NCBI RefSeq assembly: GCF_007833355.1
Contig: NZ_CP020914.1
Location: 1,474,047-1,538,046 of the forward strand
From: Denitratisoma sp. DHT3
GTDB taxonomy: Bacteria; Pseudomonadota; Gammaproteobacteria; Burkholderiales; Rhodocyclaceae
Length of the DNA stretch: 64,000 bases
Reading direction: 5' to 3'
In this document: piece after piece, positions 1 to 64,000 of the stretch
Numbering within the stretch: position 1 is the first letter of the stretch
Layout: the number at the start of each line of letters is the position of its first letter
Translations under genes and position numbers: made by a program
Notes under the pieces: model-generated
Database searches by the model: none
What the model saw: the letters and a program-made list of their open reading frames with translations, nothing else
What the model was told of the DNA's origin: nothing

Positions 1-1424
1 GCGATGCCGAGCGGGGTAAACAACCGCCCCTCGATACCGGGCAGGACGAACAGCGGCACGAACACCAGAACGATGATCACGGTCGCATAGACGATGGCGG
101 AGCGCACTTCCAGCGTCGCGGCGGCGATGACTTCGGCCACGGGACGCGGCGAATCCATGGTCCGGTTCAGCTTCAGGCGCCGCAGCACGTTCTCCACACC
201 GACTACCGCGTCATCCACCAGCTCGCCGATGGCGATGGCCAGTCCGCCCAGCGTCATGGTGTTGATCGACAGGCCGAAGTAATGGAAGACCAGCGCCGTG
301 ACCAGCAGCGACACCGGAATCGCCATCAGCGAAATCAGCGTGGTGCGCACGTTGAGCAGGAACATGAAGAGGATCACGGCGACCAGGATGGCGCCGTCGC
401 GCAGTGCCTCCTCGACGTTGGTCACCGAGTGCTCGATGAAGTCGGCCTGTTTGAACAGGAAGGACGGCGTCTCGAAACCTTCAGGCAGACTCTTGCCGAG
501 CTCGGTGATCGCCTTCTCGACCTCGCGGGTCAGCTGGACGCTGTCGGCAGCCGGCTGTTTCTGCACCGAGAGGATGACCGCCGGCTTGCCCTTGTAGCTG
601 CCGTCGCCGCGCTTGATGGCCGGCGCCAGTTTCACGTCCGCCACCTGCTTGAGCAGGATCGGCTGGCTGTTCTTCACGCTCACCACCAGATTCTGCAAAT
701 CCTCGATGCGCGAACTGCGGCCGATCTGGCGGATCAGCCATTCGCGGCCCTGGGCTTCGAGAAAGCCGCCGCTGGTGTTGGCGCCGAAGTCGCGCAGCGC
801 GGCTTCCAGCTTCTCGCGCTCGATGCCCAATGCCTGCAACTGCGCCGGTTTGATCTCGACGCGGTATTGCCGCACTTCGCCGCCGATCGGGATGACCTGG
901 GCGACGCCGGGAATCGTCAGCAGTCGTGGACGCATCACCCAGTCCGCGTATTCGCGGACTGTCATCGGGCTGATCTTGTCGGGATCGGCCGGCAACGCAA
1001 TCAGCAGGATTTCGCCCATGATCGACGAGATCGGCCCGAGTTGCGGAACGATGCCGGGTGGCAGGGCTTCGCGCACCAGATTCAGCCGTTCGGCGATCTG
1101 CTGGCGGTTGCGGTAGATGTCCGAACCCCATTCGAACTCGACATAGATGATCGACAGTCCGATCCCCGACACCGAACGCACGCGGGTCACGCCCGGCATG
1201 CCGTTCATGCTCGACTCGACCGGGAAGGTCACCAGTTGTTCGACTTCTTCCGGGGCCATGCCGCCGGCCTCGGTCATCAGCGTTACGGTCGGTTTGTTGA
1301 GATCGGGGAAGACGTCGACCGGCATCTGGCGCAGCGTGATCGCGCCATAGATGATCAGCAGTAGCGAAATGCCGAGAACGATCAGCCGCTGCTTGAGCGC
1401 GGCGTGAATGATGTAGTCAAACAT
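1..1424 (-). CDS. Heavy-metal efflux RND permease, N-terminal part (runs off the window)
   Basis: Inner-membrane proton-driven pump subunit of a tripartite metal exporter. The start at 1424 gives MFDYIIHAALKQRLIVL, a first membrane helix, followed by the HME-RND signatures MPVDVFPDLNKPTV and GGMAPEEVEQLVTFPVE. About 474 residues are visible, through the porter region and into the helices around GELVDDAVVGVEN (the TM4 region that carries the proton-relay acidic residues). The rest lies beyond base 1. The start codon is 1 base after the stop of the adaptor gene, so the two are probably translationally coupled. It resembles the second permease of this window (13989-17150) but is clearly a different paralogue. 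The metal is not certain; CusA/CzcA-like is the safe statement. Confidence 0.93.
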   Translation of the reverse strand, partial: MFDYIIHAALKQRLIVLGISLLLIIYGAITLRQMPVDVFPDLNKPTVTLMTEAGGMAPEEVEQLVTFPVESSMNGMPGVTRVRSVSGIGLSIIYVEFEWGSDIYRNRQQIAERLNLVREALPPGIVPQLGPISSIMGEILLIALPADPDKISPMTVREYADWVMRPRLLTIPGVAQVIPIGGEVRQYRVEIKPAQLQALGIEREKLEAALRDFGANTSGGFLEAQGREWLIRQIGRSSRIEDLQNLVVSVKNSQPILLKQVADVKLAPAIKRGDGSYKGKPAVILSVQKQPAADSVQLTREVEKAITELGKSLPEGFETPSFLFKQADFIEHSVTNVEEALRDGAILVAVILFMFLLNVRTTLISLMAIPVSLLVTALVFHYFGLSINTMTLGGLAIAIGELVDDAVVGVENVLRRLKLNRTMDSPRPVAEVIAAATLEVRSAIVYATVIIVLVFVPLFVLPGIEGRLFTPLGI

Positions 1425-1425
1425 G

Positions 1426-2586
1426 TCAGCGCACCTGCGAGAGCAGTCCGGCGCCGACGGTCACCACGCGGTCACCGTCATGCAGGCCATCGAGGATGGC
1501 GACGTTGGCGGCATCGAGCGACTGGTGCCGAATCTTGCGGGCCACGAAACGCTCAGCCTCGGTATGGACCCAGACCGCCGTCTCGCCAGCGCCGACTTTT
1601 GTCAGCGCCGTCCGGGGCGCGGTTGCGCCCTTGACGCCTTGCTCGGTACGGGCGATCACTTTGACCGGCTGACCAACGGCGACTGCCGCATTCCGGTTGG
1701 TAATGCGAAACAGCAGGGGCAAAGCCTGTTCGCGCAGTTGCTGGCCGCCGCCGACGAACTTGAGTTCCAGCGCCGTCTGGTCCGCCAGGGCGCTGGCGGA
1801 AACCAGCGTCTTGGCGATGCCGACGTCGTAGGCCAGCGCTTCCACGGCAAGACGGGCAGGATCGACGATCTCGAACAACACATCTTTGGCATCGACCACC
1901 TGTCCGGCCAGCAGATGATGAGAGGCGCTGACGATGCCGGCCACCGGCGCCACCAGCGGCTCGGCGGAGTCGATGCTGGCGCGGACGTAAGCGCGCCGTT
2001 GCTGCAAAGCGCTGTGCTCGATGCGCGCGGCCTCGATCTCTTTCTGCGGCACGGCGCCTTCGAGTTGCTCAAAACGTTTCATCTTGCCCTCGGCGATGGC
2101 CAGTTGCGCTTCGAGTTCGGCAAGGCTGGCCTTCTGGTTGCCGCGCTCGATGGCGCCGCTGACCGGGCGCAGGTAGGCCAGGACTTCGCCCTTGACAACT
2201 TTTCTTCCGGCCGTCGGCATGCCTTTCGGGCCGGGAATCACGCTGCCGGCGAACATGGCCTGGACCCGGCCGCTGGTTTCCGGATCGGGAATGATCCGGC
2301 CGTTCAGTTCGACCGTTGCCGCCAGTTCGGCGATGCGCACCGGCTGGGTGCGCAAACCTAGCTGACGTTGCACCGGCTTCGGCACGAACAGGCTGCCGTC
2401 GGCCAGCCGCTGGGGCGCTGCGGCCACCCCGGCTGCACCCATCGTTCCCGCCACCGACACGGCGGCAGGCGCCTTCTTCTTGGCGTCCTGGCTGTGATCT
2501 TCGTCACCGTGAGCCAAGGCTGTTCCCGTGACCAACCCCAGAGCCAGTGCGGCCACCAGACTATGCATATCAATTTTGCGCATCAT
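1426..2586 (-). CDS. Efflux RND periplasmic adaptor (HlyD/CusB-type)
   Basis: Membrane-fusion protein linking the RND permease to the outer-membrane channel, 386 residues. I chose the ATG at 2586 because an AAAGGGAT ribosome site lies just upstream and a signal peptide (MMRKIDMHSLVAALALGL..TALAHG) follows; the longer reading frame to 2691 has no such features. The mature N-terminus has a metal-binding-looking HGDEDH stretch. A barrel-sandwich half motif is visible around GEVLAYLRPV and a helical hairpin around LAELEAQLAIAEGKMKRFEQ. The start overlaps the upstream stop (TGATG) and the stop is 1 base from the permease start: a tight four-gene operon. Confidence 0.92.
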   Translation of the reverse strand: MMRKIDMHSLVAALALGLVTGTALAHGDEDHSQDAKKKAPAAVSVAGTMGAAGVAAAPQRLADGSLFVPKPVQRQLGLRTQPVRIAELAATVELNGRIIPDPETSGRVQAMFAGSVIPGPKGMPTAGRKVVKGEVLAYLRPVSGAIERGNQKASLAELEAQLAIAEGKMKRFEQLEGAVPQKEIEAARIEHSALQQRRAYVRASIDSAEPLVAPVAGIVSASHHLLAGQVVDAKDVLFEIVDPARLAVEALAYDVGIAKTLVSASALADQTALELKFVGGGQQLREQALPLLFRITNRNAAVAVGQPVKVIARTEQGVKGATAPRTALTKVGAGETAVWVHTEAERFVARKIRHQSLDAANVAILDGLHDGDRVVTVGAGLLSQVR

Positions 2587-3119
2587 CAAATCCCTTTCTT
2601 GGCGCGCCCGTGGCCCCATATGCGACGCCGAACGACAAACAATATTCCGGTGACCAGAAGCAAGACTCCGGACAGCGCCCAGACGACCCACTCGCTCCAG
2701 CCGTGCGTATGCACCACGTTGGCCACGGACGCGGAGGTATCCAGCGTGGCGGTAAGAAGATCGACGCTATCGCCGGCCTCGACGCTGATGGTCAGCGGAT
2801 GCTTGGCCGGCGGCAGGGGTGTGGCGACATCGAGCACATAGGTTCCGGGCGCGGTTTCGCTGGCCACGCCCTTCAGCCCCGCACCCTCGATCTCCACCTT
2901 GGCCTGTGCCACGGGTTCGTTGCTGGCGAAGCGATCCACATACACCACCAGCTTTTTGCCTTCGAGCGAGGTAACAACCTCGAACTCCTCGGTCGCGGCG
3001 GCGGCACGTGGCTCGACCGCCTGGGTGACGGACGGCGGCGGTGCGCCGTGGTCCTCCCCGCCGTGGCCGAAGGCCGAAAAAGCTACGGAAAATAGAGCAA
3101 CGGCAACGGCATGTCTCAC
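2586..3119 (-). CDS. Small exported membrane-anchored protein of the metal efflux operon
   Basis: A 177-residue protein of unknown function. It starts at a GTG that overlaps the stop of the outer-membrane factor gene (GTGA). It has a signal peptide, then HGGEDHGAPPP (His/acidic, possible metal ligands), a beta-rich periplasmic domain (about 40-130) and one C-terminal helix (WVVWALSGVLLLVTGILFVV) followed by a basic cytoplasmic tail. Its position between channel and adaptor genes, with overlapping start and stop at both ends, says it is co-produced with the pump. It could be a periplasmic metal-binding or assembly factor; no catalytic motif is visible. Confidence 0.8.
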   Translation of the reverse strand: MRHAVAVALFSVAFSAFGHGGEDHGAPPPSVTQAVEPRAAAATEEFEVVTSLEGKKLVVYVDRFASNEPVAQAKVEIEGAGLKGVASETAPGTYVLDVATPLPPAKHPLTISVEAGDSVDLLTATLDTSASVANVVHTHGWSEWVVWALSGVLLLVTGILFVVRRRIWGHGRAKKGI

Positions 3120-4366
3120 GGCAACACTCCCTGAGCTTGGTTTAATCGCGATATCGCGGCGGCGCGGGCCACACGCTGACGGTCGAAAAATGCATCCGCA
3201 TCGAAGGCGGCGGCCCGGATGCGCAGCAAGGTTGCCAGATCGGATTCGCCCAGCGAAAAGGCTTTCTCGGCAAGACGCAGGTTCTCGGCCGAAAGTTGAC
3301 GGCGTTCCTGCGCCATGGCCAGTTGGCGTTCCGCTGCCTGCAAATTGCGTTGTGCGCGCTCCGCGTCGAGCCGGACCCGGGTCTGAGTACGCAGCAGTTC
3401 GGCATCGGCCTGGTTCGCCTCGGCCTGTGCCGCCGATGTTTCCCGGCGCACTTGGGAACCGGAGGAGAACGGAATCTTGAGCTTGATGCCGACGCTGTTG
3501 GAGTAGGCTTCGGCGAAGTCGCCGCGCTCGCGTACAACCCGCAGCGCCAACTCCGGCGCGGCACGGCGCGATTCATCCGCGACCTGGACGCGCGCACGGG
3601 CGCTGCGTGCGACGGCGGCGGTAGACGTCAGCAATGGATGCGTTTCGGCTGAGTCGCCAGCCTCACCGACAACTCGCCGCGTCGTCGGCGACTCTTCGTC
3701 CAGAATCTTCGGGGCGGGAGAACCGATCAGGGTTTGCACGGCCTGCTCGGCCTGGAGCAGTGTCGCTTCCGTCTCAACCAACTCGGCACTCGCGGCATGG
3801 GTCTCGGTTTGCGCGAGGTTGGCGTCGATCCGCGACAGTTCGCCAACCTTGTAGCGCCGCATGACGTCGGTTTCCAGCGCACGGGCGGTTTCCAGGCGAC
3901 GTGCCGCCAATATCCTGGCGCTGCGTGCCGTCGCCAGCGCCCACCACGCTTCCCGCAATTCGCCGCTGACCTCCAAGCGCACGGCAGAACGTCGGGCAAC
4001 GGCTTCGTCGATGCGGCTTGCGGCCTCGGCTTCACGCGCTGCTTTCTGGCCGGGCAGCCACAGCGGCACCGCCAGTTCGACCTCATATTCCTGCTTACCC
4101 TGATTGCGGTTGAACCGGTCGTTCAGGTTGCCGATGCTGACCGAGCCGGGCTCGGGCGTCAGTCCGGTCGCGACATCCTGCGCAGCGCGCGCTTCGGCCT
4201 CGCGGGCATCCAGTCCCGCCGCCTGGGGATTCAAACGCCAGGCCTGTTCCACGGCGATCGCCAGTCCGGATTTCGGCGTTTCTGCCGCTTGCACGGAAAG
4301 ACCGGCAAGCAGCCCGGCGGCGCACACCGCCATCAGTTTCAGTTGGCGAGAGACGATGGCTTTCAT
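3116..4366 (-). CDS. TolC/CzcC-family outer-membrane efflux protein
   Basis: Outer-membrane channel of the tripartite metal exporter, 416 residues. The ATG at 4366 begins MKAIVSRQLKLMAVCAAGLL..SVQAAE, a signal peptide; the frame remains open upstream to 4486 but that part looks non-coding. Two long OEP repeats rich in Ala/Glu/Arg heptads are visible (about 60-220 and 260-410), ending in RLNQAQGVLP. It is the first gene of the operon 4366 to below 1 and faces the two-component regulator across a 220-bp divergent promoter region. Confidence 0.9.
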   Translation of the reverse strand: MKAIVSRQLKLMAVCAAGLLAGLSVQAAETPKSGLAIAVEQAWRLNPQAAGLDAREAEARAAQDVATGLTPEPGSVSIGNLNDRFNRNQGKQEYEVELAVPLWLPGQKAAREAEAASRIDEAVARRSAVRLEVSGELREAWWALATARSARILAARRLETARALETDVMRRYKVGELSRIDANLAQTETHAASAELVETEATLLQAEQAVQTLIGSPAPKILDEESPTTRRVVGEAGDSAETHPLLTSTAAVARSARARVQVADESRRAAPELALRVVRERGDFAEAYSNSVGIKLKIPFSSGSQVRRETSAAQAEANQADAELLRTQTRVRLDAERAQRNLQAAERQLAMAQERRQLSAENLRLAEKAFSLGESDLATLLRIRAAAFDADAFFDRQRVARAAAISRLNQAQGVLP

Positions 4367-4506
4367 GTCTGTCGCGAAGAGAGGGGCAGGAATACGCGAC
4401 GGCTTGCGGCGTCCTGACGATTTTGAGTATGAGTTTCCACAGCATTCGCTCCTTTTCGACGATGAGCGAATTCTGCGCAACCTCACCTAACGTCATGCTG
4501 ACCGCC

Positions 4507-4526
4507 AGATTACATTTCGGTAATCT
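4507..4526. promoter_or_regulatory. Inverted repeat, probable response-regulator box between efflux operon and two-component genes
   Basis: A perfect 7-bp inverted repeat, AGATTAC-N6-GTAATCT, in the divergent intergenic region. The core TTAC-N6-GTAA resembles boxes bound by CopR/CzcR/CusR-type metal response regulators, and it sits where one operator could serve both the efflux operon and the regulator's own promoter. Binding is inferred. Confidence 0.6.
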
Positions 4527-4586
4527 TGCGGGATTGCCCATGTTGCCAGCGCAGAATGGCGCAAATCGCAACACGGGAGAATGCAC

Positions 4587-5264
4587 ATGAAAATACTGGT
4601 CGTCGAAGACGAGATCAAAACCGGGGATTACCTGAGGCAAGGCCTGGCCGAGGCCGGGTTCGTCGTTGACCTGGCACGCGATGGCCTGGATGGACTGCAT
4701 CTCGCGCTGACGGATGCCTATGACCTGGCGATACTGGATGTCATGCTGCCCGGCATCGATGGCTGGGCAGTGCTGCAGGGCATTCGCAAGGCCGGCAAGG
4801 ACATGCCGGTGTTGTTCCTGACGGCCCGCGACCAGGTGCAGGACCGCGTGCATGGCCTGGAACTGGGGGCCGACGATTACATGGTCAAGCCATTCGCCTT
4901 CGCGGAACTGTTGGCGCGTGTGCGCATCCATCTGCGGCGCGGTAACAAGGCGAAGGAGTCCGAGTATCTACGCATCGCCGATCTCGAACTCGACCTGATG
5001 CGGCGTCGTGTCACACGATCCGGCAAGCGCATTGATCTGACCGCCAAGGAATTCGCCTTGCTGGAACTGCTGCTGCGTCGCCAGGGCGAAGTGTTACCAC
5101 GCTCGCTGATTGCCTCGCAGGTCTGGGACATGAACTTCGACAGCGATTCCAACGTGATCGAAGTTGCGATGCGCCGCCTTCGAGCAAAAGTCGACGATCC
5201 CTACGAACCCAAGCTGATCCGCACCGTTCGCGGTATGGGTTATGTGCTGGAGATCACTGAGTGA
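4587..5264 (+). CDS. OmpR-family heavy-metal response regulator (CusR/CzcR/CopR-type)
   Basis: DNA-binding response regulator of 225 residues. The receiver domain begins MKILVVEDE, has the phospho-acceptor Asp at about 51 (ILDVMLPG) and the conserved Lys in MVKPFAF; a C-terminal winged helix ends with [11 protein letters not shown]. An ATG six bases earlier (4581) is possible, but GGGAGA directly abuts it, whereas 4587 leaves a normal spacing. The stop overlaps the kinase GTG start (GTGA), so the pair is coupled. It lies divergent from the efflux operon and most likely activates it on metal exposure. Confidence 0.92.
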
Positions 5265-6655
5265 AGCCTGCCGGACGCAAATCCATCACTTTCCGACTGA
5301 CGCTGCTGTTCGCTTCGGCGTCGACCGTCGTCCTGCTCGCGCTTGGGCTGTTGATCGGCAATTCGGTCGAGCACCATTTCGAAGAGCAGGACATGGAGGT
5401 GCTGAACGGAAAACTGGAACTGGCCAGATACGCACTGGAAAAGGTGCATTCGCAAAGCGATCTGGATGCCGTGCCGCAACAACTGGATGACTCCCTGGTG
5501 GGGCATCACGGGCTGGCGGTCGTAGTGGTGGCGCCATCGGGGCAAACCCTGTTCGTCACCAGCGGAGCCGAGTTTCCGCAAACCTTGCTTGCGCGAACTT
5601 CCGAAATTGAAAGCACGCGTCCGATCATCTGGAAATCGAAGGATGGCGTACCGCTGCGCGGGATTTCAGAAATGGTCCGAACCGGCATCAAGGGGGCAAG
5701 ACCAGCCGTCGTTGCCGTGGCGACGGACATCTCCCACCACGAACATTTCATGAGCTCGTTCCGGACCACGCTATGGTCGGTTGTCGTCCTCGCCGCGTTC
5801 ATCACCGGGCTGCTCGGCTGGATGGCGGCCAGGCGCGGGCTGGCGCCCTTGCACGCGATCAAACAGGAGGCCGCGGCCATTACGGCGGATCGACTGCATT
5901 CCCGACTGCCGACCGAATCTATCCCGGTCGAGCTGGTGGATCTGGCCGAAACGCTGAACCAGATGCTGGCCCGCCTGGAGGATTCCTTCCGGCGCTTGTC
6001 GGATTTTTCTTCGGACATCGCCCACGAGTTGCGAACACCGGTCAGCAACCTGCTGACGCAGACCCAGGTCATGCTGTCGCGTGCCAGGACGATAGATGAG
6101 TACCAGGATGTTCTTGCGTCCAACGCCGAGGAACTGGAACGCATGGCGAAAATGATCGCCGACATGCTGTTCCTCGCCAAGGCCGACAACGACCTGGTGG
6201 TTCCCAATCTCGAAGCCGTCGATCTTCGGGCAGAGGCGGAAGGACTGGCGTCATTCTATGAGGCGGTCGCCGACGAGAACGGCGTCACCTTGTCTGTCGA
6301 CGGAAGCGCCACCGTCAGTGGAGATCGCCTGATGCTGCGCCGAGCGATGGGCAATTTGCTATCAAATGCCTTCGGGCATACACCCCGAGGGGGTTATGTG
6401 CGAATTCAGATTGGCATCAATGACGATCAAATGGCAACGATCCGGGTTGAAAATTCTGGTGAAACGATCTCGCCTGAACATCTGCCGCGTCTCTTCGACC
6501 GGTTCTACCGGGCCGATCCTTCCCGAAAACGCCTTGCGGATGGGGTCGGGCTAGGGCTGGCGATCACACGCTCGATTATCCAAGCACATGGTGGCATTGC
6601 GTCAGTTCGGTCAACCGCTGGCGTCACTACGTTTGAACTGCAAATTCCGGTCTAG
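5261..6655 (+). CDS. Heavy-metal sensor histidine kinase (CusS/CzcS-type)
   Basis: Membrane sensor kinase, 464 residues. An N-terminal helix ([20 protein letters not shown]) is followed by a periplasmic sensor domain of about 130 residues, a second helix near 170-190, a HAMP domain and a HisKA box with the phospho-acceptor His in [15 protein letters not shown] (about residue 255). The HATPase_c domain shows the N box in [16 protein letters not shown] and the glycine loop [11 protein letters not shown]. It starts at GTG with a 4-bp overlap of the response regulator. Family membership is clear; the metal sensed cannot be read from the sequence. Confidence 0.92.
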
Positions 6656-6722
6656 CGTTTCACAAACGGCTATTCGTTGGCAATGTTTTCTGGCCGGAAC
6701 CGTATCACTGACGTCTGGGTTG

Positions 6723-7190
6723 CTACGCTTCATCGCCCTGTTTTCCGCCTTTGTGGACACTCCGCACGTGGCCGACGTTCTTCACCGACGTCTTTCTGGA
6801 ATTCTGCGTCAGTTCATTGAGGATTCCACAGTGCTCGGCGTCGCGCGCTTCCTGGCAAAGGTCGCGCAGGTCCCGTAGCTGGCGCTCCAGTTGCCGTAGT
6901 TCTCGAATACGGCTGCTAACGTGGCCGACATGCTGATCGAGCAGTTCATTGACCGCGCCGCAGTTCTCCGCCGGCGAGTCCTTGAAGCGCAACAGGACTC
7001 GAATGTCGTCAAGCGTCATGTCCAGACTGCGGCAATTGCGAATGAAGGACAGCCGCTCGGCGTGGGCATTGCCATACACGCGGAAGTTCCCCTCCGTGCG
7101 AGCGGTTTCCGGCAGTAAGCCCTCATGCTCGTAATAGCGAATAGTCTCGACTTGCGTCCCGGTCAACCGGGCAAGCTCTCCGATTTTCAT
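6723..7190 (-). CDS. cadR: MerR-family Cd/Pb-responsive regulator (CadR/PbrR-type)
   Basis: Metal-sensing activator of 155 residues starting MKIGELARLTGTQVETIRYY at 7190; the frame upstream is open but lies outside the MerR fold. A winged helix-turn-helix (1-70) is followed by a long dimerisation helix. Cysteines at about 77 (ENCG), 112 (LCQEA) and 121 (EHCG) match the metal-binding cysteines of the CadR/PbrR group. The C-terminus has several His (VGHVRSVHKGG), seen in CadR proteins. It is divergent from the P-type ATPase, with the classic MerR-type promoter between them. CadR versus PbrR naming is a matter of degree. Confidence 0.92.
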   Translation of the reverse strand: MKIGELARLTGTQVETIRYYEHEGLLPETARTEGNFRVYGNAHAERLSFIRNCRSLDMTLDDIRVLLRFKDSPAENCGAVNELLDQHVGHVSSRIRELRQLERQLRDLRDLCQEARDAEHCGILNELTQNSRKTSVKNVGHVRSVHKGGKQGDEA

Positions 7191-7251
7191 GTGTATGACG
7201 CCCCCCTTCAACATTCGCAAACAACCCGTCCGGCGCATGGATTGTAACCAC

Positions 7252-7282
7252 TTGACTCTATAGCCGCTATAGGGTTTTAAAT
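7252..7282 (+). promoter_or_regulatory. MerR-type cadA/pbrA promoter with 19-bp spacer and dyad operator
   Basis: TTGACT (7252-7257) and TTAAAT (7277-7282) are 19 bp apart, the over-long spacing that MerR regulators correct by DNA distortion. Between them lies the dyad ACTCTATAGCCGCTATAGGG, close to the known cadA/pbrA operators. It is read towards the ATPase gene. Confidence 0.85.
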
Positions 7283-7305
7283 GAAGGCTCTTCAGGAGAA
7301 ACATC

Positions 7306-9519
7306 ATGACGCAGCCTTCACCACACTATCAAGCTCAGGCGGAATCAACGTGTGGATGCGCTCGCGGATGTTCAGCGGTAGCCCCGGCGGCAAACGTCGA
7401 GCCAACCCGAACCGGCGCAACGGTATTGCTGATTCCGACGATGGATTGTCCCTCCGAGGAAAACGACATCCGGCGCGCCTTGGGGGCCATCGAGGGAATC
7501 CGTTCCCTCGGCTTCCAGCTGTCGGCGCGCACGCTGAGCATCGATGCCGGCGAAGATGCGATCGCGGAAGCGATAGCCGCCATTCGCCGGGCTGGATTCG
7601 AGCCCAAGGCGGTAACACAGGATTCCGCCGGGGTTTCTCCTTTGCATCCCTCTGGCATGGGCTCTGGCTTCGGGCGGGTAGTGCTGGCGTTGCTGCTGGC
7701 CATTGGCGCGGAAGCGCTGGACTATTTCGCACCCGACACCGTGCTCCTCAAGGGGCTGGGCATGGCGATGGCCGCCGCCGCAATAAGTCTGTCGGGGTTT
7801 TCGACCTACAGCAAGGGCTTGGCGGCACTGCGGCGCGGACAGTTGAACATGAACGCGTTGATGGGCGTCGCGGTAACCGGCGCATTCCTCATTGGCCAAT
7901 GGCCCGAGGCGGCCATGGTCATGGCCCTGTACGCCCTTGCCGAGCTGATCGAGGCGCGTTCCGTGGATCGGGCACGCAATGCGATCAAGAGTCTGCTGTC
8001 GCTGACACCGGATACCGCCGAAGTTCGACAAGCCGACGGGCAATGGCGTGAGCTTGCCGCCGCTAAGGTGGCGCTTGGGGAAACAGCCCGGGTCAAGCCG
8101 GGAGCCCGCATTCCTCTCGATGGCCGGGTGACAGCGGGCAACAGCGCCGTCAATCAGGCACCGGTGACCGGCGAAAGCATTCCGGTCGACAAGACGATTG
8201 GCGATCCGGTCTTCGCCGGCACCATCAACAAGACCGGCATCCTGGAGTTCGAAGTCACGGCCGCCGCCGACAACACCACCTTGGCCCGGATCATCCATGC
8301 GGTCGAGCAGGCCCAGGGAACGCGCGCGCCGACCCAGCGTTTCGTCGATCGCTTCGCGGCCATCTACACGCCCGCCGTTTTCCTTGTCGCGGTGGCCGTG
8401 GCTGCGCTTGGCCCCTGGCTATTCGACTGGGGCTGGACACAGTCGCTCTACAAGGCGTTGGTGCTGCTGGTCATTGCCTGTCCCTGCGCGCTGGTGATCG
8501 CCACCCCGGTTACCGTGGTCAGCGGGCTGGCCGCAGCGGCGCGACGCGGCATTCTGATCAAGGGCGGCGTCTACCTAGAAGAGGCCCGCAAATTGCGCGC
8601 GATTGCCCTGGACAAGACGGGCACCATCACCGAGGGTAAACCGCGCCTGGTAGCGACCGAGGTACTGCCGTCATCCGTGCCGGAATCGCAGGTTCTTTTT
8701 TGGGCGGCAAGCCTGGCCGGGCACTCCGATCATCCGGTGGCGAAGGCGATCGCCAGCGGTCTGAATCTGCCGGAATACGGCCTGACCGATTTCGTTGCTC
8801 TGGCTGGACGCGGAGTTGAGGCGCGCACCGATGGTCGCAAGATGACCCTGGGCAACCATCGCTTGATCGAGGAGCGAGGCCTGTGCAGCGCCGAGATCGA
8901 GGCCCGCTTGAACATTCATGAAACGCAAGGCCGCAGCGTGACGCTGTTGGCATCGGAACAGCAGGTGCTGGCAATCTTCGCGGTAGCCGACACCATCAAG
9001 GAAAGCTCGCGCGAGGCATTGGCTGAGCTGCATCAGCTCGGCGTCGCTTCCGTGATGCTGACCGGCGACAACAGTGCGACGGCCGGCACGATCGCCAAAC
9101 AGGCGGGCATCGACGATGCGCGCGGCAACCTGCTGCCCGAGGACAAGCTGACGGCCATCGAGGAAATGCAGCGCCGCTATGGCGCTACGGCGATGACCGG
9201 GGATGGTATCAACGATGCGCCGGCACTGGCCCGTGCCGACATCGGCGTGGCTATGGGGGCGGCGGGCACGGATACGGCCATGGAAGCGGCCGATGTGGTG
9301 ATCATGAACGACGATCTGCGACGCATCCCGGAAACCATCCGTCTATCCCGGAGCGTGCATTCCATTCTCTGGCAGAACATCGTGCTGGCCTTGGGTATCA
9401 AGGCGGTATTCATGGTGCTGGCGATTGCTGGCAGCGCCACCATGTGGATGGCGGTGTTCGCCGACATGGGGGCCAGCCTGCTGGTGGTATTCAACGGATT
9501 GAGATTGCTGCGGCGATGA
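7306..9519 (+). CDS. cadA: Cd/Zn/Pb-exporting P1B-type ATPase (CadA/PbrA/ZntA family)
   Basis: Inner-membrane ATP-driven exporter of soft divalent cations, 737 residues. The N-terminus carries a Cys cluster (STCGCARGCS) and one HMA-like domain with MDCPSEE, the variant found in beta- and gammaproteobacterial Cd/Pb/Zn pumps where the second Cys is replaced. Further on are the intramembrane CPC motif in IACPCAL (about residue 392), the phosphorylation site DKTGTIT (about 436) and the hinge TGDGINDAPA. An AGGAG ribosome site precedes the ATG. It is transcribed from the MerR-type promoter and overlaps the PAP2-LspA gene by ATGA. Confidence 0.95.
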   Translation: MTQPSPHYQAQAESTCGCARGCSAVAPAANVEPTRTGATVLLIPTMDCPSEENDIRRALGAIEGIRSLGFQLSARTLSIDAGEDAIAEAIAAIRRAGFEPKAVTQDSAGVSPLHPSGMGSGFGRVVLALLLAIGAEALDYFAPDTVLLKGLGMAMAAAAISLSGFSTYSKGLAALRRGQLNMNALMGVAVTGAFLIGQWPEAAMVMALYALAELIEARSVDRARNAIKSLLSLTPDTAEVRQADGQWRELAAAKVALGETARVKPGARIPLDGRVTAGNSAVNQAPVTGESIPVDKTIGDPVFAGTINKTGILEFEVTAAADNTTLARIIHAVEQAQGTRAPTQRFVDRFAAIYTPAVFLVAVAVAALGPWLFDWGWTQSLYKALVLLVIACPCALVIATPVTVVSGLAAAARRGILIKGGVYLEEARKLRAIALDKTGTITEGKPRLVATEVLPSSVPESQVLFWAASLAGHSDHPVAKAIASGLNLPEYGLTDFVALAGRGVEARTDGRKMTLGNHRLIEERGLCSAEIEARLNIHETQGRSVTLLASEQQVLAIFAVADTIKESSREALAELHQLGVASVMLTGDNSATAGTIAKQAGIDDARGNLLPEDKLTAIEEMQRRYGATAMTGDGINDAPALARADIGVAMGAAGTDTAMEAADVVIMNDDLRRIPETIRLSRSVHSILWQNIVLALGIKAVFMVLAIAGSATMWMAVFADMGASLLVVFNGLRLLRR

Positions 9520-10562
9520 CATTCAGGCAATTCTTCTACGATTGGAACGGCCTGAATGTGGCGTGGTTCGGAGCGATCAACCAGGCGACGCCGGATTGGC
9601 TTGCGCCCCTTGCCCAGGTTGGCAGCGCACTCGGCAGTTACTGGAGCGGGCCGTTCTTGCTGGTCGTGCTGTTGCTTTGGTCCCGGCGCTTGAATGCTGC
9701 GACCGCAACGAAAACAGCGGCATTGGCGTTACGAACTCAGGCACGACGCTTTGCGCTCGGCTTCGCACTGGCGTGGCTGGGCGTTGCGATGCTGAAGCTG
9801 ATTACGGATTTTCCCCGGCCCGTGGCAGCGCTGCCCGATTTGGTACGGATCATCGGCGAGCCAGAATTGCAGTACAGTTTTCCCAGCGGGCATGCAGCCT
9901 ATGCCATGCTCGCAGCCACAAGCCTGTGGCCGCTTGCGTCCCGCCGCGTTCGAGCGCTGCTGGTGGCGTGGCTGGCATGGGTGGCGTGGTCGCGCATCGC
10001 TGTCGGCGCACACTTCCCGGCGGACGTGTTTGCCGGCTTCCTGATTGGAGGATTGGCGGCGTGGATCGCGCGGCTTGCCTCGGGGACACGGTGGGTCTGG
10101 TGGTGCACCGCGCTGGCCATCGCCCTGCTCGATCAGGGAACCAAGCAACTCGTCGAGGCCAGGCTGGAGTATGCCCAAGTCATTCCGGTGACAGCCTTCT
10201 TCAATCTTGTTCATGTAGGGAACACCGGCGCGGCATTCAGCCTTCTGGCCAACGCAGGCGGTTGGCAGCGCTGGTTCTTCATTGCGCTGGCGACCGGTAT
10301 TTCGGCGTGGCTCGCCTTGGCATTGCTCAAGCCGCGCCAGCAACCGGAGGCCGCCGCGTACTGCCTGATTCTGGGTGGCGCAGTGGGAAACCTGGCCGAC
10401 CGCGTATTTCGCGGTTACGTCGTCGATTCACTCGACGTTCATTGGGGTGGCTGGCACTGGCCGGCTTTCAATTTTGCCGACCTTGCAATCACGCTCGGCG
10501 TCGGACTTTTTCTCGCTGCCGGCAGCGTTTGCCGGAGTCCCGGACATGGAGCTACAACTTGA
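9516..10562 (+). CDS. PAP2 phosphatase - signal peptidase II (LspA) fusion, PbrBC-like
   Basis: A 348-residue polytopic membrane protein joining two enzymes. Residues 1 to about 195 are a PAP2/undecaprenyl-pyrophosphate phosphatase with the three motifs KLITDFPRP, FPSGHAAY and SRIAVGAHFPAD. Residues about 200 to the end are a type II signal peptidase with LDQGTKQLVE, NTGAAFS, GNLADRV and the catalytic Asp pair in VVDSLD and FNFADLAI. The same pairing (PbrB/PbrC) is known beside the Pb pump of Cupriavidus, where the phosphatase is proposed to release phosphate that precipitates exported Pb. The ATG overlaps the ATPase stop, and its own stop overlaps the next gene (TGATG), so this is one operon. 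Confidence 0.9.
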   Translation: MTFRQFFYDWNGLNVAWFGAINQATPDWLAPLAQVGSALGSYWSGPFLLVVLLLWSRRLNAATATKTAALALRTQARRFALGFALAWLGVAMLKLITDFPRPVAALPDLVRIIGEPELQYSFPSGHAAYAMLAATSLWPLASRRVRALLVAWLAWVAWSRIAVGAHFPADVFAGFLIGGLAAWIARLASGTRWVWWCTALAIALLDQGTKQLVEARLEYAQVIPVTAFFNLVHVGNTGAAFSLLANAGGWQRWFFIALATGISAWLALALLKPRQQPEAAAYCLILGGAVGNLADRVFRGYVVDSLDVHWGGWHWPAFNFADLAITLGVGLFLAAGSVCRSPGHGATT

Positions 10563-11017
10563 TGAAGCCGCGTATTGTTATATCGAAGGCAGCGGCAACG
10601 AGCCTGCTTGCCATTTTTGCCATGGTTCGGCCCGCATTGGCGGCGCAGGAGCAACCGCTGCCGCCGGAACAAGCCTTCGTTGTCACCGCAAAGCACAAAA
10701 GCGCCAACGTGATCGGCGTGGAAATCATTCCGGCGAAAAAGCATTATCTGTACAAAAGCAAGACCCGCTTTGCCTTGAAGAATTCACCAGGCGTCGGCAT
10801 CCGGGACGTTGTCCTGTCGTCCGGCGAAATCAAGGACGACCCCTTCTTCGGGCGAATCGAGGTCTACAAGGAAACGGTTCGCGCGGACATCGCGCTGGAC
10901 AGGAAGCCATCGGCCGGCGGGATGACGCTGATTGCCTATTTCCAGGGCTGCAACGAAGCGTTGGGTATCTGTTATCCGCCGCTGGAACGAAGCATCGAAC
11001 TGAAATTTTCCCGCTGA
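10562..11017 (+). CDS. Stand-alone DsbD-alpha (N-terminal thiol-disulfide interchange) domain protein
   Basis: A secreted 151-residue protein. A signal peptide (IVISKAAATSLLAIF..ALAAQE) precedes a single immunoglobulin-like domain matching the periplasmic N-terminal domain of DsbD, with its redox cysteine pair in FQGCNEALGICYPP. The transmembrane and C-terminal thioredoxin domains of full DsbD are absent. It is coupled by TGATG to the PAP2-LspA gene, so it belongs to the Cd/Pb operon. It may deliver reducing power to periplasmic thiols under metal stress; that role is inferred from context. Confidence 0.82.
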   Translation: MKPRIVISKAAATSLLAIFAMVRPALAAQEQPLPPEQAFVVTAKHKSANVIGVEIIPAKKHYLYKSKTRFALKNSPGVGIRDVVLSSGEIKDDPFFGRIEVYKETVRADIALDRKPSAGGMTLIAYFQGCNEALGICYPPLERSIELKFSR

Positions 11018-11059
11018 GATTTTTTTACCGTCAATTTTTATTCCGATTCAGGAGATTCA

Positions 11060-11836
11060 ATGAGCACACTGGGAACCGAACGCGTCGTGAGCGTCCATCA
11101 CTGGAACGACTCCCTGTTTACCTTCCGCACCACGCGCGATCAGAGTTTGCGTTTCACCAATGGTCAGTTCGTGATGATCGGCATGGAAGTCAATGGCAAG
11201 CCGCTGATGCGCGCCTACAGCATTGCCAGCGCAAATTATGAAGAGCATCTAGAGTTCTTCAGCATCAAGGCCCAGAATGGGCCGCTGACATCGCGCTTGC
11301 AGCATCTGAAAGTGGGCGACCCCCTGCTGGTTAGCAAAAAGCCCACCGGAACACTGGTATTGCGCGATCTCAAACCCGGCCGGCGACTGTTCATGTTCGC
11401 CACCGGCACCGGACTGGCCCCGTTCATGAGCCTGATTCACGACCCTGAAACCTATGAGCGCTTCGAGAAGGTGATCCTGATCCACGGCGTGCGCTGGACC
11501 AACGAACTGGCCTATCACGACTACATCGAGGAAGACCTCAAGGAACACGAATACCTGGGTGAGCTCATCCGCGACAAGTTGATTTATTACCCGACGGTAA
11601 CGCGCGAACCTTTCCGCAACGAAGGACGGCAAACCGAACTGATCCTGTCGGGCAAGCTCTTTGATGATCTTGGTGAGCCACCACTCGACCCGGCCACCGA
11701 CCGCGGAATGATCTGCGGCAGTCCGGCAATGTTGAAGGAAATCTCGTCGATGCTGAATGGCTTCGGGTTCCAGATTTCACCGCATATCGGTGTCGCTGGC
11801 GACTACGTCATCGAGCGGGCGTTTGTCGAACAGTGA
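11060..11836 (+). CDS. fpr: Ferredoxin-NADP+ reductase (Fpr-type)
   Basis: Cytosolic flavoenzyme of 258 residues moving electrons between NADPH and ferredoxin or flavodoxin. The FAD-binding motif RAYSIAS lies at about 55, the NADP-binding GTGLAPF at about 115 and a C-terminal CGSPAML region follows; the protein ends YVIERAFVEQ, typical of bacterial Fpr. An AGGAG site lies upstream, 42 bp after the DsbD-alpha gene. It looks like an accessory redox gene carried with the metal operon; a housekeeping copy elsewhere in the genome is likely but cannot be seen. Confidence 0.88.
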   Translation: MSTLGTERVVSVHHWNDSLFTFRTTRDQSLRFTNGQFVMIGMEVNGKPLMRAYSIASANYEEHLEFFSIKAQNGPLTSRLQHLKVGDPLLVSKKPTGTLVLRDLKPGRRLFMFATGTGLAPFMSLIHDPETYERFEKVILIHGVRWTNELAYHDYIEEDLKEHEYLGELIRDKLIYYPTVTREPFRNEGRQTELILSGKLFDDLGEPPLDPATDRGMICGSPAMLKEISSMLNGFGFQISPHIGVAGDYVIERAFVEQ

Positions 11837-11877
11837 CTGACTATCCCTACGTTTGACCGCATAGAACTTCTCGGCCG

Positions 11878-12315
11878 ATGAACCTGCCCACCGGCCAGTA
11901 CAAGAAAGGGCTAGGCAATGGCGCCACGGGCTACCAAGTCAATATCCCGCTCAGCGTCGATCTCGCCGACAAATGGGTCAGCCATTGGAATGCCGGCGCC
12001 ACCTATACGCCCAAGGCCCGCGAGGCATCTGGCGTGAGAGCGGATATTCGCGGCACCAACCATGGCGCCAGTCTGGTGTACCTGCATTCGGAAACCCTGA
12101 ACTTCCTGGTGGAGTACGTCAGGAACGAGAATCAGGCGGTTCAAGCCGACGGCTCGAAGGCCTGGGAAAAAACCGCCTTCCTCAATCCGGGCCTGCGCCA
12201 CGCCACGAACTACGCATCCGGCTGGCAAATGGTTTCAGGGGTGAGTTTCCCCATAGGAGTGGGGCCGTCGAGGAAAGACAACGGCATTCTTTTCTATCTC
12301 TCTTTTGAGAAATAG
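11878..12315 (+). pseudogene. C-terminal remnant of an outer-membrane transporter-like protein
   Basis: An open frame of 145 residues with alternating beta-strand pattern (VSHWNAGATYTPKAR, NFLVEYVRNENQ, GWQMVSGVSFPIG) and an ending FYLSFEK that suits an outer-membrane beta-barrel. There is no signal peptide, and an in-frame stop lies just before the first ATG. I read it as the 3' part of a longer barrel gene (a 'transporter' of the phenol-degradation MetA type is a guess) whose 5' end was lost when the metal operon was joined to it. Confidence 0.5.
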
Positions 12316-12324
12316 GGCTCTCCC

Positions 12325-12355
12325 GTATTCCGCTGCGACCGCAGCAGTGGAATAC
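12325..12355. terminator. Imperfect hairpin between convergent genes
   Basis: GTATTCC at 12325-12331 pairs with GGAATAC at 12349-12355, with an inner CTGCG/CGCAG pairing. It lies between the barrel remnant and the convergent small exported-protein gene, so it may act as a terminator. No clear T-tract is visible. Confidence 0.35.
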
Positions 12356-12406
12356 ATGTAACCGACTTCGTTCTGAACAGTCGATGCTGGCGGGTAATTA
12401 GTATGA

Positions 12407-12799
12407 CTATTTCAGACGAAAATTCAGTTTGGCCTCCGGCTTTCCAGCCAGCGTGACGGCAACCGCCACACGCACGCCGACGCCCATCTTGAAACTCCCC
12501 TTGGCCACCAGCGTATTCGAGCCGGCCGGCTCGAATGTGGCGGCGATTTTCTCGCTACCGGCAACCACCGTCGCGGTTCCCTTTGCGCCGGCGGTCGCCA
12601 CCGGTTTGCCATCGTGGGCGACGTAGAGAGTCAGGCTGTCAGTCTTCGCCACCAGCTCAAAGTCCAGGTCGGCCGCTTCTGCGATTAGGCCTCCATGCTG
12701 TGGTTTGTGATCGTGACCATGCTTGTCTGCTGCATGGGCGATTGCGCCGATGCCGAGGGCGAGGCAGGTAACGGCGGTGGGGATTAAATTACGCAACAT
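12407..12799 (-). CDS. Small periplasmic His-rich protein of the czc operon
   Basis: A 130-residue exported protein. The start at 12799 (MLRNLIPTAVTCLALGIGAIAHA) has an AGGAG site 8 bases upstream; a longer frame to 12823 exists. The mature N-terminus DKHGHDHKPQHGG is a strong candidate metal-binding stretch, followed by a compact beta domain ending in AKLNFRLK. It is the last of three small exported-protein genes behind czcA on the same strand. It probably binds or senses metal in the periplasm; no named family is claimed. Confidence 0.75.
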   Translation of the reverse strand: MLRNLIPTAVTCLALGIGAIAHAADKHGHDHKPQHGGLIAEAADLDFELVAKTDSLTLYVAHDGKPVATAGAKGTATVVAGSEKIAATFEPAGSNTLVAKGSFKMGVGVRVAVAVTLAGKPEAKLNFRLK

Positions 12800-12815
12800 G
12801 GGTATTTTCTCCTGG

Positions 12816-13241
12816 TTAGTCAAAACGGACAGCGAATTCCTTGCCGGCCTTGTCCGAGCAAATTCCCTGGGGATTCTTGCCCGACGGCCATGCCAGCCGG
12901 CAGTTCAACTCGGCGCCGTCCTTGGCGACCGCCTTGGCTTCCGCCGAGTAAGTCTCATGGTCCTTGTCGTGACCTGCAAAGATGCGGTCCCAATGCTTGG
13001 GATCGGTGCCTCGGTAGCGGCGCGACAGTTCGGCCCAGTTCATGTGTTTCTCGACTGTGAATCCCGTGGCTTCGTATTGCCGATCGGCGGACTCGAGCGT
13101 CAGCCGATTGGTCTGTCCATGGCTAAATTCCCCTTTGAGCAATTGCGGCGCAGAGTCTTTGGTCAGCATATGGGAATGTGCGCCACACCCAGCCAAAACT
13201 ACTGCCATCCCCAGGATGGCCACTCCATTTCTCAGCTTCAT
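12816..13241 (-). CDS. Small lipoprotein of the czc operon
   Basis: A 141-residue lipoprotein. The start at 13241 is preceded by an AAAGGAG ribosome site; the frame open to 13355 overlaps the neighbouring gene. The signal sequence MKLRNGVAILGMAVVLAGC ends in lipobox LAGC with the acylated Cys at 19, then HSHM. The only other Cys are NCRLAW and GICSDK near the C-terminus and could form a disulfide. Function unknown; its place behind czcA suggests a periplasmic or outer-membrane-linked role in metal handling. Confidence 0.72.
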   Translation of the reverse strand: MKLRNGVAILGMAVVLAGCGAHSHMLTKDSAPQLLKGEFSHGQTNRLTLESADRQYEATGFTVEKHMNWAELSRRYRGTDPKHWDRIFAGHDKDHETYSAEAKAVAKDGAELNCRLAWPSGKNPQGICSDKAGKEFAVRFD

Positions 13242-13311
13242 TTTCAGTTCTCCTTTGGAACAATTGAACGACGACATACTTTTGGTTTTCGAGACGTGCC
13301 CTATCGATTCC

Positions 13312-13971
13312 TCAAGGCTGAAGAATTCCCACCGCCGCGACGATTTTTGCCGCACGAAGTGCAGGGTATTTTTGTCCGAGCAAACTCATGTCCTCAACCT
13401 GCCGATCATTGACCGTGATTCGCTCGGTATTTCTTGAACTCAGATGGAGATTCAGGCGGCCGATATACGTCGCCTCGCCGGGCTTGATGCTGAAGCGATA
13501 AACAAATTCACGAGCCGGCCTGTACTCGGTTTCTCCATACGTGCTAGGCTCGCGCACCTGCCACGAATGGAATTCATAGTCGCCCGGTGACAACCGAAGC
13601 GCAGCCAATCGCCCCGTTGCTTTGCCAGCGTCCTGAATATCGAGCGCATCAATATTATTCGGTCCCTTGACCACTACCGAATGCGTGACCGGGCGATCTT
13701 TACCCTCGTCCTGTACCGACCGCGCATGCTGTCGCGCCGACGCATAATGCTGCGAAACCACGGCATAGGCTTCTCCGCGTGGTAATACTTCCCTGATCCG
13801 ATATTCGTAGCCCGAGACCTTTTCCAGCGGCTTGCCGCTCAGCGTCAACGAGACGATGGCCAATCCCTCGGGTCGGTTGGAGTCCAGCGTATATGTCGAT
13901 GGCAAATCAGGTGAAGCGGCACAGCCAACCAGCCCCGCCACGAGCAGCGCAGACAATAGTGTTTTTTTCAT
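13312..13971 (-). CDS. Lipoprotein of unknown function downstream of czcA
   Basis: A 219-residue lipoprotein. The chosen start 13971 (MKKTLLSALLVAGLVGC) follows an AAAAGGAG site; an earlier ATG at 13992 overlaps the czcA stop. The lipobox is LVGC. The mature part is a beta-rich domain without recognised motifs. Its coupling to the permease stop says it is part of the czc transcript. Confidence 0.72.
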   Translation of the reverse strand: MKKTLLSALLVAGLVGCAASPDLPSTYTLDSNRPEGLAIVSLTLSGKPLEKVSGYEYRIREVLPRGEAYAVVSQHYASARQHARSVQDEGKDRPVTHSVVVKGPNNIDALDIQDAGKATGRLAALRLSPGDYEFHSWQVREPSTYGETEYRPAREFVYRFSIKPGEATYIGRLNLHLSSRNTERITVNDRQVEDMSLLGQKYPALRAAKIVAAVGILQP

Positions 13972-13988
13972 TTTGAATCTCCTTTTAT

Positions 13989-16900
13989 TCATCCATCAAT
14001 AAGGGTGTCGGTAGTACGACGACGCAAGACTTGGCCACTCTCGAGTTCGTCGCGTACCGCGCCAAACCGTAAGTAAAGAGCGGGCACCACGAGCATATTG
14101 AGCACGGTGGACGAAATCAGTCCGCACAGAATCACCACTGCCATGGGCGCCTGAATCTCGGAACCCGGTTGCCCGGCGGACAGCGCTAGCGGCACCAGCG
14201 CCAGGCCAGCAGCCAATGCCGTCATCAAGATGGGAATCAGGCGTTCCTCGGCACCGCGCGTGACCGCCTCCGCAACGTCATTGACGGCGTCATGCTCGAT
14301 CAGGTGGTGGATGTGCGAAATCATCATCACCCCGTTGCGGGTGGCGATGCCGAACAGGGTGATGAAACCGATGATCGAGGCGATGGTCACCACGCCGCCG
14401 GCCAGATACACGCCGACCACGCCGCCGATGATCGACAGCGGCAGGTTGAGCATCACCAGGAAGGCGTCGCGCGCCGAATGAAAGGCGACAAACAGCAGCA
14501 GGAAGATGCCCACCACCACCACCGAGCCGAGCAACAGCAGCACGCGCGAGGCTTCCGCCGCCGACTCGAACTGACCGCCGAACTCGATGTGATAACCCGC
14601 CGGCAGTTTCACGTCCTTGGCCACGCTCGCCTGCATCTCTTCGACCACGCTCTTCAAGTCGCGTCCGGCGACGTTGGCCATGACGACAATCTTGCGCTGT
14701 ACGTTCTCGCGGTTGATGAAATATGGCCCGCGATCATTGCGGATCTCGGCCAGCGCCGAGAGCGGCAAACGCGCCCCGCTCGGCGTGGTGATCAGCGTCG
14801 CGCGGATCGTGTCGAGGTTGTCGCGCGTGGCCGGGTCATAGCGCACCACCAGATCGAAGCTGGCCTGCCCCTGCACCACCTTGGATACCGCGACGCCGTT
14901 GAACGCCACCTCGATATTCTCGGACAGCTCCTTTGCCGAGAGCCCATGTTGTGCCAGCGCCTCGCGCCGATACGTGACGGTCAGGAACGGAATCTCGGTC
15001 TGTTGTTCGGGCTGGACGTCCACCGCCCCTTCGACCTTTTCCATCACGCCCTTGACCTGCTGCGCCAGCGTGCGCAACTCGGCCAGATCGTTGCCGAAAA
15101 TCTTCACCGCGATATTGGCCCGGCTGCCCGACAGCATGTGATCGATGCGGTGCGAAATCGGCTGTCCGACCACCACCTGGACGCCGGGCAGTTGGGCAAA
15201 GTCTTCGCGCAGGGCGCCCAGGAATTGTTCCTTGCTACGCGCCCCCATCTTGAGGCTGACTTCGAGTTCCGACTGATGCACATCGAGCGCATGCGGGTCG
15301 AGCGGCGAACGGCCGGTGCGGCGCGCGGTGGCGATCACTTCGGGATGCGTCAGCAAGACCTCTTCGACCAACTGCCCGAGCCGCGCCGATTCCGCCAGCG
15401 CGGTGCCGGGCAGGGTCTCGACGCCGACCGTCAGCGTTCCTTCGTTGAAATCCGGCAGGAACGACTGTCCGGCCATGCCCAGCGCCGCCAGAGACACCAC
15501 CAGTAGGGCCGCGCTGCCGACGGCAATCGCTTGCCAGCGCTTCACGGTTCTGTCGAGCATCCGGCGATAGCCTGCACGCAGCCAGTGCACGAAGCGCGGT
15601 TCGTGCGGCGCGGTAATTTCCCTGGAGGCCCCGAGGAACATCGACGCCAGTACCGGCGTCACCGTGATCGACACCAGCAACGAGGCAAACAAGGAGATGA
15701 CATAGGCCAGCCCGAGCGGCACCATCAGGCGCCCTTCGATACCCGAGAGAAAGAACAGCGGCACGAACACCAGCATGATGATCAGCGTGGCAAAGACGAT
15801 GGACCCCTGAATTTCCTTGGTCGCCAGAAACACCACGTGCATGGTCGATTCACGTTTCCCGGTGTCCTTAAGGTGGTTCTCGCGCAGGCGCCGGACCACG
15901 TTCTCGACCACGATGATGGCATCGTCCACCAGCGCGCCCAGGGCGATGGCGATGCCGCCCAGGGTCATGGTGTTGATCGTCGCGCCGAGCAGCTTGAGCG
16001 ACAGGACGGTCGCCACCAGCGACAGCGGTAGCGCCACCAGCGTGATCGCCGTCGAGCGCACCGAGAGCAGGAAGGCGAAGACGATGGCGATGATCAGAAT
16101 CGCCCCGTCGCGCAGCGCCGCCATCAGATTGGCAATCGAGACTTCGATGAAGTCTGCCTGGCGGAACAAGCGCGTTTCGATTTTCATCCCCGCCGGCAAT
16201 GACTTCTGAATGTCGGCCATGGTGGCATCCAGCCGCCGCGTTAGCTCCAGCGTGTTGGCCGCCGGCTGGCGCTGCACGCCGAGCACCACCGCCGGTTTGC
16301 CGCGCGTCGAGCCGACGCCGCGCACCGGCGCCGTGCCCAGCGTCACCTCGGCGATATGGCGGATCAGCACCGGCTGGCCGTGCTTGATCGCCACCACCGC
16401 TTCGGCAATGTCGTCCACCTTGGTAATGCGGCCGATGCCCTGGATCAGGTATTCCTGCCCGTTCTCGGCGTAGTAGCCCGCCGCCGCGTTGCTGTTGGCG
16501 CCCTCGACGGCCTTGATCGCCTCATCGATGGTCAGCCCGTAGGCCGCCAGCCGCTCTGGTTTCAGCGTCACCTGGAACTGCTGCAAATCGCCGCCGATGG
16601 GCAACACCTCGGCGACGCCGGGCACCGCCAGCAGGCGTTTGCGCAGCACATAGTCGGCCGTGTTCTTGAGTACCACCGTCCCGCCAGCGCCGACTTTTGC
16701 CGGGTCATCCCAGGTCAGGGCGATGAACATGATTTCGCCCATGATCGACGCCGCCGGCGCCATCACCGGCGCCTCGATGCCGGGCGGCAGCGAAGCCTTC
16801 GCCAGTTGCAGTTTCTCGGCGACAACCTGGCGCGCCAGATAGGCATCGGTGCCCCAGGCGAATTCGACCGTGATGGTCGACAGCCCGACCTTGGTTGCCG

Positions 16901-17150
16901 AGCGCACCCGGCGCACGCCGGGCGCCCCGTTCAGCGCCGTTTCGATGGGAAAGGTGACCAGGCTTTCCATGTCGAGCGGCGCCATGCCGTGCGCTTCGGT
17001 GACCACCGTCACAGTCGGCGCGGTGAGGTCGGGAAACACGTCCACCGGCGTGCGCGCGGTCTGGTAACCGCCCCAGGCCAGCAGCAACAAACCGCCGAAA
17101 ATGACAAACAGGCTGTTACGCAGCGACCACTGAATGATTTGACCGATCAT
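13989..17150 (-). CDS. czcA: Heavy-metal efflux RND permease CzcA/CusA-type
   Basis: Complete 1053-residue proton/cation antiporter of a tripartite exporter. It starts MIGQIIQWSLRNSLFVIF and has the full RND layout: TM1, porter loop 1, TM2-6 with GALVDDAIIVVENVVRR in the TM4 region, the long central loop, porter loop 2 (HRIDHMLSGSRANIAVKIFG), and TM7-12 ending in MLVVPALYLRFG. The HME signature TPVDVFPDLTAPTVTVVTEA is present. It lies 11 bp after czcB and its stop overlaps the next frame (ATGA). Substrate probably Co/Zn/Cd or Cu/Ag; the order czcI-czcC-czcB-czcA favours the Czc type. Confidence 0.94.
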   Translation of the reverse strand: MIGQIIQWSLRNSLFVIFGGLLLLAWGGYQTARTPVDVFPDLTAPTVTVVTEAHGMAPLDMESLVTFPIETALNGAPGVRRVRSATKVGLSTITVEFAWGTDAYLARQVVAEKLQLAKASLPPGIEAPVMAPAASIMGEIMFIALTWDDPAKVGAGGTVVLKNTADYVLRKRLLAVPGVAEVLPIGGDLQQFQVTLKPERLAAYGLTIDEAIKAVEGANSNAAAGYYAENGQEYLIQGIGRITKVDDIAEAVVAIKHGQPVLIRHIAEVTLGTAPVRGVGSTRGKPAVVLGVQRQPAANTLELTRRLDATMADIQKSLPAGMKIETRLFRQADFIEVSIANLMAALRDGAILIIAIVFAFLLSVRSTAITLVALPLSLVATVLSLKLLGATINTMTLGGIAIALGALVDDAIIVVENVVRRLRENHLKDTGKRESTMHVVFLATKEIQGSIVFATLIIMLVFVPLFFLSGIEGRLMVPLGLAYVISLFASLLVSITVTPVLASMFLGASREITAPHEPRFVHWLRAGYRRMLDRTVKRWQAIAVGSAALLVVSLAALGMAGQSFLPDFNEGTLTVGVETLPGTALAESARLGQLVEEVLLTHPEVIATARRTGRSPLDPHALDVHQSELEVSLKMGARSKEQFLGALREDFAQLPGVQVVVGQPISHRIDHMLSGSRANIAVKIFGNDLAELRTLAQQVKGVMEKVEGAVDVQPEQQTEIPFLTVTYRREALAQHGLSAKELSENIEVAFNGVAVSKVVQGQASFDLVVRYDPATRDNLDTIRATLITTPSGARLPLSALAEIRNDRGPYFINRENVQRKIVVMANVAGRDLKSVVEEMQASVAKDVKLPAGYHIEFGGQFESAAEASRVLLLLGSVVVVGIFLLLFVAFHSARDAFLVMLNLPLSIIGGVVGVYLAGGVVTIASIIGFITLFGIATRNGVMMISHIHHLIEHDAVNDVAEAVTRGAEERLIPILMTALAAGLALVPLALSAGQPGSEIQAPMAVVILCGLISSTVLNMLVVPALYLRFGAVRDELESGQVLRRRTTDTLIDG

Positions 17151-17161
17151 GTTCGTGGCAC

Positions 17162-18733
17162 TCAGTGCGCGTGGCCGGCGGCAGCGGCCTTGCTGGTCGA
17201 CAGACGCAACAGATAGGCGCCCTTGCTGACCACCCGCTGGCCCGCTTCCAGCCCGGAGATCACCGCAATCCGGTTACCGTCGCGCGCCCCGGTCTGCACG
17301 ATGCGCCGCTCGAAGCGTGCGCCGCCGATCTGCACATAGACCACCTGAGCGCCGTTCTCGTCCTGCACCGCGCTGGCCGGGATCAATACCGCCTCCTGCC
17401 CGCCGCCGGCAAAGACCTGAATCCGGGCCGTCAGCCCCAGCCGCAGCAAGCGTTCCGGATTGGCAAATTCGAAAATCACCGGCACTGTGCGCGTCTGCGC
17501 ATCGACCATGCCGCCGACGGCGATCAGCGATCCATTGCGGCCGATGTCGATGGCAAAGCCCTGATCGTAGCCATCGACGGTGAAGGCCGCGCCGGTCGGC
17601 TTGCCCAGGCGGCCGATATCGCTTTCCGGCACCCGCGCATCGAGCCAGAGCTTGCCGGTGTTGGCGATATGCAGCAGCGGCGCTCCCTCATTGACGAAAG
17701 CCCCGGCGGCGGCCGTTACCTCGGCGACGATGCCATCCATCGGCGCCTTGAGCGCAATGCCCCCGCTGCCGCCGAGTTGCTGCGCCCGAGCCGTGGCCGC
17801 CTGCACTTCGGCCTGCGCCGTGCGCTCATTCGCCCGTGCATCGAGCAGGCGTTTCTCGGCGACGGCCTCTTCCTTGAACAGCAGCTCCATGCGCTCGCGT
17901 TCGCGCCGGGCCTGTTCGAGCGCCACCTGCGCCTTGCCGGCCGCCGCCTCTAGGCTGGCCTGATCGCTATCGCCACCGAGGCGCGGGCCGAGCACGGCCA
18001 GCACTTGCCCTTTTTTGACCGCCTGCCCGATGCGCGGAAAGCCGTTGACCGCGCGCAGCACGCCAGCGGTCGGCGCCACCAGTTGCGCCTCGCTGCCCGC
18101 TGGCGCCCGGATCGTGCCGGTGGCGGCAATCGCGGTGCGCGCCGTGCCCTTGACCGCTTCCGCCGTGGCGAAATCGATCTTCCACTGCTGTTCCTTGCTG
18201 AAGGGGATGCCTTCCTCGTCATGCGCGTGGCCGCCATGTCCGGACTTGGCAGCGTTCATATCGGCGTAGACGGTCACCGGGCCGAGATCGTGCGTCAGTG
18301 TGCCGAGATCCGATTCCAGGATCACGCTCAACTCGCGCTCGCCAATAATGGTGGGGGTCACTGTTGCCCGGAAAATGCCAGGCACCGCCGGGGCCTCGAC
18401 GATAAAACGCTCGTCGGCAGCAGCCTTCTCACCAGCGAGCACGATAGTCAGCTTGCCTTGCGCGACTGGCTTGAAGTCGGCAAGTCGCGTCAGATGTGCA
18501 GCCAGCGTTGCCGGCTTGCCGACGACCAGGGGCGGGAACTCCAGGAAAAGCTCCGTCTGGTCGGTGAACTGGGTCAGGGTTTCCGGCTCGTCGTGAGCCT
18601 GCGCGGTGGCCGCCGGCTTGCTGCCGTGATCGTCCTTGGCGGTAGTTTTGTCGCCGCAAGCGGACAGGAGCAGGGACAGGGCGACAAGGCCCGCGATCAG
18701 CGATACCTGCGGGGCGATGGATGGAGTCTTCAT
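17162..18733 (-). CDS. czcB: CzcB-type efflux periplasmic adaptor with an extra N-terminal domain
   Basis: Lipoprotein-type membrane-fusion protein of 523 residues (signal MKTPSIAPQVSLIAGLVALS.. ending in lipobox LSAC). Residues about 40-170 form an additional beta domain (QFTDQTELFLEFPPL to GPVTVYADM) that precedes the ordinary adaptor; a His/Asp stretch SGHGGHAHDEEG links them. Then come the barrel-sandwich and hairpin (VKKGQVLAVLG, QVALEQARRERERMELL), beta barrel and a C-terminal membrane-proximal domain ending AAAGHAH. The start overlaps the czcC stop (ATGA). The extra domain and the His-rich ends point to periplasmic metal capture. Confidence 0.92.
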   Translation of the reverse strand: MKTPSIAPQVSLIAGLVALSLLLSACGDKTTAKDDHGSKPAATAQAHDEPETLTQFTDQTELFLEFPPLVVGKPATLAAHLTRLADFKPVAQGKLTIVLAGEKAAADERFIVEAPAVPGIFRATVTPTIIGERELSVILESDLGTLTHDLGPVTVYADMNAAKSGHGGHAHDEEGIPFSKEQQWKIDFATAEAVKGTARTAIAATGTIRAPAGSEAQLVAPTAGVLRAVNGFPRIGQAVKKGQVLAVLGPRLGGDSDQASLEAAAGKAQVALEQARRERERMELLFKEEAVAEKRLLDARANERTAQAEVQAATARAQQLGGSGGIALKAPMDGIVAEVTAAAGAFVNEGAPLLHIANTGKLWLDARVPESDIGRLGKPTGAAFTVDGYDQGFAIDIGRNGSLIAVGGMVDAQTRTVPVIFEFANPERLLRLGLTARIQVFAGGGQEAVLIPASAVQDENGAQVVYVQIGGARFERRIVQTGARDGNRIAVISGLEAGQRVVSKGAYLLRLSTSKAAAAGHAH

Positions 18734-19956
18734 TCGGGATGGCTTCCGGTCAATTGATCGAGTTCGATGCGCGCATCGCGCGCTTTGCCTTCGAGATCGA
18801 GGGCCGTGGTTTCCGCTTCCAGCGCGCCTTTGTAGGCGTCGAGCAGTTCCAGGATGGTCGATTCGCCGGCGCGGTAGGCGGTTTCGGCGATGCGCACCAG
18901 GTCGGCGGAGGGAGCCACGGCCTCGCGGCGGTAGCGCTCGGCGGCGGCAATCAACTGCACCAACTGGCGATGCAGGCCGATCAGCTCGCCCTCGGCCTTC
19001 TGTCTGGTCAGCGCCTGTTCGGCTCGCGCCGCCTGGGCCTGCGCCGCGCTGCGTTGCTCGGCGCCCTGCTGTCGGTCGAAAATCGGCAAGGCCATCGAGA
19101 CCGAAAACAGCGTGCCTGATTCGCGCAGCAGACCGTCGTCGGTGCGCTTGCCGCCGATGCCGACCGTCAGCTCGGGAAAGTTGCGCTGCGCCGCTGCGTG
19201 GTCGGCATTCGCGGCTTCCGCACGGGCCGCTAGCGCGGCCAGGTCCGGGCGTTGCGCCAGGCGCGCCTGCAACGCGGGCAAACCGGCGGGCAGCGTGGGC
19301 AGTAACGCCCCGCTGACGCCTTCCTCCGTGGGTTCCGATCCGATCAGTGCGGCCAGCCGCGCCCGGCTGCGTTCCAGCCCTGCGCGTGCTTCGGCCGTCT
19401 TGGCTTCGGCCGCCTGCTGTTCGCGCGCCAATCGACGCCGGTCATAGCCCGAGGCATCCCCGGCACGCGCCAGCTTGTCGACTACGCTGCCGATGACCGC
19501 GAAGCGCGCCCGCCAGGCGTCCATGACATTCACGGCCAACTGCTGCCGCAGTACCTCATGAAAACTGCGGCGTACCTCGGCCGCACGCTCCACACGCCCG
19601 GTACGGGTGTCGGCTTCTGTGGCGTCGAGCCGCAGGCGTGCCGCGTCCTGCCGCAAGCCACGGCGCCCGGAGACATCGAGCGGCTGGGCCAGGCGCCAGG
19701 CCGTTTCGCGCGATGCCCCGGTTTTATCGCGGGAGAATTCCAGCGCAGGGTTTGCCCAGGTGCTCGCCGCGACCACATCGGCATCCGCTTCGGCGACCCG
19801 TGCGCGGGCCAGTTCGGCGAGTTCGGGACGCGCCAGCGCGCGGCGCAGCGCTTCGCCCTCGGTCAAAGGCGCGGCCAGGCTGGTCAAGGGCGATAGCAGT
19901 CCAATAGCCATAGCTAAGGCTGACGTGCGCCAGAAACTGGGATGTAGGGTAAACAT
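18730..19956 (-). CDS. czcC: CzcC-type outer-membrane efflux channel
   Basis: TolC-family outer-membrane factor, 408 residues. The start at 19956 (MFTLHPSFWRTSALAMAIGLL..SLAAP, signal peptide) has GAGGA 5 bases upstream. Two OEP repeats are visible with the long Ala/Arg-rich coiled helices (LEFSRDKTGASRETAWRLAQ; LAALAARAEAANADHAAAQ) and the usual GESTILELLDAYKGALEAE near the C-terminus. Second gene of the czcICBA-like operon. Confidence 0.92.
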   Translation of the reverse strand: MFTLHPSFWRTSALAMAIGLLSPLTSLAAPLTEGEALRRALARPELAELARARVAEADADVVAASTWANPALEFSRDKTGASRETAWRLAQPLDVSGRRGLRQDAARLRLDATEADTRTGRVERAAEVRRSFHEVLRQQLAVNVMDAWRARFAVIGSVVDKLARAGDASGYDRRRLAREQQAAEAKTAEARAGLERSRARLAALIGSEPTEEGVSGALLPTLPAGLPALQARLAQRPDLAALAARAEAANADHAAAQRNFPELTVGIGGKRTDDGLLRESGTLFSVSMALPIFDRQQGAEQRSAAQAQAARAEQALTRQKAEGELIGLHRQLVQLIAAAERYRREAVAPSADLVRIAETAYRAGESTILELLDAYKGALEAETTALDLEGKARDARIELDQLTGSHPE

Positions 19957-20065
19957 CGAAATCCTCAACGAATGTTGAAAGCAAGGGATTTCGACGGGAC
20001 GTCACCGCAACCCGAACTACGGGTGGGGTGGAAAAACTAATGCCTAGGGAAAGCGCCCCGCCGAA

Positions 20066-20449
20066 TCAGGCGAGGGAATCTCGCGGCGGACGATCAAGCC
20101 CTGCCGGGATAAAAGAGGCAAACGGGGATAAGGGAGGTGCTATTAAAACGTGGTGGCCAAGGTTCGGCGATGAAACCAAATTAGATGCGGTTACAGCGGT
20201 TGCCGTTGTGCTATGCGCATGACAATGACCACCCGAAGACTTCTTGCCTTGCTGTGTATCCGTATCGCCGTTCGCACGCTCATCGGCCATCGTCTCCGAA
20301 ACGCTGTGACTGTGCTGATCTACATGGAAGTGCTGCTCAGACCCACCTTGCGGGAGATGATCGATAGCGTCGCACACACCCGCCACGGCCGCAAAAGCAG
20401 CGTTCAGCGAAAAAATAACGGACAGGAGAATGACGATAAGGGTGCGCAT
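20066..20449 (-). CDS. czcI: CzcI-like small periplasmic protein
   Basis: A 127-residue exported protein with signal peptide MRTLIVILLSVIFSLNAAFA, then Cys (GVCDAI) and His-rich patches (EQHFHVDQHSHS and GGHCHAHS). Position directly in front of czcCBA and the His pattern match CzcI of the Cupriavidus czcICBA operon, whose exact role is a periplasmic accessory or regulatory one. The first 13 codons and the upstream region also occur, interrupted, at 31115-31153. Confidence 0.8.
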   Translation of the reverse strand: MRTLIVILLSVIFSLNAAFAAVAGVCDAIDHLPQGGSEQHFHVDQHSHSVSETMADERANGDTDTQQGKKSSGGHCHAHSTTATAVTASNLVSSPNLGHHVLIAPPLSPFASFIPAGLDRPPRDSLA

Positions 20450-20638
20450 CTGCTGACCATCTTACCGCATCCGAATGAAAACGAGAACCGACAAGGAGAA
20501 CCAAATACACCACTAAACTCCAAACTTCCCGAGAGAGAATTTCGAAATGCGCCCTTTTTGGATCGATTTCGAAATCCGGACCACCCCATTGCAAGCTGTA
20601 ATTGTCGATAGTACTGAATAGTCAGGAATCGACAATGA
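20411..20638. repeat. 228-bp exact direct repeat, copy 1 (czcI start - alpA start)
   Basis: Identical by eye to 31115-31342 (offset 10704). It holds the first 13 codons of czcI on the minus strand, the czcI-alpA divergent promoter region and the alpA start codon. Identity stops one base after the alpA ATG, beyond which the two alpA copies differ at about one base in ten. Confidence 0.9.
20601..20636. promoter_or_regulatory. Inverted repeat over the alpA start, copy 1
   Basis: ATTGTCGA (20601-20608) and TCGACAAT (20629-20636) are inverted around a 20-bp centre; the right arm includes the first two bases of the alpA ATG. It may be an operator or an mRNA hairpin that hides the start. The centre holds CTGAATAGTCAGGAAT, a motif also found at 31318-31333 and 33063-33078. 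Confidence 0.5.
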
Positions 20639-20895
20639 ACAAACCAATACAGGTCAAGCGCTTGATCAGACGAGAAGAACTACTTCGTCTAATCCCACTT
20701 TCCGACTCGGCAATTTACCGGCTCGAAAAGTCCGGTAGCTTTCCCAATAGATTCAATCTAACGCCACGTTGCGTTGTCTGGGATCTTGACGAAGTGGAGG
20801 GCTGGATTCAAGAAAGACGCTCAGCGCTCATCCAATCCCAGCTTTCCCCGGATGTCCAAAAACGCAAATTCAGGCCTGTCCGGAAACAGGCCTGA
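20635..20895 (+). CDS. AlpA-family excisionase/regulator, copy 1
   Basis: An 86-residue MerR-like helix-turn-helix protein (VKRLIRREELLRLIPLSDSA, IYRLEKSGSFPNRF, VVWDLDEVEGWIQERR) of the AlpA/phage CP4-57 regulator family, which typically controls or directs excision of integrative elements. I start it at the ATG 20635. In copy 2 (31339) the corresponding protein sits next to the integrase; here the downstream DNA is replaced by a truncated IS91-type element. The two copies are about 90% identical, so both probably descend from related islands. Confidence 0.85.
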   Translation: MNKPIQVKRLIRREELLRLIPLSDSAIYRLEKSGSFPNRFNLTPRCVVWDLDEVEGWIQERRSALIQSQLSPDVQKRKFRPVRKQA

Positions 20896-20918
20896 CCACT
20901 GGCACCAGCCCGCTCTGT

Positions 20919-21854
20919 TTGCGGCAAAGCCTGCCGGCGGGCGACGGCACGGCACGCATCGGCGCGGTCGTCTTCATCCACCGCTTCGGCGCGCTGATGA
21001 ACGCTCACCTTCACTTCCATGTCATCGTGATCGATGGGATGTTTTGGGGGAAGGAGGCCGCGAGTCTGCATTTCGAGGAGACGCACCTCAGCGCGGAAGC
21101 GCTGGCGCGACTGCAATCGACGCTGCGCAAACGGATCGTCAGTCTTTTCGTTCGGCGCGGCCTGCTCGATTCGGCCGAGGGCGAAGCCCTGCGCCGCTGC
21201 GCGCACGGCGGCGGCTTCTCGCTCGACGCTGGCGTGCGCATCGAAGGGGACGACCGGCAAGGGCGGGAGCGCCTGCTGCGCTACTGCGCCCGCCCGGCCT
21301 TCGCGCAGGAACGGTTGCGGCAGATCGATGCGGAGCACCTCGTCTATGAGAGCCCCAAGCCGGGACCGGGCGGGCGCGTCAGCCAGATCCTGACGCCCCT
21401 CGAACTGCTCGATCGCCTCGCCGCGCTGATCCCGCCGCCCCGGCGCCACCGGCATCGTTACTACGGCGTGCTGGCGCCGAATGCCCCCCTTCGGTCGGCG
21501 GTCACGGCACTGGCAGCGGCGCCGAAGCCACCCTCGGTCGAGGCCGATGCCGTGGCGGAGGAAAGTGCGATCCGTCGGGCGGCGCGCTATGCCTGGGCGC
21601 TCTTGCTGGCGCGCATCTACGAGGTGTTCCCGCTCACCTGCCCAAAGTGCGGCGGCGCGATGCGGATCATCGCCTTCATCGACGAGGGCGAGGCGATCCG
21701 AAAGATCCTCCAGCACCTGGGCGAGCCGATCGAACCGCCCAAGTTGGCCCCGGCGCGCGGCCCGCCGCTGTGGGAGGCGGCGGGACAGGGCCACGCCGAT
21801 CCGCTGGCGCAGTCAATCCCCGAGTTCGAGTTCGATCAGCGGATCGCGTGGTAG
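20919..21854 (+). pseudogene. IS91-family (ISCR20-like) transposase, N-terminally truncated
   Basis: Encodes about 311 residues starting in the region LRQSLPAGDGTARIGAVVF, with the HUH-type metal site HLHFHVIVIDG, the tyrosine motif RYYGVLAPN, a late zinc knuckle CPKCGGAM and the natural C-terminus FDQRIAW. The N-terminal zinc finger and about 155 residues present in copies B and C are absent, along with the promoter. Confidence 0.9.
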
Positions 21855-21888
21855 CGGACGGCGGCGAACGCCGCCCGACGGGAACGCT

Positions 21889-21944
21889 CTTGCCCGAGGC
21901 CCGCAATACGCCCGACAGAGGGCGTATTGCGGGCCTCGGGCAAG
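21889..21944. repeat. 25-bp perfect hairpin at the oriIS end, copy A
   Basis: Arms 21889-21913 and 21920-21944 (starting CTTGCCCGAGGCCCGC) are perfect inverted repeats around the 6-base loop GACAGA; a smaller GGCGGCG/CGCCGCC hairpin lies just before it. It sits 35 bases after the transposase stop, where IS91-type elements carry the origin of rolling-circle transfer. The same hairpin is at 30946-31001 in copy C. Confidence 0.8.
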
Positions 21945-22205
21945 GTTGGGCAGCGGTTGTTGCACGGCGCAATGAGCGATTGCGGACAATTTTCCAATTG
22001 ACGATGGGTTACGGGTGCGGAGATACTTCCGGGATGGCGGTTGAATTTCCTATCCGTCACTACTCATGCGACCTAACGACTGCGATTATCTAAGATTAGA
22101 AACATTTAGCCATCATAGCAGAGCAAGTTCCGACCCCTTGCAATTAGCCTTTCTCTGTTCCCGAAGTCTGCCAACGGGCATTGACCACGGGGACTTGAAC
22201 GCACT

Positions 22206-22994
22206 CTACCCCAACGCATTCTGCACCCGCAGCCCATCTGCCAAGGCCTGCACATCGTGCGTGCGGATGTAGTCCGCTCCATTGGCGAATGCAAATAGCT
22301 CCGCAGCCAGCGTAGCCGCAGCCCGCTCCGCCACCGGGCGACCGCCCACCAACGCACCCAGAAAGCTCTTGCGCGATACCGATACATACAGCGGCAACCC
22401 GTAGCGCTCCCGCAATTGGGGCAGACGCCGCAGCAGCAGCACCGAGGCCTGCGGATTAGCCCCCAGAAAAAATCCCATGCCCGGATCAAGGATCAGGCGC
22501 TCGCGCGCGATACCCGCGCCCGTAAGAGCCGCAATCCGGCGATCAAAGAAATCGATGACACTCTGCCAGACTTGCTCCGGCTCCACATCGCGGCGGTCGG
22601 CCACCAGTGCCCCGGCCAGCGAGTGCATAACTACCAGCTGGCAGTGCGCGCGCGCCAACTCAGGCCACAGCGCCGGCTCACCGAAACCGCGGATGTCATT
22701 GAGCATCGCCAGCTGCTGCCCCAGCGCCCAGCGGATCACCTGCGGCTCTGTGGCATCTACGCTGATGCGGCTGTGCTCGAGCGCCGCTACGACGGGCGCC
22801 AGCCGTGCGATCTGCTCGGTGGCACTGACGGGCGCGGCATCGGGGTTACTGCTGGCCGGGCCCAGGTCCACATAGTGGGCGCCCTGCCCCAGCAGCTCGC
22901 GGGCGTGCTGCAGCGCGCGCTGCGGGTCGAGGTAGTGCCCCCCGTCCGAGAAGGAGTCCGTGGTCAGATTGACGATGCCGATGATCGCGGTCAC
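22206..22994 (-). CDS. sul4: Sulfonamide-insensitive dihydropteroate synthase, Sul-family (sul4-like)
   Basis: A 262-residue pterin-binding TIM-barrel enzyme condensing dihydropterin pyrophosphate with p-aminobenzoate. It starts at GTG 22994 (TAIIGIVNLTTDSFSDGG). Sul-type signatures are DLGPASSNPDAAPVS, LNDIRGFGEPAL, LVVMHS, LILDPGMGFFLGANP, VSVSRKSFLGALVGG and ADYIRTHD. These are nearer to mobile Sul enzymes than to chromosomal FolP, but it is none of Sul1, Sul2 or Sul3 as I know them. Together with ISCR20-like transposases and a Chloroflexi-style palindrome upstream, sul4 is the best reading. About 150 bp between its stop and the IS end at 22055 hold no gene. A partial copy (first ~94 codons) is at 23502-23783. 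Confidence 0.78.
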   Translation of the reverse strand: MTAIIGIVNLTTDSFSDGGHYLDPQRALQHARELLGQGAHYVDLGPASSNPDAAPVSATEQIARLAPVVAALEHSRISVDATEPQVIRWALGQQLAMLNDIRGFGEPALWPELARAHCQLVVMHSLAGALVADRRDVEPEQVWQSVIDFFDRRIAALTGAGIARERLILDPGMGFFLGANPQASVLLLRRLPQLRERYGLPLYVSVSRKSFLGALVGGRPVAERAAATLAAELFAFANGADYIRTHDVQALADGLRVQNALG

Positions 22995-23024
22995 AGGCTC
23001 AGTATGCCAGATTGGATATCGGGC

Positions 23025-23066
23025 GTGTAGCGTAGGGGCAAGGCATGCCTTGCCCCTACGCTACAC
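23025..23066. repeat. 42-bp perfect palindrome between sul and the GH94-like gene
   Basis: Two 21-base arms with no loop (centre between 23045 and 23046; core GGGGCAAGGCATGCCTTGCC). It lies in the 135-bp divergent region and is repeated by the tandem duplication at 23814-23855. Palindromes of the GTAGGGGC...GCCCCTAC type are, from memory, common between genes of Chloroflexi and some cyanobacteria, so it is a clue to the donor. Confidence 0.8.
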
Positions 23067-23129
23067 TCACGCACGCATGGCAACGAGATTGGTTTGGTGA
23101 AATAATCAGGGCTTACGGGGCGTCGTTCC

Positions 23130-23501
23130 ATGCACAAACAAATATCCGTCCTCCTGCTCTGCCTGCTCCCACTGGCATCCTGCACCGAAACGCGCGTGCC
23201 CAATCCCGCACCCGTATTGACCCCCGGCGACGGAGGCAAATTCGGGCACTGGACCATGGATTCGGCTCTGGGCCCGGTCTTTAACTACACCCGGCCTGAG
23301 GGTGTGACCTACACCACCAGCTACGGTACCTCCGACCTGCACATGCACCTGATCGGCAACCAGAGCCTGAATGCCTTTGTCCGTCCAGAGGGCGGCGCCG
23401 ACATCATCATCCGCGACCCGGGCCTGCTGTGGCTGACCCGCGACCCCATCCGCCAGGCCCATCTGGCGGACGGCGCTGCGGTCGTACTGCCCGATGGCCA
23501 G
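23130..23501 (+). pseudogene. 5' fragment of the GH94-like lipoprotein gene (duplicate)
   Basis: Identical to the first 124 codons of the full gene at 23919, including the lipoprotein signal. At 23501 it runs into the antisense strand of the sul fragment, so the frame continues to 23819 as nonsense sequence. A product of the tandem duplication. Confidence 0.85.
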
Positions 23502-23783
23502 CTGCTGCCCCAGCGCCCAGCGGATCACCTGCGGCTCTGTGGCATCTACGCTGATGCGGCTGTGCTCGAGCGCCGCTACGACGGGCGCCAGCCGTGCGAT
23601 CTGCTCGGTGGCACTGACGGGCGCGGCATCGGGGTTACTGCTGGCCGGGCCCAGGTCCACATAGTGGGCGCCCTGCCCCAGCAGCTCGCGGGCGTGCTGC
23701 AGCGCGCGCTGCGGGTCGAGGTAGTGCCCCCCGTCCGAGAAGGAGTCCGTGGTCAGATTGACGATGCCGATGATCGCGGTCAC
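23502..23783 (-). pseudogene. N-terminal fragment of the sul4-like gene (duplicate)
   Basis: Carries the first ~94 codons of the dihydropteroate synthase from the GTG at 23783 and then reads into the antisense of the GH94-like gene, ending at 23106. It lacks the DPGMGFF and SRKSF segments, so it is inactive. Confidence 0.88.
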
Positions 23784-23813
23784 AGGCTCAGTATGCCAGA
23801 TTGGATATCGGGC

Positions 23814-23855
23814 GTGTAGCGTAGGGGCAAGGCATGCCTTGCCCCTACGCTACAC
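23814..23855. repeat. 42-bp perfect palindrome, duplicate copy
   Basis: The second copy of the palindrome at 23025-23066, 789 bp further on; it precedes the full-length GH94-like gene. Confidence 0.8.
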
Positions 23856-23918
23856 TCACGCACGCATGGCAACGAGATTGGTTTGGTGAAATAATCAGGG
23901 CTTACGGGGCGTCGTTCC

Positions 23919-26405
23919 ATGCACAAACAAATATCCGTCCTCCTGCTCTGCCTGCTCCCACTGGCATCCTGCACCGAAACGCGCGTGCCCAATCCCGCAC
24001 CCGTATTGACCCCCGGCGACGGAGGCAAATTCGGGCACTGGACCATGGATTCGGCTCTGGGCCCGGTCTTTAACTACACCCGGCCTGAGGGTGTGACCTA
24101 CACCACCAGCTACGGTACCTCCGACCTGCACATGCACCTGATCGGCAACCAGAGCCTGAATGCCTTTGTCCGTCCAGAGGGCGGCGCCGACATCATCATC
24201 CGCGACCCGGGCCTGCTGTGGCTGACCCGCGACCCCATCCGCCAGGCCCATCTGGCGGACGGCGCTGCGGTCGTACTGCCCGATGGCCAGCGCATTGCCA
24301 TACCCTCCGCAGGGGTGGGTGCCACCTACACCACTGAGGCTGAGTTTGGGCTTGGATTTGTGCGCTTCGCACCTACGCAGGTCCGCAGTGGCTCCGTCGA
24401 GCTCGAGATCACACGCACCCTGCACGCACCCGACTCGGATGAGCAGGCACTGGTCGCCACCACCACTCTGCGCAATATGTCGGATGCCAGTGTGACTGTG
24501 GAGTTTGAGGAGCGCTGGAGCGCTGCGATGATTCCGATGCTCTATGGCCTGACCAACGAATCAGCCTTCGATGACCGCGCCGAGTTCCGCGATGCGACAG
24601 ATTTTGCCCGAACTGTGGATGCAACTAGCCAGCAGATCGTACCCGCAGTTGCGCGCGCCCCGCGCACGGCACCCGCCGACCTGGGCTATTACCCACCCCT
24701 GATACTGGCAGCCCTCACGACCGGTGGCACACCCGTCGAGACCGCCGGGGACGTGCACTTGCCTACTCCCATGACCCTGCGCTGGCAGCTCACCCTGCAG
24801 CCCGGTGCCAGCCAGACAGTTGCCGCCAGCTTCGGCACCACGATCCCTACTGCGCCGGGTGAGCCGGAACAGGCTGCGGCGGCTCTGTACGCCGAGGGCC
24901 TGCACCTGCATGGCGCGCAGATTCCGGACTGGCTCAGCCGCGAGCTGCAGTGGCATGCCGGACAGATCCGTCAATCGACGATGTACGATGGCGCCACCGG
25001 AAATCAAGTCATCGGCCAGGGCTCGGCCTACCTGTACCTGCATGGACTGGACGGTGCCCAGCGCGACTATATTCACTTCGTGGTGGCGCTGGCGCTGGTG
25101 GATCCGGAGTTGGCCAGGGATCTGCTGCGCTACAGCCTGCAGATGGTGGATACCAGCGGCCACCGCTACTACGCCGTCTCCGGCTACGGCATCTACGACG
25201 ATGCCGTGATCCACACCGAGTCCACCGACCTGGACCTATTTATCCTGCTGGGTGTGAGCTACTACGTATTGGCCACGCGTGATTTTGACTTTCTGGACGA
25301 GGCGGTGGCCGTGGACATCGGGCCGCTGCAGAGCGGTACACGCACGGTGCTGGAGCACCTGCGCGTGGCGCTGCGGCACGTGGCGGAGACTACGGGCTTC
25401 GGTCCCCATGGGCTGCTGCGGGTGGGTACGGGCGACTGGTCGGACGGTGTAATTTTTCACAGCCAGGATCAGGAAACCGCCCTCAGCTCAGGTGAGAGTG
25501 TCTACAATACGGCGATGGGCGCCTATGTGCTGCCCATGGCCGCCGAGGCCGTGGCGGCCGCCGACGCCACCCTGAGTGCTCATATGAGCGCGTGGGCTGT
25601 GACTCTGGCGACGGCTACGCAGTCCGCGTGGGACGCGCAGGCCGGCTGGTACCTGCGCGGCTACGGCGGGCCGGATGACCCGCTGGGCGGCACAGATCGC
25701 ATCTTCCTGGAGCATCAGCCCTGGGCATTGCTGGCCGAGCTGGGCAGTGTGGAGCAGCGCCGCGAACTGATCGACAATATCTGGACCACGCTGGACGAGC
25801 CCAGCCCGATCGGTCCACTGCAGATGTACCCACCCACCGAGGAGGCCGCCGCGGTGCTCACGCCCGGCTGGGACGTAAATGGTGGCATCTGGCCGGCGGT
25901 GCATATGTGGACTGTGCCGGCCTACGCCACACTGGACCCGGATAAAGCATGGCAGTCCATGCTGCGTGGCACCTACGCAGCGCACGCCCGCGCCTACCCG
26001 GACATCTGGTACGGCATCTGGAGTGGCCCGGACAGCTACAACGCGCACTATGCCACCCGCCCAGGTCAGACCTTCGAGCACATTGCCACGGCGATGATTG
26101 ATTTCCCGATGGCCAACATGAACTCGGACGCGGCACCGCTGTATATGGCTACTACGATGGCGGGCATCCAGCCCACGGCCTCGGGCATTACAGTCGATCC
26201 CAAACTGCCCGGAGAGGATTTCAGCTACCGCACACGCTGGATCTCGGTGGCCTATGCGCCCGATCAGATCACGCTGGACTACAGTCAGCGACGCCGCGCT
26301 GGCGCTGATCGCCGAAGCCGGCTTCGACCCGGTGTTCGGCGCGCGGCCCTTGAAGCGCGCGATTCAGGAGCGCATCGAGAATCCGCTTTCGCGGCTAATT
26401 CTTGA
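23919..26405 (+). CDS. Lipoprotein with GH94-like six-hairpin glycoside domain, 3' end replaced
   Basis: About 788 native residues from [18 protein letters not shown] (lipobox LASC), then a beta-sandwich half (about 30-340) and an alpha/alpha-barrel half. The motifs [41 protein letters not shown] and [15 protein letters not shown] resemble GH94/cellobiose-phosphorylase-like and related exported carbohydrate enzymes. At about 26283 native sequence ends (DQITLDYSQ) and the frame continues through a ClpB gene fragment in the wrong frame to a stop at 26405. Codon style and the neighbouring palindrome differ from the betaproteobacterial host, suggesting capture from the same donor as sul. Activity and substrate cannot be stated. 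Confidence 0.72.
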
Positions 26406-26478
26406 CGGCACGCTGGGCGCCAAGGATCGTGTGAAGGTCGAAGCGACGAAGGGGCAGATCAGCTTTGTGAAGGTCTGA
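26284..26478 (+). pseudogene. 3' end of a foreign clpB gene
   Basis: The last ~64 codons of a ClpB chaperone ([37 protein letters not shown], ending GQISFVKV), fused to the truncated GH94-like gene. It is not a copy of the host clpB at the right end of the window, whose tail differs ([17 protein letters not shown], ending LLFEKT). It lies directly upstream of the IS91-type transposase, so an ISCR element once sat behind clpB in another bacterium. Confidence 0.88.
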
Positions 26479-28016
26479 GCGCCTGCTGCGTTCGCCGCCC
26501 GCAAACGGCGAATCCGGCGGAATGGATCTCGTGCCATTCCCGGCGCCGTGTTGCCAGCGCCGACTTTCGGACAGCATCGCAGGCACCCGAAGGCGGCCGG
26601 ACATGGTGGCTTGCTTCGATAGCTGTATGCGCATACAGTTTCCCATCCCGATCCCCCGATCAGGATGCGCATGCCCACCCAAGCCGCAAAGCCCTGCCAA
26701 GAGGCGACCGTCTATCAACGCCGGCGCCCGGAACGAACGCTGCTCTACCGGCTCGTGCAAACGCATCTCGCCACCTGGCTGGCGCTGCAGGACGACGCTG
26801 CGGGCCGCACTGTCCCGGCGCTGAGCGAACGCGAATTCCGCCGCTACCTCGACTGCGGCATCCTCGCCCACGGCTTTGCCCGTGCCCGCTGCGCCGACTG
26901 CGGTCACGATTTCATCGTCGCCTACTCCTGCAAGGGTCGTGGCGTCTGCCCCTCTTGCACCACCCGGCGCATGGTCGAAACCGCCGCCCATCTGGTCGAT
27001 CACGTCTTCCCCGCCCTGCCGGTGCGGCAGTGGGTGCTCTCGCTGCCGAAACGGCTGCGCTACCACCTCGACGACGCCAAACTGCAGAACGCCGTGCTGC
27101 ACAGCTTTCTGCGCGCCATCGAGCAGGGCTTGCGGCAAAGCCTGCCGGCGGGCGACGGCACGGCACGCATCGGCGCGGTCGTCTTCATCCACCGCTTCGG
27201 CGCGCTGATGAACGCTCACCTTCACTTCCATGTCATCGTGATCGATGGGATGTTTTGGGGGAAGGAGGCCGCGAGTCTGCATTTCGAGGAGACGCACCTC
27301 AGCGCGGAAGCGCTGGCGCGACTGCAATCGACGCTGCGCAAACGGATCGTCAGTCTTTTCGTTCGGCGCGGCCTGCTCGATTCGGCCGAGGGCGAAGCCC
27401 TGCGCCGCTGCGCGCACGGCGGCGGCTTCTCGCTCGACGCTGGCGTGCGCATCGAAGGGGACGACCGGCAAGGGCGGGAGCGCCTGCTGCGCTACTGCGC
27501 CCGCCCGGCCTTCGCGCAGGAACGGTTGCGGCAGATCGATGCGGAGCACCTCGTCTATGAGAGCCCCAAGCCGGGACCGGGCGGGCGCGTCAGCCAGATC
27601 CTGACGCCCCTCGAACTGCTCGATCGCCTCGCCGCGCTGATCCCGCCGCCCCGGCGCCACCGGCATCGTTACTACGGCGTGCTGGCGCCGAATGCCCCCC
27701 TTCGGTCGGCGGTCACGGCACTGGCAGCGGCGCCGAAGCCACCCTCGGTCGAGGCCGATGCCGTGGCGGAGGAAAGTGCGATCCGTCGGGCGGCGCGCTA
27801 TGCCTGGGCGCTCTTGCTGGCGCGCATCTACGAGGTGTTCCCGCTCACCTGCCCAAAGTGCGGCGGCGCGATGCGGATCATCGCCTTCATCGACGAGGGC
27901 GAGGCGATCCGAAAGATCCTCCAGCACCTGGGCGAGCCGATCGAACCGCCCAAGTTGGCCCCGGCGCGCGGCCCGCCGCTGTGGGAGGCGGCGGGACAGG
28001 GCCACGCCGATCCGCT
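26479..28016 (+). mobile_element. IS91/ISCR-type element, copy B (oriIS end lost)
   Basis: From the end of clpB through the terIS-side leader (26479-26664, no gene; contains the promoter and LexA-like site) and nearly all of the transposase. The oriIS end with its hairpin is missing because the duplication joint falls inside the last codons. The exact terIS base cannot be set, since both copies with this side share the same clpB flank. Confidence 0.75.
26611..26639 (+). promoter_or_regulatory. Transposase promoter with overlapping LexA-box-like palindrome, copy B
   Basis: TTGCTT (26611-26616) and TACAGT (26634-26639), 17 bp apart, could be -35 and -10. The perfect 16-bp palindrome CTGTATGCGCATACAG (26623-26638) fills the spacer and covers the -10. 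It fits CTGT-N8-ACAG, the LexA consensus of beta/gammaproteobacteria. The ATG of the transposase is 26 bp further on. Confidence 0.6.
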
Positions 28017-28131
28017 TCAGGAGCGCATCGAGAATCCGCTTTCGCGGCTAATTCTTGACGGCACGCTGGGCGCCAAGGATCGTGTGAAGGTCGAAGCGAC
28101 GAAGGGGCAGATCAGCTTTGTGAAGGTCTGA
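26665..28131 (+). CDS. IS91-family (ISCR20-like) transposase fused to ClpB C-terminus
   Basis: A 488-residue frame: transposase residues 1-451 and, after GHADP, 37 residues of the ClpB tail in ClpB's own reading frame. The transposase has an N-terminal zinc finger (CADCGHDFIVAYSCKG, CPSCTTRRM), the HUH metal site HLHFHVIVIDG, RYYGVLAPN with the catalytic-type tyrosines and a late CPKCGGAM. Only the last 16 native residues are replaced, so the enzyme may still work on an oriIS in trans. Two starts are possible (26665 or 26671). Confidence 0.88.
   Translation: MRMPTQAAKPCQEATVYQRRRPERTLLYRLVQTHLATWLALQDDAAGRTVPALSEREFRRYLDCGILAHGFARARCADCGHDFIVAYSCKGRGVCPSCTTRRMVETAAHLVDHVFPALPVRQWVLSLPKRLRYHLDDAKLQNAVLHSFLRAIEQGLRQSLPAGDGTARIGAVVFIHRFGALMNAHLHFHVIVIDGMFWGKEAASLHFEETHLSAEALARLQSTLRKRIVSLFVRRGLLDSAEGEALRRCAHGGGFSLDAGVRIEGDDRQGRERLLRYCARPAFAQERLRQIDAEHLVYESPKPGPGGRVSQILTPLELLDRLAALIPPPRRHRHRYYGVLAPNAPLRSAVTALAAAPKPPSVEADAVAEESAIRRAARYAWALLLARIYEVFPLTCPKCGGAMRIIAFIDEGEAIRKILQHLGEPIEPPKLAPARGPPLWEAAGQGHADPLQERIENPLSRLILDGTLGAKDRVKVEATKGQISFVKV
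28017..28131 (+). pseudogene. clpB tail fragment, second copy
   Basis: The last ~38 codons of the same foreign clpB, created by the 1653-bp duplication and read in frame with transposase copy B. Confidence 0.88.
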
Positions 28132-28275
28132 GCGCCTGCTGCGTTCGCCGCCCGCAAACGGCGAATCCGGCGGAATGGATCTCGTGCCATTCCCGGCGCC
28201 GTGTTGCCAGCGCCGACTTTCGGACAGCATCGCAGGCACCCGAAGGCGGCCGGACATGGTGGCTTGCTTCGATAG

Positions 28276-28291
28276 CTGTATGCGCATACAG
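28276..28291 (+). promoter_or_regulatory. LexA-box-like palindrome, copy C
   Basis: The same CTGTATGCGCATACAG as at 26623-26638, in front of the interrupted transposase gene. Confidence 0.6.
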
Positions 28292-28813
28292 TTTCCCATC
28301 CCGATCCCCCGATCAGGATGCGCATGCCCACCCAAGCCGCAAAGCCCTGCCAAGAGGCGACCGTCTATCAACGCCGGCGCCCGGAACGAACGCTGCTCTA
28401 CCGGCTCGTGCAAACGCATCTCGCCACCTGGCTGGCGCTGCAGGACGACGCTGCGGGCCGCACTGTCCCGGCGCTGAGCGAACGCGAATTCCGCCGCTAC
28501 CTCGACTGCGGCATCCTCGCCCACGGCTTTGCCCGTGCCCGCTGCGCCGACTGCGGTCACGATTTCATCGTCGCCTACTCCTGCAAGGGTCGTGGCGTCT
28601 GCCCCTCTTGCACCACCCGGCGCATGGTCGAAACCGCCGCCCATCTGGTCGATCACGTCTTCCCCGCCCTGCCGGTGCGGCAGTGGGTGCTCTCGCTGCC
28701 GAAACGGCTGCGCTACCACCTCGACGACGCCAAACTGCAGAACGCCGTGCGGTAATCCCCCCACAGGTTAAGTGACGGCGAAAGTAGAATTTTCTCGTGA
28801 GAGGGAGTTCTGC

Positions 28814-29080
28814 ATGAAGAAATCGAAATTCAGTGACAGCCAGATCATGGAAGCGCTCAAACGCGTTGAGGCTGGGCTGTCGGTGCCGGAGTTGTGTCGG
28901 GAGCTGGGGATCAGTTCGGCGACGTTCTACAAGTGGCGTGCCAAGTACGGCGGCATGGATGCGCCGATGATCTCGCGGATGAAGGAACTGGAGCTGGAGA
29001 ACGCCCGGCTCAAGAAGATGTACGCCGAGGAACGTCTCAAAGCCGAGATTCTCAAGGAGGCTATGGCAAAAAAGTGGTGA
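28814..29080 (+). CDS. IS407-group transposase OrfA
   Basis: An 88-residue helix-turn-helix protein ([39 protein letters not shown]) with a C-terminal leucine-zipper-like helix ([20 protein letters not shown]). It ends KKW at 29080. The A6G run at 29068-29074 is a typical -1 frameshift signal for making the OrfAB transposase. Confidence 0.93.
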
Positions 29081-29901
29081 GGCCATCGCGCCGCCGCGAG
29101 ATGGCCAAACAAGTCGTTACCGACAGAAAAGTGCCGATCCGAACCGCCTGCGCCATATTCTCGATCAGCGAGACCTGCTACCGGTACGAAGCGAAGCAGG
29201 ACGCCGAGAATGCACTAATTGAGGATTGGTTGGTCCGGCTGACCACGAACCAGCGCAACTGGGGGTTCGGCTTGTGCTACCTGTACCTGCGCAACGTCAA
29301 GGGATTTCGCTGGAACCATAAGCGGGTGTATCGGATTTATCGGGAGTTGGAACTGAACCTGCGGATCAAACCCAAAAAGCGTCTTCAGAGGGAGAAGCCT
29401 GAACCGCTCGCGGTACCCTTCGCCATCAATCAGGTCTGGTCGATGGATTTCATGCATGATCAGTTGGAGGATGGTCGGAACTTCCGGCTATTCAATGTCA
29501 TCGACGACTTCAACCGGGAAGCCTTGGGCATGGAGATCGATTTCTCGTTGCCCTCCGCTCGCATCATCCGGGCGCTGGACCAGATCATTGAGTGGCGCGG
29601 TAAGCCCGGTGCCCTGCGCTGTGACAATGGTCCGGAAAACATCAGCGGCCTGATCCAGGCCTGGGCCGACAGGCAGGGTATCCGGATCGATTACATTCAG
29701 CCCGGCAAGCCACAACAGAATGCCTACGTTGAACGTTTCAATCGCACGGTACGTTACGAGTGGCTGTCGCAATACCTGTGGTCAGGCCTCGACGAAGTCC
29801 GGTTGGCAGCGACCCGCTGGATGTACAACTACAATCATCACCGCCCACACATGGCCTTGGGCGGCTTCACCCCGAAACAGCGGCTGGCCATGGCCGCTTA
29901 A
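29074..29901 (+). CDS. IS407-group transposase OrfB (DDE catalytic part)
   Basis: About 275 residues, normally made as OrfAB by frameshift at 29068-29074 (in-frame GTGs at 29074/29077 and an ATG at 29101 are also possible starts). It has an HTH_21 region ([20 protein letters not shown]) and an rve integrase core with the DDE residues in [15 protein letters not shown] and [14 protein letters not shown]. It ends [13 protein letters not shown]. Confidence 0.93.
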
Positions 29902-30945
29902 CTCTACTTGCGGCGTCGCCTAAAAATGGGGGGATTACCGTGCTGCACAGCTTTCTGCGCGCCATCGAGCAGGGCTTGCGGCAAAGCCTGCCGGCGGGCG
30001 ACGGCACGGCACGCATCGGCGCGGTCGTCTTCATCCACCGCTTCGGCGCGCTGATGAACGCTCACCTTCACTTCCATGTCATCGTGATCGATGGGATGTT
30101 TTGGGGGAAGGAGGCCGCGAGTCTGCATTTCGAGGAGACGCACCTCAGCGCGGAAGCGCTGGCGCGACTGCAATCGACGCTGCGCAAACGGATCGTCAGT
30201 CTTTTCGTTCGGCGCGGCCTGCTCGATTCGGCCGAGGGCGAAGCCCTGCGCCGCTGCGCGCACGGCGGCGGCTTCTCGCTCGACGCTGGCGTGCGCATCG
30301 AAGGGGACGACCGGCAAGGGCGGGAGCGCCTGCTGCGCTACTGCGCCCGCCCGGCCTTCGCGCAGGAACGGTTGCGGCAGATCGATGCGGAGCACCTCGT
30401 CTATGAGAGCCCCAAGCCGGGACCGGGCGGGCGCGTCAGCCAGATCCTGACGCCCCTCGAACTGCTCGATCGCCTCGCCGCGCTGATCCCGCCGCCCCGG
30501 CGCCACCGGCATCGTTACTACGGCGTGCTGGCGCCGAATGCCCCCCTTCGGTCGGCGGTCACGGCACTGGCAGCGGCGCCGAAGCCACCCTCGGTCGAGG
30601 CCGATGCCGTGGCGGAGGAAAGTGCGATCCGTCGGGCGGCGCGCTATGCCTGGGCGCTCTTGCTGGCGCGCATCTACGAGGTGTTCCCGCTCACCTGCCC
30701 AAAGTGCGGCGGCGCGATGCGGATCATCGCCTTCATCGACGAGGGCGAGGCGATCCGAAAGATCCTCCAGCACCTGGGCGAGCCGATCGAACCGCCCAAG
30801 TTGGCCCCGGCGCGCGGCCCGCCGCTGTGGGAGGCGGCGGGACAGGGCCACGCCGATCCGCTGGCGCAGTCAATCCCCGAGTTCGAGTTCGATCAGCGGA
30901 TCGCGTGGTAGCGGACGGCGGCGAACGCCGCCCGACGGGAACGCT

Positions 30946-31001
30946 CTTGCCCGAGGCCCGCAATACGCCCGACAGAGGGCGTATTGCGGGCCTCGGGCAA
31001 G
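30946..31001. repeat. 25-bp perfect hairpin at the oriIS end, copy C
   Basis: The same structure as at 21889-21944, 9057 bp further on, 35 bases after the transposase stop of copy C. Confidence 0.8.
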
Positions 31002-31114
31002 GTTGGGCACCGGTTGTTGCACGGCGCAATGAGCGATTGCGGACAATTTTCCAATTGACGATGGGTTACGGGTGCGGAGATACTTCCGGGATGGCGGTTG
31101 AATTTCCTATCCTT

Positions 31115-31153
31115 AAAAATAACGGACAGGAGAATGACGATAAGGGTGCGCAT
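31115..31153 (-). pseudogene. 5' remnant of a second czcI gene
   Basis: The first 13 codons of czcI (MRTLIVILLSVIF) starting at 31153, cut by the oriIS end of IS copy C at 31112. It shows that a second czcI-alpA arrangement existed here. Confidence 0.85.
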
Positions 31154-31342
31154 CTGCTGACCATCTTACCGCATCCGAATGAAAACGAGAACCGACAAGG
31201 AGAACCAAATACACCACTAAACTCCAAACTTCCCGAGAGAGAATTTCGAAATGCGCCCTTTTTGGATCGATTTCGAAATCCGGACCACCCCATTGCAAGC
31301 TGTAATTGTCGATAGTACTGAATAGTCAGGAATCGACAATGA
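31115..31342. repeat. 228-bp exact direct repeat, copy 2
   Basis: Copy of 20411-20638, ending one base after the start codon of the second alpA gene. The inverted repeat over the alpA start recurs at 31305-31340. Confidence 0.9.
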
Positions 31343-31599
31343 GCAAACCAATTCAGGTCAAGCGCTTGATCAGACGCGAAGAACTACTTCGTCTCATCCC
31401 GCTTTCCGACTCGGCAATTTACAGACTCGAAAAGTCGGGAGGCTTTCCGAATAGATTCCATCTGACGCCACGCTGTGTTGTATGGGACCTTGACGAAGTG
31501 GAGAGCTGGATCCAAGAAAGACGCACAGCCCTCATCCAATCACAGCTTTCCCCGGATGTCCAAAAACGCAAATTCAGACCTGTCCGAAAACAGGCCTGA
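31339..31599 (+). CDS. AlpA-family excisionase/regulator, copy 2 (next to integrase)
   Basis: An 86-residue helix-turn-helix protein (MSKPIQVKRLIRREELLR) about 90% identical to the copy at 20635. It converges with the integrase gene, 34 bp apart. It probably acts as recombination directionality factor or regulator for the island integrase; this follows from the family and the position. Confidence 0.87.
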   Translation: MSKPIQVKRLIRREELLRLIPLSDSAIYRLEKSGGFPNRFHLTPRCVVWDLDEVESWIQERRTALIQSQLSPDVQKRKFRPVRKQA

Positions 31600-31633
31600 C
31601 GCCGACACCAGCCAGCTCGGAAACCTCTGATTT

Positions 31634-32869
31634 CTACGCCGCCGCGCGGGAGGGGCGATGAATGGGTGTGATTTCTTTCCCAGCAATCCACGCATCGACC
31701 AAGTTTGCCCATTGCTGGAGCATGTCCTTGCGTTGATCCGCATACTCTGCCTTGTTGTAGATGGCCCTGACTCCCTTCTGTTCATGGGCCAAGCATTTCT
31801 CAATCCAGTCGGTATTGAAGCCCGCTTCATGCAACAGCGTTGAACCCGTTCGGCGGAGATCGTGAACGGTGAAATCGTCCAGCAGCAAATCCTTTTTCTT
31901 CGCATGCTCGACCGTGACAGTTATAACGCGGTTGAGGGTATTGTTGGACATCCCCTTGTCACCCTCATACCGGGACGGCAAGATGAAATTGGATCCGCCT
32001 GCGCAAGTCTTCAGCGCAATCATGATGTCCATGGCTTGGTCGGGCAAGTAGATAACATGGGGTCTTCTGGCCTTCATTCTCTGTGCGGGGATGGTCCACT
32101 TGGCGCCAACGAAATCCATCTCATCCCAAGTCGCATTGAGAAGCTCCCCCTTGCGGACAAGCGTAAGAAGAACAAGCTTCAGCGCCAACCGGATTGTTGG
32201 CAGAGTCGGTACCAAATCCAACTCCTGGAAGAAAATCCTGATTTCATCTGGGGAAAGCGCCCGATCTTTGGGCTTGAAGGTCGCGATCGAGGATGCCCTG
32301 ACATCATCAGCAGGATTTGCGACCTTGTGGCCACGTTCAATCGCAAACCTGAAAACCTGAGCAACGATATCCCGGATATGAACGGCCGTTGCCGGTGCAT
32401 TGCGCTGAGTCTTGACCCGTTCGCACAGTGCCCTCAAATCTTCAGCCGCGATTTCCTTGAGAAGGCGTCGGCCAAACTCGGGCTCGATATCGCGATCAAT
32501 GACAGATTTCCTCATGTCCCGGGTACTGTCCGCCATGCGATATTCCTTCAGCCACAGAGTCGAGAACTCGCCGAAAGTTTTGGCTGCTTTCGACTTCTGA
32601 ATCGAACGCTGTTTTTCCTTTGCCGGTGACTTCCCCTCAGCAATCTCCCTCTTGACTCCGATCAGTTTTTCCCTGGCCTCGCCCAAGGTAAGACCTTCTG
32701 GACCGTATTGACCAAGAACAAGAGTTTCGCGCCGACCGTTGAGTCGATAGTCGTATCGGAAGGAAACAACTCCTGACGGGGTAACCGCCACATAGAGGCC
32801 GTCACGATCGACCAGCTTGTACAACTTGCCGGTCGGCTTGAGGTTCTTCAGTTGAGTATCGGTAAGCAT
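31634..32869 (-). CDS. P4-type tyrosine site-specific integrase
   Basis: A 411-residue tyrosine recombinase that integrates and excises the island. The N-terminal DUF4102-type arm-binding domain (LTDTQLKNLKPTGKLYKLVD, YRLNGRRETLVLGQYG) is followed by a SAM-like core-binding domain and a catalytic domain with Arg in LVRKGELL, the HxxR box HDLRRTG, HEQKG and the nucleophile Tyr in AIYNKAEY. Its 5' end faces the 3' end of guaA about 290 bp away and it is transcribed away from guaA, the usual layout for an element at that site. Confidence 0.93.
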   Translation of the reverse strand: MLTDTQLKNLKPTGKLYKLVDRDGLYVAVTPSGVVSFRYDYRLNGRRETLVLGQYGPEGLTLGEAREKLIGVKREIAEGKSPAKEKQRSIQKSKAAKTFGEFSTLWLKEYRMADSTRDMRKSVIDRDIEPEFGRRLLKEIAAEDLRALCERVKTQRNAPATAVHIRDIVAQVFRFAIERGHKVANPADDVRASSIATFKPKDRALSPDEIRIFFQELDLVPTLPTIRLALKLVLLTLVRKGELLNATWDEMDFVGAKWTIPAQRMKARRPHVIYLPDQAMDIMIALKTCAGGSNFILPSRYEGDKGMSNNTLNRVITVTVEHAKKKDLLLDDFTVHDLRRTGSTLLHEAGFNTDWIEKCLAHEQKGVRAIYNKAEYADQRKDMLQQWANLVDAWIAGKEITPIHRPSRAAA

Positions 32870-32890
32870 GGTGGCCCTTTCCCGGTCGCC

Positions 32891-33045
32891 GATACCGTCA
32901 ACGCAAAATCCCCTAATTTCGTCCGTAAACCCGCACGGCTACTGGGTTTTGCATTTCACGATACCGTCAACGCGTCCATTTGATGTTGACGGTATCGATG
33001 TTACGGAAGCTCCCAAGAAATGCCAATACCGTCACCGATACCGTC
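32891..33045. repeat. Cluster of ATACCGTC repeats upstream of the integrase
   Basis: GATACCGTCAACGC occurs at 32891-32904 and 32960-32973, its inverse GTTGACGGTATC at 32985-32996, and shorter AATACCGTCACC (33025) and GATACCGTC (33037-33045). The second and third form a 12-bp inverted pair around 13 bp. Five copies between the integrase start and guaA look like integrase or AlpA binding sites. No gene is present in 32870-33162. Confidence 0.7.
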
Positions 33046-33062
33046 TCCAGAATAGGGCTACC

Positions 33063-33148
33063 CTGAATAGTCAGGAATAGTAAAAAACAGAAAACCCCTT
33101 GTTTTACCAAGGGGTTTTCGTGTTTTCTGAATAGGTACGAATAGTACC
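33063..33148. other. Putative island border: GAATAG repeats next to guaA
   Basis: CTGAATAGTCAGGAATAGTA (33063-33082) and CTGAATAGGTACGAATAGTA (33128-33147) are near-identical direct repeats flanking the terminator; the first motif also lies in front of both alpA genes. The guaA stop is 15-35 bp further on. The true crossover may instead lie in the last codons of guaA, so I mark this only as a candidate border region. Confidence 0.4.
33090..33119. terminator. Bidirectional rho-independent terminator between guaA and integrase
   Basis: GAAAACCCCTTG (33090-33101), loop TTTTAC, CAAGGGGTTTTC (33108-33119): a 12-bp stem with A/T flanks on both sides. It would end guaBA transcripts and shield the integrase. 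Confidence 0.85.
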
Positions 33149-33162
33149 GAAACGCTATGTAA

Positions 33163-34728
<1,566 letters not shown>

Positions 34729-34788
34729 GGCATGGAACCCTGAAAAAGACAAAGGCGGCCGCAGCCGCCCCGGATCGGCCTGCGCCGG

Positions 34789-36276
<1,488 letters not shown>

Positions 36277-36322
36277 TTATACGTGCCCGGCGCCGGTGGC
36301 GCCAAATCAGGCGCCGAAGCGG

Positions 36323-36643
36323 TCATCCCTCGGCGTCGCCGCCGCCCTTTTTCATCACCTTGCCTTCGGCGGCGCGCTGCTTGCGCACTTCCTTGGGATC
36401 GGCGATCAAGGGGCGGTAGATCTCGACCCGGTCCCGGTCGCGCAGTTCGGCGTCGAGCCGGGACAGCTTGCCGTAGATGCCGAACTTGCCCTTGGCCAGG
36501 TCGATCTCCGGGTGCTTCTGGAGCAGGCCGGAAGCCTCCAGCGCCTGCTGCAACGTGGCACCCGCCGATAGTTTGAGATGGACCAGATCCTGCTGCCCGG
36601 CGCGGGCATAGACCACTTCGATTGCGATGGGTGAATCAGCCAT
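36323..36643 (-). CDS. ratB: RnfH/RatB family protein (UPF0125)
   Basis: A small ubiquitin-fold protein of about 106 residues from the ATG at 36643 ([18 protein letters not shown]); a GTG at 36658 is another candidate start. Conserved AKGKFGIYGKLSRLDAELRD and DRVEIYRPLIADPKE identify the family. Function is not firmly known. It overlaps ratA by 8 bases and, as in E. coli, the ratA-ratB pair is divergent from smpB. The Lys-rich tail (RKQRAAEGKVMKKGG) is typical. Confidence 0.88.
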   Translation of the reverse strand: MADSPIAIEVVYARAGQQDLVHLKLSAGATLQQALEASGLLQKHPEIDLAKGKFGIYGKLSRLDAELRDRDRVEIYRPLIADPKEVRKQRAAEGKVMKKGGGDAEG

Positions 36644-37067
36644 GGAGTTGTTTGGCACGTTTGACGAAAGCTTCGACGAAGCTGTTGGCGATATGGCTGA
36701 ACACGGGGCCCAGCACCTTCTCCAGCACCTTGCTGGAGAACTCGTAATGCAGCCGGAATTCGATCTTGCAGGCCGCCTCGCCCAGCGGCGTGAAGCGCCA
36801 GTCGCCGTCCAGATGCTTCATCGGCCCGTCGCGCAGGCGCAGATGCATGTGACGGGGCGCTTCCTTGGCGTTTTCGGTCGAGAAATGCGATTTCACGCCG
36901 TGGTAGTTGATGTGCAGCGTGGCCACCGTGATGGTGTCGCTGCGCTGATGGAGTTCGGTACCGCCGCACCAGGGCAGGAACTTCGGATAGTCCTCGACCC
37001 GGTCGACCAGCTCGAACATCTGTGCCGGGGTGTATTCGACCAGAACGATTTTCTCGACGACGGTCAT
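36636..37067 (-). CDS. ratA: RatA/COQ10-type START-domain protein
   Basis: A 143-residue polyketide-cyclase/START-like protein ([50 protein letters not shown]). The family includes E. coli RatA, reported to block ribosomal subunit joining, and COQ10, which binds ubiquinone; a lipid/quinone chaperone role is equally possible. Its start is about 50 bp from the smpB start on the opposite strand. Confidence 0.9.
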
Positions 37068-37116
37068 GGCAGCGCGGTGGTTTAGAATCCGTCGAATTCT
37101 ACCTTGCAGCCTCGCC

Positions 37117-37566
37117 ATGAGCATCGTCGACAACAAGAAGGCCTTCCACGACTACTTCATCGAGGATCGCTACGAAGCCGGACTGGCCCTGGAGGGCTGG
37201 GAAGTCAAATCCATCCGCGCCGGCCGGGTCCAGATCAAGGAAGCCTACGTGGTGCTGAAGAACGGCGAAGTGTTCCTGATCGGCGCCCACATCAGCCCGC
37301 TCTCCACCGCATCCACCCACGTCCATCCGGACCCGGTGCGCACCCGCAAGCTGCTGCTCCACGCCGCCCAGATCAGCAAGCTGATCGGCAAGGTGGAACG
37401 CGCCGGCTACGCCCTGGTGCCCCTGGACCTCCACTACAGCAAGGGCCGCATCAAGCTGGAGGTCGGCCTGGCGAAGGGCAAGAAGCAGTTCGAAAAGCGC
37501 GCCACGGAAAAAGAGCGCGAATGGAAACGCGAGCAGAACCAACTGCTCAAGCAACGTCAGCGCTGA
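37117..37566 (+). CDS. smpB: SsrA-binding protein SmpB
   Basis: A 149-residue tmRNA-binding protein for trans-translation. The ATG at 37117 gives [20 protein letters not shown]; characteristic [36 protein letters not shown] and [16 protein letters not shown] follow, and the tail is basic ([13 protein letters not shown]) as needed to enter the decoding centre. Divergent from ratA. Confidence 0.97.
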
Positions 37567-37578
37567 TCCCCCACATAT

Positions 37579-38889
37579 CTAGAGTTTTTCGAACAGCGCG
37601 ATCGACTCCACGTGGGAGGTGTGGGGAAACATGTTGGCGATGCCGGCCCCCTTCAGCGCATAGCCCTTCTCGTGCACCAGGATCGCGGCGTCCCGGGCCA
37701 GCGTCGCTGGCTTGCACGACACATAGACGATGCGGCGCGGCCCGTCGGCGCCGATGGCCTTGACCAGCTCCACCGCGCCTTCCCGGGGCGGGTCGATCAG
37801 CATCTTGTCGAAATGCCCCAGCGCCGCCAGGCTCTCCGGCGTGGCTTCGAACAGATTGGCGACGCCGTATTCGCAGCGCTCCGCCAGACCGTTCAACTCG
37901 GCGTTGGCGCGTCCCCGCTCCACCAGCTCCTTGCTGCCCTCGATGCCGACCACGGTGGCGCCCAGGCGCGCGATCGGCAAGGTGAAGTTGCCCAGGCCGC
38001 AGAACATGTCGGCCACCCGCTCGCCGGGGCCGGGCCGCAGCAGGGCCATGGCCCGGCGCACCAGCACCCGATTCACGCCATGGTTGACCTGGGTGAACTC
38101 GGTGGGACGGAAGCGCAGCGTGAGGCCGAAATCCGGCAGGCTGTAGGCCAGGGGCGGCCGGTCCAGGGGGTGGAACAGTTGCGCCGTGGCCGGACCGCCC
38201 GGTTGCAGATACCAGATCACCCCCTCGTCGTCGGCGAACTGCCGCAACAGGCTTTCATCCCCTGCCGTCAGGGCTTCCAGATTGCGCAGCACCAGCACCG
38301 GCAGGGGCTCACCGCCGCTGTCGCCCACCGAAACCTCGATCTGGGGCAGCCGGTCCGGCGTGGACATGCGTGTCACCAGGGCCTTCAGCTTGGGCAGCAG
38401 CGCCGAGATCAGCGGCGGCAGCACCGGACACTGATCCATCACCGCCACATAGCTGCTGCGTTTTTCATGGAATCCCACCAGCACGCCGCCTTTTTTCGGC
38501 ACATTGCGCACCGAAAGTCGGGCGCGGTGGCGATAGCCCCAGGTGGCGCCGGTGATCGGTGCGTACACGACCTCGGGCCGGAGTCGGGCCAGGTGCCACA
38601 AGGCATCTTCCAGCACCCGCTGCTTGGCCGCCGTCTGGGCGGTGGGCGCCAGGTGCTGCATGCTGCAACCGCCGCAGACGCCGAAATGCGGGCAGCCGGG
38701 CGCGACGCGCTGGCTGGAAGCCTTGAGAATCTGCACCGCCTGCGCCTGCTCGTAATTGGGCTTGCGCCGATAGCTGGCGTATTCGACCAGCTCGCCGGGC
38801 AGCGCCCCTTCGATGAAGATCGTCTTGCCCTCCACGTGGGCGACGCCGCGGCCGTCATGGTCCAGGGATTCGATTTGCGTGACGGGCAT
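37579..38889 (-). CDS. rlmD: 23S rRNA (uracil-1939-C5)-methyltransferase RlmD
   Basis: A 436-residue SAM-dependent rRNA methyltransferase with an N-terminal TRAM domain ([20 protein letters not shown]), a 4Fe-4S cluster motif [10 protein letters not shown] and a C-terminal Rossmann domain ([17 protein letters not shown]; the catalytic SCKP in [13 protein letters not shown]; the DPPREG loop). I use the ATG at 38889; in-frame ATGs at 38913 and 38925 add a Pro/Arg-rich stretch of doubtful reality. It is convergent with smpB, with 12 bp between stops. Confidence 0.93.
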
Positions 38890-39092
38890 AGGCGGGCGGC
38901 GGCGAGGTGGCATCGGGGGCGGCATTATAGTCGGCGCAGCCGGCGGAGACCGTCCGCTCCGTCAGCGCAAGCGGCGTCTCGAAGGGCTGCCCGCCCTCCT
39001 TTCAGACGCCGGCCCCGGCTCGCCAAGAGTGACAATTGTGTAATTCCGCCATGGGTTTACACATTTTCCGTGGACCTTTATAGTGCCGCCCC

Positions 39093-39602
39093 ATGCATTT
39101 GAAAACCATAGTCAGGACAAGTGCTCTGGCGCTCGCCCTGTTCGTCGCGCAAGCCGCCCAAGCCACCCCGAGTACCGGCCAGGAAACGGAATCCCATCCG
39201 TCCCTGGTGCGTCGCTACGCCGCCAGCGCGCAGCAGGCCATCGACCAGGCGCTGGACTTGATCGGCATCCGCTATCGGCCGGGCGGCAGCCTGCCGGAGT
39301 CGGGATTCGACTGCTCCGGCTTCGTCGGCCATGTGTTCCGCGAGGGGTTGGGGCTGGTGCTGCCACGCAGCTCCAAGGAAATCTCGAATACCGGCGAGGT
39401 CGTGCAGAAAACCGAACTCCGCCCCGGCGACCTGGTGTTTTTCAACACCATGCGGCGCGCCTTTTCCCACGTCGGCATCTATCTGGGCAACAACCAGTTC
39501 GTGCACGCGCCCCGTCTCGGCGGCAAGGTGCGCATCGAGGACATGACCGAGAGCTACTGGGCCAAGCGCTATAACGGCGCCCGGCGCATCGCCGTCGAAT
39601 AA
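39093..39602 (+). CDS. NlpC/P60 family cell-wall endopeptidase
   Basis: A secreted 169-residue C40 peptidase. Signal peptide MHLKTIVRTSALALALFVAQ..AQA; the catalytic Cys is in FDCSGFVGHVF (about residue 74), His in FSHVGIYLG and the third polar residue follows in FVHAPRLGG. Such enzymes cleave peptidoglycan stem peptides. It stands alone, convergent with lon, from which a hairpin terminator separates it. Confidence 0.9.
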   Translation: MHLKTIVRTSALALALFVAQAAQATPSTGQETESHPSLVRRYAASAQQAIDQALDLIGIRYRPGGSLPESGFDCSGFVGHVFREGLGLVLPRSSKEISNTGEVVQKTELRPGDLVFFNTMRRAFSHVGIYLGNNQFVHAPRLGGKVRIEDMTESYWAKRYNGARRIAVE

Positions 39603-39650
39603 GGAATCCGGCAAGCGGCAGGTCGTCCACGCGACCCGCCGGTCCACAAA

Positions 39651-39676
39651 AAAACGCCGTCCTGCGACGGCGTTTT
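39651..39676. terminator. Bidirectional terminator between the NlpC/P60 gene and lon
   Basis: AAAACGCCGTC (39651-39661), loop CTGC, GACGGCGTTTT (39666-39676): an 11-bp stem with A and T runs, serving both convergent genes. Confidence 0.88.
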
Positions 39677-39706
39677 GTTTCATCCACGGCCTTCCGGCCG
39701 CGCTCG

Positions 39707-42121
<2,415 letters not shown>

Positions 42122-42324
42122 AGGCTTGTCCTTTTAGATTGATACTAGATTGGAACACATGGACCGCAGATGGGGACGATCATCCGCGGTTCAAGCCTAG
42201 TACCCGAATGCGGCACTGTAAATCCTTGGAGGGAAGAAGATCGCCAAACGTTCCCGCGTTCCCGCATCCTGGTTTTCCACGGATATCGACAGCCGCGTCC
42301 ACTCCGCGGGCTGCCAGGCGTGCC

Positions 42325-43590
<1,266 letters not shown>

Positions 43591-43604
43591 TTGTGTTTCT
43601 CCGC

Positions 43605-44234
<630 letters not shown>

Positions 44235-44273
44235 TTGGCTTCCTCGCTCAATCATCGTGGGACGTCGGAGGCA

Positions 44274-45587
44274 TCATGCCCCATTGCCCATCAACTCGTC
44301 AAAATCCACGGCCTTCTCGGTGACCTTGGCATTCGCCAGCGCCCAGGCGACCACGTTGCTCTCGATGGCCAGCGCTTCGGCCTCGGCCAGGCGCTGGGGC
44401 TGGGAGTAGTACCAGCGCACCACCTCGGAAGGATCCTCGAACGTCTGGGCGAAGTCTTCCACCACCGCCTTCACCTGCTCGGCCTTGGCGTGGAGTTCCT
44501 TGGCCTTGACCACTTCGGCCACCACCAGGCCCAGGCGCACCCGGCGCACCGCCTGTTCGGTGAACCAGGAAGGCTCGACCGGGATGTCGTTCACCGCCAG
44601 GCCGCGCTGCCTCAGGTCGGCCAGCGCGTTCTGCGCCATCTGCCGGGACTCGGCCTCGACCAGCGCCTTGGGCACGTCGACCGGATGGGCGGCCAGCAGC
44701 GCGTCCATCACCTGGCTCTTCACGCGGGCTTCCAGGCGCTTCTTGACCTCGCGTTCGAGATTGGTCTTGATTTCCTCGCGCATCTTCGCGAGATCGCCAT
44801 CGGCGATGCCCAGCGACTTGGCGAACTCGGCATCCACTTCCGGCAGTTGCGGCGCCTCGACCTTCTTACAGGCGACTTCGAACTGAACGGTCTGCCCGGC
44901 CAAGTCCTTGCCGTGATAGTCGTCGGGGAACTTGACGTCGAAATGCTTGGTCTCGCCGGCCTTCAGGCCTTCCATCGCCGCGTCGAAATCCGCGACCATG
45001 CGCCCGGCGCCGACCTGCAGCGGGAAGTCCTCGGCCTTGCCGCCATCGAACTCGACCCCGTCCTTGCGGCCGACGAAGTCGATCACCACGCGATCGTCCT
45101 TCTGGGCCGGCCGGTCGCTGGCGACGAACGTCATGCGCTGCTTGCGCAGGGCCTCGAGGGTCTTGTCCACTTCCGCATCGCCCACCGCCAGCACCGCCTT
45201 CTCGACGTCGCTGGAGGACAGGTCGGCCACGGTGATTTCCGGGTAAACCTCGAACACCGCGGAAAATTCGAGCTGGCCGTCGCCGCTGGCGGGCTTGGGC
45301 TCGACGCGGGGATAGCCGGCCACGCGCAGGCCCTGCTCGCGCACCTTTTCGCCGAAGGCGCGCTCGACGGCGGCCTCGATCGCCTCGGAACGCGCCTGAT
45401 AGCCGTGTTGCTGAGCCACCATCCTGAAGGGCACCTTGCCCGGGCGGAAGCCAGGCATCTTGGCCGTCTTGGAAAGCTTCTTCAGGCGCCGCTCCACATC
45501 CTGGTCGATGTCGGCAAGGGCCACGGTCATATCGATACGGCGCTCCAGCGCACTGGTCTCGGCGGCTTGGGTCTGTTCCTGAGTCAT
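44274..45587 (-). CDS. tig: Trigger factor
   Basis: A ribosome-bound chaperone and peptidyl-prolyl isomerase, 437 residues from the ATG at 45587 (MTQEQTQAAETSALERRIDM). The ribosome-docking motif is MPGFRPGKVPF (about residue 45), an FKBP-type PPIase domain follows (DRVVIDFVGRKDGVEFDGG) and the helical C-terminal arms complete it. First gene of tig-clpP-clpX, about 80 bp after the tRNA-Leu gene on the same strand. Confidence 0.96.
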   Translation of the reverse strand: MTQEQTQAAETSALERRIDMTVALADIDQDVERRLKKLSKTAKMPGFRPGKVPFRMVAQQHGYQARSEAIEAAVERAFGEKVREQGLRVAGYPRVEPKPASGDGQLEFSAVFEVYPEITVADLSSSDVEKAVLAVGDAEVDKTLEALRKQRMTFVASDRPAQKDDRVVIDFVGRKDGVEFDGGKAEDFPLQVGAGRMVADFDAAMEGLKAGETKHFDVKFPDDYHGKDLAGQTVQFEVACKKVEAPQLPEVDAEFAKSLGIADGDLAKMREEIKTNLEREVKKRLEARVKSQVMDALLAAHPVDVPKALVEAESRQMAQNALADLRQRGLAVNDIPVEPSWFTEQAVRRVRLGLVVAEVVKAKELHAKAEQVKAVVEDFAQTFEDPSEVVRWYYSQPQRLAEAEALAIESNVVAWALANAKVTEKAVDFDELMGNGA

Positions 45588-45668
45588 GAGAAATTCCTGG
45601 ATGGCTGCTTGGGTATTGAGTGGGGCGGCTACGCTACGAAAAATAGCAAAAACTGGTATAGCAAAAAC

Positions 45669-45753
45669 TGGTGCGAAGGGCGGGACTCGAACCCGCACAG
45701 GTTGCCCCGCTGGAACCTAAATCCAGTGCGTCTACCAATTCCGCCACCCTCGC
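45669..45753 (-). tRNA. tRNA-Leu (anticodon TAG)
   Basis: An 85-base type II tRNA with long variable arm. On the minus strand it starts GCGAGGGTGGCGGAATTGG; the anticodon stem-loop CTGGA-TTTAGGT-TCCAG shows anticodon TAG; the T arm GCGGGTTCGAGTCCCGC and the encoded CCA end at 45669 are clear, and the acceptor stem GCGAGGG/CCCTTCGC pairs with one G-T. Confidence 0.96.
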
Positions 45754-45810
45754 GAACCGGCGATTCTAACCGATTCACTACTATACTGTCAGGTTCCATC
45801 TGGGCCGCCC

Positions 45811-46653
45811 ATGGCTGTCGACCACTACGAAAACTTCCCTGTCGCCTCCGTCCTGCTGCCGCATCCATTGCGGGAGCCGGTGGCCGCCATCTACGGCTTC
45901 GCCCGCAGCGCCGACGACATCGCCGACGAGGGCGAACAGCCCCCGGCCCGGCGGCTGGAACAGCTCGACGCCTACCGCCGGGAACTGGACGCGATCGAGG
46001 CCGGCCGGCCCACGGCGCACCCGGTTTTCCGCCGCCTGCGCCCGGTGATCGCCGCCCACGGTCTGCCCCTGGCGCTGTTCCACGATCTGCTCGACGCCTT
46101 CGCCCAGGACGTGGCCAAGGACCGCTACGCCGACTACGGCGAACTGCTGGACTACTGCCGCCGCTCCGCCAACCCCGTGGGACGGCTGCTGCTGCGCCTG
46201 TTCCGCCAGGACAGCGGCGCCAATCCGGCCCGCTCGGACGCCATCTGCACGGCCCTGCAATTGATCAACCACTGGCAGGACGTGGCCGTGGACCTGAAAA
46301 AGAACACCCGCGGCCGCATCTACCTGCCCCAGGACGACCTCGCCCGCTTCGGCGTCAGCGAGGCCCAGTTGCAGGCCGGACGCATCGATCCGGCGTTCCG
46401 CGCGCTGATGGCCTTCCAGGTGCAGCGCGCGCGGGCGCTGATGCTCTCCGGCGCCGCCCTGGGGCGGGACCTGCCGGGCCGGATCGGCCTGGAAATCCGC
46501 GCCATCGTCGCCGGTGGGCTGCGCATCCTGCGGAAAATCGAGGCCGTCGACTACGACGTGTTCCGCCGCCGTCCCCAGCTGACCCCCTGGGACGCCCCGG
46601 CCCTGGTCTGGCGCACTTTTTTCCCGCAAACCGACCCCATCGTCGCCCCATGA
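45811..46653 (+). CDS. hpnC: Hydroxysqualene synthase HpnC
   Basis: A 280-residue squalene/phytoene-synthase-fold enzyme. In the HpnCDE route it converts presqualene diphosphate to hydroxysqualene for hopanoid synthesis. The first Asp-rich motif is RSADDIADEGE and the second is NHWQDVAVDLKK, followed by NTRGRIYLPQDDL. It begins MAVDHYENFPVASVLLP. Overlaps hpnD by ATGA. Confidence 0.93.
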   Translation: MAVDHYENFPVASVLLPHPLREPVAAIYGFARSADDIADEGEQPPARRLEQLDAYRRELDAIEAGRPTAHPVFRRLRPVIAAHGLPLALFHDLLDAFAQDVAKDRYADYGELLDYCRRSANPVGRLLLRLFRQDSGANPARSDAICTALQLINHWQDVAVDLKKNTRGRIYLPQDDLARFGVSEAQLQAGRIDPAFRALMAFQVQRARALMLSGAALGRDLPGRIGLEIRAIVAGGLRILRKIEAVDYDVFRRRPQLTPWDAPALVWRTFFPQTDPIVAP

Positions 46654-47495
46654 CCGCCGCCGCGAATCACGACGACTATTGCCAGCAGCGCGCCGCCGCC
46701 AGCGGCTCCAGCTTCTACTACAGTTTCCTGTTCCTCGACCCGCCCCGGCGCCAGGCCATCACCGCGCTCTACGCCTTCTGCCGCGAAGTCGACGACCTGG
46801 TGGACGAATGCGTCGACCCGCATCTGGCCGCCGCCAAGCTGGCCTGGTGGCGCACCGAGGTGGCCGCGCTTTACGCGGGGAACCCCACGCACCCGGTGAC
46901 CCGGTCGCTGTCCGCCGCCCTGCGGCACTACGCGCTGCCCCAGGAGCACCTGCTGGAAATCGTCGACGGCATGGAAATGGACCTGGAACAGGCCCGCTAC
47001 CCCGATTTCAAGTCCCTGCACCTCTACTGCTACCGCGTCGCCAGCGTGGTGGGGCTGCTGGCGGCCGAAATCTTCGGCTATCAGGATCGCCGCACCCTCA
47101 AATACGCCCACGACCTGGGCCTGGCCCTGCAACTCACCAACATCATCCGCGACGTCGGCGAGGACGCCCGCCGCGGCCGCATCTACCTGCCGGTGGAAGA
47201 CCTGCAACGCTTCGACGTTCCCGCCGCCGACCTGCTGCAGGGCCGCTACAGCGAGAACTTCAAGGCGCTGATGGCGTTCCAGGCCGAGCGCGCCCAGGAA
47301 TACTTCGACCGCGCCCTGGCCGAGCTGCCCCGGATCGACCGCCGCGCCCAGCGCGCCGGCCTGATCATGGCCAGCATCTACCGCACCCTGCTCGACGAAA
47401 TCGCCCGCGACGGCTTCCTGGTGCTGGACCGGCGCACCTCGCTCACGCCGCTGCGCAAGCTCTGGCTGGCGGCCAAGACGTGGCTGAAAAGTTGA
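46650..47495 (+). CDS. hpnD: Presqualene diphosphate synthase HpnD
   Basis: A 281-residue enzyme joining two farnesyl diphosphates into presqualene diphosphate. Start MTAAANHDDYCQQRAAASGS at 46650, overlapping the hpnC stop. Asp motifs: FCREVDDLVDE and NIIRDVGEDARRGRIYLP; the substrate-binding YCYRVASVVGLL is intact. Second gene of hpnCDE. Confidence 0.94.
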   Translation: MTAAANHDDYCQQRAAASGSSFYYSFLFLDPPRRQAITALYAFCREVDDLVDECVDPHLAAAKLAWWRTEVAALYAGNPTHPVTRSLSAALRHYALPQEHLLEIVDGMEMDLEQARYPDFKSLHLYCYRVASVVGLLAAEIFGYQDRRTLKYAHDLGLALQLTNIIRDVGEDARRGRIYLPVEDLQRFDVPAADLLQGRYSENFKALMAFQAERAQEYFDRALAELPRIDRRAQRAGLIMASIYRTLLDEIARDGFLVLDRRTSLTPLRKLWLAAKTWLKS

Positions 47496-47647
47496 GGCCC
47501 CCTCCCTCGCCCCGCCAATTGTTTCCTTCAAAGCAACAATCAACAGCGTAAAAAGAAGGGCAAAGAATGAACTCCAGCACCCATCCGGGTCATCATTTGC
47601 GCGATTTTCCAATACTCAAACATTGTATCTGAATTGGAAACAATGAC

Positions 47648-49039
47648 ATGACACCGGACGAGGTGCCGGACCCGGGCGTCCAGGGGAGCGATTCCACGGA
47701 ACGCCACACCGATCGTCCGATCGCCATCATCGGCGCCGGCTACGCCGGCCTCGCCGCGGCGGTGGCGCTGGCGGACGCCGGCCTCACCGTCGACCTCTTC
47801 GAAGCCTCGCGCACCCTCGGCGGCCGGGCGCGCAGCGTGGACATCGACGGTCTGCGCGTGGACAACGGCCAGCACATCCTGCTCGGCGCCTATCGGGACA
47901 CCCTGGCCCTGATGGAACGGGTCGGCGCCCCCACCGAGGGCCTGGCGCGCCATCCCTTGCGCCTGGACTACCCGGGCCGGCTCAGCCTGGCGGCGCCGCG
48001 CCTGCCCGCGCCGCTGCACCTGGCCGCGGCCCTGGCGCGCGCGCGCGGCCTGAGCCTGGGCGAGAAATTCGCCGCCCTGCGTTTCATGGTGAGCCTCCGC
48101 GCCCGCCGCTACCGGCTGGGGGACGACAAATCCACAGGCGCCGACTCCTCGGTCGCCGAACTGCTGCGCCGCCACCGGCAGCCGGCAACCCTGTGCCGCT
48201 ATCTCTGGGAACCGCTGTGCGTCGCCGCGTTGAACACCCCGGCGCACCGGGCCTCCGCGCAGGTCTTTCTGAACGTGCTGCGCGACAGCCTGGGCGCGGA
48301 CCGCGAAGCCTCCGACCTGCTGCTGCCCCGCGCCGATTTTTCCGCCCTGCTGCCGGAACCCGCCGCCCGCTACCTCGAAGCGCGCGGCACGCGGATCCAC
48401 CGCGGCCGCCGCATCGGACGCCTGAGCCGGACCAATGCCGGCTGGTACTTGAACGAACGCGAACGCGGGGACGATCACGGCCCCTACCGCCAGGTGCTGC
48501 TCGCCACCGCACCCAGCCACGCCCGGCCGCTGCTGCCTCCGCTGCCGGAACTGGCCCCCCTGGCGGCGATGCTCGACGCCTTCGAATACGAACCCATCGC
48601 CACCGCCTACCTGCAATATCCGGCAACCGTGGCATTGCCCTTCCCCATGGTGGGCAGCGCGGGCGGCCACCTGCAATGGCTGTTCGACCGGGGCGCCCTG
48701 GACGGACCGGCCGGCCTGCTCGCCGCCGTGATCAGCGCCCAGGGCCGCCACCAGGCATTGGCGCCGGACGAACTGGCGCAAGCCCTGCACCGGGAAATCG
48801 CCGCCTTGCTGGCCAAATCGCTGCCCGGCCTGCCGCCGCCCCGCTGGCACAAGGTGATCGTCGAAAAACGCGCCACCTTCGCCTGCCGCCCCAACCTGCA
48901 ACGCCCCCCCAACCTCACCGCCGTCCCCGGCCTGCTGTTGGCGGGCGACTACACCGCCGGCGACTACCCGGCAACGCTGGAAGGCGCGGTCCGCAGCGGC
49001 CAGACGGCGGCGCGGTCGATGCTGGCAAACCGGGGCTGA
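47648..49039 (+). CDS. hpnE: Hydroxysqualene dehydroxylase HpnE
   Basis: A 463-residue FAD-dependent amine-oxidase-fold enzyme reducing hydroxysqualene to squalene. The dinucleotide fold IAIIGAGYAGLAAAVALADA lies near residue 26, followed by GGRARSVDIDG and the C-terminal FAD motif LLLAGDYTAGDYPATLEGAV. 152 bp after hpnD; the gap has no gene. No squalene-hopene cyclase is in view. Confidence 0.93.
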   Translation: MTPDEVPDPGVQGSDSTERHTDRPIAIIGAGYAGLAAAVALADAGLTVDLFEASRTLGGRARSVDIDGLRVDNGQHILLGAYRDTLALMERVGAPTEGLARHPLRLDYPGRLSLAAPRLPAPLHLAAALARARGLSLGEKFAALRFMVSLRARRYRLGDDKSTGADSSVAELLRRHRQPATLCRYLWEPLCVAALNTPAHRASAQVFLNVLRDSLGADREASDLLLPRADFSALLPEPAARYLEARGTRIHRGRRIGRLSRTNAGWYLNERERGDDHGPYRQVLLATAPSHARPLLPPLPELAPLAAMLDAFEYEPIATAYLQYPATVALPFPMVGSAGGHLQWLFDRGALDGPAGLLAAVISAQGRHQALAPDELAQALHREIAALLAKSLPGLPPPRWHKVIVEKRATFACRPNLQRPPNLTAVPGLLLAGDYTAGDYPATLEGAVRSGQTAARSMLANRG

Positions 49040-49078
49040 CCGGCACGGCGGACACGGCGAAAACCTCCGCGTCGTGCA

Positions 49079-49141
49079 GGAGCGGGCCATGCCCGCGAAT
49101 CGGTGGTCGACAATGCGCTGGTCGCAGGCATGGCCCGCTCC
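49079..49141. repeat. 15-bp inverted repeat behind hpnE
   Basis: GGAGCGGGCCATGCC (49079-49093) and GGCATGGCCCGCTCC (49127-49141) are perfect inverse copies around 33 bp. It may end the hpn transcript or be a REP-like element. The region 49040-49485 holds no gene, only this, the nested hairpin and one dispersed repeat. Confidence 0.7.
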
Positions 49142-49192
49142 AATACACTGGGCTTCGACAAGCTCAGCCCGAACGGATGGTGATTGGACAAT

Positions 49193-49285
49193 CCCGTAGG
49201 TCGGGTTAGCGCAGCGTAACCCGACATCGGTGTCCGCAACGGCTGTCTGTCGGGTTACGCCCTGTGGGCTAACCCGACCTACGGG
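49193..49285. repeat. 93-bp nested-hairpin (REP/MITE-like) element
   Basis: Outer arms CCCGTAGGTCGGGTTAGC (49193-49210) and their inverse (49268-49285) enclose inner arms GCGTAACCCGACA (49214-49226) and TGTCGGGTTACGC (49248-49260). The GTAGGTCGGGTTAG motif is a widespread bacterial intergenic repeat in my recollection. Confidence 0.75.
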
Positions 49286-49332
49286 ACTTTTCCGCCGCGC
49301 CACCCCGGAGAATGCGAAGGGATGGAATGCCG

Positions 49333-49486
49333 AAAAAGCTTTTCCGCCGGGCCGCCTTTCCCACGATGGGGAAAAGCGGCACGCGCCGGAGGCGCAACGC
49401 ATCGGTGCCCCCACAACGCTCCCCCAAACACCCGAGCGCAGCGAGCCAATCAGAACCCCCCGGAGGGGGGCGAAGGGGGGCGAGCC
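49333..49486 (-). repeat. Dispersed intergenic repeat, copy 1
   Basis: On the minus strand it begins GGCTCGCCCCCCTTCGCC, then a G-rich GGGGGGTTCTGATTGGCTCG, CTGCGCTCGG, TTTGGGGGAGC and, at the far end, CCCATCGTGGGAAAGGCGGC and CGGCGGAAAAGC. No coding frame is shared among copies. It borders the stop of the ABC transporter gene. Confidence 0.8.
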
Positions 49487-50154
49487 TACTCCAACCTACC
49501 CGCCACCAGACGCAGCGTACGGCCGCAACGCCGCGCCAGCGCTTCATCGTGGGTGACCAGGATCAGCGTCGTGCCCTGCTCCGCGTTCATTTCGAACATC
49601 AGGTCGATGATGGCGGCGCCGGTGGCCGCGTCCAGATTGCCGGTGGGCTCGTCGGCCAGCAGCAGCCGGGGGCCGGAAGCGAAAGCCCGCGCCAGGGCCA
49701 CCCGCTGCTGCTCCCCGCCCGACAGATGCTTGGGATAGTGCTCCAGGCGCTGCCCCAGCCCCACCCGCTCCAGCAGGCGCCGGGCCTGGCGCGGGGCATC
49801 GGCCCGCCCCAGCAGCTCCAGCGGCAGCATCGCGTTCTCCAGGGCGGTCAGGGCCGGCAACAACTGGAAGGATTGGAACACGAAGCCCAGGCTGCGCCCG
49901 CGCAGCGCGGCGCGGCCGTCCTCGTCCAGGGCCGACAGATCCTCGCCCTCGATCCTCACCCGCCCCCGGCTGGGGGTGTCGAGCCCGGCCATCAGGCCGA
50001 GCAGGGTGGACTTGCCGGAACCGGAGGCGCCGACGATGGCCACCGCCTCGCCGGCCCCCACCGCGAAGGAAATGTCGTGCAGAATCGTCAGCACGCCGTC
50101 GCCGCTGGCGACATCCTTGCCCAGCCCCTCCACTTCCATCGCCATAATGCTCAT
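49486..50154 (-). CDS. ybbA: ABC transporter ATP-binding protein (LolD/YbbA-type)
   Basis: About 222 residues with Walker A VGASGSGKST, Q-loop FVFQSFQLLP, signature HLSGGEQQRVALARA, Walker B LLLADEPTGNLD and H-loop LVTHD. Starts at 50163, 50154, 50145 or 50139 are all possible; I keep 50154. As in E. coli, the gene is divergent from tesA, and the permease partner (YbbP) is not on this side. Probably couples to an MacB/LolE-type membrane protein elsewhere. Confidence 0.88.
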   Translation of the reverse strand: MSIMAMEVEGLGKDVASGDGVLTILHDISFAVGAGEAVAIVGASGSGKSTLLGLMAGLDTPSRGRVRIEGEDLSALDEDGRAALRGRSLGFVFQSFQLLPALTALENAMLPLELLGRADAPRQARRLLERVGLGQRLEHYPKHLSGGEQQRVALARAFASGPRLLLADEPTGNLDAATGAAIIDLMFEMNAEQGTTLILVTHDEALARRCGRTLRLVAGRLE

Positions 50155-50391
50155 GGAAGCCATTTTCCTACTTCCGAGCATGAAATACGCAAAGGGCAGG
50201 AAGGCCCTCCCCCTCCCGACCGCCCACGGCCGGCTTTGCACAGCCGGCCGGCTGCGGCGGCGCGGAGCAGTGCTCCGCGAAACCCCGCCTCCGCCCCCCT
50301 CTCCGGGGGAGGTGATGATGTTTGCTCGCTACGCTCGCAGGTTCGATCCGCCGTTTCAATTCGCTCCTTCACTTCAATCGTCCGTTCCATC

Positions 50392-50988
50392 ATGATCCGT
50401 TCTCTATTCCTCATTTTCGTCCTGTGCTGGAGCGCCCTGGCGACGGCCCGTCCGGTGCTGGTGTTCGGCGACAGCCTGTCGGCCGGCTTCGGCCTGGCCA
50501 GGGAGCAAAGCTGGCCCGCCCTGCTGGAACCGCGCCTCAAGGAACGCGGCTACACCCTGGTGAATGCCAGCATCAGCGGCGAAACCACCGCCGGCGGCCG
50601 CAGCCGCCTGGGCGCGGCGCTGGACCAGCACCGGCCGGCCGTGGTGGTGCTGGAACTGGGCGCCAACGACGGCCTGCGCGGCCTCTCCATCGCCCAGACG
50701 CGGGACAACCTCACCGCCATGGCCCGCGCCGTCAAGGCCAGCGGCGCCCGCCTGCTGCTGGTCGGCATGCGCCTGCCGCCGAACTACGGCCCCGACTACA
50801 CCGCCGCCTTCGAGCATACCTTCACCGCCGTGGCGAAAGCGGAAAAAACCGCCCTGCTGCCCTTCCTGCTGGAGCCCGTGGCCGCCGACCCGGCCAACTT
50901 CCAGAAAGACGGCCTGCATCCGGTCGCGTCCGCCCAGCCCCGCATCCTCGATCATGTCTGGAAGGCCCTGAAACCCCTACTCAAGTAA
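50392..50988 (+). CDS. tesA: Periplasmic SGNH esterase/lysophospholipase TesA
   Basis: A 198-residue secreted GDSL hydrolase (thioesterase I / arylesterase). Signal peptide MIRSLFLIFVLCWSALATA; block I with catalytic Ser is LVFGDSLSAGFGL, block III LGANDGLRG and block V with the Asp-His pair FQKDGLHPVASAQP. The roughly 230 bp before it is hairpin-rich (CAGCCGGCCGGCTG, GGAGCAGTGCTCC) with no gene. Its stop overlaps the selD stop region by a few bases, convergently. Confidence 0.92.
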   Translation: MIRSLFLIFVLCWSALATARPVLVFGDSLSAGFGLAREQSWPALLEPRLKERGYTLVNASISGETTAGGRSRLGAALDQHRPAVVVLELGANDGLRGLSIAQTRDNLTAMARAVKASGARLLLVGMRLPPNYGPDYTAAFEHTFTAVAKAEKTALLPFLLEPVAADPANFQKDGLHPVASAQPRILDHVWKALKPLLK

Positions 50989-52027
50989 AACGCAGCGCCG
51001 GGCTCCCCGCCTCCAGGCGGCCGATTTCGGCCGCCTGGGCGAAGCCTTCGCGGGCGAAGCAGTCCAGCACCGCCGGCGCCGCCTCGGGCGCGCAGGCCAC
51101 CAGCAGGCCGCCGCTGGTCTGCGGATCGGTCACCAGCTTCTGGCGCCAGCCGCCCCCCGCTTCCCAGTGCGCCGGCAGGCTCACCTGTTCCCCATAGCCG
51201 GCCCAGTTGCGGGTCGAGGCGCCGGTGGCGATGCCGGCCTGGACATGGCTCACGGCCTCATCGATCAACGGCAGGCGCTCGAACGCCACCTCGGCCGCGA
51301 GGCCCGAGCCGCGGCAAATCTCCAGCAGATGCCCGGCCAGGCCGAAGCCCGTCACGTCGGTCACCGCATGGACCTGCTCCATCGCCGCCAGCGCGGCGCC
51401 GGGCGTGTTCAATTGCGTGGTGGCGCGGATCATCTCGGCGTAACCGGCCGCGGAGAGCACACCCTTCTTCAGCGCGGCGGAGAGCACGCCCACGCCCAGC
51501 GGCTTGCCCAGGATCAGCGCGTCGCCGGCGCGGGCGCCGCTGTTGCGCTTGATCCGCCCCGGATGCACGACGCCGATGCCGACCAGGCCGTAGATGGGCT
51601 CCAGCACGTCGATCGAATGCCCGCCGGCGATGGGAATGCCGGCGGCGGCGCAGACCGCCTCGCCGCCGGCGAGGATCTGGCGGATCACCTCCTCCGGCAG
51701 CTTGTCCAGGGGCATGCCCACCAGGGCCAGGGCGAACAGCGGCCGGCCGCCCATCGCATACACGTCGGACAGGGCATTGGTGGCGGCGATGCGGCCGAAA
51801 TCGTAGGGATCGTCGACGATGGGGGTGAAGAAATCGGTGGTGGCGACCACCGCCTGCTCGTCATTCAAGCGGTAGACCGCCGCATCGTCGCTGGTCTCCA
51901 CTCCCACCAGCAGGTCCGCCGGCAGCGTCTTCAGCGGCGACTCGGCGAGCAGGCGGGACAGCACGGCCGGGGCGATTTTGCAGCCGCAGCCGCCGCCGTG
52001 GGAGAATTGGGTGAGTTTGACAGTCAT
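50981..52027 (-). CDS. selD: Selenide, water dikinase (selenophosphate synthase)
   Basis: A 348-residue enzyme making selenophosphate from selenide and ATP. The start at 52027 gives MTVKLTQFSHGGGCGCKIAP; the catalytic residue is a Cys (not selenocysteine) in GCGCK with its Lys. An AIRS fold follows (VATTDFFTPIVDDP, TNALSDVYAMGG, GGHSIDVLEPIYGLVG). It is divergent from selU with 8 bp between start codons, so selenium here serves at least tRNA modification; selA/selB are not in the window. Confidence 0.95.
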   Translation of the reverse strand: MTVKLTQFSHGGGCGCKIAPAVLSRLLAESPLKTLPADLLVGVETSDDAAVYRLNDEQAVVATTDFFTPIVDDPYDFGRIAATNALSDVYAMGGRPLFALALVGMPLDKLPEEVIRQILAGGEAVCAAAGIPIAGGHSIDVLEPIYGLVGIGVVHPGRIKRNSGARAGDALILGKPLGVGVLSAALKKGVLSAAGYAEMIRATTQLNTPGAALAAMEQVHAVTDVTGFGLAGHLLEICRGSGLAAEVAFERLPLIDEAVSHVQAGIATGASTRNWAGYGEQVSLPAHWEAGGGWRQKLVTDPQTSGGLLVACAPEAAPAVLDCFAREGFAQAAEIGRLEAGSPALRFT

Positions 52028-52035
52028 GACAGCAG

Positions 52036-53103
52036 ATGAAAAAAGGGCTTGCCACCGTAGCACAACTCGGGATGTTTGACGCCATCATCGACGCCCGCTC
52101 CCCCGCCGAATTCGCCGAGGACCACATTCCCGGCGCGATCAACTGCCCGGTGCTGGACGACGCGGAGCGGGCCCGGGTGGGCGTCCTCTACAAGCAGGTG
52201 TCGCCCTTCGCCGCGCGCGTGGCGGGCGCGCCGCTGATCGCCCGCAACATCGCCCGCCACATCGACGAGCGTTTCGCGGACCGCCCGCGCACCTGGACCC
52301 CCCTGGTCTATTGCTGGCGCGGCGGCCAGCGCAGCGGCGCCTTCACCCATATCCTGCGGGAGATCGGCTGGAACGCGCAGCGCCTGGAAGGCGGCCACAA
52401 GTCCTGGCGCCACCACGTGGTCGCCGAACTGGAGGCCCTGCCCGGCCGCTTTTCCTTCCGCATCCTCTCCGGCCCCACCGGCAGCGGCAAGAGCCGGGTG
52501 CTGGAAGCCCTGGCCCGCCAGGGCGCCCAGGTGCTGCACCTGGAGGAACTGGCCGCCCACCGCGGTTCGGTGCTCGGCCCGCTGCCGGACCGCCCCCAGC
52601 CGCCGCAGAAGCTGTTCGAGACCCGGCTCCACGCCGCCCTGAGCCAGCTGGACCCCGCCCGTCCGGTCTATGCCGAGGCGGAAAGCCGCCGCATCGGCAG
52701 CATCCACCTGCCCAACGCCATGATCGAGGCGCTGCGCGCCGCCCCCTGCCTGCTGATCGACGCCCCCGCCGCGGCGCGGGTGGAATTCCTGCTGCGCGAC
52801 TACGCGCACTACCTGGACACGCCGGCCGGACTCGGCACCCGCCTGAGCCACCTGAAGGGCCTGCAAAGCAACGAGACCCTGGGCCGCTGGCAGGCGCTGG
52901 TGGCGGCGGGAGATTTTCCCGCCCTGGTGGCCGAATTGCTCGAACTGCATTACGACCCGCTCTACCAGCGCTCCCAGGCCCACAACTTCCGCGACTACCG
53001 GCAAGCCCCCCGCTACACCAGCGCCGACCTCTCGCCGAACGGCATCGAGGCGCTGGCCGCGGCGATCCGCGCCGGCGTCGATGAACCTGAGAACCGTACC
53101 TAA
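52036..53103 (+). CDS. selU: tRNA 2-selenouridine synthase SelU/MnmH
   Basis: A 355-residue enzyme replacing sulfur with selenium at wobble 2-thiouridine. The N-terminal rhodanese domain has the active Cys in VYCWRGGQRSGAF (about residue 95), and a C-terminal P-loop domain has GPTGSGKSRVLEAL. It uses the selenophosphate made by the neighbouring selD. Start MKKGLATVAQLGMFD. Confidence 0.94.
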   Translation: MKKGLATVAQLGMFDAIIDARSPAEFAEDHIPGAINCPVLDDAERARVGVLYKQVSPFAARVAGAPLIARNIARHIDERFADRPRTWTPLVYCWRGGQRSGAFTHILREIGWNAQRLEGGHKSWRHHVVAELEALPGRFSFRILSGPTGSGKSRVLEALARQGAQVLHLEELAAHRGSVLGPLPDRPQPPQKLFETRLHAALSQLDPARPVYAEAESRRIGSIHLPNAMIEALRAAPCLLIDAPAAARVEFLLRDYAHYLDTPAGLGTRLSHLKGLQSNETLGRWQALVAAGDFPALVAELLELHYDPLYQRSQAHNFRDYRQAPRYTSADLSPNGIEALAAAIRAGVDEPENRT

Positions 53104-53141
53104 TATTCATGATGCGGAAAGAACACCCCGCATCATGAAAA

Positions 53142-53300
53142 GGCTCGCCCCCCTGCGCGCCCCTCCGGGGGGTTCGATACGGCGCGCTGCGCTCGGATGT
53201 TTGGGGGAACGCTGTGGCGACACCGACAGATTGCGGCTGGCGCCGCGTGCCGCTTTCCCCCCATCGTGGGAAATGGCGGCCCGGCGGGAAAACTCGTTTT
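53142..53300 (+). repeat. Dispersed intergenic repeat, copy 2
   Basis: GGCTCGCCCCCCTGCGCGCC, CTCCGGGGGGTTCGATACGG, CGCTGCGCTCGG, TTTGGGGGAACGCTGTGGCG, then GGCTGGCGCCGCGTGCCGC, CCCATCGTGGG and CGGCCCGGCGGGAAAAC. The rest of 53104-53424 has no gene; a CGGGGTGTTC-type short hairpin lies at its left edge. Confidence 0.82.
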
Positions 53301-53424
53301 TCACGCTAAAGCTACGGACGTTTTCACTTTAACCTTGACCCGTTGGGCGATTCGTCAAGACGATAGAAATCCTTTGCAGTTTCGCCATATCCGCCGTGGT
53401 TAACCACTTATTCAAGGCTCAAGG

Positions 53425-54675
53425 ATGAATCCATTCCAGAAGAAAACCGCCCGGCGGATCGCCCTCGCCAGCGTGCTGCTGGCGCTGGTGGCCAGCCCCA
53501 TCGCCGGTTTCGTGGCGCGGGAGCAGGCGGAGGAGGAGGCCGTGTCCTTCGCCATCGAGGAATCCAACCGGCTGCTGCGCTACCACAAGACCATCGCCTT
53601 CCACGGCCCGCAGGCGGCGCAGATCGCCCGATCCGCCGCGGATATCCTGGCCGGCGGGCTGTTCGAAATCGTCGAGATCTACGACCGGAACGGCGTCAAG
53701 CTGGCCGAAACCGCCACCGATGCCGGCAAACGACTGGAACACGCGCTGCCCCCGCATCGCCCGCCGATGCAGCAGGCCGCGAGCTATGAAAGCCTGGCGC
53801 CGGGGGACGGCCAGTGGGTACTGCGCATCTTCGTCCCGCTCAGGAACGGCGATGGCGCCATCGCCGGCTATTTCGAGGGCGTCCGCGCGGTGCCCGACTG
53901 GCAGCGGGAGCAGATCCGCTTCGACGCCATCCTCGCCGCCCTGATGGTGGGCCTGGCATCGCTGATCTGCGGCGGCGTGCTGTATCCGGTGGTCGTGCAT
54001 CTGGCCGCCGACAACGAAGCCAAGGCGAAGGACGTGCTCGAATCCCACATCGCGATGATGGAGGCGCTGGGCCGGGCGATCGCCAAGCGGGATTCGGACA
54101 CCGGCGCCCACAACTACCGGGTGGCCTGGATTTCCGCCACCCTGGGCGAGGCCGCGGGCCTGAATGGCGGCGCCATGCAGTCCCTGATCGCCGGCAGCTT
54201 TCTGCACGACGCCGGCAAGATCGGCATCCCCGACGCGATCCTGCTCAAGCCGGGCAAGCTGGACGACGCCGAGATGGACATCATGCGCCGGCACGTGGCC
54301 CTCGGCGAGGAAATCGTCAGCGGCGCCGGCTGGCTGGACGGCGCCCGCGAGGTGGTCGCAGCCCACCACGAAAAATGGGACGGCGGCGGCTATCCGCGCG
54401 GCCTGGCTGGCAAGGACATCCCGCTGGCGGCGCGGGTGTTCGCCATCGCCGACGTCTTCGACGCGCTGAGTTCGCAGCGCCCCTACAAGGCGCCGCTGCC
54501 CTTCGAGGAAACCATGGCGATCCTGGTGCGCGGCCGCGGCAGCCATTTCGACCCCGACCTGCTGGACCTGTTCGTCCGCCTCGCCCCATCCATCCGCGCC
54601 CGAATCGCCAGCGTCAACGAAGACGAAGCCCGCGCCTTGATGGAACAACTGGTGCGCAAGCACTTCGAACTGTAG
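53425..54675 (+). CDS. Membrane HD-GYP domain phosphodiesterase
   Basis: A 416-residue probable cyclic-di-GMP hydrolase. An N-terminal helix (RRIALASVLLALVASPIAGF), a periplasmic sensor region (about 30-170) and a second helix (AILAALMVGLASLICGGVLY) are followed by a cytoplasmic HD-GYP domain: HNYRVAWISATLG, FLHDAGKIGIPD, HHEKWDGGGYPRGLAG and IADVFDALSSQRPYK. Metal ligands and the GYP motif are intact, so it should be active. It is flanked on both sides by inverted copies of the dispersed repeat. Confidence 0.9.
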   Translation: MNPFQKKTARRIALASVLLALVASPIAGFVAREQAEEEAVSFAIEESNRLLRYHKTIAFHGPQAAQIARSAADILAGGLFEIVEIYDRNGVKLAETATDAGKRLEHALPPHRPPMQQAASYESLAPGDGQWVLRIFVPLRNGDGAIAGYFEGVRAVPDWQREQIRFDAILAALMVGLASLICGGVLYPVVVHLAADNEAKAKDVLESHIAMMEALGRAIAKRDSDTGAHNYRVAWISATLGEAAGLNGGAMQSLIAGSFLHDAGKIGIPDAILLKPGKLDDAEMDIMRRHVALGEEIVSGAGWLDGAREVVAAHHEKWDGGGYPRGLAGKDIPLAARVFAIADVFDALSSQRPYKAPLPFEETMAILVRGRGSHFDPDLLDLFVRLAPSIRARIASVNEDEARALMEQLVRKHFEL

Positions 54676-54685
54676 CGTGACAAAC

Positions 54686-54792
54686 AAGCTTTTCCGCCGC
54701 GCCGCCATCGGTGCCGCTACGAAGCTCCCCCAAACACCCGAGCGCAGCGAGCCGTATCGAACCCCCCGGAGGGGGGCGAAGGGGGGCGAGCC
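54686..54792 (-). repeat. Dispersed intergenic repeat, copy 3 (internally deleted)
   Basis: On the minus strand: GGCTCGCCCCCCTTCGCC, TCCGGGGGGTTCGATACGGC, CTGCGCTCGGGTG, TTTGGGGGAGCTTCGTAGCG, GCACCGATGGCGGCGCGGCG, GAAAAGC. It lacks the GGCGCCGCG and CCCATCGTGGG hairpins found in copies 2 and 4. Confidence 0.8.
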
Positions 54793-54796
54793 TTCA

Positions 54797-55429
54797 TCAC
54801 GGCAGCAACGACGGAACGCTGCCGCGCTGGCAGCAGATGCGCTGGATCATCGCCGGCTTGGGCGATTCGACGCGGCCCTGCTCGAAGGCCACCACCGTCA
54901 TGCGCTTCCTGACCAAATCCAGCAGCTCCCCCGGCCGCAGCAGAAAGGCCGGATCGGTCGGCCGGCCCAGCAGTTCCTGGCCGCTCATGAAGGTTTCGTA
55001 AATCAGCACGCCGCGTTCGGCCAGGGCGTTCAGCAGCAGGGGCATCAGCGGCCGGAACAGGTAGCGGCTCACCACGATGCCGTCGAAGGCCCGCGCGTAG
55101 TAGGGCCAGGGACCGCCCTCCAGGTCCACCTGGCGCGTCGTCACGCCGGCCACCCCGTCCAGGCCGGCCAGCGCCTCGGGATTCCGGTCCACCGCCTCCA
55201 CCTGGTAGCCGGCGGCGGCCAGCAGGCGGGCATGGCGCCCACGGCCGCAGGCCAGGTCCAGCACGCTGCCGCCGGGAACGATCAGGGGCGCGAAACGCCG
55301 CACCCAGGGCGAGGCGGCGAGTTCTTCATGCGCGGACACCATCTCCCCCACCGTTCCCTCGCAGGGAACAGGACCGCCTGGCTCGCCGCGTTCGCAAGCC
55401 TGATTTGCCGTTTCGATTCGTTGTGTCAT
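54797..55429 (-). CDS. Class I SAM-dependent methyltransferase
   Basis: A 210-residue frame. The SAM motif SVLDLACGRGRHARLLAAAG and the following acidic AVDRNPEAL identify a Rossmann methyltransferase; the substrate is unknown. A GGGGAGG ribosome site supports the start at 55429, but the first 28 residues (MTQRIETANQACERGEP) come from a repeat-like stretch similar to the DNA before tesA, so MVSAHEELAASPW at 55342 could be the ancestral start. Confidence 0.8.
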   Translation of the reverse strand: MTQRIETANQACERGEPGGPVPCEGTVGEMVSAHEELAASPWVRRFAPLIVPGGSVLDLACGRGRHARLLAAAGYQVEAVDRNPEALAGLDGVAGVTTRQVDLEGGPWPYYARAFDGIVVSRYLFRPLMPLLLNALAERGVLIYETFMSGQELLGRPTDPAFLLRPGELLDLVRKRMTVVAFEQGRVESPKPAMIQRICCQRGSVPSLLP

Positions 55430-55496
55430 GACGCTAAAACCTCCCCAAACGCTTCCGCCTGTCGCAGCACCAGTTCAATCGCCCCTTGGCGAGCAG

Positions 55497-56561
55497 CTAG
55501 CCCTGCAAAATCTGGTTCAGCGCCAGATTGACGTAGTAATTGCTGCGCCCGACCTTGTTCTTCCGCACAAAACCACCGGCCGCCAGTGCATCCAGATACT
55601 TGCTGGCAGTCAGCCGGGAAACCCCCAGGTCACGCTCGATGAACTCGATCTTGGTGTAGGGGTGCATGAACAGGTTGTTGATCAGGTCCTGGCTGTAGAA
55701 CTTGTATTCGTCGCGGATGCGGTGCTTGTAGTCGAACAGCGCTTCCTTGATCGCATGGATGGTTTTGATGGTCTGCCCGGCGGTCTGTTCTACCGCCGCC
55801 AGCATGTACAGCACCCAATCCTCCCAGGCATCGGCATCGCGCACGGACTGCAACAGGCGGTAGTAATCCGCCTTGGTACGGACGATGTGGCGCGAGAGGT
55901 AAAGCACCGGGACATCGAGCAGCCCTTCCTTGACCAGACAGAGCACATTGAGGATGCGTCCGGTGCGGCCGTTGCCGTCGTAGAAGGGGTGGATGCTCTC
56001 GAACTGGTGATGGATCAGCGCCATGCGGATCAAGGGATCAGCCGGGAAGCGCTCGCCGTCGTTGATGAAGCGTTCCAGGTCGCTCATCAGCGCGATGATT
56101 TCCGCCGGATCCTGCGGCGGGGTATAGACCGTTTCGCCAGCCCCGGTCTTCAGCGCAGTACCGGACAACTTGCGAAACCCGGCATTGTTGCGTTCCAGCT
56201 CCGCCTGTATCTCGACAATATGGTTGGCGGTGATCAGCCCGGTTTCGCGAACCAGCCGATAGCCGAGGTGCAACGCCTGCCGGTAGCGCAATACCTCCTT
56301 GGCCGCCGGATTGGCAAAGGCCTCCGGCAACACATCGTCCTTGAACAGCTCGTCATGGGTCGTGACGATGTTTTCGATTTCCGAACTGTCCTTGGCCTCC
56401 TGCAGACCCAGCGTGTTGATCAGGATGCCCTGGTTCGGAATCGACGCCGCCACGCCCTTCAGCTCGGCCAACGCCCGGCTCGCACTGGCCAGCCGCTTCA
56501 GGATGGGCGCAGTGTCAAAGCGGGCGGGATTCAGCAACTCAAGAGAAGGCAGTGCGGGCAT
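55497..56561 (-). CDS. Fic-domain protein (AMPylase-type) with C-terminal winged helix
   Basis: About 354 residues from MPALPSLELLN (56561; a further start at 56585 is possible). An N-terminal inhibitory helix motif SSEIEN (S-x3-E-N type, class II) precedes the Fic core HPFYDGNGRTGR with catalytic His, and a C-terminal winged helix (YTKIEFIERDLGVSRLTASK) ends RSNYYVNLALNQILQG. Such proteins transfer AMP to target proteins and may bind DNA through the wing. No separate antitoxin gene is present. The AT-rich upstream DNA carries strong palindromes. It looks acquired relative to its neighbours. Confidence 0.9.
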   Translation of the reverse strand: MPALPSLELLNPARFDTAPILKRLASASRALAELKGVAASIPNQGILINTLGLQEAKDSSEIENIVTTHDELFKDDVLPEAFANPAAKEVLRYRQALHLGYRLVRETGLITANHIVEIQAELERNNAGFRKLSGTALKTGAGETVYTPPQDPAEIIALMSDLERFINDGERFPADPLIRMALIHHQFESIHPFYDGNGRTGRILNVLCLVKEGLLDVPVLYLSRHIVRTKADYYRLLQSVRDADAWEDWVLYMLAAVEQTAGQTIKTIHAIKEALFDYKHRIRDEYKFYSQDLINNLFMHPYTKIEFIERDLGVSRLTASKYLDALAAGGFVRKNKVGRSNYYVNLALNQILQG

Positions 56562-56600
56562 GATGGTAGATCGGCAAACACCCATGTGTATAAAAAAACG

Positions 56601-56640
56601 GATTCCTTATACACGTCAGACCAAACGTGTATAAGGAATC
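56601..56640. promoter_or_regulatory. 15-bp perfect inverted repeat upstream of fic
   Basis: GATTCCTTATACACG (56601-56615) and CGTGTATAAGGAATC (56626-56640) around 10 bases. Nearby half sites GTGTATAAAAA (56585) and TTTTTATACAG (56644) repeat the TATAC motif. Likely an operator, possibly bound by the winged helix of the Fic protein. The remaining intergenic DNA to 56900 has no gene. Confidence 0.65.
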
Positions 56641-56900
56641 GACATTTTTATACAGACCGCCCGGTATGTGCATAAAAATCGTCATTCTTCATGCACGTGC
56701 TGGCCTGCCATTAAAGTTGGCTTTACTGTTGGGTTGCCCAAAACGACTCAACGTCCGGCAGGCGCAACTGGCCGGAGATCAGGCAGGGGAGCATCAACAA
56801 GAAGCCGATAGACATTATTTCTGTTCAGCCTCGGCACCGACGACAAAGTAGAATTTCCCATTCCGGTCCAGCCCCCCGCCCGCGGTACGCTCTCCTTCCC

Positions 56901-59387
56901 ATGCACAGCGACTTGCATTATCTGACCCATCTGTTCGAGCCCCGCTCGATCGCCGTCATCGGCGCGTCGGAGACGCCGGATTCGATCGGCGCCACGGTGG
57001 TGCGCAACCTCCTCGACGGCGGCTACGGCGGCCGGCTCCATTGCGTCAATCCGCGCCATCGCAGCATCTTCGGCCTGCCGGCGCTGAAGTCGATCGAGGC
57101 GGTGCCGGAACGGGTGGATGTGGCCGTGATCTGCACCCGGGCCGAGCTCGTGCCCGGCCTGGTGGAAGACTGCGGCCGCGCCGGCACCCGCCACGCAATC
57201 CTGCTCTCGGCCGGTTTCGGCGAGGCCGGGCCGCAGGGCGCCCGGCTCGAACAGGCCGCGCTGGCCGCCGCCCGCCGCCATCGCATGCGGCTGCTGGGCC
57301 CCAACTGCCTGGGCCTGCTGCGCCCGAGCCGCAACCTCAACCTGAGCTTCGCCCGCACCGGCGCCCTGCCCGGCACCGTCGGCCTGATCTCCCAGTCCGG
57401 CGCGCTGTGCACCGCCATCCTGGACTGGGCGCTGCCCAACAAGGTGGGTTTTTCCACCGTGGTTTCGCTGGGCGCCGAGAGCGACATCGACTTCGGCGAG
57501 GCGCTCGACTATCTGGTGGCCGATTGGCGCACCGAGTGCATCTTTCTCTACATCGAGGGCATCCGCAACGCCCGCCGCTTCATGAGCGCGCTGCGGGCCG
57601 CCGCCCGGGTCAAGCCGGTGCTGCTGATCAAGGTCGGCCGCCATCCGGCGGGGGAACGGGCGGCCTTTTCCCACACCGGCGCCCTGGTGGGCGGCGACGA
57701 CGTCTTCGATGCGGCGCTGCGCCGCGCCGGCGTGGTGCGCCTGCGCACCATCGGCCAGTTGTACGCCGCCGCCTCGGCCCTGTTCTTCCACTTCCACCCG
57801 CGCGGCAACCGCCTGGCGGTGATCACCAACGGCGGCGGCCCCGGCGCGATGGCGGCCGACCACGCGGCGGACATCGGCATCCCCCTGGCCCGGTTGTCGC
57901 CCCCCACCCTGGCGCGGCTCGACCAGGCGCTGCCGGCCCACTGGTCCCACGCCAACCCCATCGACATCCTCGGCGACGCCGATCCGGCCCGCTTCGGCGC
58001 CGCGCTGGCCGCCTGCCTGGAGGACGACGGGGTGGACGGCATCCTGCTGGTGCTGACGCCGCAGGCCATGTCCGACCCGACCCAGGCGGCGCGCACCGTC
58101 ATCGAAGGCAGCCGCGGGCAGCGCAAGACCATTCTCACCTGCTGGATGGGCGCGGAACAGGTGCGCGAGGCGCGGCTGCTGTTCCGCGGCGCCGGCATTC
58201 CCACCTTCGCCACGCCGGAACCGGCGGTGGACATGTTCGCCAACGTTTCCACCTATTACCGCAACCAGCAATTGCTGCTGCAAACCCCGGCCGCGACCTC
58301 GACGGCGGATTCCGCACCCGACCTGGAAACCGCGCGCCAGGTCATCGAATCCGCGCTCGCCCAGGGGCAGGGGCTGCTCGACGACGAGGCCACGCGGGCG
58401 CTGCTGTGGGCATTCCACATTCCGTTCGGCGAGGCACCCGTCCCCCGCAACCACGGGCGCGACCTGCTCGTCGGCATGGTGCGGGACCAGATCTTCGGCC
58501 CCACCATCACCCTGGGGCCGGGCGGCCCCGGCATCGAGCCGGAGCGCGAGCGGGTGGTGGCGCTGCCGCCCCTGAACGATTTCCTGATCGCCGACATGCT
58601 CGGCCGCGAGCCCGTCGCCCACCGCCTGGACCATTACCGCAACCTGCCGCCGGTCGATACCGGGGCACTGGCCGCCGTGCTGCTGCGGGTCTCCGAAATG
58701 GTCTGCGAACTACCCTGGCTGCAGGAATTCAGCATCGATCCGCTGATCGTGGACAGCCGGGGCGCCGTGGCGACGGCGGCGCGCATCGTGATCGCCCCGC
58801 TGCCGCCGCGCGCCGGACCCTACGACCACATGGCGATCCATCCCTATCCGTCCCAGTTGAGCTTCACTTTTCGCGCCGCCAACGGCCGCACCGTCGCCAT
58901 CCGGCCGATCCGCCCCGAGGACGCGGAACTGGAACAGCGCTTCGTCCAGGGGCTGTCCAGCGAAAGCCGCTACTTTCGCTTCCTCAACAGCATCCGCGAG
59001 CTGTCGCCGGCCCAGTTGGTCCGCCTCACCCAGATCGACTACGACCGGGAAATGGCCCTCCTGGCCCTGACCCTGGACGAGGCCGAGGAACGGGAAGTCG
59101 GCGTGGTGCGCTACGTCGCCAACCCGGACGGCGAATCCTGCGAATTCGCGATCGTCGTCGCCGACGACTGGCAGGGCACGGGACTTGGGTGGCGCCTGAT
59201 GGAGATATTGATCGACTTCGCCCGCCGCCGCGGCTTCCGCTACATGACCGGCGAATTCCTGGCGGAGAACGGCCACATGCTGAAATTCGTCACCGACCTG
59301 GGTTTCGTCCTTTCCCAGCATCCCGAGGACCCGGGCCTGCGCCGCGGCCTGCTGACTCTAGGGACTCTGGGCGAGGCCGCGCCGTAA
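56901..59387 (+). CDS. PatZ/YfiQ-like NDP-forming acyl-CoA synthetase - GNAT acetyltransferase
   Basis: An 828-residue protein. CoA-binding domain (SIAVIGASETPDSIGATVVR), ligase-CoA domains (GLISQSGALCTAILDWA; AAFSHTGALVGGDDVFDAAL with the phospho-His region), a remnant ATP-grasp region and a C-terminal GNAT domain (VAIRPIRPEDAELEQRF; acetyl-CoA loop DDWQGTGLGWRLME). Homologues are about 890-900 residues. Here the ATP-grasp part jumps from AFHIPFGEAPV (about residue 512) straight to HGRDLLVGMVRDQIFGP, so the nucleotide-binding half appears missing. Protein-lysine acetyltransferase activity is therefore the likelier role. Confidence 0.88.
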   Translation: MHSDLHYLTHLFEPRSIAVIGASETPDSIGATVVRNLLDGGYGGRLHCVNPRHRSIFGLPALKSIEAVPERVDVAVICTRAELVPGLVEDCGRAGTRHAILLSAGFGEAGPQGARLEQAALAAARRHRMRLLGPNCLGLLRPSRNLNLSFARTGALPGTVGLISQSGALCTAILDWALPNKVGFSTVVSLGAESDIDFGEALDYLVADWRTECIFLYIEGIRNARRFMSALRAAARVKPVLLIKVGRHPAGERAAFSHTGALVGGDDVFDAALRRAGVVRLRTIGQLYAAASALFFHFHPRGNRLAVITNGGGPGAMAADHAADIGIPLARLSPPTLARLDQALPAHWSHANPIDILGDADPARFGAALAACLEDDGVDGILLVLTPQAMSDPTQAARTVIEGSRGQRKTILTCWMGAEQVREARLLFRGAGIPTFATPEPAVDMFANVSTYYRNQQLLLQTPAATSTADSAPDLETARQVIESALAQGQGLLDDEATRALLWAFHIPFGEAPVPRNHGRDLLVGMVRDQIFGPTITLGPGGPGIEPERERVVALPPLNDFLIADMLGREPVAHRLDHYRNLPPVDTGALAAVLLRVSEMVCELPWLQEFSIDPLIVDSRGAVATAARIVIAPLPPRAGPYDHMAIHPYPSQLSFTFRAANGRTVAIRPIRPEDAELEQRFVQGLSSESRYFRFLNSIRELSPAQLVRLTQIDYDREMALLALTLDEAEEREVGVVRYVANPDGESCEFAIVVADDWQGTGLGWRLMEILIDFARRRGFRYMTGEFLAENGHMLKFVTDLGFVLSQHPEDPGLRRGLLTLGTLGEAAP

Positions 59388-59443
59388 GCGCGACTTCACC
59401 TCACATCCCGACATTCACCCGACACCACCGGAGAACCCGCACC

Positions 59444-60610
59444 ATGAACGACACCCCCGGACTCTCGACCCGCTGCGTCCATGCCGGCGAAATCGACGAC
59501 GCCCACGGCTCGCCCTTCACGCCGATCTACCACACCACCACCTTCCGCTTCGCCAGCACGGCCGACCTGCTGGACGTGGTGGAGGGCCGCAAGGCCGGCA
59601 GCCTGTACACCCGTTATGGTCTCAATCCGACGATCGCCAGCCTGGAGAGCAAGCTGGCCGCCCTCGAAGGCGCGGAGGCGGCCTGGGCCTTCTGCTCGGG
59701 CATGGCGGCGGAGTCGGCGCTGTTCCTCGCGCACGGCCGGGAAGGCATCGTCTGTCTGGGCGAAGCCTACGGCGGCACCCTGGAACTGCTGGCCGACCAG
59801 TTGCCGCAGTTGGGGATTCAGACCCATTTCGTTCCCGGCCAGGAACTCGGCCAGCTCGAAGCATTGCTGCGGCAAGGCGTGAAGCTGGTGTTCTTCGAGA
59901 CCCCCACCAACCCCACCATCGACCTCTACGACATCGCCGCGATTTCCGCCCTGGCCCATCGCCACGGCGCCCGCGTCGCCATCGACAACACCTTCGCCTC
60001 GCCGGTGAACCAGCAGCCCCTGGGCCTGGGCGCGGACTTCGTGGTCCACTCCTGCACCAAGTTCCTCGGCGGCCATTCGGACCTCACCGCCGGTGCCCTG
60101 ATGGGTTCGCGCGAGCTGCTGGCGCCGGTCTGCAACTGGCGCAAGAACCTGGGCTCCACCATCGCCCCGGAAATCGCCGCGCTGCTGGCGCGCAGCATCC
60201 GCACCCTGCCGATCCGGGTGCGGCAGCAGAACGCGACGGCGCTGGCGATCGCCGAAGCCATGGCGCGGCACCCGAAAATCCGGCGCGTGCTCTACCCGGG
60301 CCTGCCCGACTTCCCCGGCCATGAGCTGGCGAAAAAACAGATGAGCGGCTACGGCGGCATGCTGACCATCGAGGTGGCGGGCAGCGGTGCGGACGCCACC
60401 CGCGTCGCCGACCGACTGAAGCTTTTCGCCCTGGCGCCCAGCCTGGGCGGCGTCGAAAGCCTGGCGACCCAGCCCTGCACCACCACCCATCACGGCCTCT
60501 CCGCCGCGGAGCGGGCGCGGCGGGGAATCTCCGACGCCATGCTGCGGCTGTCGATCGGCCTGGAGGACGCCGACGACCTGATCGCGGATCTGGAGCAGGC
60601 GTTGGTGTGA
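59444..60610 (+). CDS. Trans-sulfuration PLP enzyme (cystathionine gamma-synthase/lyase or O-succinylhomoserine sulfhydrylase family)
   Basis: A 388-residue fold type I PLP enzyme. SLYTRYGLNPTIASLESKLA, the cofactor-stacking Tyr in GEAYGGTLEL, VFFETPTNPTIDLYDI, the Asp in AIDNTFASP and the PLP Lys in VVHSCTKFLGGHSDLTAG are all present, as is SLGGVESLATQP. Which reaction it catalyses cannot be told from sequence alone. It follows the PatZ-like gene by 56 bp on the same strand. Confidence 0.88.
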   Translation: MNDTPGLSTRCVHAGEIDDAHGSPFTPIYHTTTFRFASTADLLDVVEGRKAGSLYTRYGLNPTIASLESKLAALEGAEAAWAFCSGMAAESALFLAHGREGIVCLGEAYGGTLELLADQLPQLGIQTHFVPGQELGQLEALLRQGVKLVFFETPTNPTIDLYDIAAISALAHRHGARVAIDNTFASPVNQQPLGLGADFVVHSCTKFLGGHSDLTAGALMGSRELLAPVCNWRKNLGSTIAPEIAALLARSIRTLPIRVRQQNATALAIAEAMARHPKIRRVLYPGLPDFPGHELAKKQMSGYGGMLTIEVAGSGADATRVADRLKLFALAPSLGGVESLATQPCTTTHHGLSAAERARRGISDAMLRLSIGLEDADDLIADLEQALV

Positions 60611-60617
60611 TGGTGAT

Positions 60618-60778
60618 GGTTCGCCCCCCTTCGCCCCCGGAGGGGGTTCTCTCTAGCTCGCTGCGCTCGAAGTTACGGGGAGCACTGTAGCGGCACCGAT
60701 AGGTTGCGGCTGGCGCCGCGTGCCGCTTTTCCCCATCGTGGGAAAGGCGGCCCGGCGGAAAAGCGCTGTCGTTTTTCC
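60618..60778 (+). repeat. Dispersed intergenic repeat, copy 4
   Basis: GGTTCGCCCCCCTTCGCCC, CGGAGGGGGTTCTC, TAGCTCGCTGCGCTCGAAG, GGGGAGCACTGTAGCGGCAC, GGCTGGCGCCGCGTGCCGC, CCCATCGTGGGAAAGGCGGC, GCGGAAAAGC. No gene lies in 60611-60837. Confidence 0.82.
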
Positions 60779-60837
60779 TCTGTGACCTCTGTGTCCTCTG
60801 TGGCTGACCGAGGTTTCAAGGTTTATTCCGTGTTTTC

Positions 60838-61941
60838 CTAATCCCGCACGCTGACGGTCGTCTCCAGCGTCAACACCTGGCCTTCGCGCCAGATTCGCAG
60901 CCGCACCCGGTCGCCGCTCTTGTGGCCGTCGAGCAGTTTGTCCATCGCGGCGGGGCTGTCCACCGCCTGACCGTCGATGCTCTGGATCACGTCTCCCGGC
61001 ACCAGGGAGCCGTCCCGGGCCAGGCGGCTGCCGCGCAGTCCGGCGCGCGCCGCCGGGGAGCCTCGTTCCACCTCCAGCACCAGCACGCCCTGCACGCCCA
61101 GTTGCCGGGTCGCCAAGACATTGAGGCGCTCGTTGGCGCTCACCCCCAGCGTCGGCCGGCGGAACCGGCCGTGGGCGATCAGTTCCGGCACCACCCGGTT
61201 CACCGTGTCGGCCGGCACGGCGAAGCCGATTCCGGCCGAAGCTCCGGAAGGGCTGTAGATCGCGGTATTGACGCCGATCAGATGGCCGGCGGAGTCCAGC
61301 AGGGGGCCGCCGGAGTTGCCGGGATTGATCGCCGCGTCGGTCTGGATCAGATGATGGATGGTGGCTCCGTCCTCGCCTTCCAGGGAGCGGTCGAGCGCGG
61401 AAATCACGCCCGTGGTCAGGGTATGGTCGAGGCCGAAGGGGTTGCCGATCGCCAGCACCCGCTGCCCCACCAGCAGATCATGGCTGCTGCCCAGCGGCAG
61501 GGGCTGGGGCCTGCGCTCGGGCACCTGGATCTGTAACACCGCCAAGTCATGCTCGGGGCTCACCCCCACCAGCCTGGCGTCGAAACTGCGCTGATCCCCC
61601 AGGCGCACCTTGGCGGCGGTGGCGCCGGCCACCACGTGGTAGTTGGTCACCACATGGCCCAGTTCGTCCCAGACGAAGCCCGATCCGGTGCCGCGCGGCG
61701 CGGCGGTGACGTTCATGGTCCAGAGATTCACCACCTTGTCCAGGGTGGTGATATAGACCACCGACGGGTTGCTGCGGCGGAAAATGTCGATGGTCGACTT
61801 TTCGTCCGGCGCCAGGTCGCCACGCGGCACCACGGCGCGCGGCGTCGCCTGGCGCGCTTCGCCCTGCCCCTGGGCCAGTCCCCACAAGGCGACGCCAAGC
61901 AGCACGGCGCCCGCGGCGCTCCATAGGTTTTTTCTCATCAT
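60838..61941 (-). CDS. Periplasmic HtrA/DegS-type serine protease with one PDZ domain
   Basis: A 367-residue S1C protease for envelope quality control. Start 61941 (MMRKNLWSAAGAVLLGVALW), chosen for the GGGAG site 5 bases upstream; a single N-terminal helix could be anchor or signal. Catalytic triad: His in VVTNYHVVAG, Asp in PEHDLAVLQ, Ser in INPGNSGGPLLD. One PDZ domain (about 270-360, VLVLEVERGSPAARAGLRG) follows. Divergent from the AhpD-like gene. Confidence 0.9.
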   Translation of the reverse strand: MMRKNLWSAAGAVLLGVALWGLAQGQGEARQATPRAVVPRGDLAPDEKSTIDIFRRSNPSVVYITTLDKVVNLWTMNVTAAPRGTGSGFVWDELGHVVTNYHVVAGATAAKVRLGDQRSFDARLVGVSPEHDLAVLQIQVPERRPQPLPLGSSHDLLVGQRVLAIGNPFGLDHTLTTGVISALDRSLEGEDGATIHHLIQTDAAINPGNSGGPLLDSAGHLIGVNTAIYSPSGASAGIGFAVPADTVNRVVPELIAHGRFRRPTLGVSANERLNVLATRQLGVQGVLVLEVERGSPAARAGLRGSRLARDGSLVPGDVIQSIDGQAVDSPAAMDKLLDGHKSGDRVRLRIWREGQVLTLETTVSVRD

Positions 61942-62000
61942 CGAATCTCCCATGGCCCGGTATGGCCCTCTCCGCACAAAATATCCACGCACCCTGGTAT

Positions 62001-62016
62001 ATTAGAGTTTTCTAAT
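62001..62016. promoter_or_regulatory. Palindrome in the htrA-ahpD divergent promoter region
   Basis: ATTAGA-GTTT-TCTAAT, a perfect 6-bp inverted repeat 8 bases before the AAGGAGG site of the AhpD-like gene. Position fits an operator over the promoter; the regulator is unknown. Confidence 0.4.
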
Positions 62017-62031
62017 TAACAAGGAGGCGCG

Positions 62032-62379
62032 ATGTCCAAGTCATTCAAGCAAATCACCCAGGATCTGAACCAGGCCATCGCCACTTTCCGCCGCGAAGCC
62101 CCGGAAACCATGGCCGGCTTTTCCGGAATGGCAAAGGCGGCGATGGCGCCCGGCGCGCTGGACGCGACGCAGAAGGAACTGATCGCGCTGGGCATCGGCG
62201 TCGCCGCCCGCTGCGATGGCTGCATCGGTTTTCACGTCAAGACCCTGGTCAAGCTCGGCGTCAGCCGCAAGCAGTTCATGGAAACCCTCGAAGTGGCCGT
62301 CTACATGGGCGGCGGCCCGTCCCTGATGTACGCCGCCGAAGCGGTGCGCGCCTACGAGGAATTCAGCATTGTGAAATAA
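62032..62379 (+). CDS. AhpD-like carboxymuconolactone decarboxylase family protein
   Basis: A 115-residue all-helical protein with the redox CxxC plus His motif in ARCDGCIGFHVK (about residues 63-70), typical of AhpD-like alkylhydroperoxidases rather than true decarboxylases. A perfect AAGGAGG site precedes the ATG. It stands next to a periplasmic protease, suggesting stress response; substrate unknown. Confidence 0.9.
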   Translation: MSKSFKQITQDLNQAIATFRREAPETMAGFSGMAKAAMAPGALDATQKELIALGIGVAARCDGCIGFHVKTLVKLGVSRKQFMETLEVAVYMGGGPSLMYAAEAVRAYEEFSIVK

Positions 62380-62380
62380 G

Positions 62381-62530
62381 GCCTGCCCCCCTTCGCCCCC
62401 CTCGCGGGGGTTCTCATTTGTTCGCTGCGCTCGAAGGTCACGGGGAGCGTTCGTGGCAGCAGCGTACAGTTTGCGCCTCCGGCGCGTGCCGTTTTTCCTT
62501 GCGACGGCGCGGCGGAAAAACTGCTGAGTT
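62381..62530 (+). repeat. Dispersed intergenic repeat, copy 5
   Basis: GCCTGCCCCCCTTCGCCCCC, GGGGGTTCTC, TCGCTGCGCTCGAAGG, GGGGAGCGTTCGTGGCAGCA, GCGCCTCCGGCGCGTGCCG, GCGGCGGAAAAACTGC. More diverged than the others. No gene lies in 62380-62591. Confidence 0.75.
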
Positions 62531-62591
62531 TGCTCTATGTCCAACCGAGGTTCTTCGCCCCCTCGCGTGGAGCGAGAGGGCGAGCCACCGT

Positions 62592-64000
<1,409 letters not shown>

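Follow-up and report, generated by a model that had tools for sequence, protein, structure and literature searches.

The window analyzed here, a 64,000-nucleotide stretch of contig NZ_CP020914.1 from Denitratisoma sp. DHT3, contains an open reading frame (ORF) at 22206–22994 on the minus strand (262 amino acids, GTG start) that encodes a dihydropteroate synthase (DHPS), with a score of 201 bits against the Pfam family Pterin_bind (cut-off, 25.5). The protein carries the two-residue Sul insertion, including Phe in helix α-6 (DPGMGFF; DPGMGFFLG). It is 56% identical to Sul2, 50% to Sul3, 49% to Sul1, 40% to the host FolP, and 33% to Sul4, the most distant of these five references. The window DHPS is thus nearer to Sul1–3 than to ordinary FolP, and an earlier note on this DNA was right to place it in the mobile-Sul class. 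Its scores fall below every curated Sul cut-off (Sul1, 243 versus 600 bits; Sul2, 290 versus 575; Sul3, 286 versus 475), so that model-based surveys probably would not report it.

When 84,980 species genomes were scanned for relatives of the window DHPS, the best 80 of 447 reached 59 to 60% identity. None of the 5,000 best plasmid records matched at 60% identity, and megablast against E. coli genomes revealed no near relatives. At the DNA level, plasmids matched only at ~70% identity over 8% of the block, and those listed were sul2 (8 of 4,349 records). With P0001, three candidate stretches appeared on viral contigs, none of which was confirmed as a near relative. In the literature searched, we recognized no description of this gene; “sul5” in print is a clone name. 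Because the gene is known from one genome only, the case for its mobility rests on its context. In the tree, the window DHPS is placed outside the starred set with Sul1–3, and AU tests leave open alternative positions with Sul2/Parvibaculum (p = 0.15) or basal, beside canonical FolP (p = 0.40). Judged by its sequence, the window DHPS probably represents a new lineage within the Sul1–3 class that is separate from Sul1, Sul2, Sul3, and Sul4.

Genes, repeats, and transposase copies around the sul gene

Divergent from sul, the ORF at 23919–26405 (plus strand) encodes a GH94-like protein (Pfam Glyco_hydro_94, 74.1 bits; cut-off, 27) that matches cellobiose phosphorylase in the PDB (E value, 2.7e-11) and has, by eye, a lipoprotein signal at its N terminus. 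The earlier note had described a divergent GH94-like lipoprotein gene here, and that description holds except that the gene is not intact. Its own sequence spans 23919–26279, and the last ~42 codons, from ~26280, are the 3′ end of clpB, through which the open frame continues out of frame to 26405. This clpB fragment (26280–26479, plus strand), partly repeated at 28013–28132, is nearer to clpB of another genome in the host's family (G021) than to the host's own. A tandem duplication with a period of 789 bp (22705–24291) covers the 5′ ends of both sul and the GH94-like gene; its halves, 22705–23502 and 23494–24291, are 99.9% identical and have a short junction sequence in common. The duplication includes a truncated second sul 5′ end of ~97 codons (23494–23783, minus strand) and a duplicated GH94-like 5′ fragment (23130–23502, plus strand). 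A perfect 42-bp palindrome (23025–23066; second copy, 23814–23855) sits in the gap from which sul and the GH94-like gene diverge. It matched one viral contig only and is uninformative as a donor fingerprint, giving no clear indication on Chloroflexi.

IS91/ISCR-type pieces flank sul on both sides, as the earlier note had proposed: the three ORFs scanned scored 110 to 112 bits for Y2_Tnp (cut-off, 20.9). All are on the plus strand. To the left is a transposase 3′ fragment (20919–22055) that ends in a terminus at 22055 and has 1 mismatch in 1,137 bp relative to 29976–31112. To the right, copy C (26665–28131) is nearly complete, with the repeated clpB fragment in place of its C-terminal end and terminus, and a further copy (28318–31112), with a terminus at 31112, is interrupted by an IS3-family insertion (28751–29939, plus strand; terminal inverted repeats and 4-bp flanking repeat by eye). 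The two oriIS-like termini, also on the plus strand, adjoin the sul block (22039–22055) and the right alpA flank (31096–31112). None of the window's transposase copies is both intact and joined to a terminus, and the sul block is therefore probably not self-mobile now. The block starts at the terminus at 22055 and ends at the foreign clpB fragment, upstream of the next transposase copy.

The closest transposase found is that of an Aeromonas plasmid (74% identity), followed by ISPps1-type (~50%) and ISVsa3/ISCR2 (35%) enzymes; part of a transposase that neighbors a sul4 gene aligned at 29% identity. Copy C scores below the curated NCBIfam cut-offs for ISCR clade Ia (275 versus 925) and IS91 (99 versus 125), as does the Aeromonas relative (275 and 105). 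The terminal 17-mer 3′ of the transposase occurs in the window at 22055 and 31112 and in one Aeromonas plasmid record with different flanks. Since both window termini lie within one 1,137-bp repeat, only the one Aeromonas record supports the terminus independently. Three viral contigs carry the terminus, none with a transposase match; L184 is the only one that, by eye, shares more sequence ahead of the 17-mer. The Aeromonas plasmid relative adjoins an AmpC gene.

Flanking this region are two alpA segments that are 94% identical, at 20411–20915 (alpA1, 20602–20895, plus strand) and 31115–31618 (alpA2, 31306–31599, plus strand). Beyond the right segment are a tyrosine integrase gene (31634–32869, minus strand), whose product is 60.7% identical to the GIsul2 integrase, and the 3′ end of guaA with GAGTGGGA (33167–33174, minus strand), the published GIsul2 site. 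A second att site was not found; the window plus 80 kb to the left and 20 kb to the right holds one copy. Near-exact repeats, which the earlier note had passed over, are abundant, comprising the sul/GH duplication, the overlapping partial transposase copies, and the alpA flanks. Assemblers mishandle repeats of this kind, and some of them could be assembly errors.

Left of the sul region lie czcICBA-like metal efflux genes (13989–20449, minus strand), of which czcA and the czcB-type adaptor score above cut-off and the czcI- and czcC-type genes below. The metal-efflux blocks claimed by the earlier note are borne out by CzcA (813 bits; cut-off, 701), a heavy-metal P-type ATPase (592; 346), a heavy-metal sensor kinase (501; 293), and a CadR-type regulator (182; 151), but the leftmost RND block is weaker, with adaptor and outer-membrane ORFs under cut-off.

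Probable capture of the block and alternative explanations

We consider it likely that the window gene is a foreign second DHPS of the Sul1–3 class, from a separate lineage, that arrived by ISCR-like capture with its GH neighbor and lies at a GIsul2-type site. The inserted Phe in helix α-6 is predicted, by analogy with solved Sul enzymes, to preserve binding of pABA while excluding sulfonamides, and PMC10328974, in which Sul1–3 were also used to complement an E. coli K-12 ΔfolP laboratory strain, reports that this Phe is required for resistance in Sul enzymes. The window DHPS would thereby confer sulfonamide resistance, with folate synthesis continuing through it while the host FolP is blocked. 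Because the block starts exactly at a terminus, upstream of the next transposase copy, sul and the divergent GH94-like gene were probably captured when an ISCR-like element underwent one-ended rolling-circle transposition; the anatomy is visible in the window, and from it we infer the process. The clpB 3′ end comes from a relative in the host's family, which suggests that the element probably once resided in such a bacterium. The present seat of the block is beside the GIsul2-type integrase at guaA, near heavy-metal efflux genes. Extra captured donor DNA, namely, the GH94-like gene and the intergenic region, is supported, and here the earlier note had correctly seen more than a bare resistance gene.

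Other origins for the gene can be envisaged. The earlier note took it for a Sul4-like gene from Chloroflexi on an ISCR20-like element, and a mobile-looking DHPS adjoining an ISCR-type element would fit. We rejected the Sul4 identity, and the reading as a whole is very improbable: the window DHPS is less similar to Sul4 than to the host FolP, scores 100 bits against a Sul4 model with a cut-off of 600, and has no Sul4-type gap. The absence of the Sul insertion from Sul4 agrees with PMC6335563. Among the transposases compared, the closest is that of the Aeromonas element, and the ISCR20-like label is unsupported, as is a Chloroflexi donor; nearly all sul4 modules in a 2025 paper (PMC12772301) are assigned to ISCR28, not ISCR20. 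We give equally little credence to the idea that the gene is the host lineage's own FolP or a duplicate of it. The DHPS fold and a GC content near that of host genes are compatible with such an origin, but the host has its own folP elsewhere with an unbroken frame (G000:C1:1103868-1104584), two genomes of the same genus have FolP only (38 to 41% identical to the window DHPS) and no second Sul-type DHPS, and the motif and tree placement argue against it. A different possibility is that donor DNA was captured with a DHPS insensitive by ancestry, which in this host is not under selection and has no use as a resistance gene. Chromosomal folP* genes exist without drug selection, according to PMC6335563, and the surroundings are rearranged and immobile. 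We nevertheless find this unlikely, as sul is full-length while the transposase and GH copies have decayed and it lies among metal-resistance genes.

The evidence from GH and sul points moderately to a Myxococcota- or Binatota-like donor lineage. A 100/100 split in the tree separates the window GH94-like protein from GH94 rows of the host's own phylum, with which it does not group. Neither outcome that the earlier note took as refuting its reading was thus seen, the DHPS also being no closer to the host-type FolP than to Sul1–3. Strong relatives occur in 15 of 282 genomes in the Myxococcota-phylum sample and 2 of 148 in the Binatota-phylum sample, compared with 0 of 397 other own-phylum genomes. 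A donor outside the Myxococcota phylum, whether Binatota-like or from another unsampled lineage such as Chloroflexota, is a real possibility that we rate somewhat short of even: the GH match in G1187, from the phylum of a Binatota MAG (43%, E value, 1.7e-107), equals the best from Myxococcota (44%, 2.0e-103), the tree row closest to the window DHPS (L017) is labeled Planctomycetota, and no folP* exceeds 59 to 60% identity. On the other hand, the Myxococcota phylum has relatives of both genes, and its rows L019, L027, L151, L153, and L155 lie near the window DHPS. Planctomycetota as donor is disfavored by a GH match at 1e-20 in 0 of 199 sampled genomes, a count made without a positive control. 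None of the 80 folP* loci had a GH94-like match, and the 22 short GH loci (~1.5-kb flanks) had no DHPS beyond two pieces at an E value of 0.83. As the pair was not found adjoining elsewhere, a single common donor is an extrapolation from the window.

Implications and comparison with known systems

Mobile sul genes are usually put at four (PMC10328974), and PMC6335563 proposes two donor families for sul, Rhodobiaceae and Leptospiraceae. A new sul lineage with donor DNA and capture junctions would make the capture step directly readable and would extend the known sources of sulfonamide insensitivity past those two families. Repetition of the layout of sul, ISCR-type element, and guaA island with a different sul and transposase would suggest convergence. 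We tentatively propose, with nearly even prospects of being correct, that the window records a further independent mobilization in the Sul1–3 class, by a route other than those through Rhodobiaceae and Leptospiraceae; that the donor was Myxococcota- or Binatota-like and the vehicle a separate ISCR-like lineage; and that GIsul2-type islands at guaA may be a recurrent platform for unrelated sul and ISCR units.

The two-residue insertion and DPGMGFF motif are common to the window DHPS, Sul1, Sul2, Sul3, and chromosomal folP*, among which the window DHPS forms a separate branch for which no near relative was found. Sul4 likewise adjoins an ISCR-type element but differs in sequence, lacks the insertion, and has an integron context. 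The element of Aeromonas veronii pHD6448-1 has the most similar Y2 transposase and an identical terminal 17-mer, and ISPps1 and ISVsa3/ISCR2 have Y2 transposases at the greater distances given above; unlike these elements, all window copies are damaged. The GH94-like protein matches GH94 phosphorylases in the catalytic domain and differs from them in its lipoprotein-type N terminus (by eye), its tree split, and its truncation. GIsul2 (sul2 with ISCR2) resembles the window in its related integrase, the guaA 3′ end with the same site, alpA beside int, and the pairing of a sul gene and an ISCR-type element. In the window, however, alpA is convergent to int, whereas the GIsul2 record has alpA in line with int, and GIsul2 is characterized by a CR2-sul2 unit and an ars operon, from which unit both the sul gene and the transposase of the window differ.

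Identity of the Sul-type dihydropteroate synthase gene

The host genome (G000) is a single 3.66-Mb contig, in which the window occupies G000:C1:1474047-1538046. The ORF at 22206-22994 on the minus strand encodes, from a GTG start, a 262-residue protein that matches dihydropteroate synthase (DHPS) in Pfam (201 bits). The host's own folP, which lies at a separate locus that we take to be an ftsH-folP-glmM arrangement from ORFs named by recognition, does not have the Sul insertion. NCBIfam scores for the window protein were 290 bits for Sul2, 286 for Sul3, 243 for Sul1, 241 for general DHPS, and 100 for Sul4. BLASTP identities were 56% to Sul2, 50% to Sul3, 49% to Sul1, 40% to host FolP, and 32% to Sul4 (33% in a global alignment; the reference was the sul4 gene of an Aeromonas plasmid). 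The insertion region reads DPGMGFFLGANPQA, and its two additional residues are missing in Sul4 (DPGIGF--GK) and host FolP (DPGFGF--GK). The description of the gene as Sul4-like in the earlier note was therefore wrong: the low score, the lowest identity of all references, and the absence of the insertion from Sul4 rule out that identity. The note was right to see a mobile-type Sul-class gene accompanied by donor DNA and an ISCR-type element.

According to PMC6335563, Sul1-3 share the two-residue insertion, Sul4 lacks it, and two chromosomal genes carrying it gave sulfamethoxazole resistance when cloned; PMC10328974 reports that the Phe in helix alpha-6 is needed for resistance. Because of these results, we infer that the window protein would confer sulfonamide resistance.

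Relatives and phylogenetic position

Among the best 5000 plasmid records, none (0/5000) encoded a protein at least 60% identical to the window protein. A scan of 84,980 species, one genome each, which should have picked up any near relative, yielded 447 relatives, in which the motif is present partly by selection, as the scan patterns include part of DPGMGF. The best 80 of the 447 reached 59% identity, with one at 60% in a MAFFT alignment. We also searched 282 Myxococcota-phylum genomes (the phylum of a Polyangiaceae MAG); DPGMGFF was present in 16 of the 20 loci made from the best DHPS matches there, none of which exceeded 58% identity. No second DHPS besides FolP was found in the two same-genus genomes examined, and 1 of 60 host relatives had a second match (G035, 56%), which is Sul2 in the tree. 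This genome, from the host's family, carries its Sul2 (locus L098) on a branch at most 0.004 from plasmid Sul2.

In a 107-row tree, whose bootstrap was not fully settled, the window gene paired with L017, from a MAG labelled Planctomycetota (94/83, not starred), outside a starred 88-row set (96/85) containing Sul1, Sul2 with Parvibaculum, and Sul3 with Bacteroidota rows. Branching nearby were L019 and L027 (Deltaproteobacteria MAGs, assigned to Myxococcota by the tool's taxonomy), L151, L153, and L155 (from the Myxococcota-phylum sample), and L039. The last (8001-8777) is a deep gene of the type of chromosomal DHPS genes with the insertion, in a MAG titled Klebsiella pneumoniae, probably wrongly. 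AU tests on 45 of the 107 rows rejected a single clade of the window gene, Sul1, Sul2, Parvibaculum, and Sul3 (p 7.5e-6), a weak result in that Sul1-3 themselves are not one clade. Grouping with Sul2/Parvibaculum (p 0.15), grouping with L017 and the Myxococcota rows (p 0.39), and a basal place beside canonical FolP (p 0.40) were not rejected. On these tree and AU results, the window gene is, as judged from sequence, a distinct lineage compatible with several exact places.

Other Sul-motif genes emerged from this survey. Identical DHPS proteins occur in Lewinella, a Bacteroidia MAG, and Phaeodactylibacter (L050 8001-8780, L051 3488-4267, and L057 2254-3033) within about 2.2 kb of DNA that is 98.6-99.8% identical; they score under the Sul3 cut-off (343 versus 475 bits), and L057 also has CatB, EreD, and Tet(X) genes next to the DHPS gene, each exceeding its curated cut-off. 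This looks like another mobile sul. A second Sul-motif DHPS, near-identical among its carriers, is found in five genomes labelled Bacteroidota or Ignavibacteriota (L059, L066, L070, L071, and L073; DNA 98.7-100% identical over about 1.3 kb). In the 107-row tree, the partner of Sul3 is L021 (1777-2565; 100/93), whose source is a rumen MAG with an Alphaproteobacteria label; Prevotellaceae and Paludibacteraceae MAGs (L009 8001-8780 and L016 8001-8765) adjoin it, a possible lead on the sul3 donor.

The ISCR-like element and the DNA beside it

Transposase pieces lie at 20919-22055, 26665-28131 (copy C), and 28318-31112. Over 451 positions, copy C shares 74% identity with a transposase encoded by Aeromonas plasmid NZ_CP087267.1; its identity is about 50% to ISPps1-type transposases and 35% to ISVsa3/ISCR2. 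Neither copy C nor the Aeromonas relative reaches the curated cut-off for ISCR clade Ia or that for IS91, so we call the element ISCR-like. A 17-mer, GGTTGAATTTCCTATCC, ends at 22055 and 31112 (0 expected from shuffling), its two copies being parts of one 1137-bp repeat. The same 17-mer lies behind the Aeromonas transposase and is followed by other DNA, with a CMY-1/MOX-type AmpC gene about 200 bp past it; the last 109 bases of the element matched only this record in the plasmid search. On this one outside example, the 17-mer behaves as a putative fixed element end. The plasmid that holds this Aeromonas locus (L164 8007-10970) belongs to Aeromonas veronii and came from hospital sewage.

The sul-bearing block starts directly after the first terminus, at 22056, and its far boundary, near 26280, is formed by a clpB 3' end that lies ahead of the transposase. 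This layout suggests that DNA upstream of the transposase was captured by one-ended rolling-circle transposition, and the capture anatomy around this Sul-class gene is unusually clear. When 120 genomes of the order were compared, same-family G021 gave the best fit to the clpB piece (149 bits versus 114 for host clpB).

The neighboring GH94-like ORF (start 23919, duplicated start 23130) has a GH94 catalytic domain (Pfam, 74 bits), an N terminus of lipoprotein type by eye, and a PDB match to cellobiose phosphorylase (E 2.7e-11). At E 1e-3 it matched 30 of 398 genomes from the window's phylum (assumed to be Pseudomonadota), one of them G000 itself; beyond G000 the strongest match (E 5.3e-13) covered the catalytic domain. 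In the phylum of the Polyangiaceae MAG, which served as the center because it had a match, 21/282 genomes matched at 1e-3 and 15/282 better than 1e-40, the best relative being 44% identical over about 470 residues. At 1e-20, matches numbered 2/148 in a Binatota MAG's phylum and, in searches run without a positive control, 0/199 in a Planctomycetota MAG's phylum and 0/198 in that of a Lewinella. A 37-row tree, which drew a long-branch warning from the program, placed the protein in a 16-row set with its Myxococcota- and Binatota-phylum relatives (88/98, not starred), split 100/100 from an 18-row set holding the own-phylum GH94 rows and five weakly matching Myxococcota-phylum rows. None of the loci examined for either gene had sul and GH side by side. 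The ISCR20-like context and Chloroflexi donor proposed in the earlier note are unsupported here. A perfect palindrome lies between sul and GH (23025-23066; second copy 23814-23855), and its 26-bp core occurs in one IMG/VR viral contig (L181 6507-6532).

The region has been rearranged. A tandem duplication of 789-bp period left sul and GH with additional 5' fragments, another of 1653-bp period repeated the clpB end and transposase, and an IS3 element (4-bp flanking repeat by eye) splits one transposase copy; the window holds no complete transposase copy with its own terminus. The 99.9-100% identity of the repeats points to a recent origin or, with lower probability, to errors of assembly.

The guaA-associated island

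The czcICBA-like metal efflux genes lie at 13989-20449, and the window also encodes a heavy-metal P-type ATPase with a CadR-type regulator and a sensor kinase. Co-selection of sul with metal genes is possible. Positions 1-9488 are not tied to the sul block, because same-genus G001 has them at 83% and has no sul gene. Flanks containing alpA (20411-20915 and 31115-31618, 94% identical) lie on both sides of the element, the right one starting, by eye, inside a copy of the 5' end of the czcI-like gene; perhaps these are two related islands in tandem.

The integrase gene (31634-32869) adjoins what we take, by recognition of its sequence, to be guaA. The 3' end of guaA has GAGTGGGA, the published site of GIsul2, an island with sul2 and ISCR2. 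Because a search of the window plus 80 kb to its left and 20 kb to its right gave no second att copy, we use only the label GIsul2-like. The integrase is 60.7% identical to that of the ATCC 17978 plasmid, which has, with this GIsul2-type integrase, alpA, repA/repC, ars, ISVsa3, and sul2. It is 63% identical to the integrase of NZ_CP076808.1, where alpA is convergent, as in the window.
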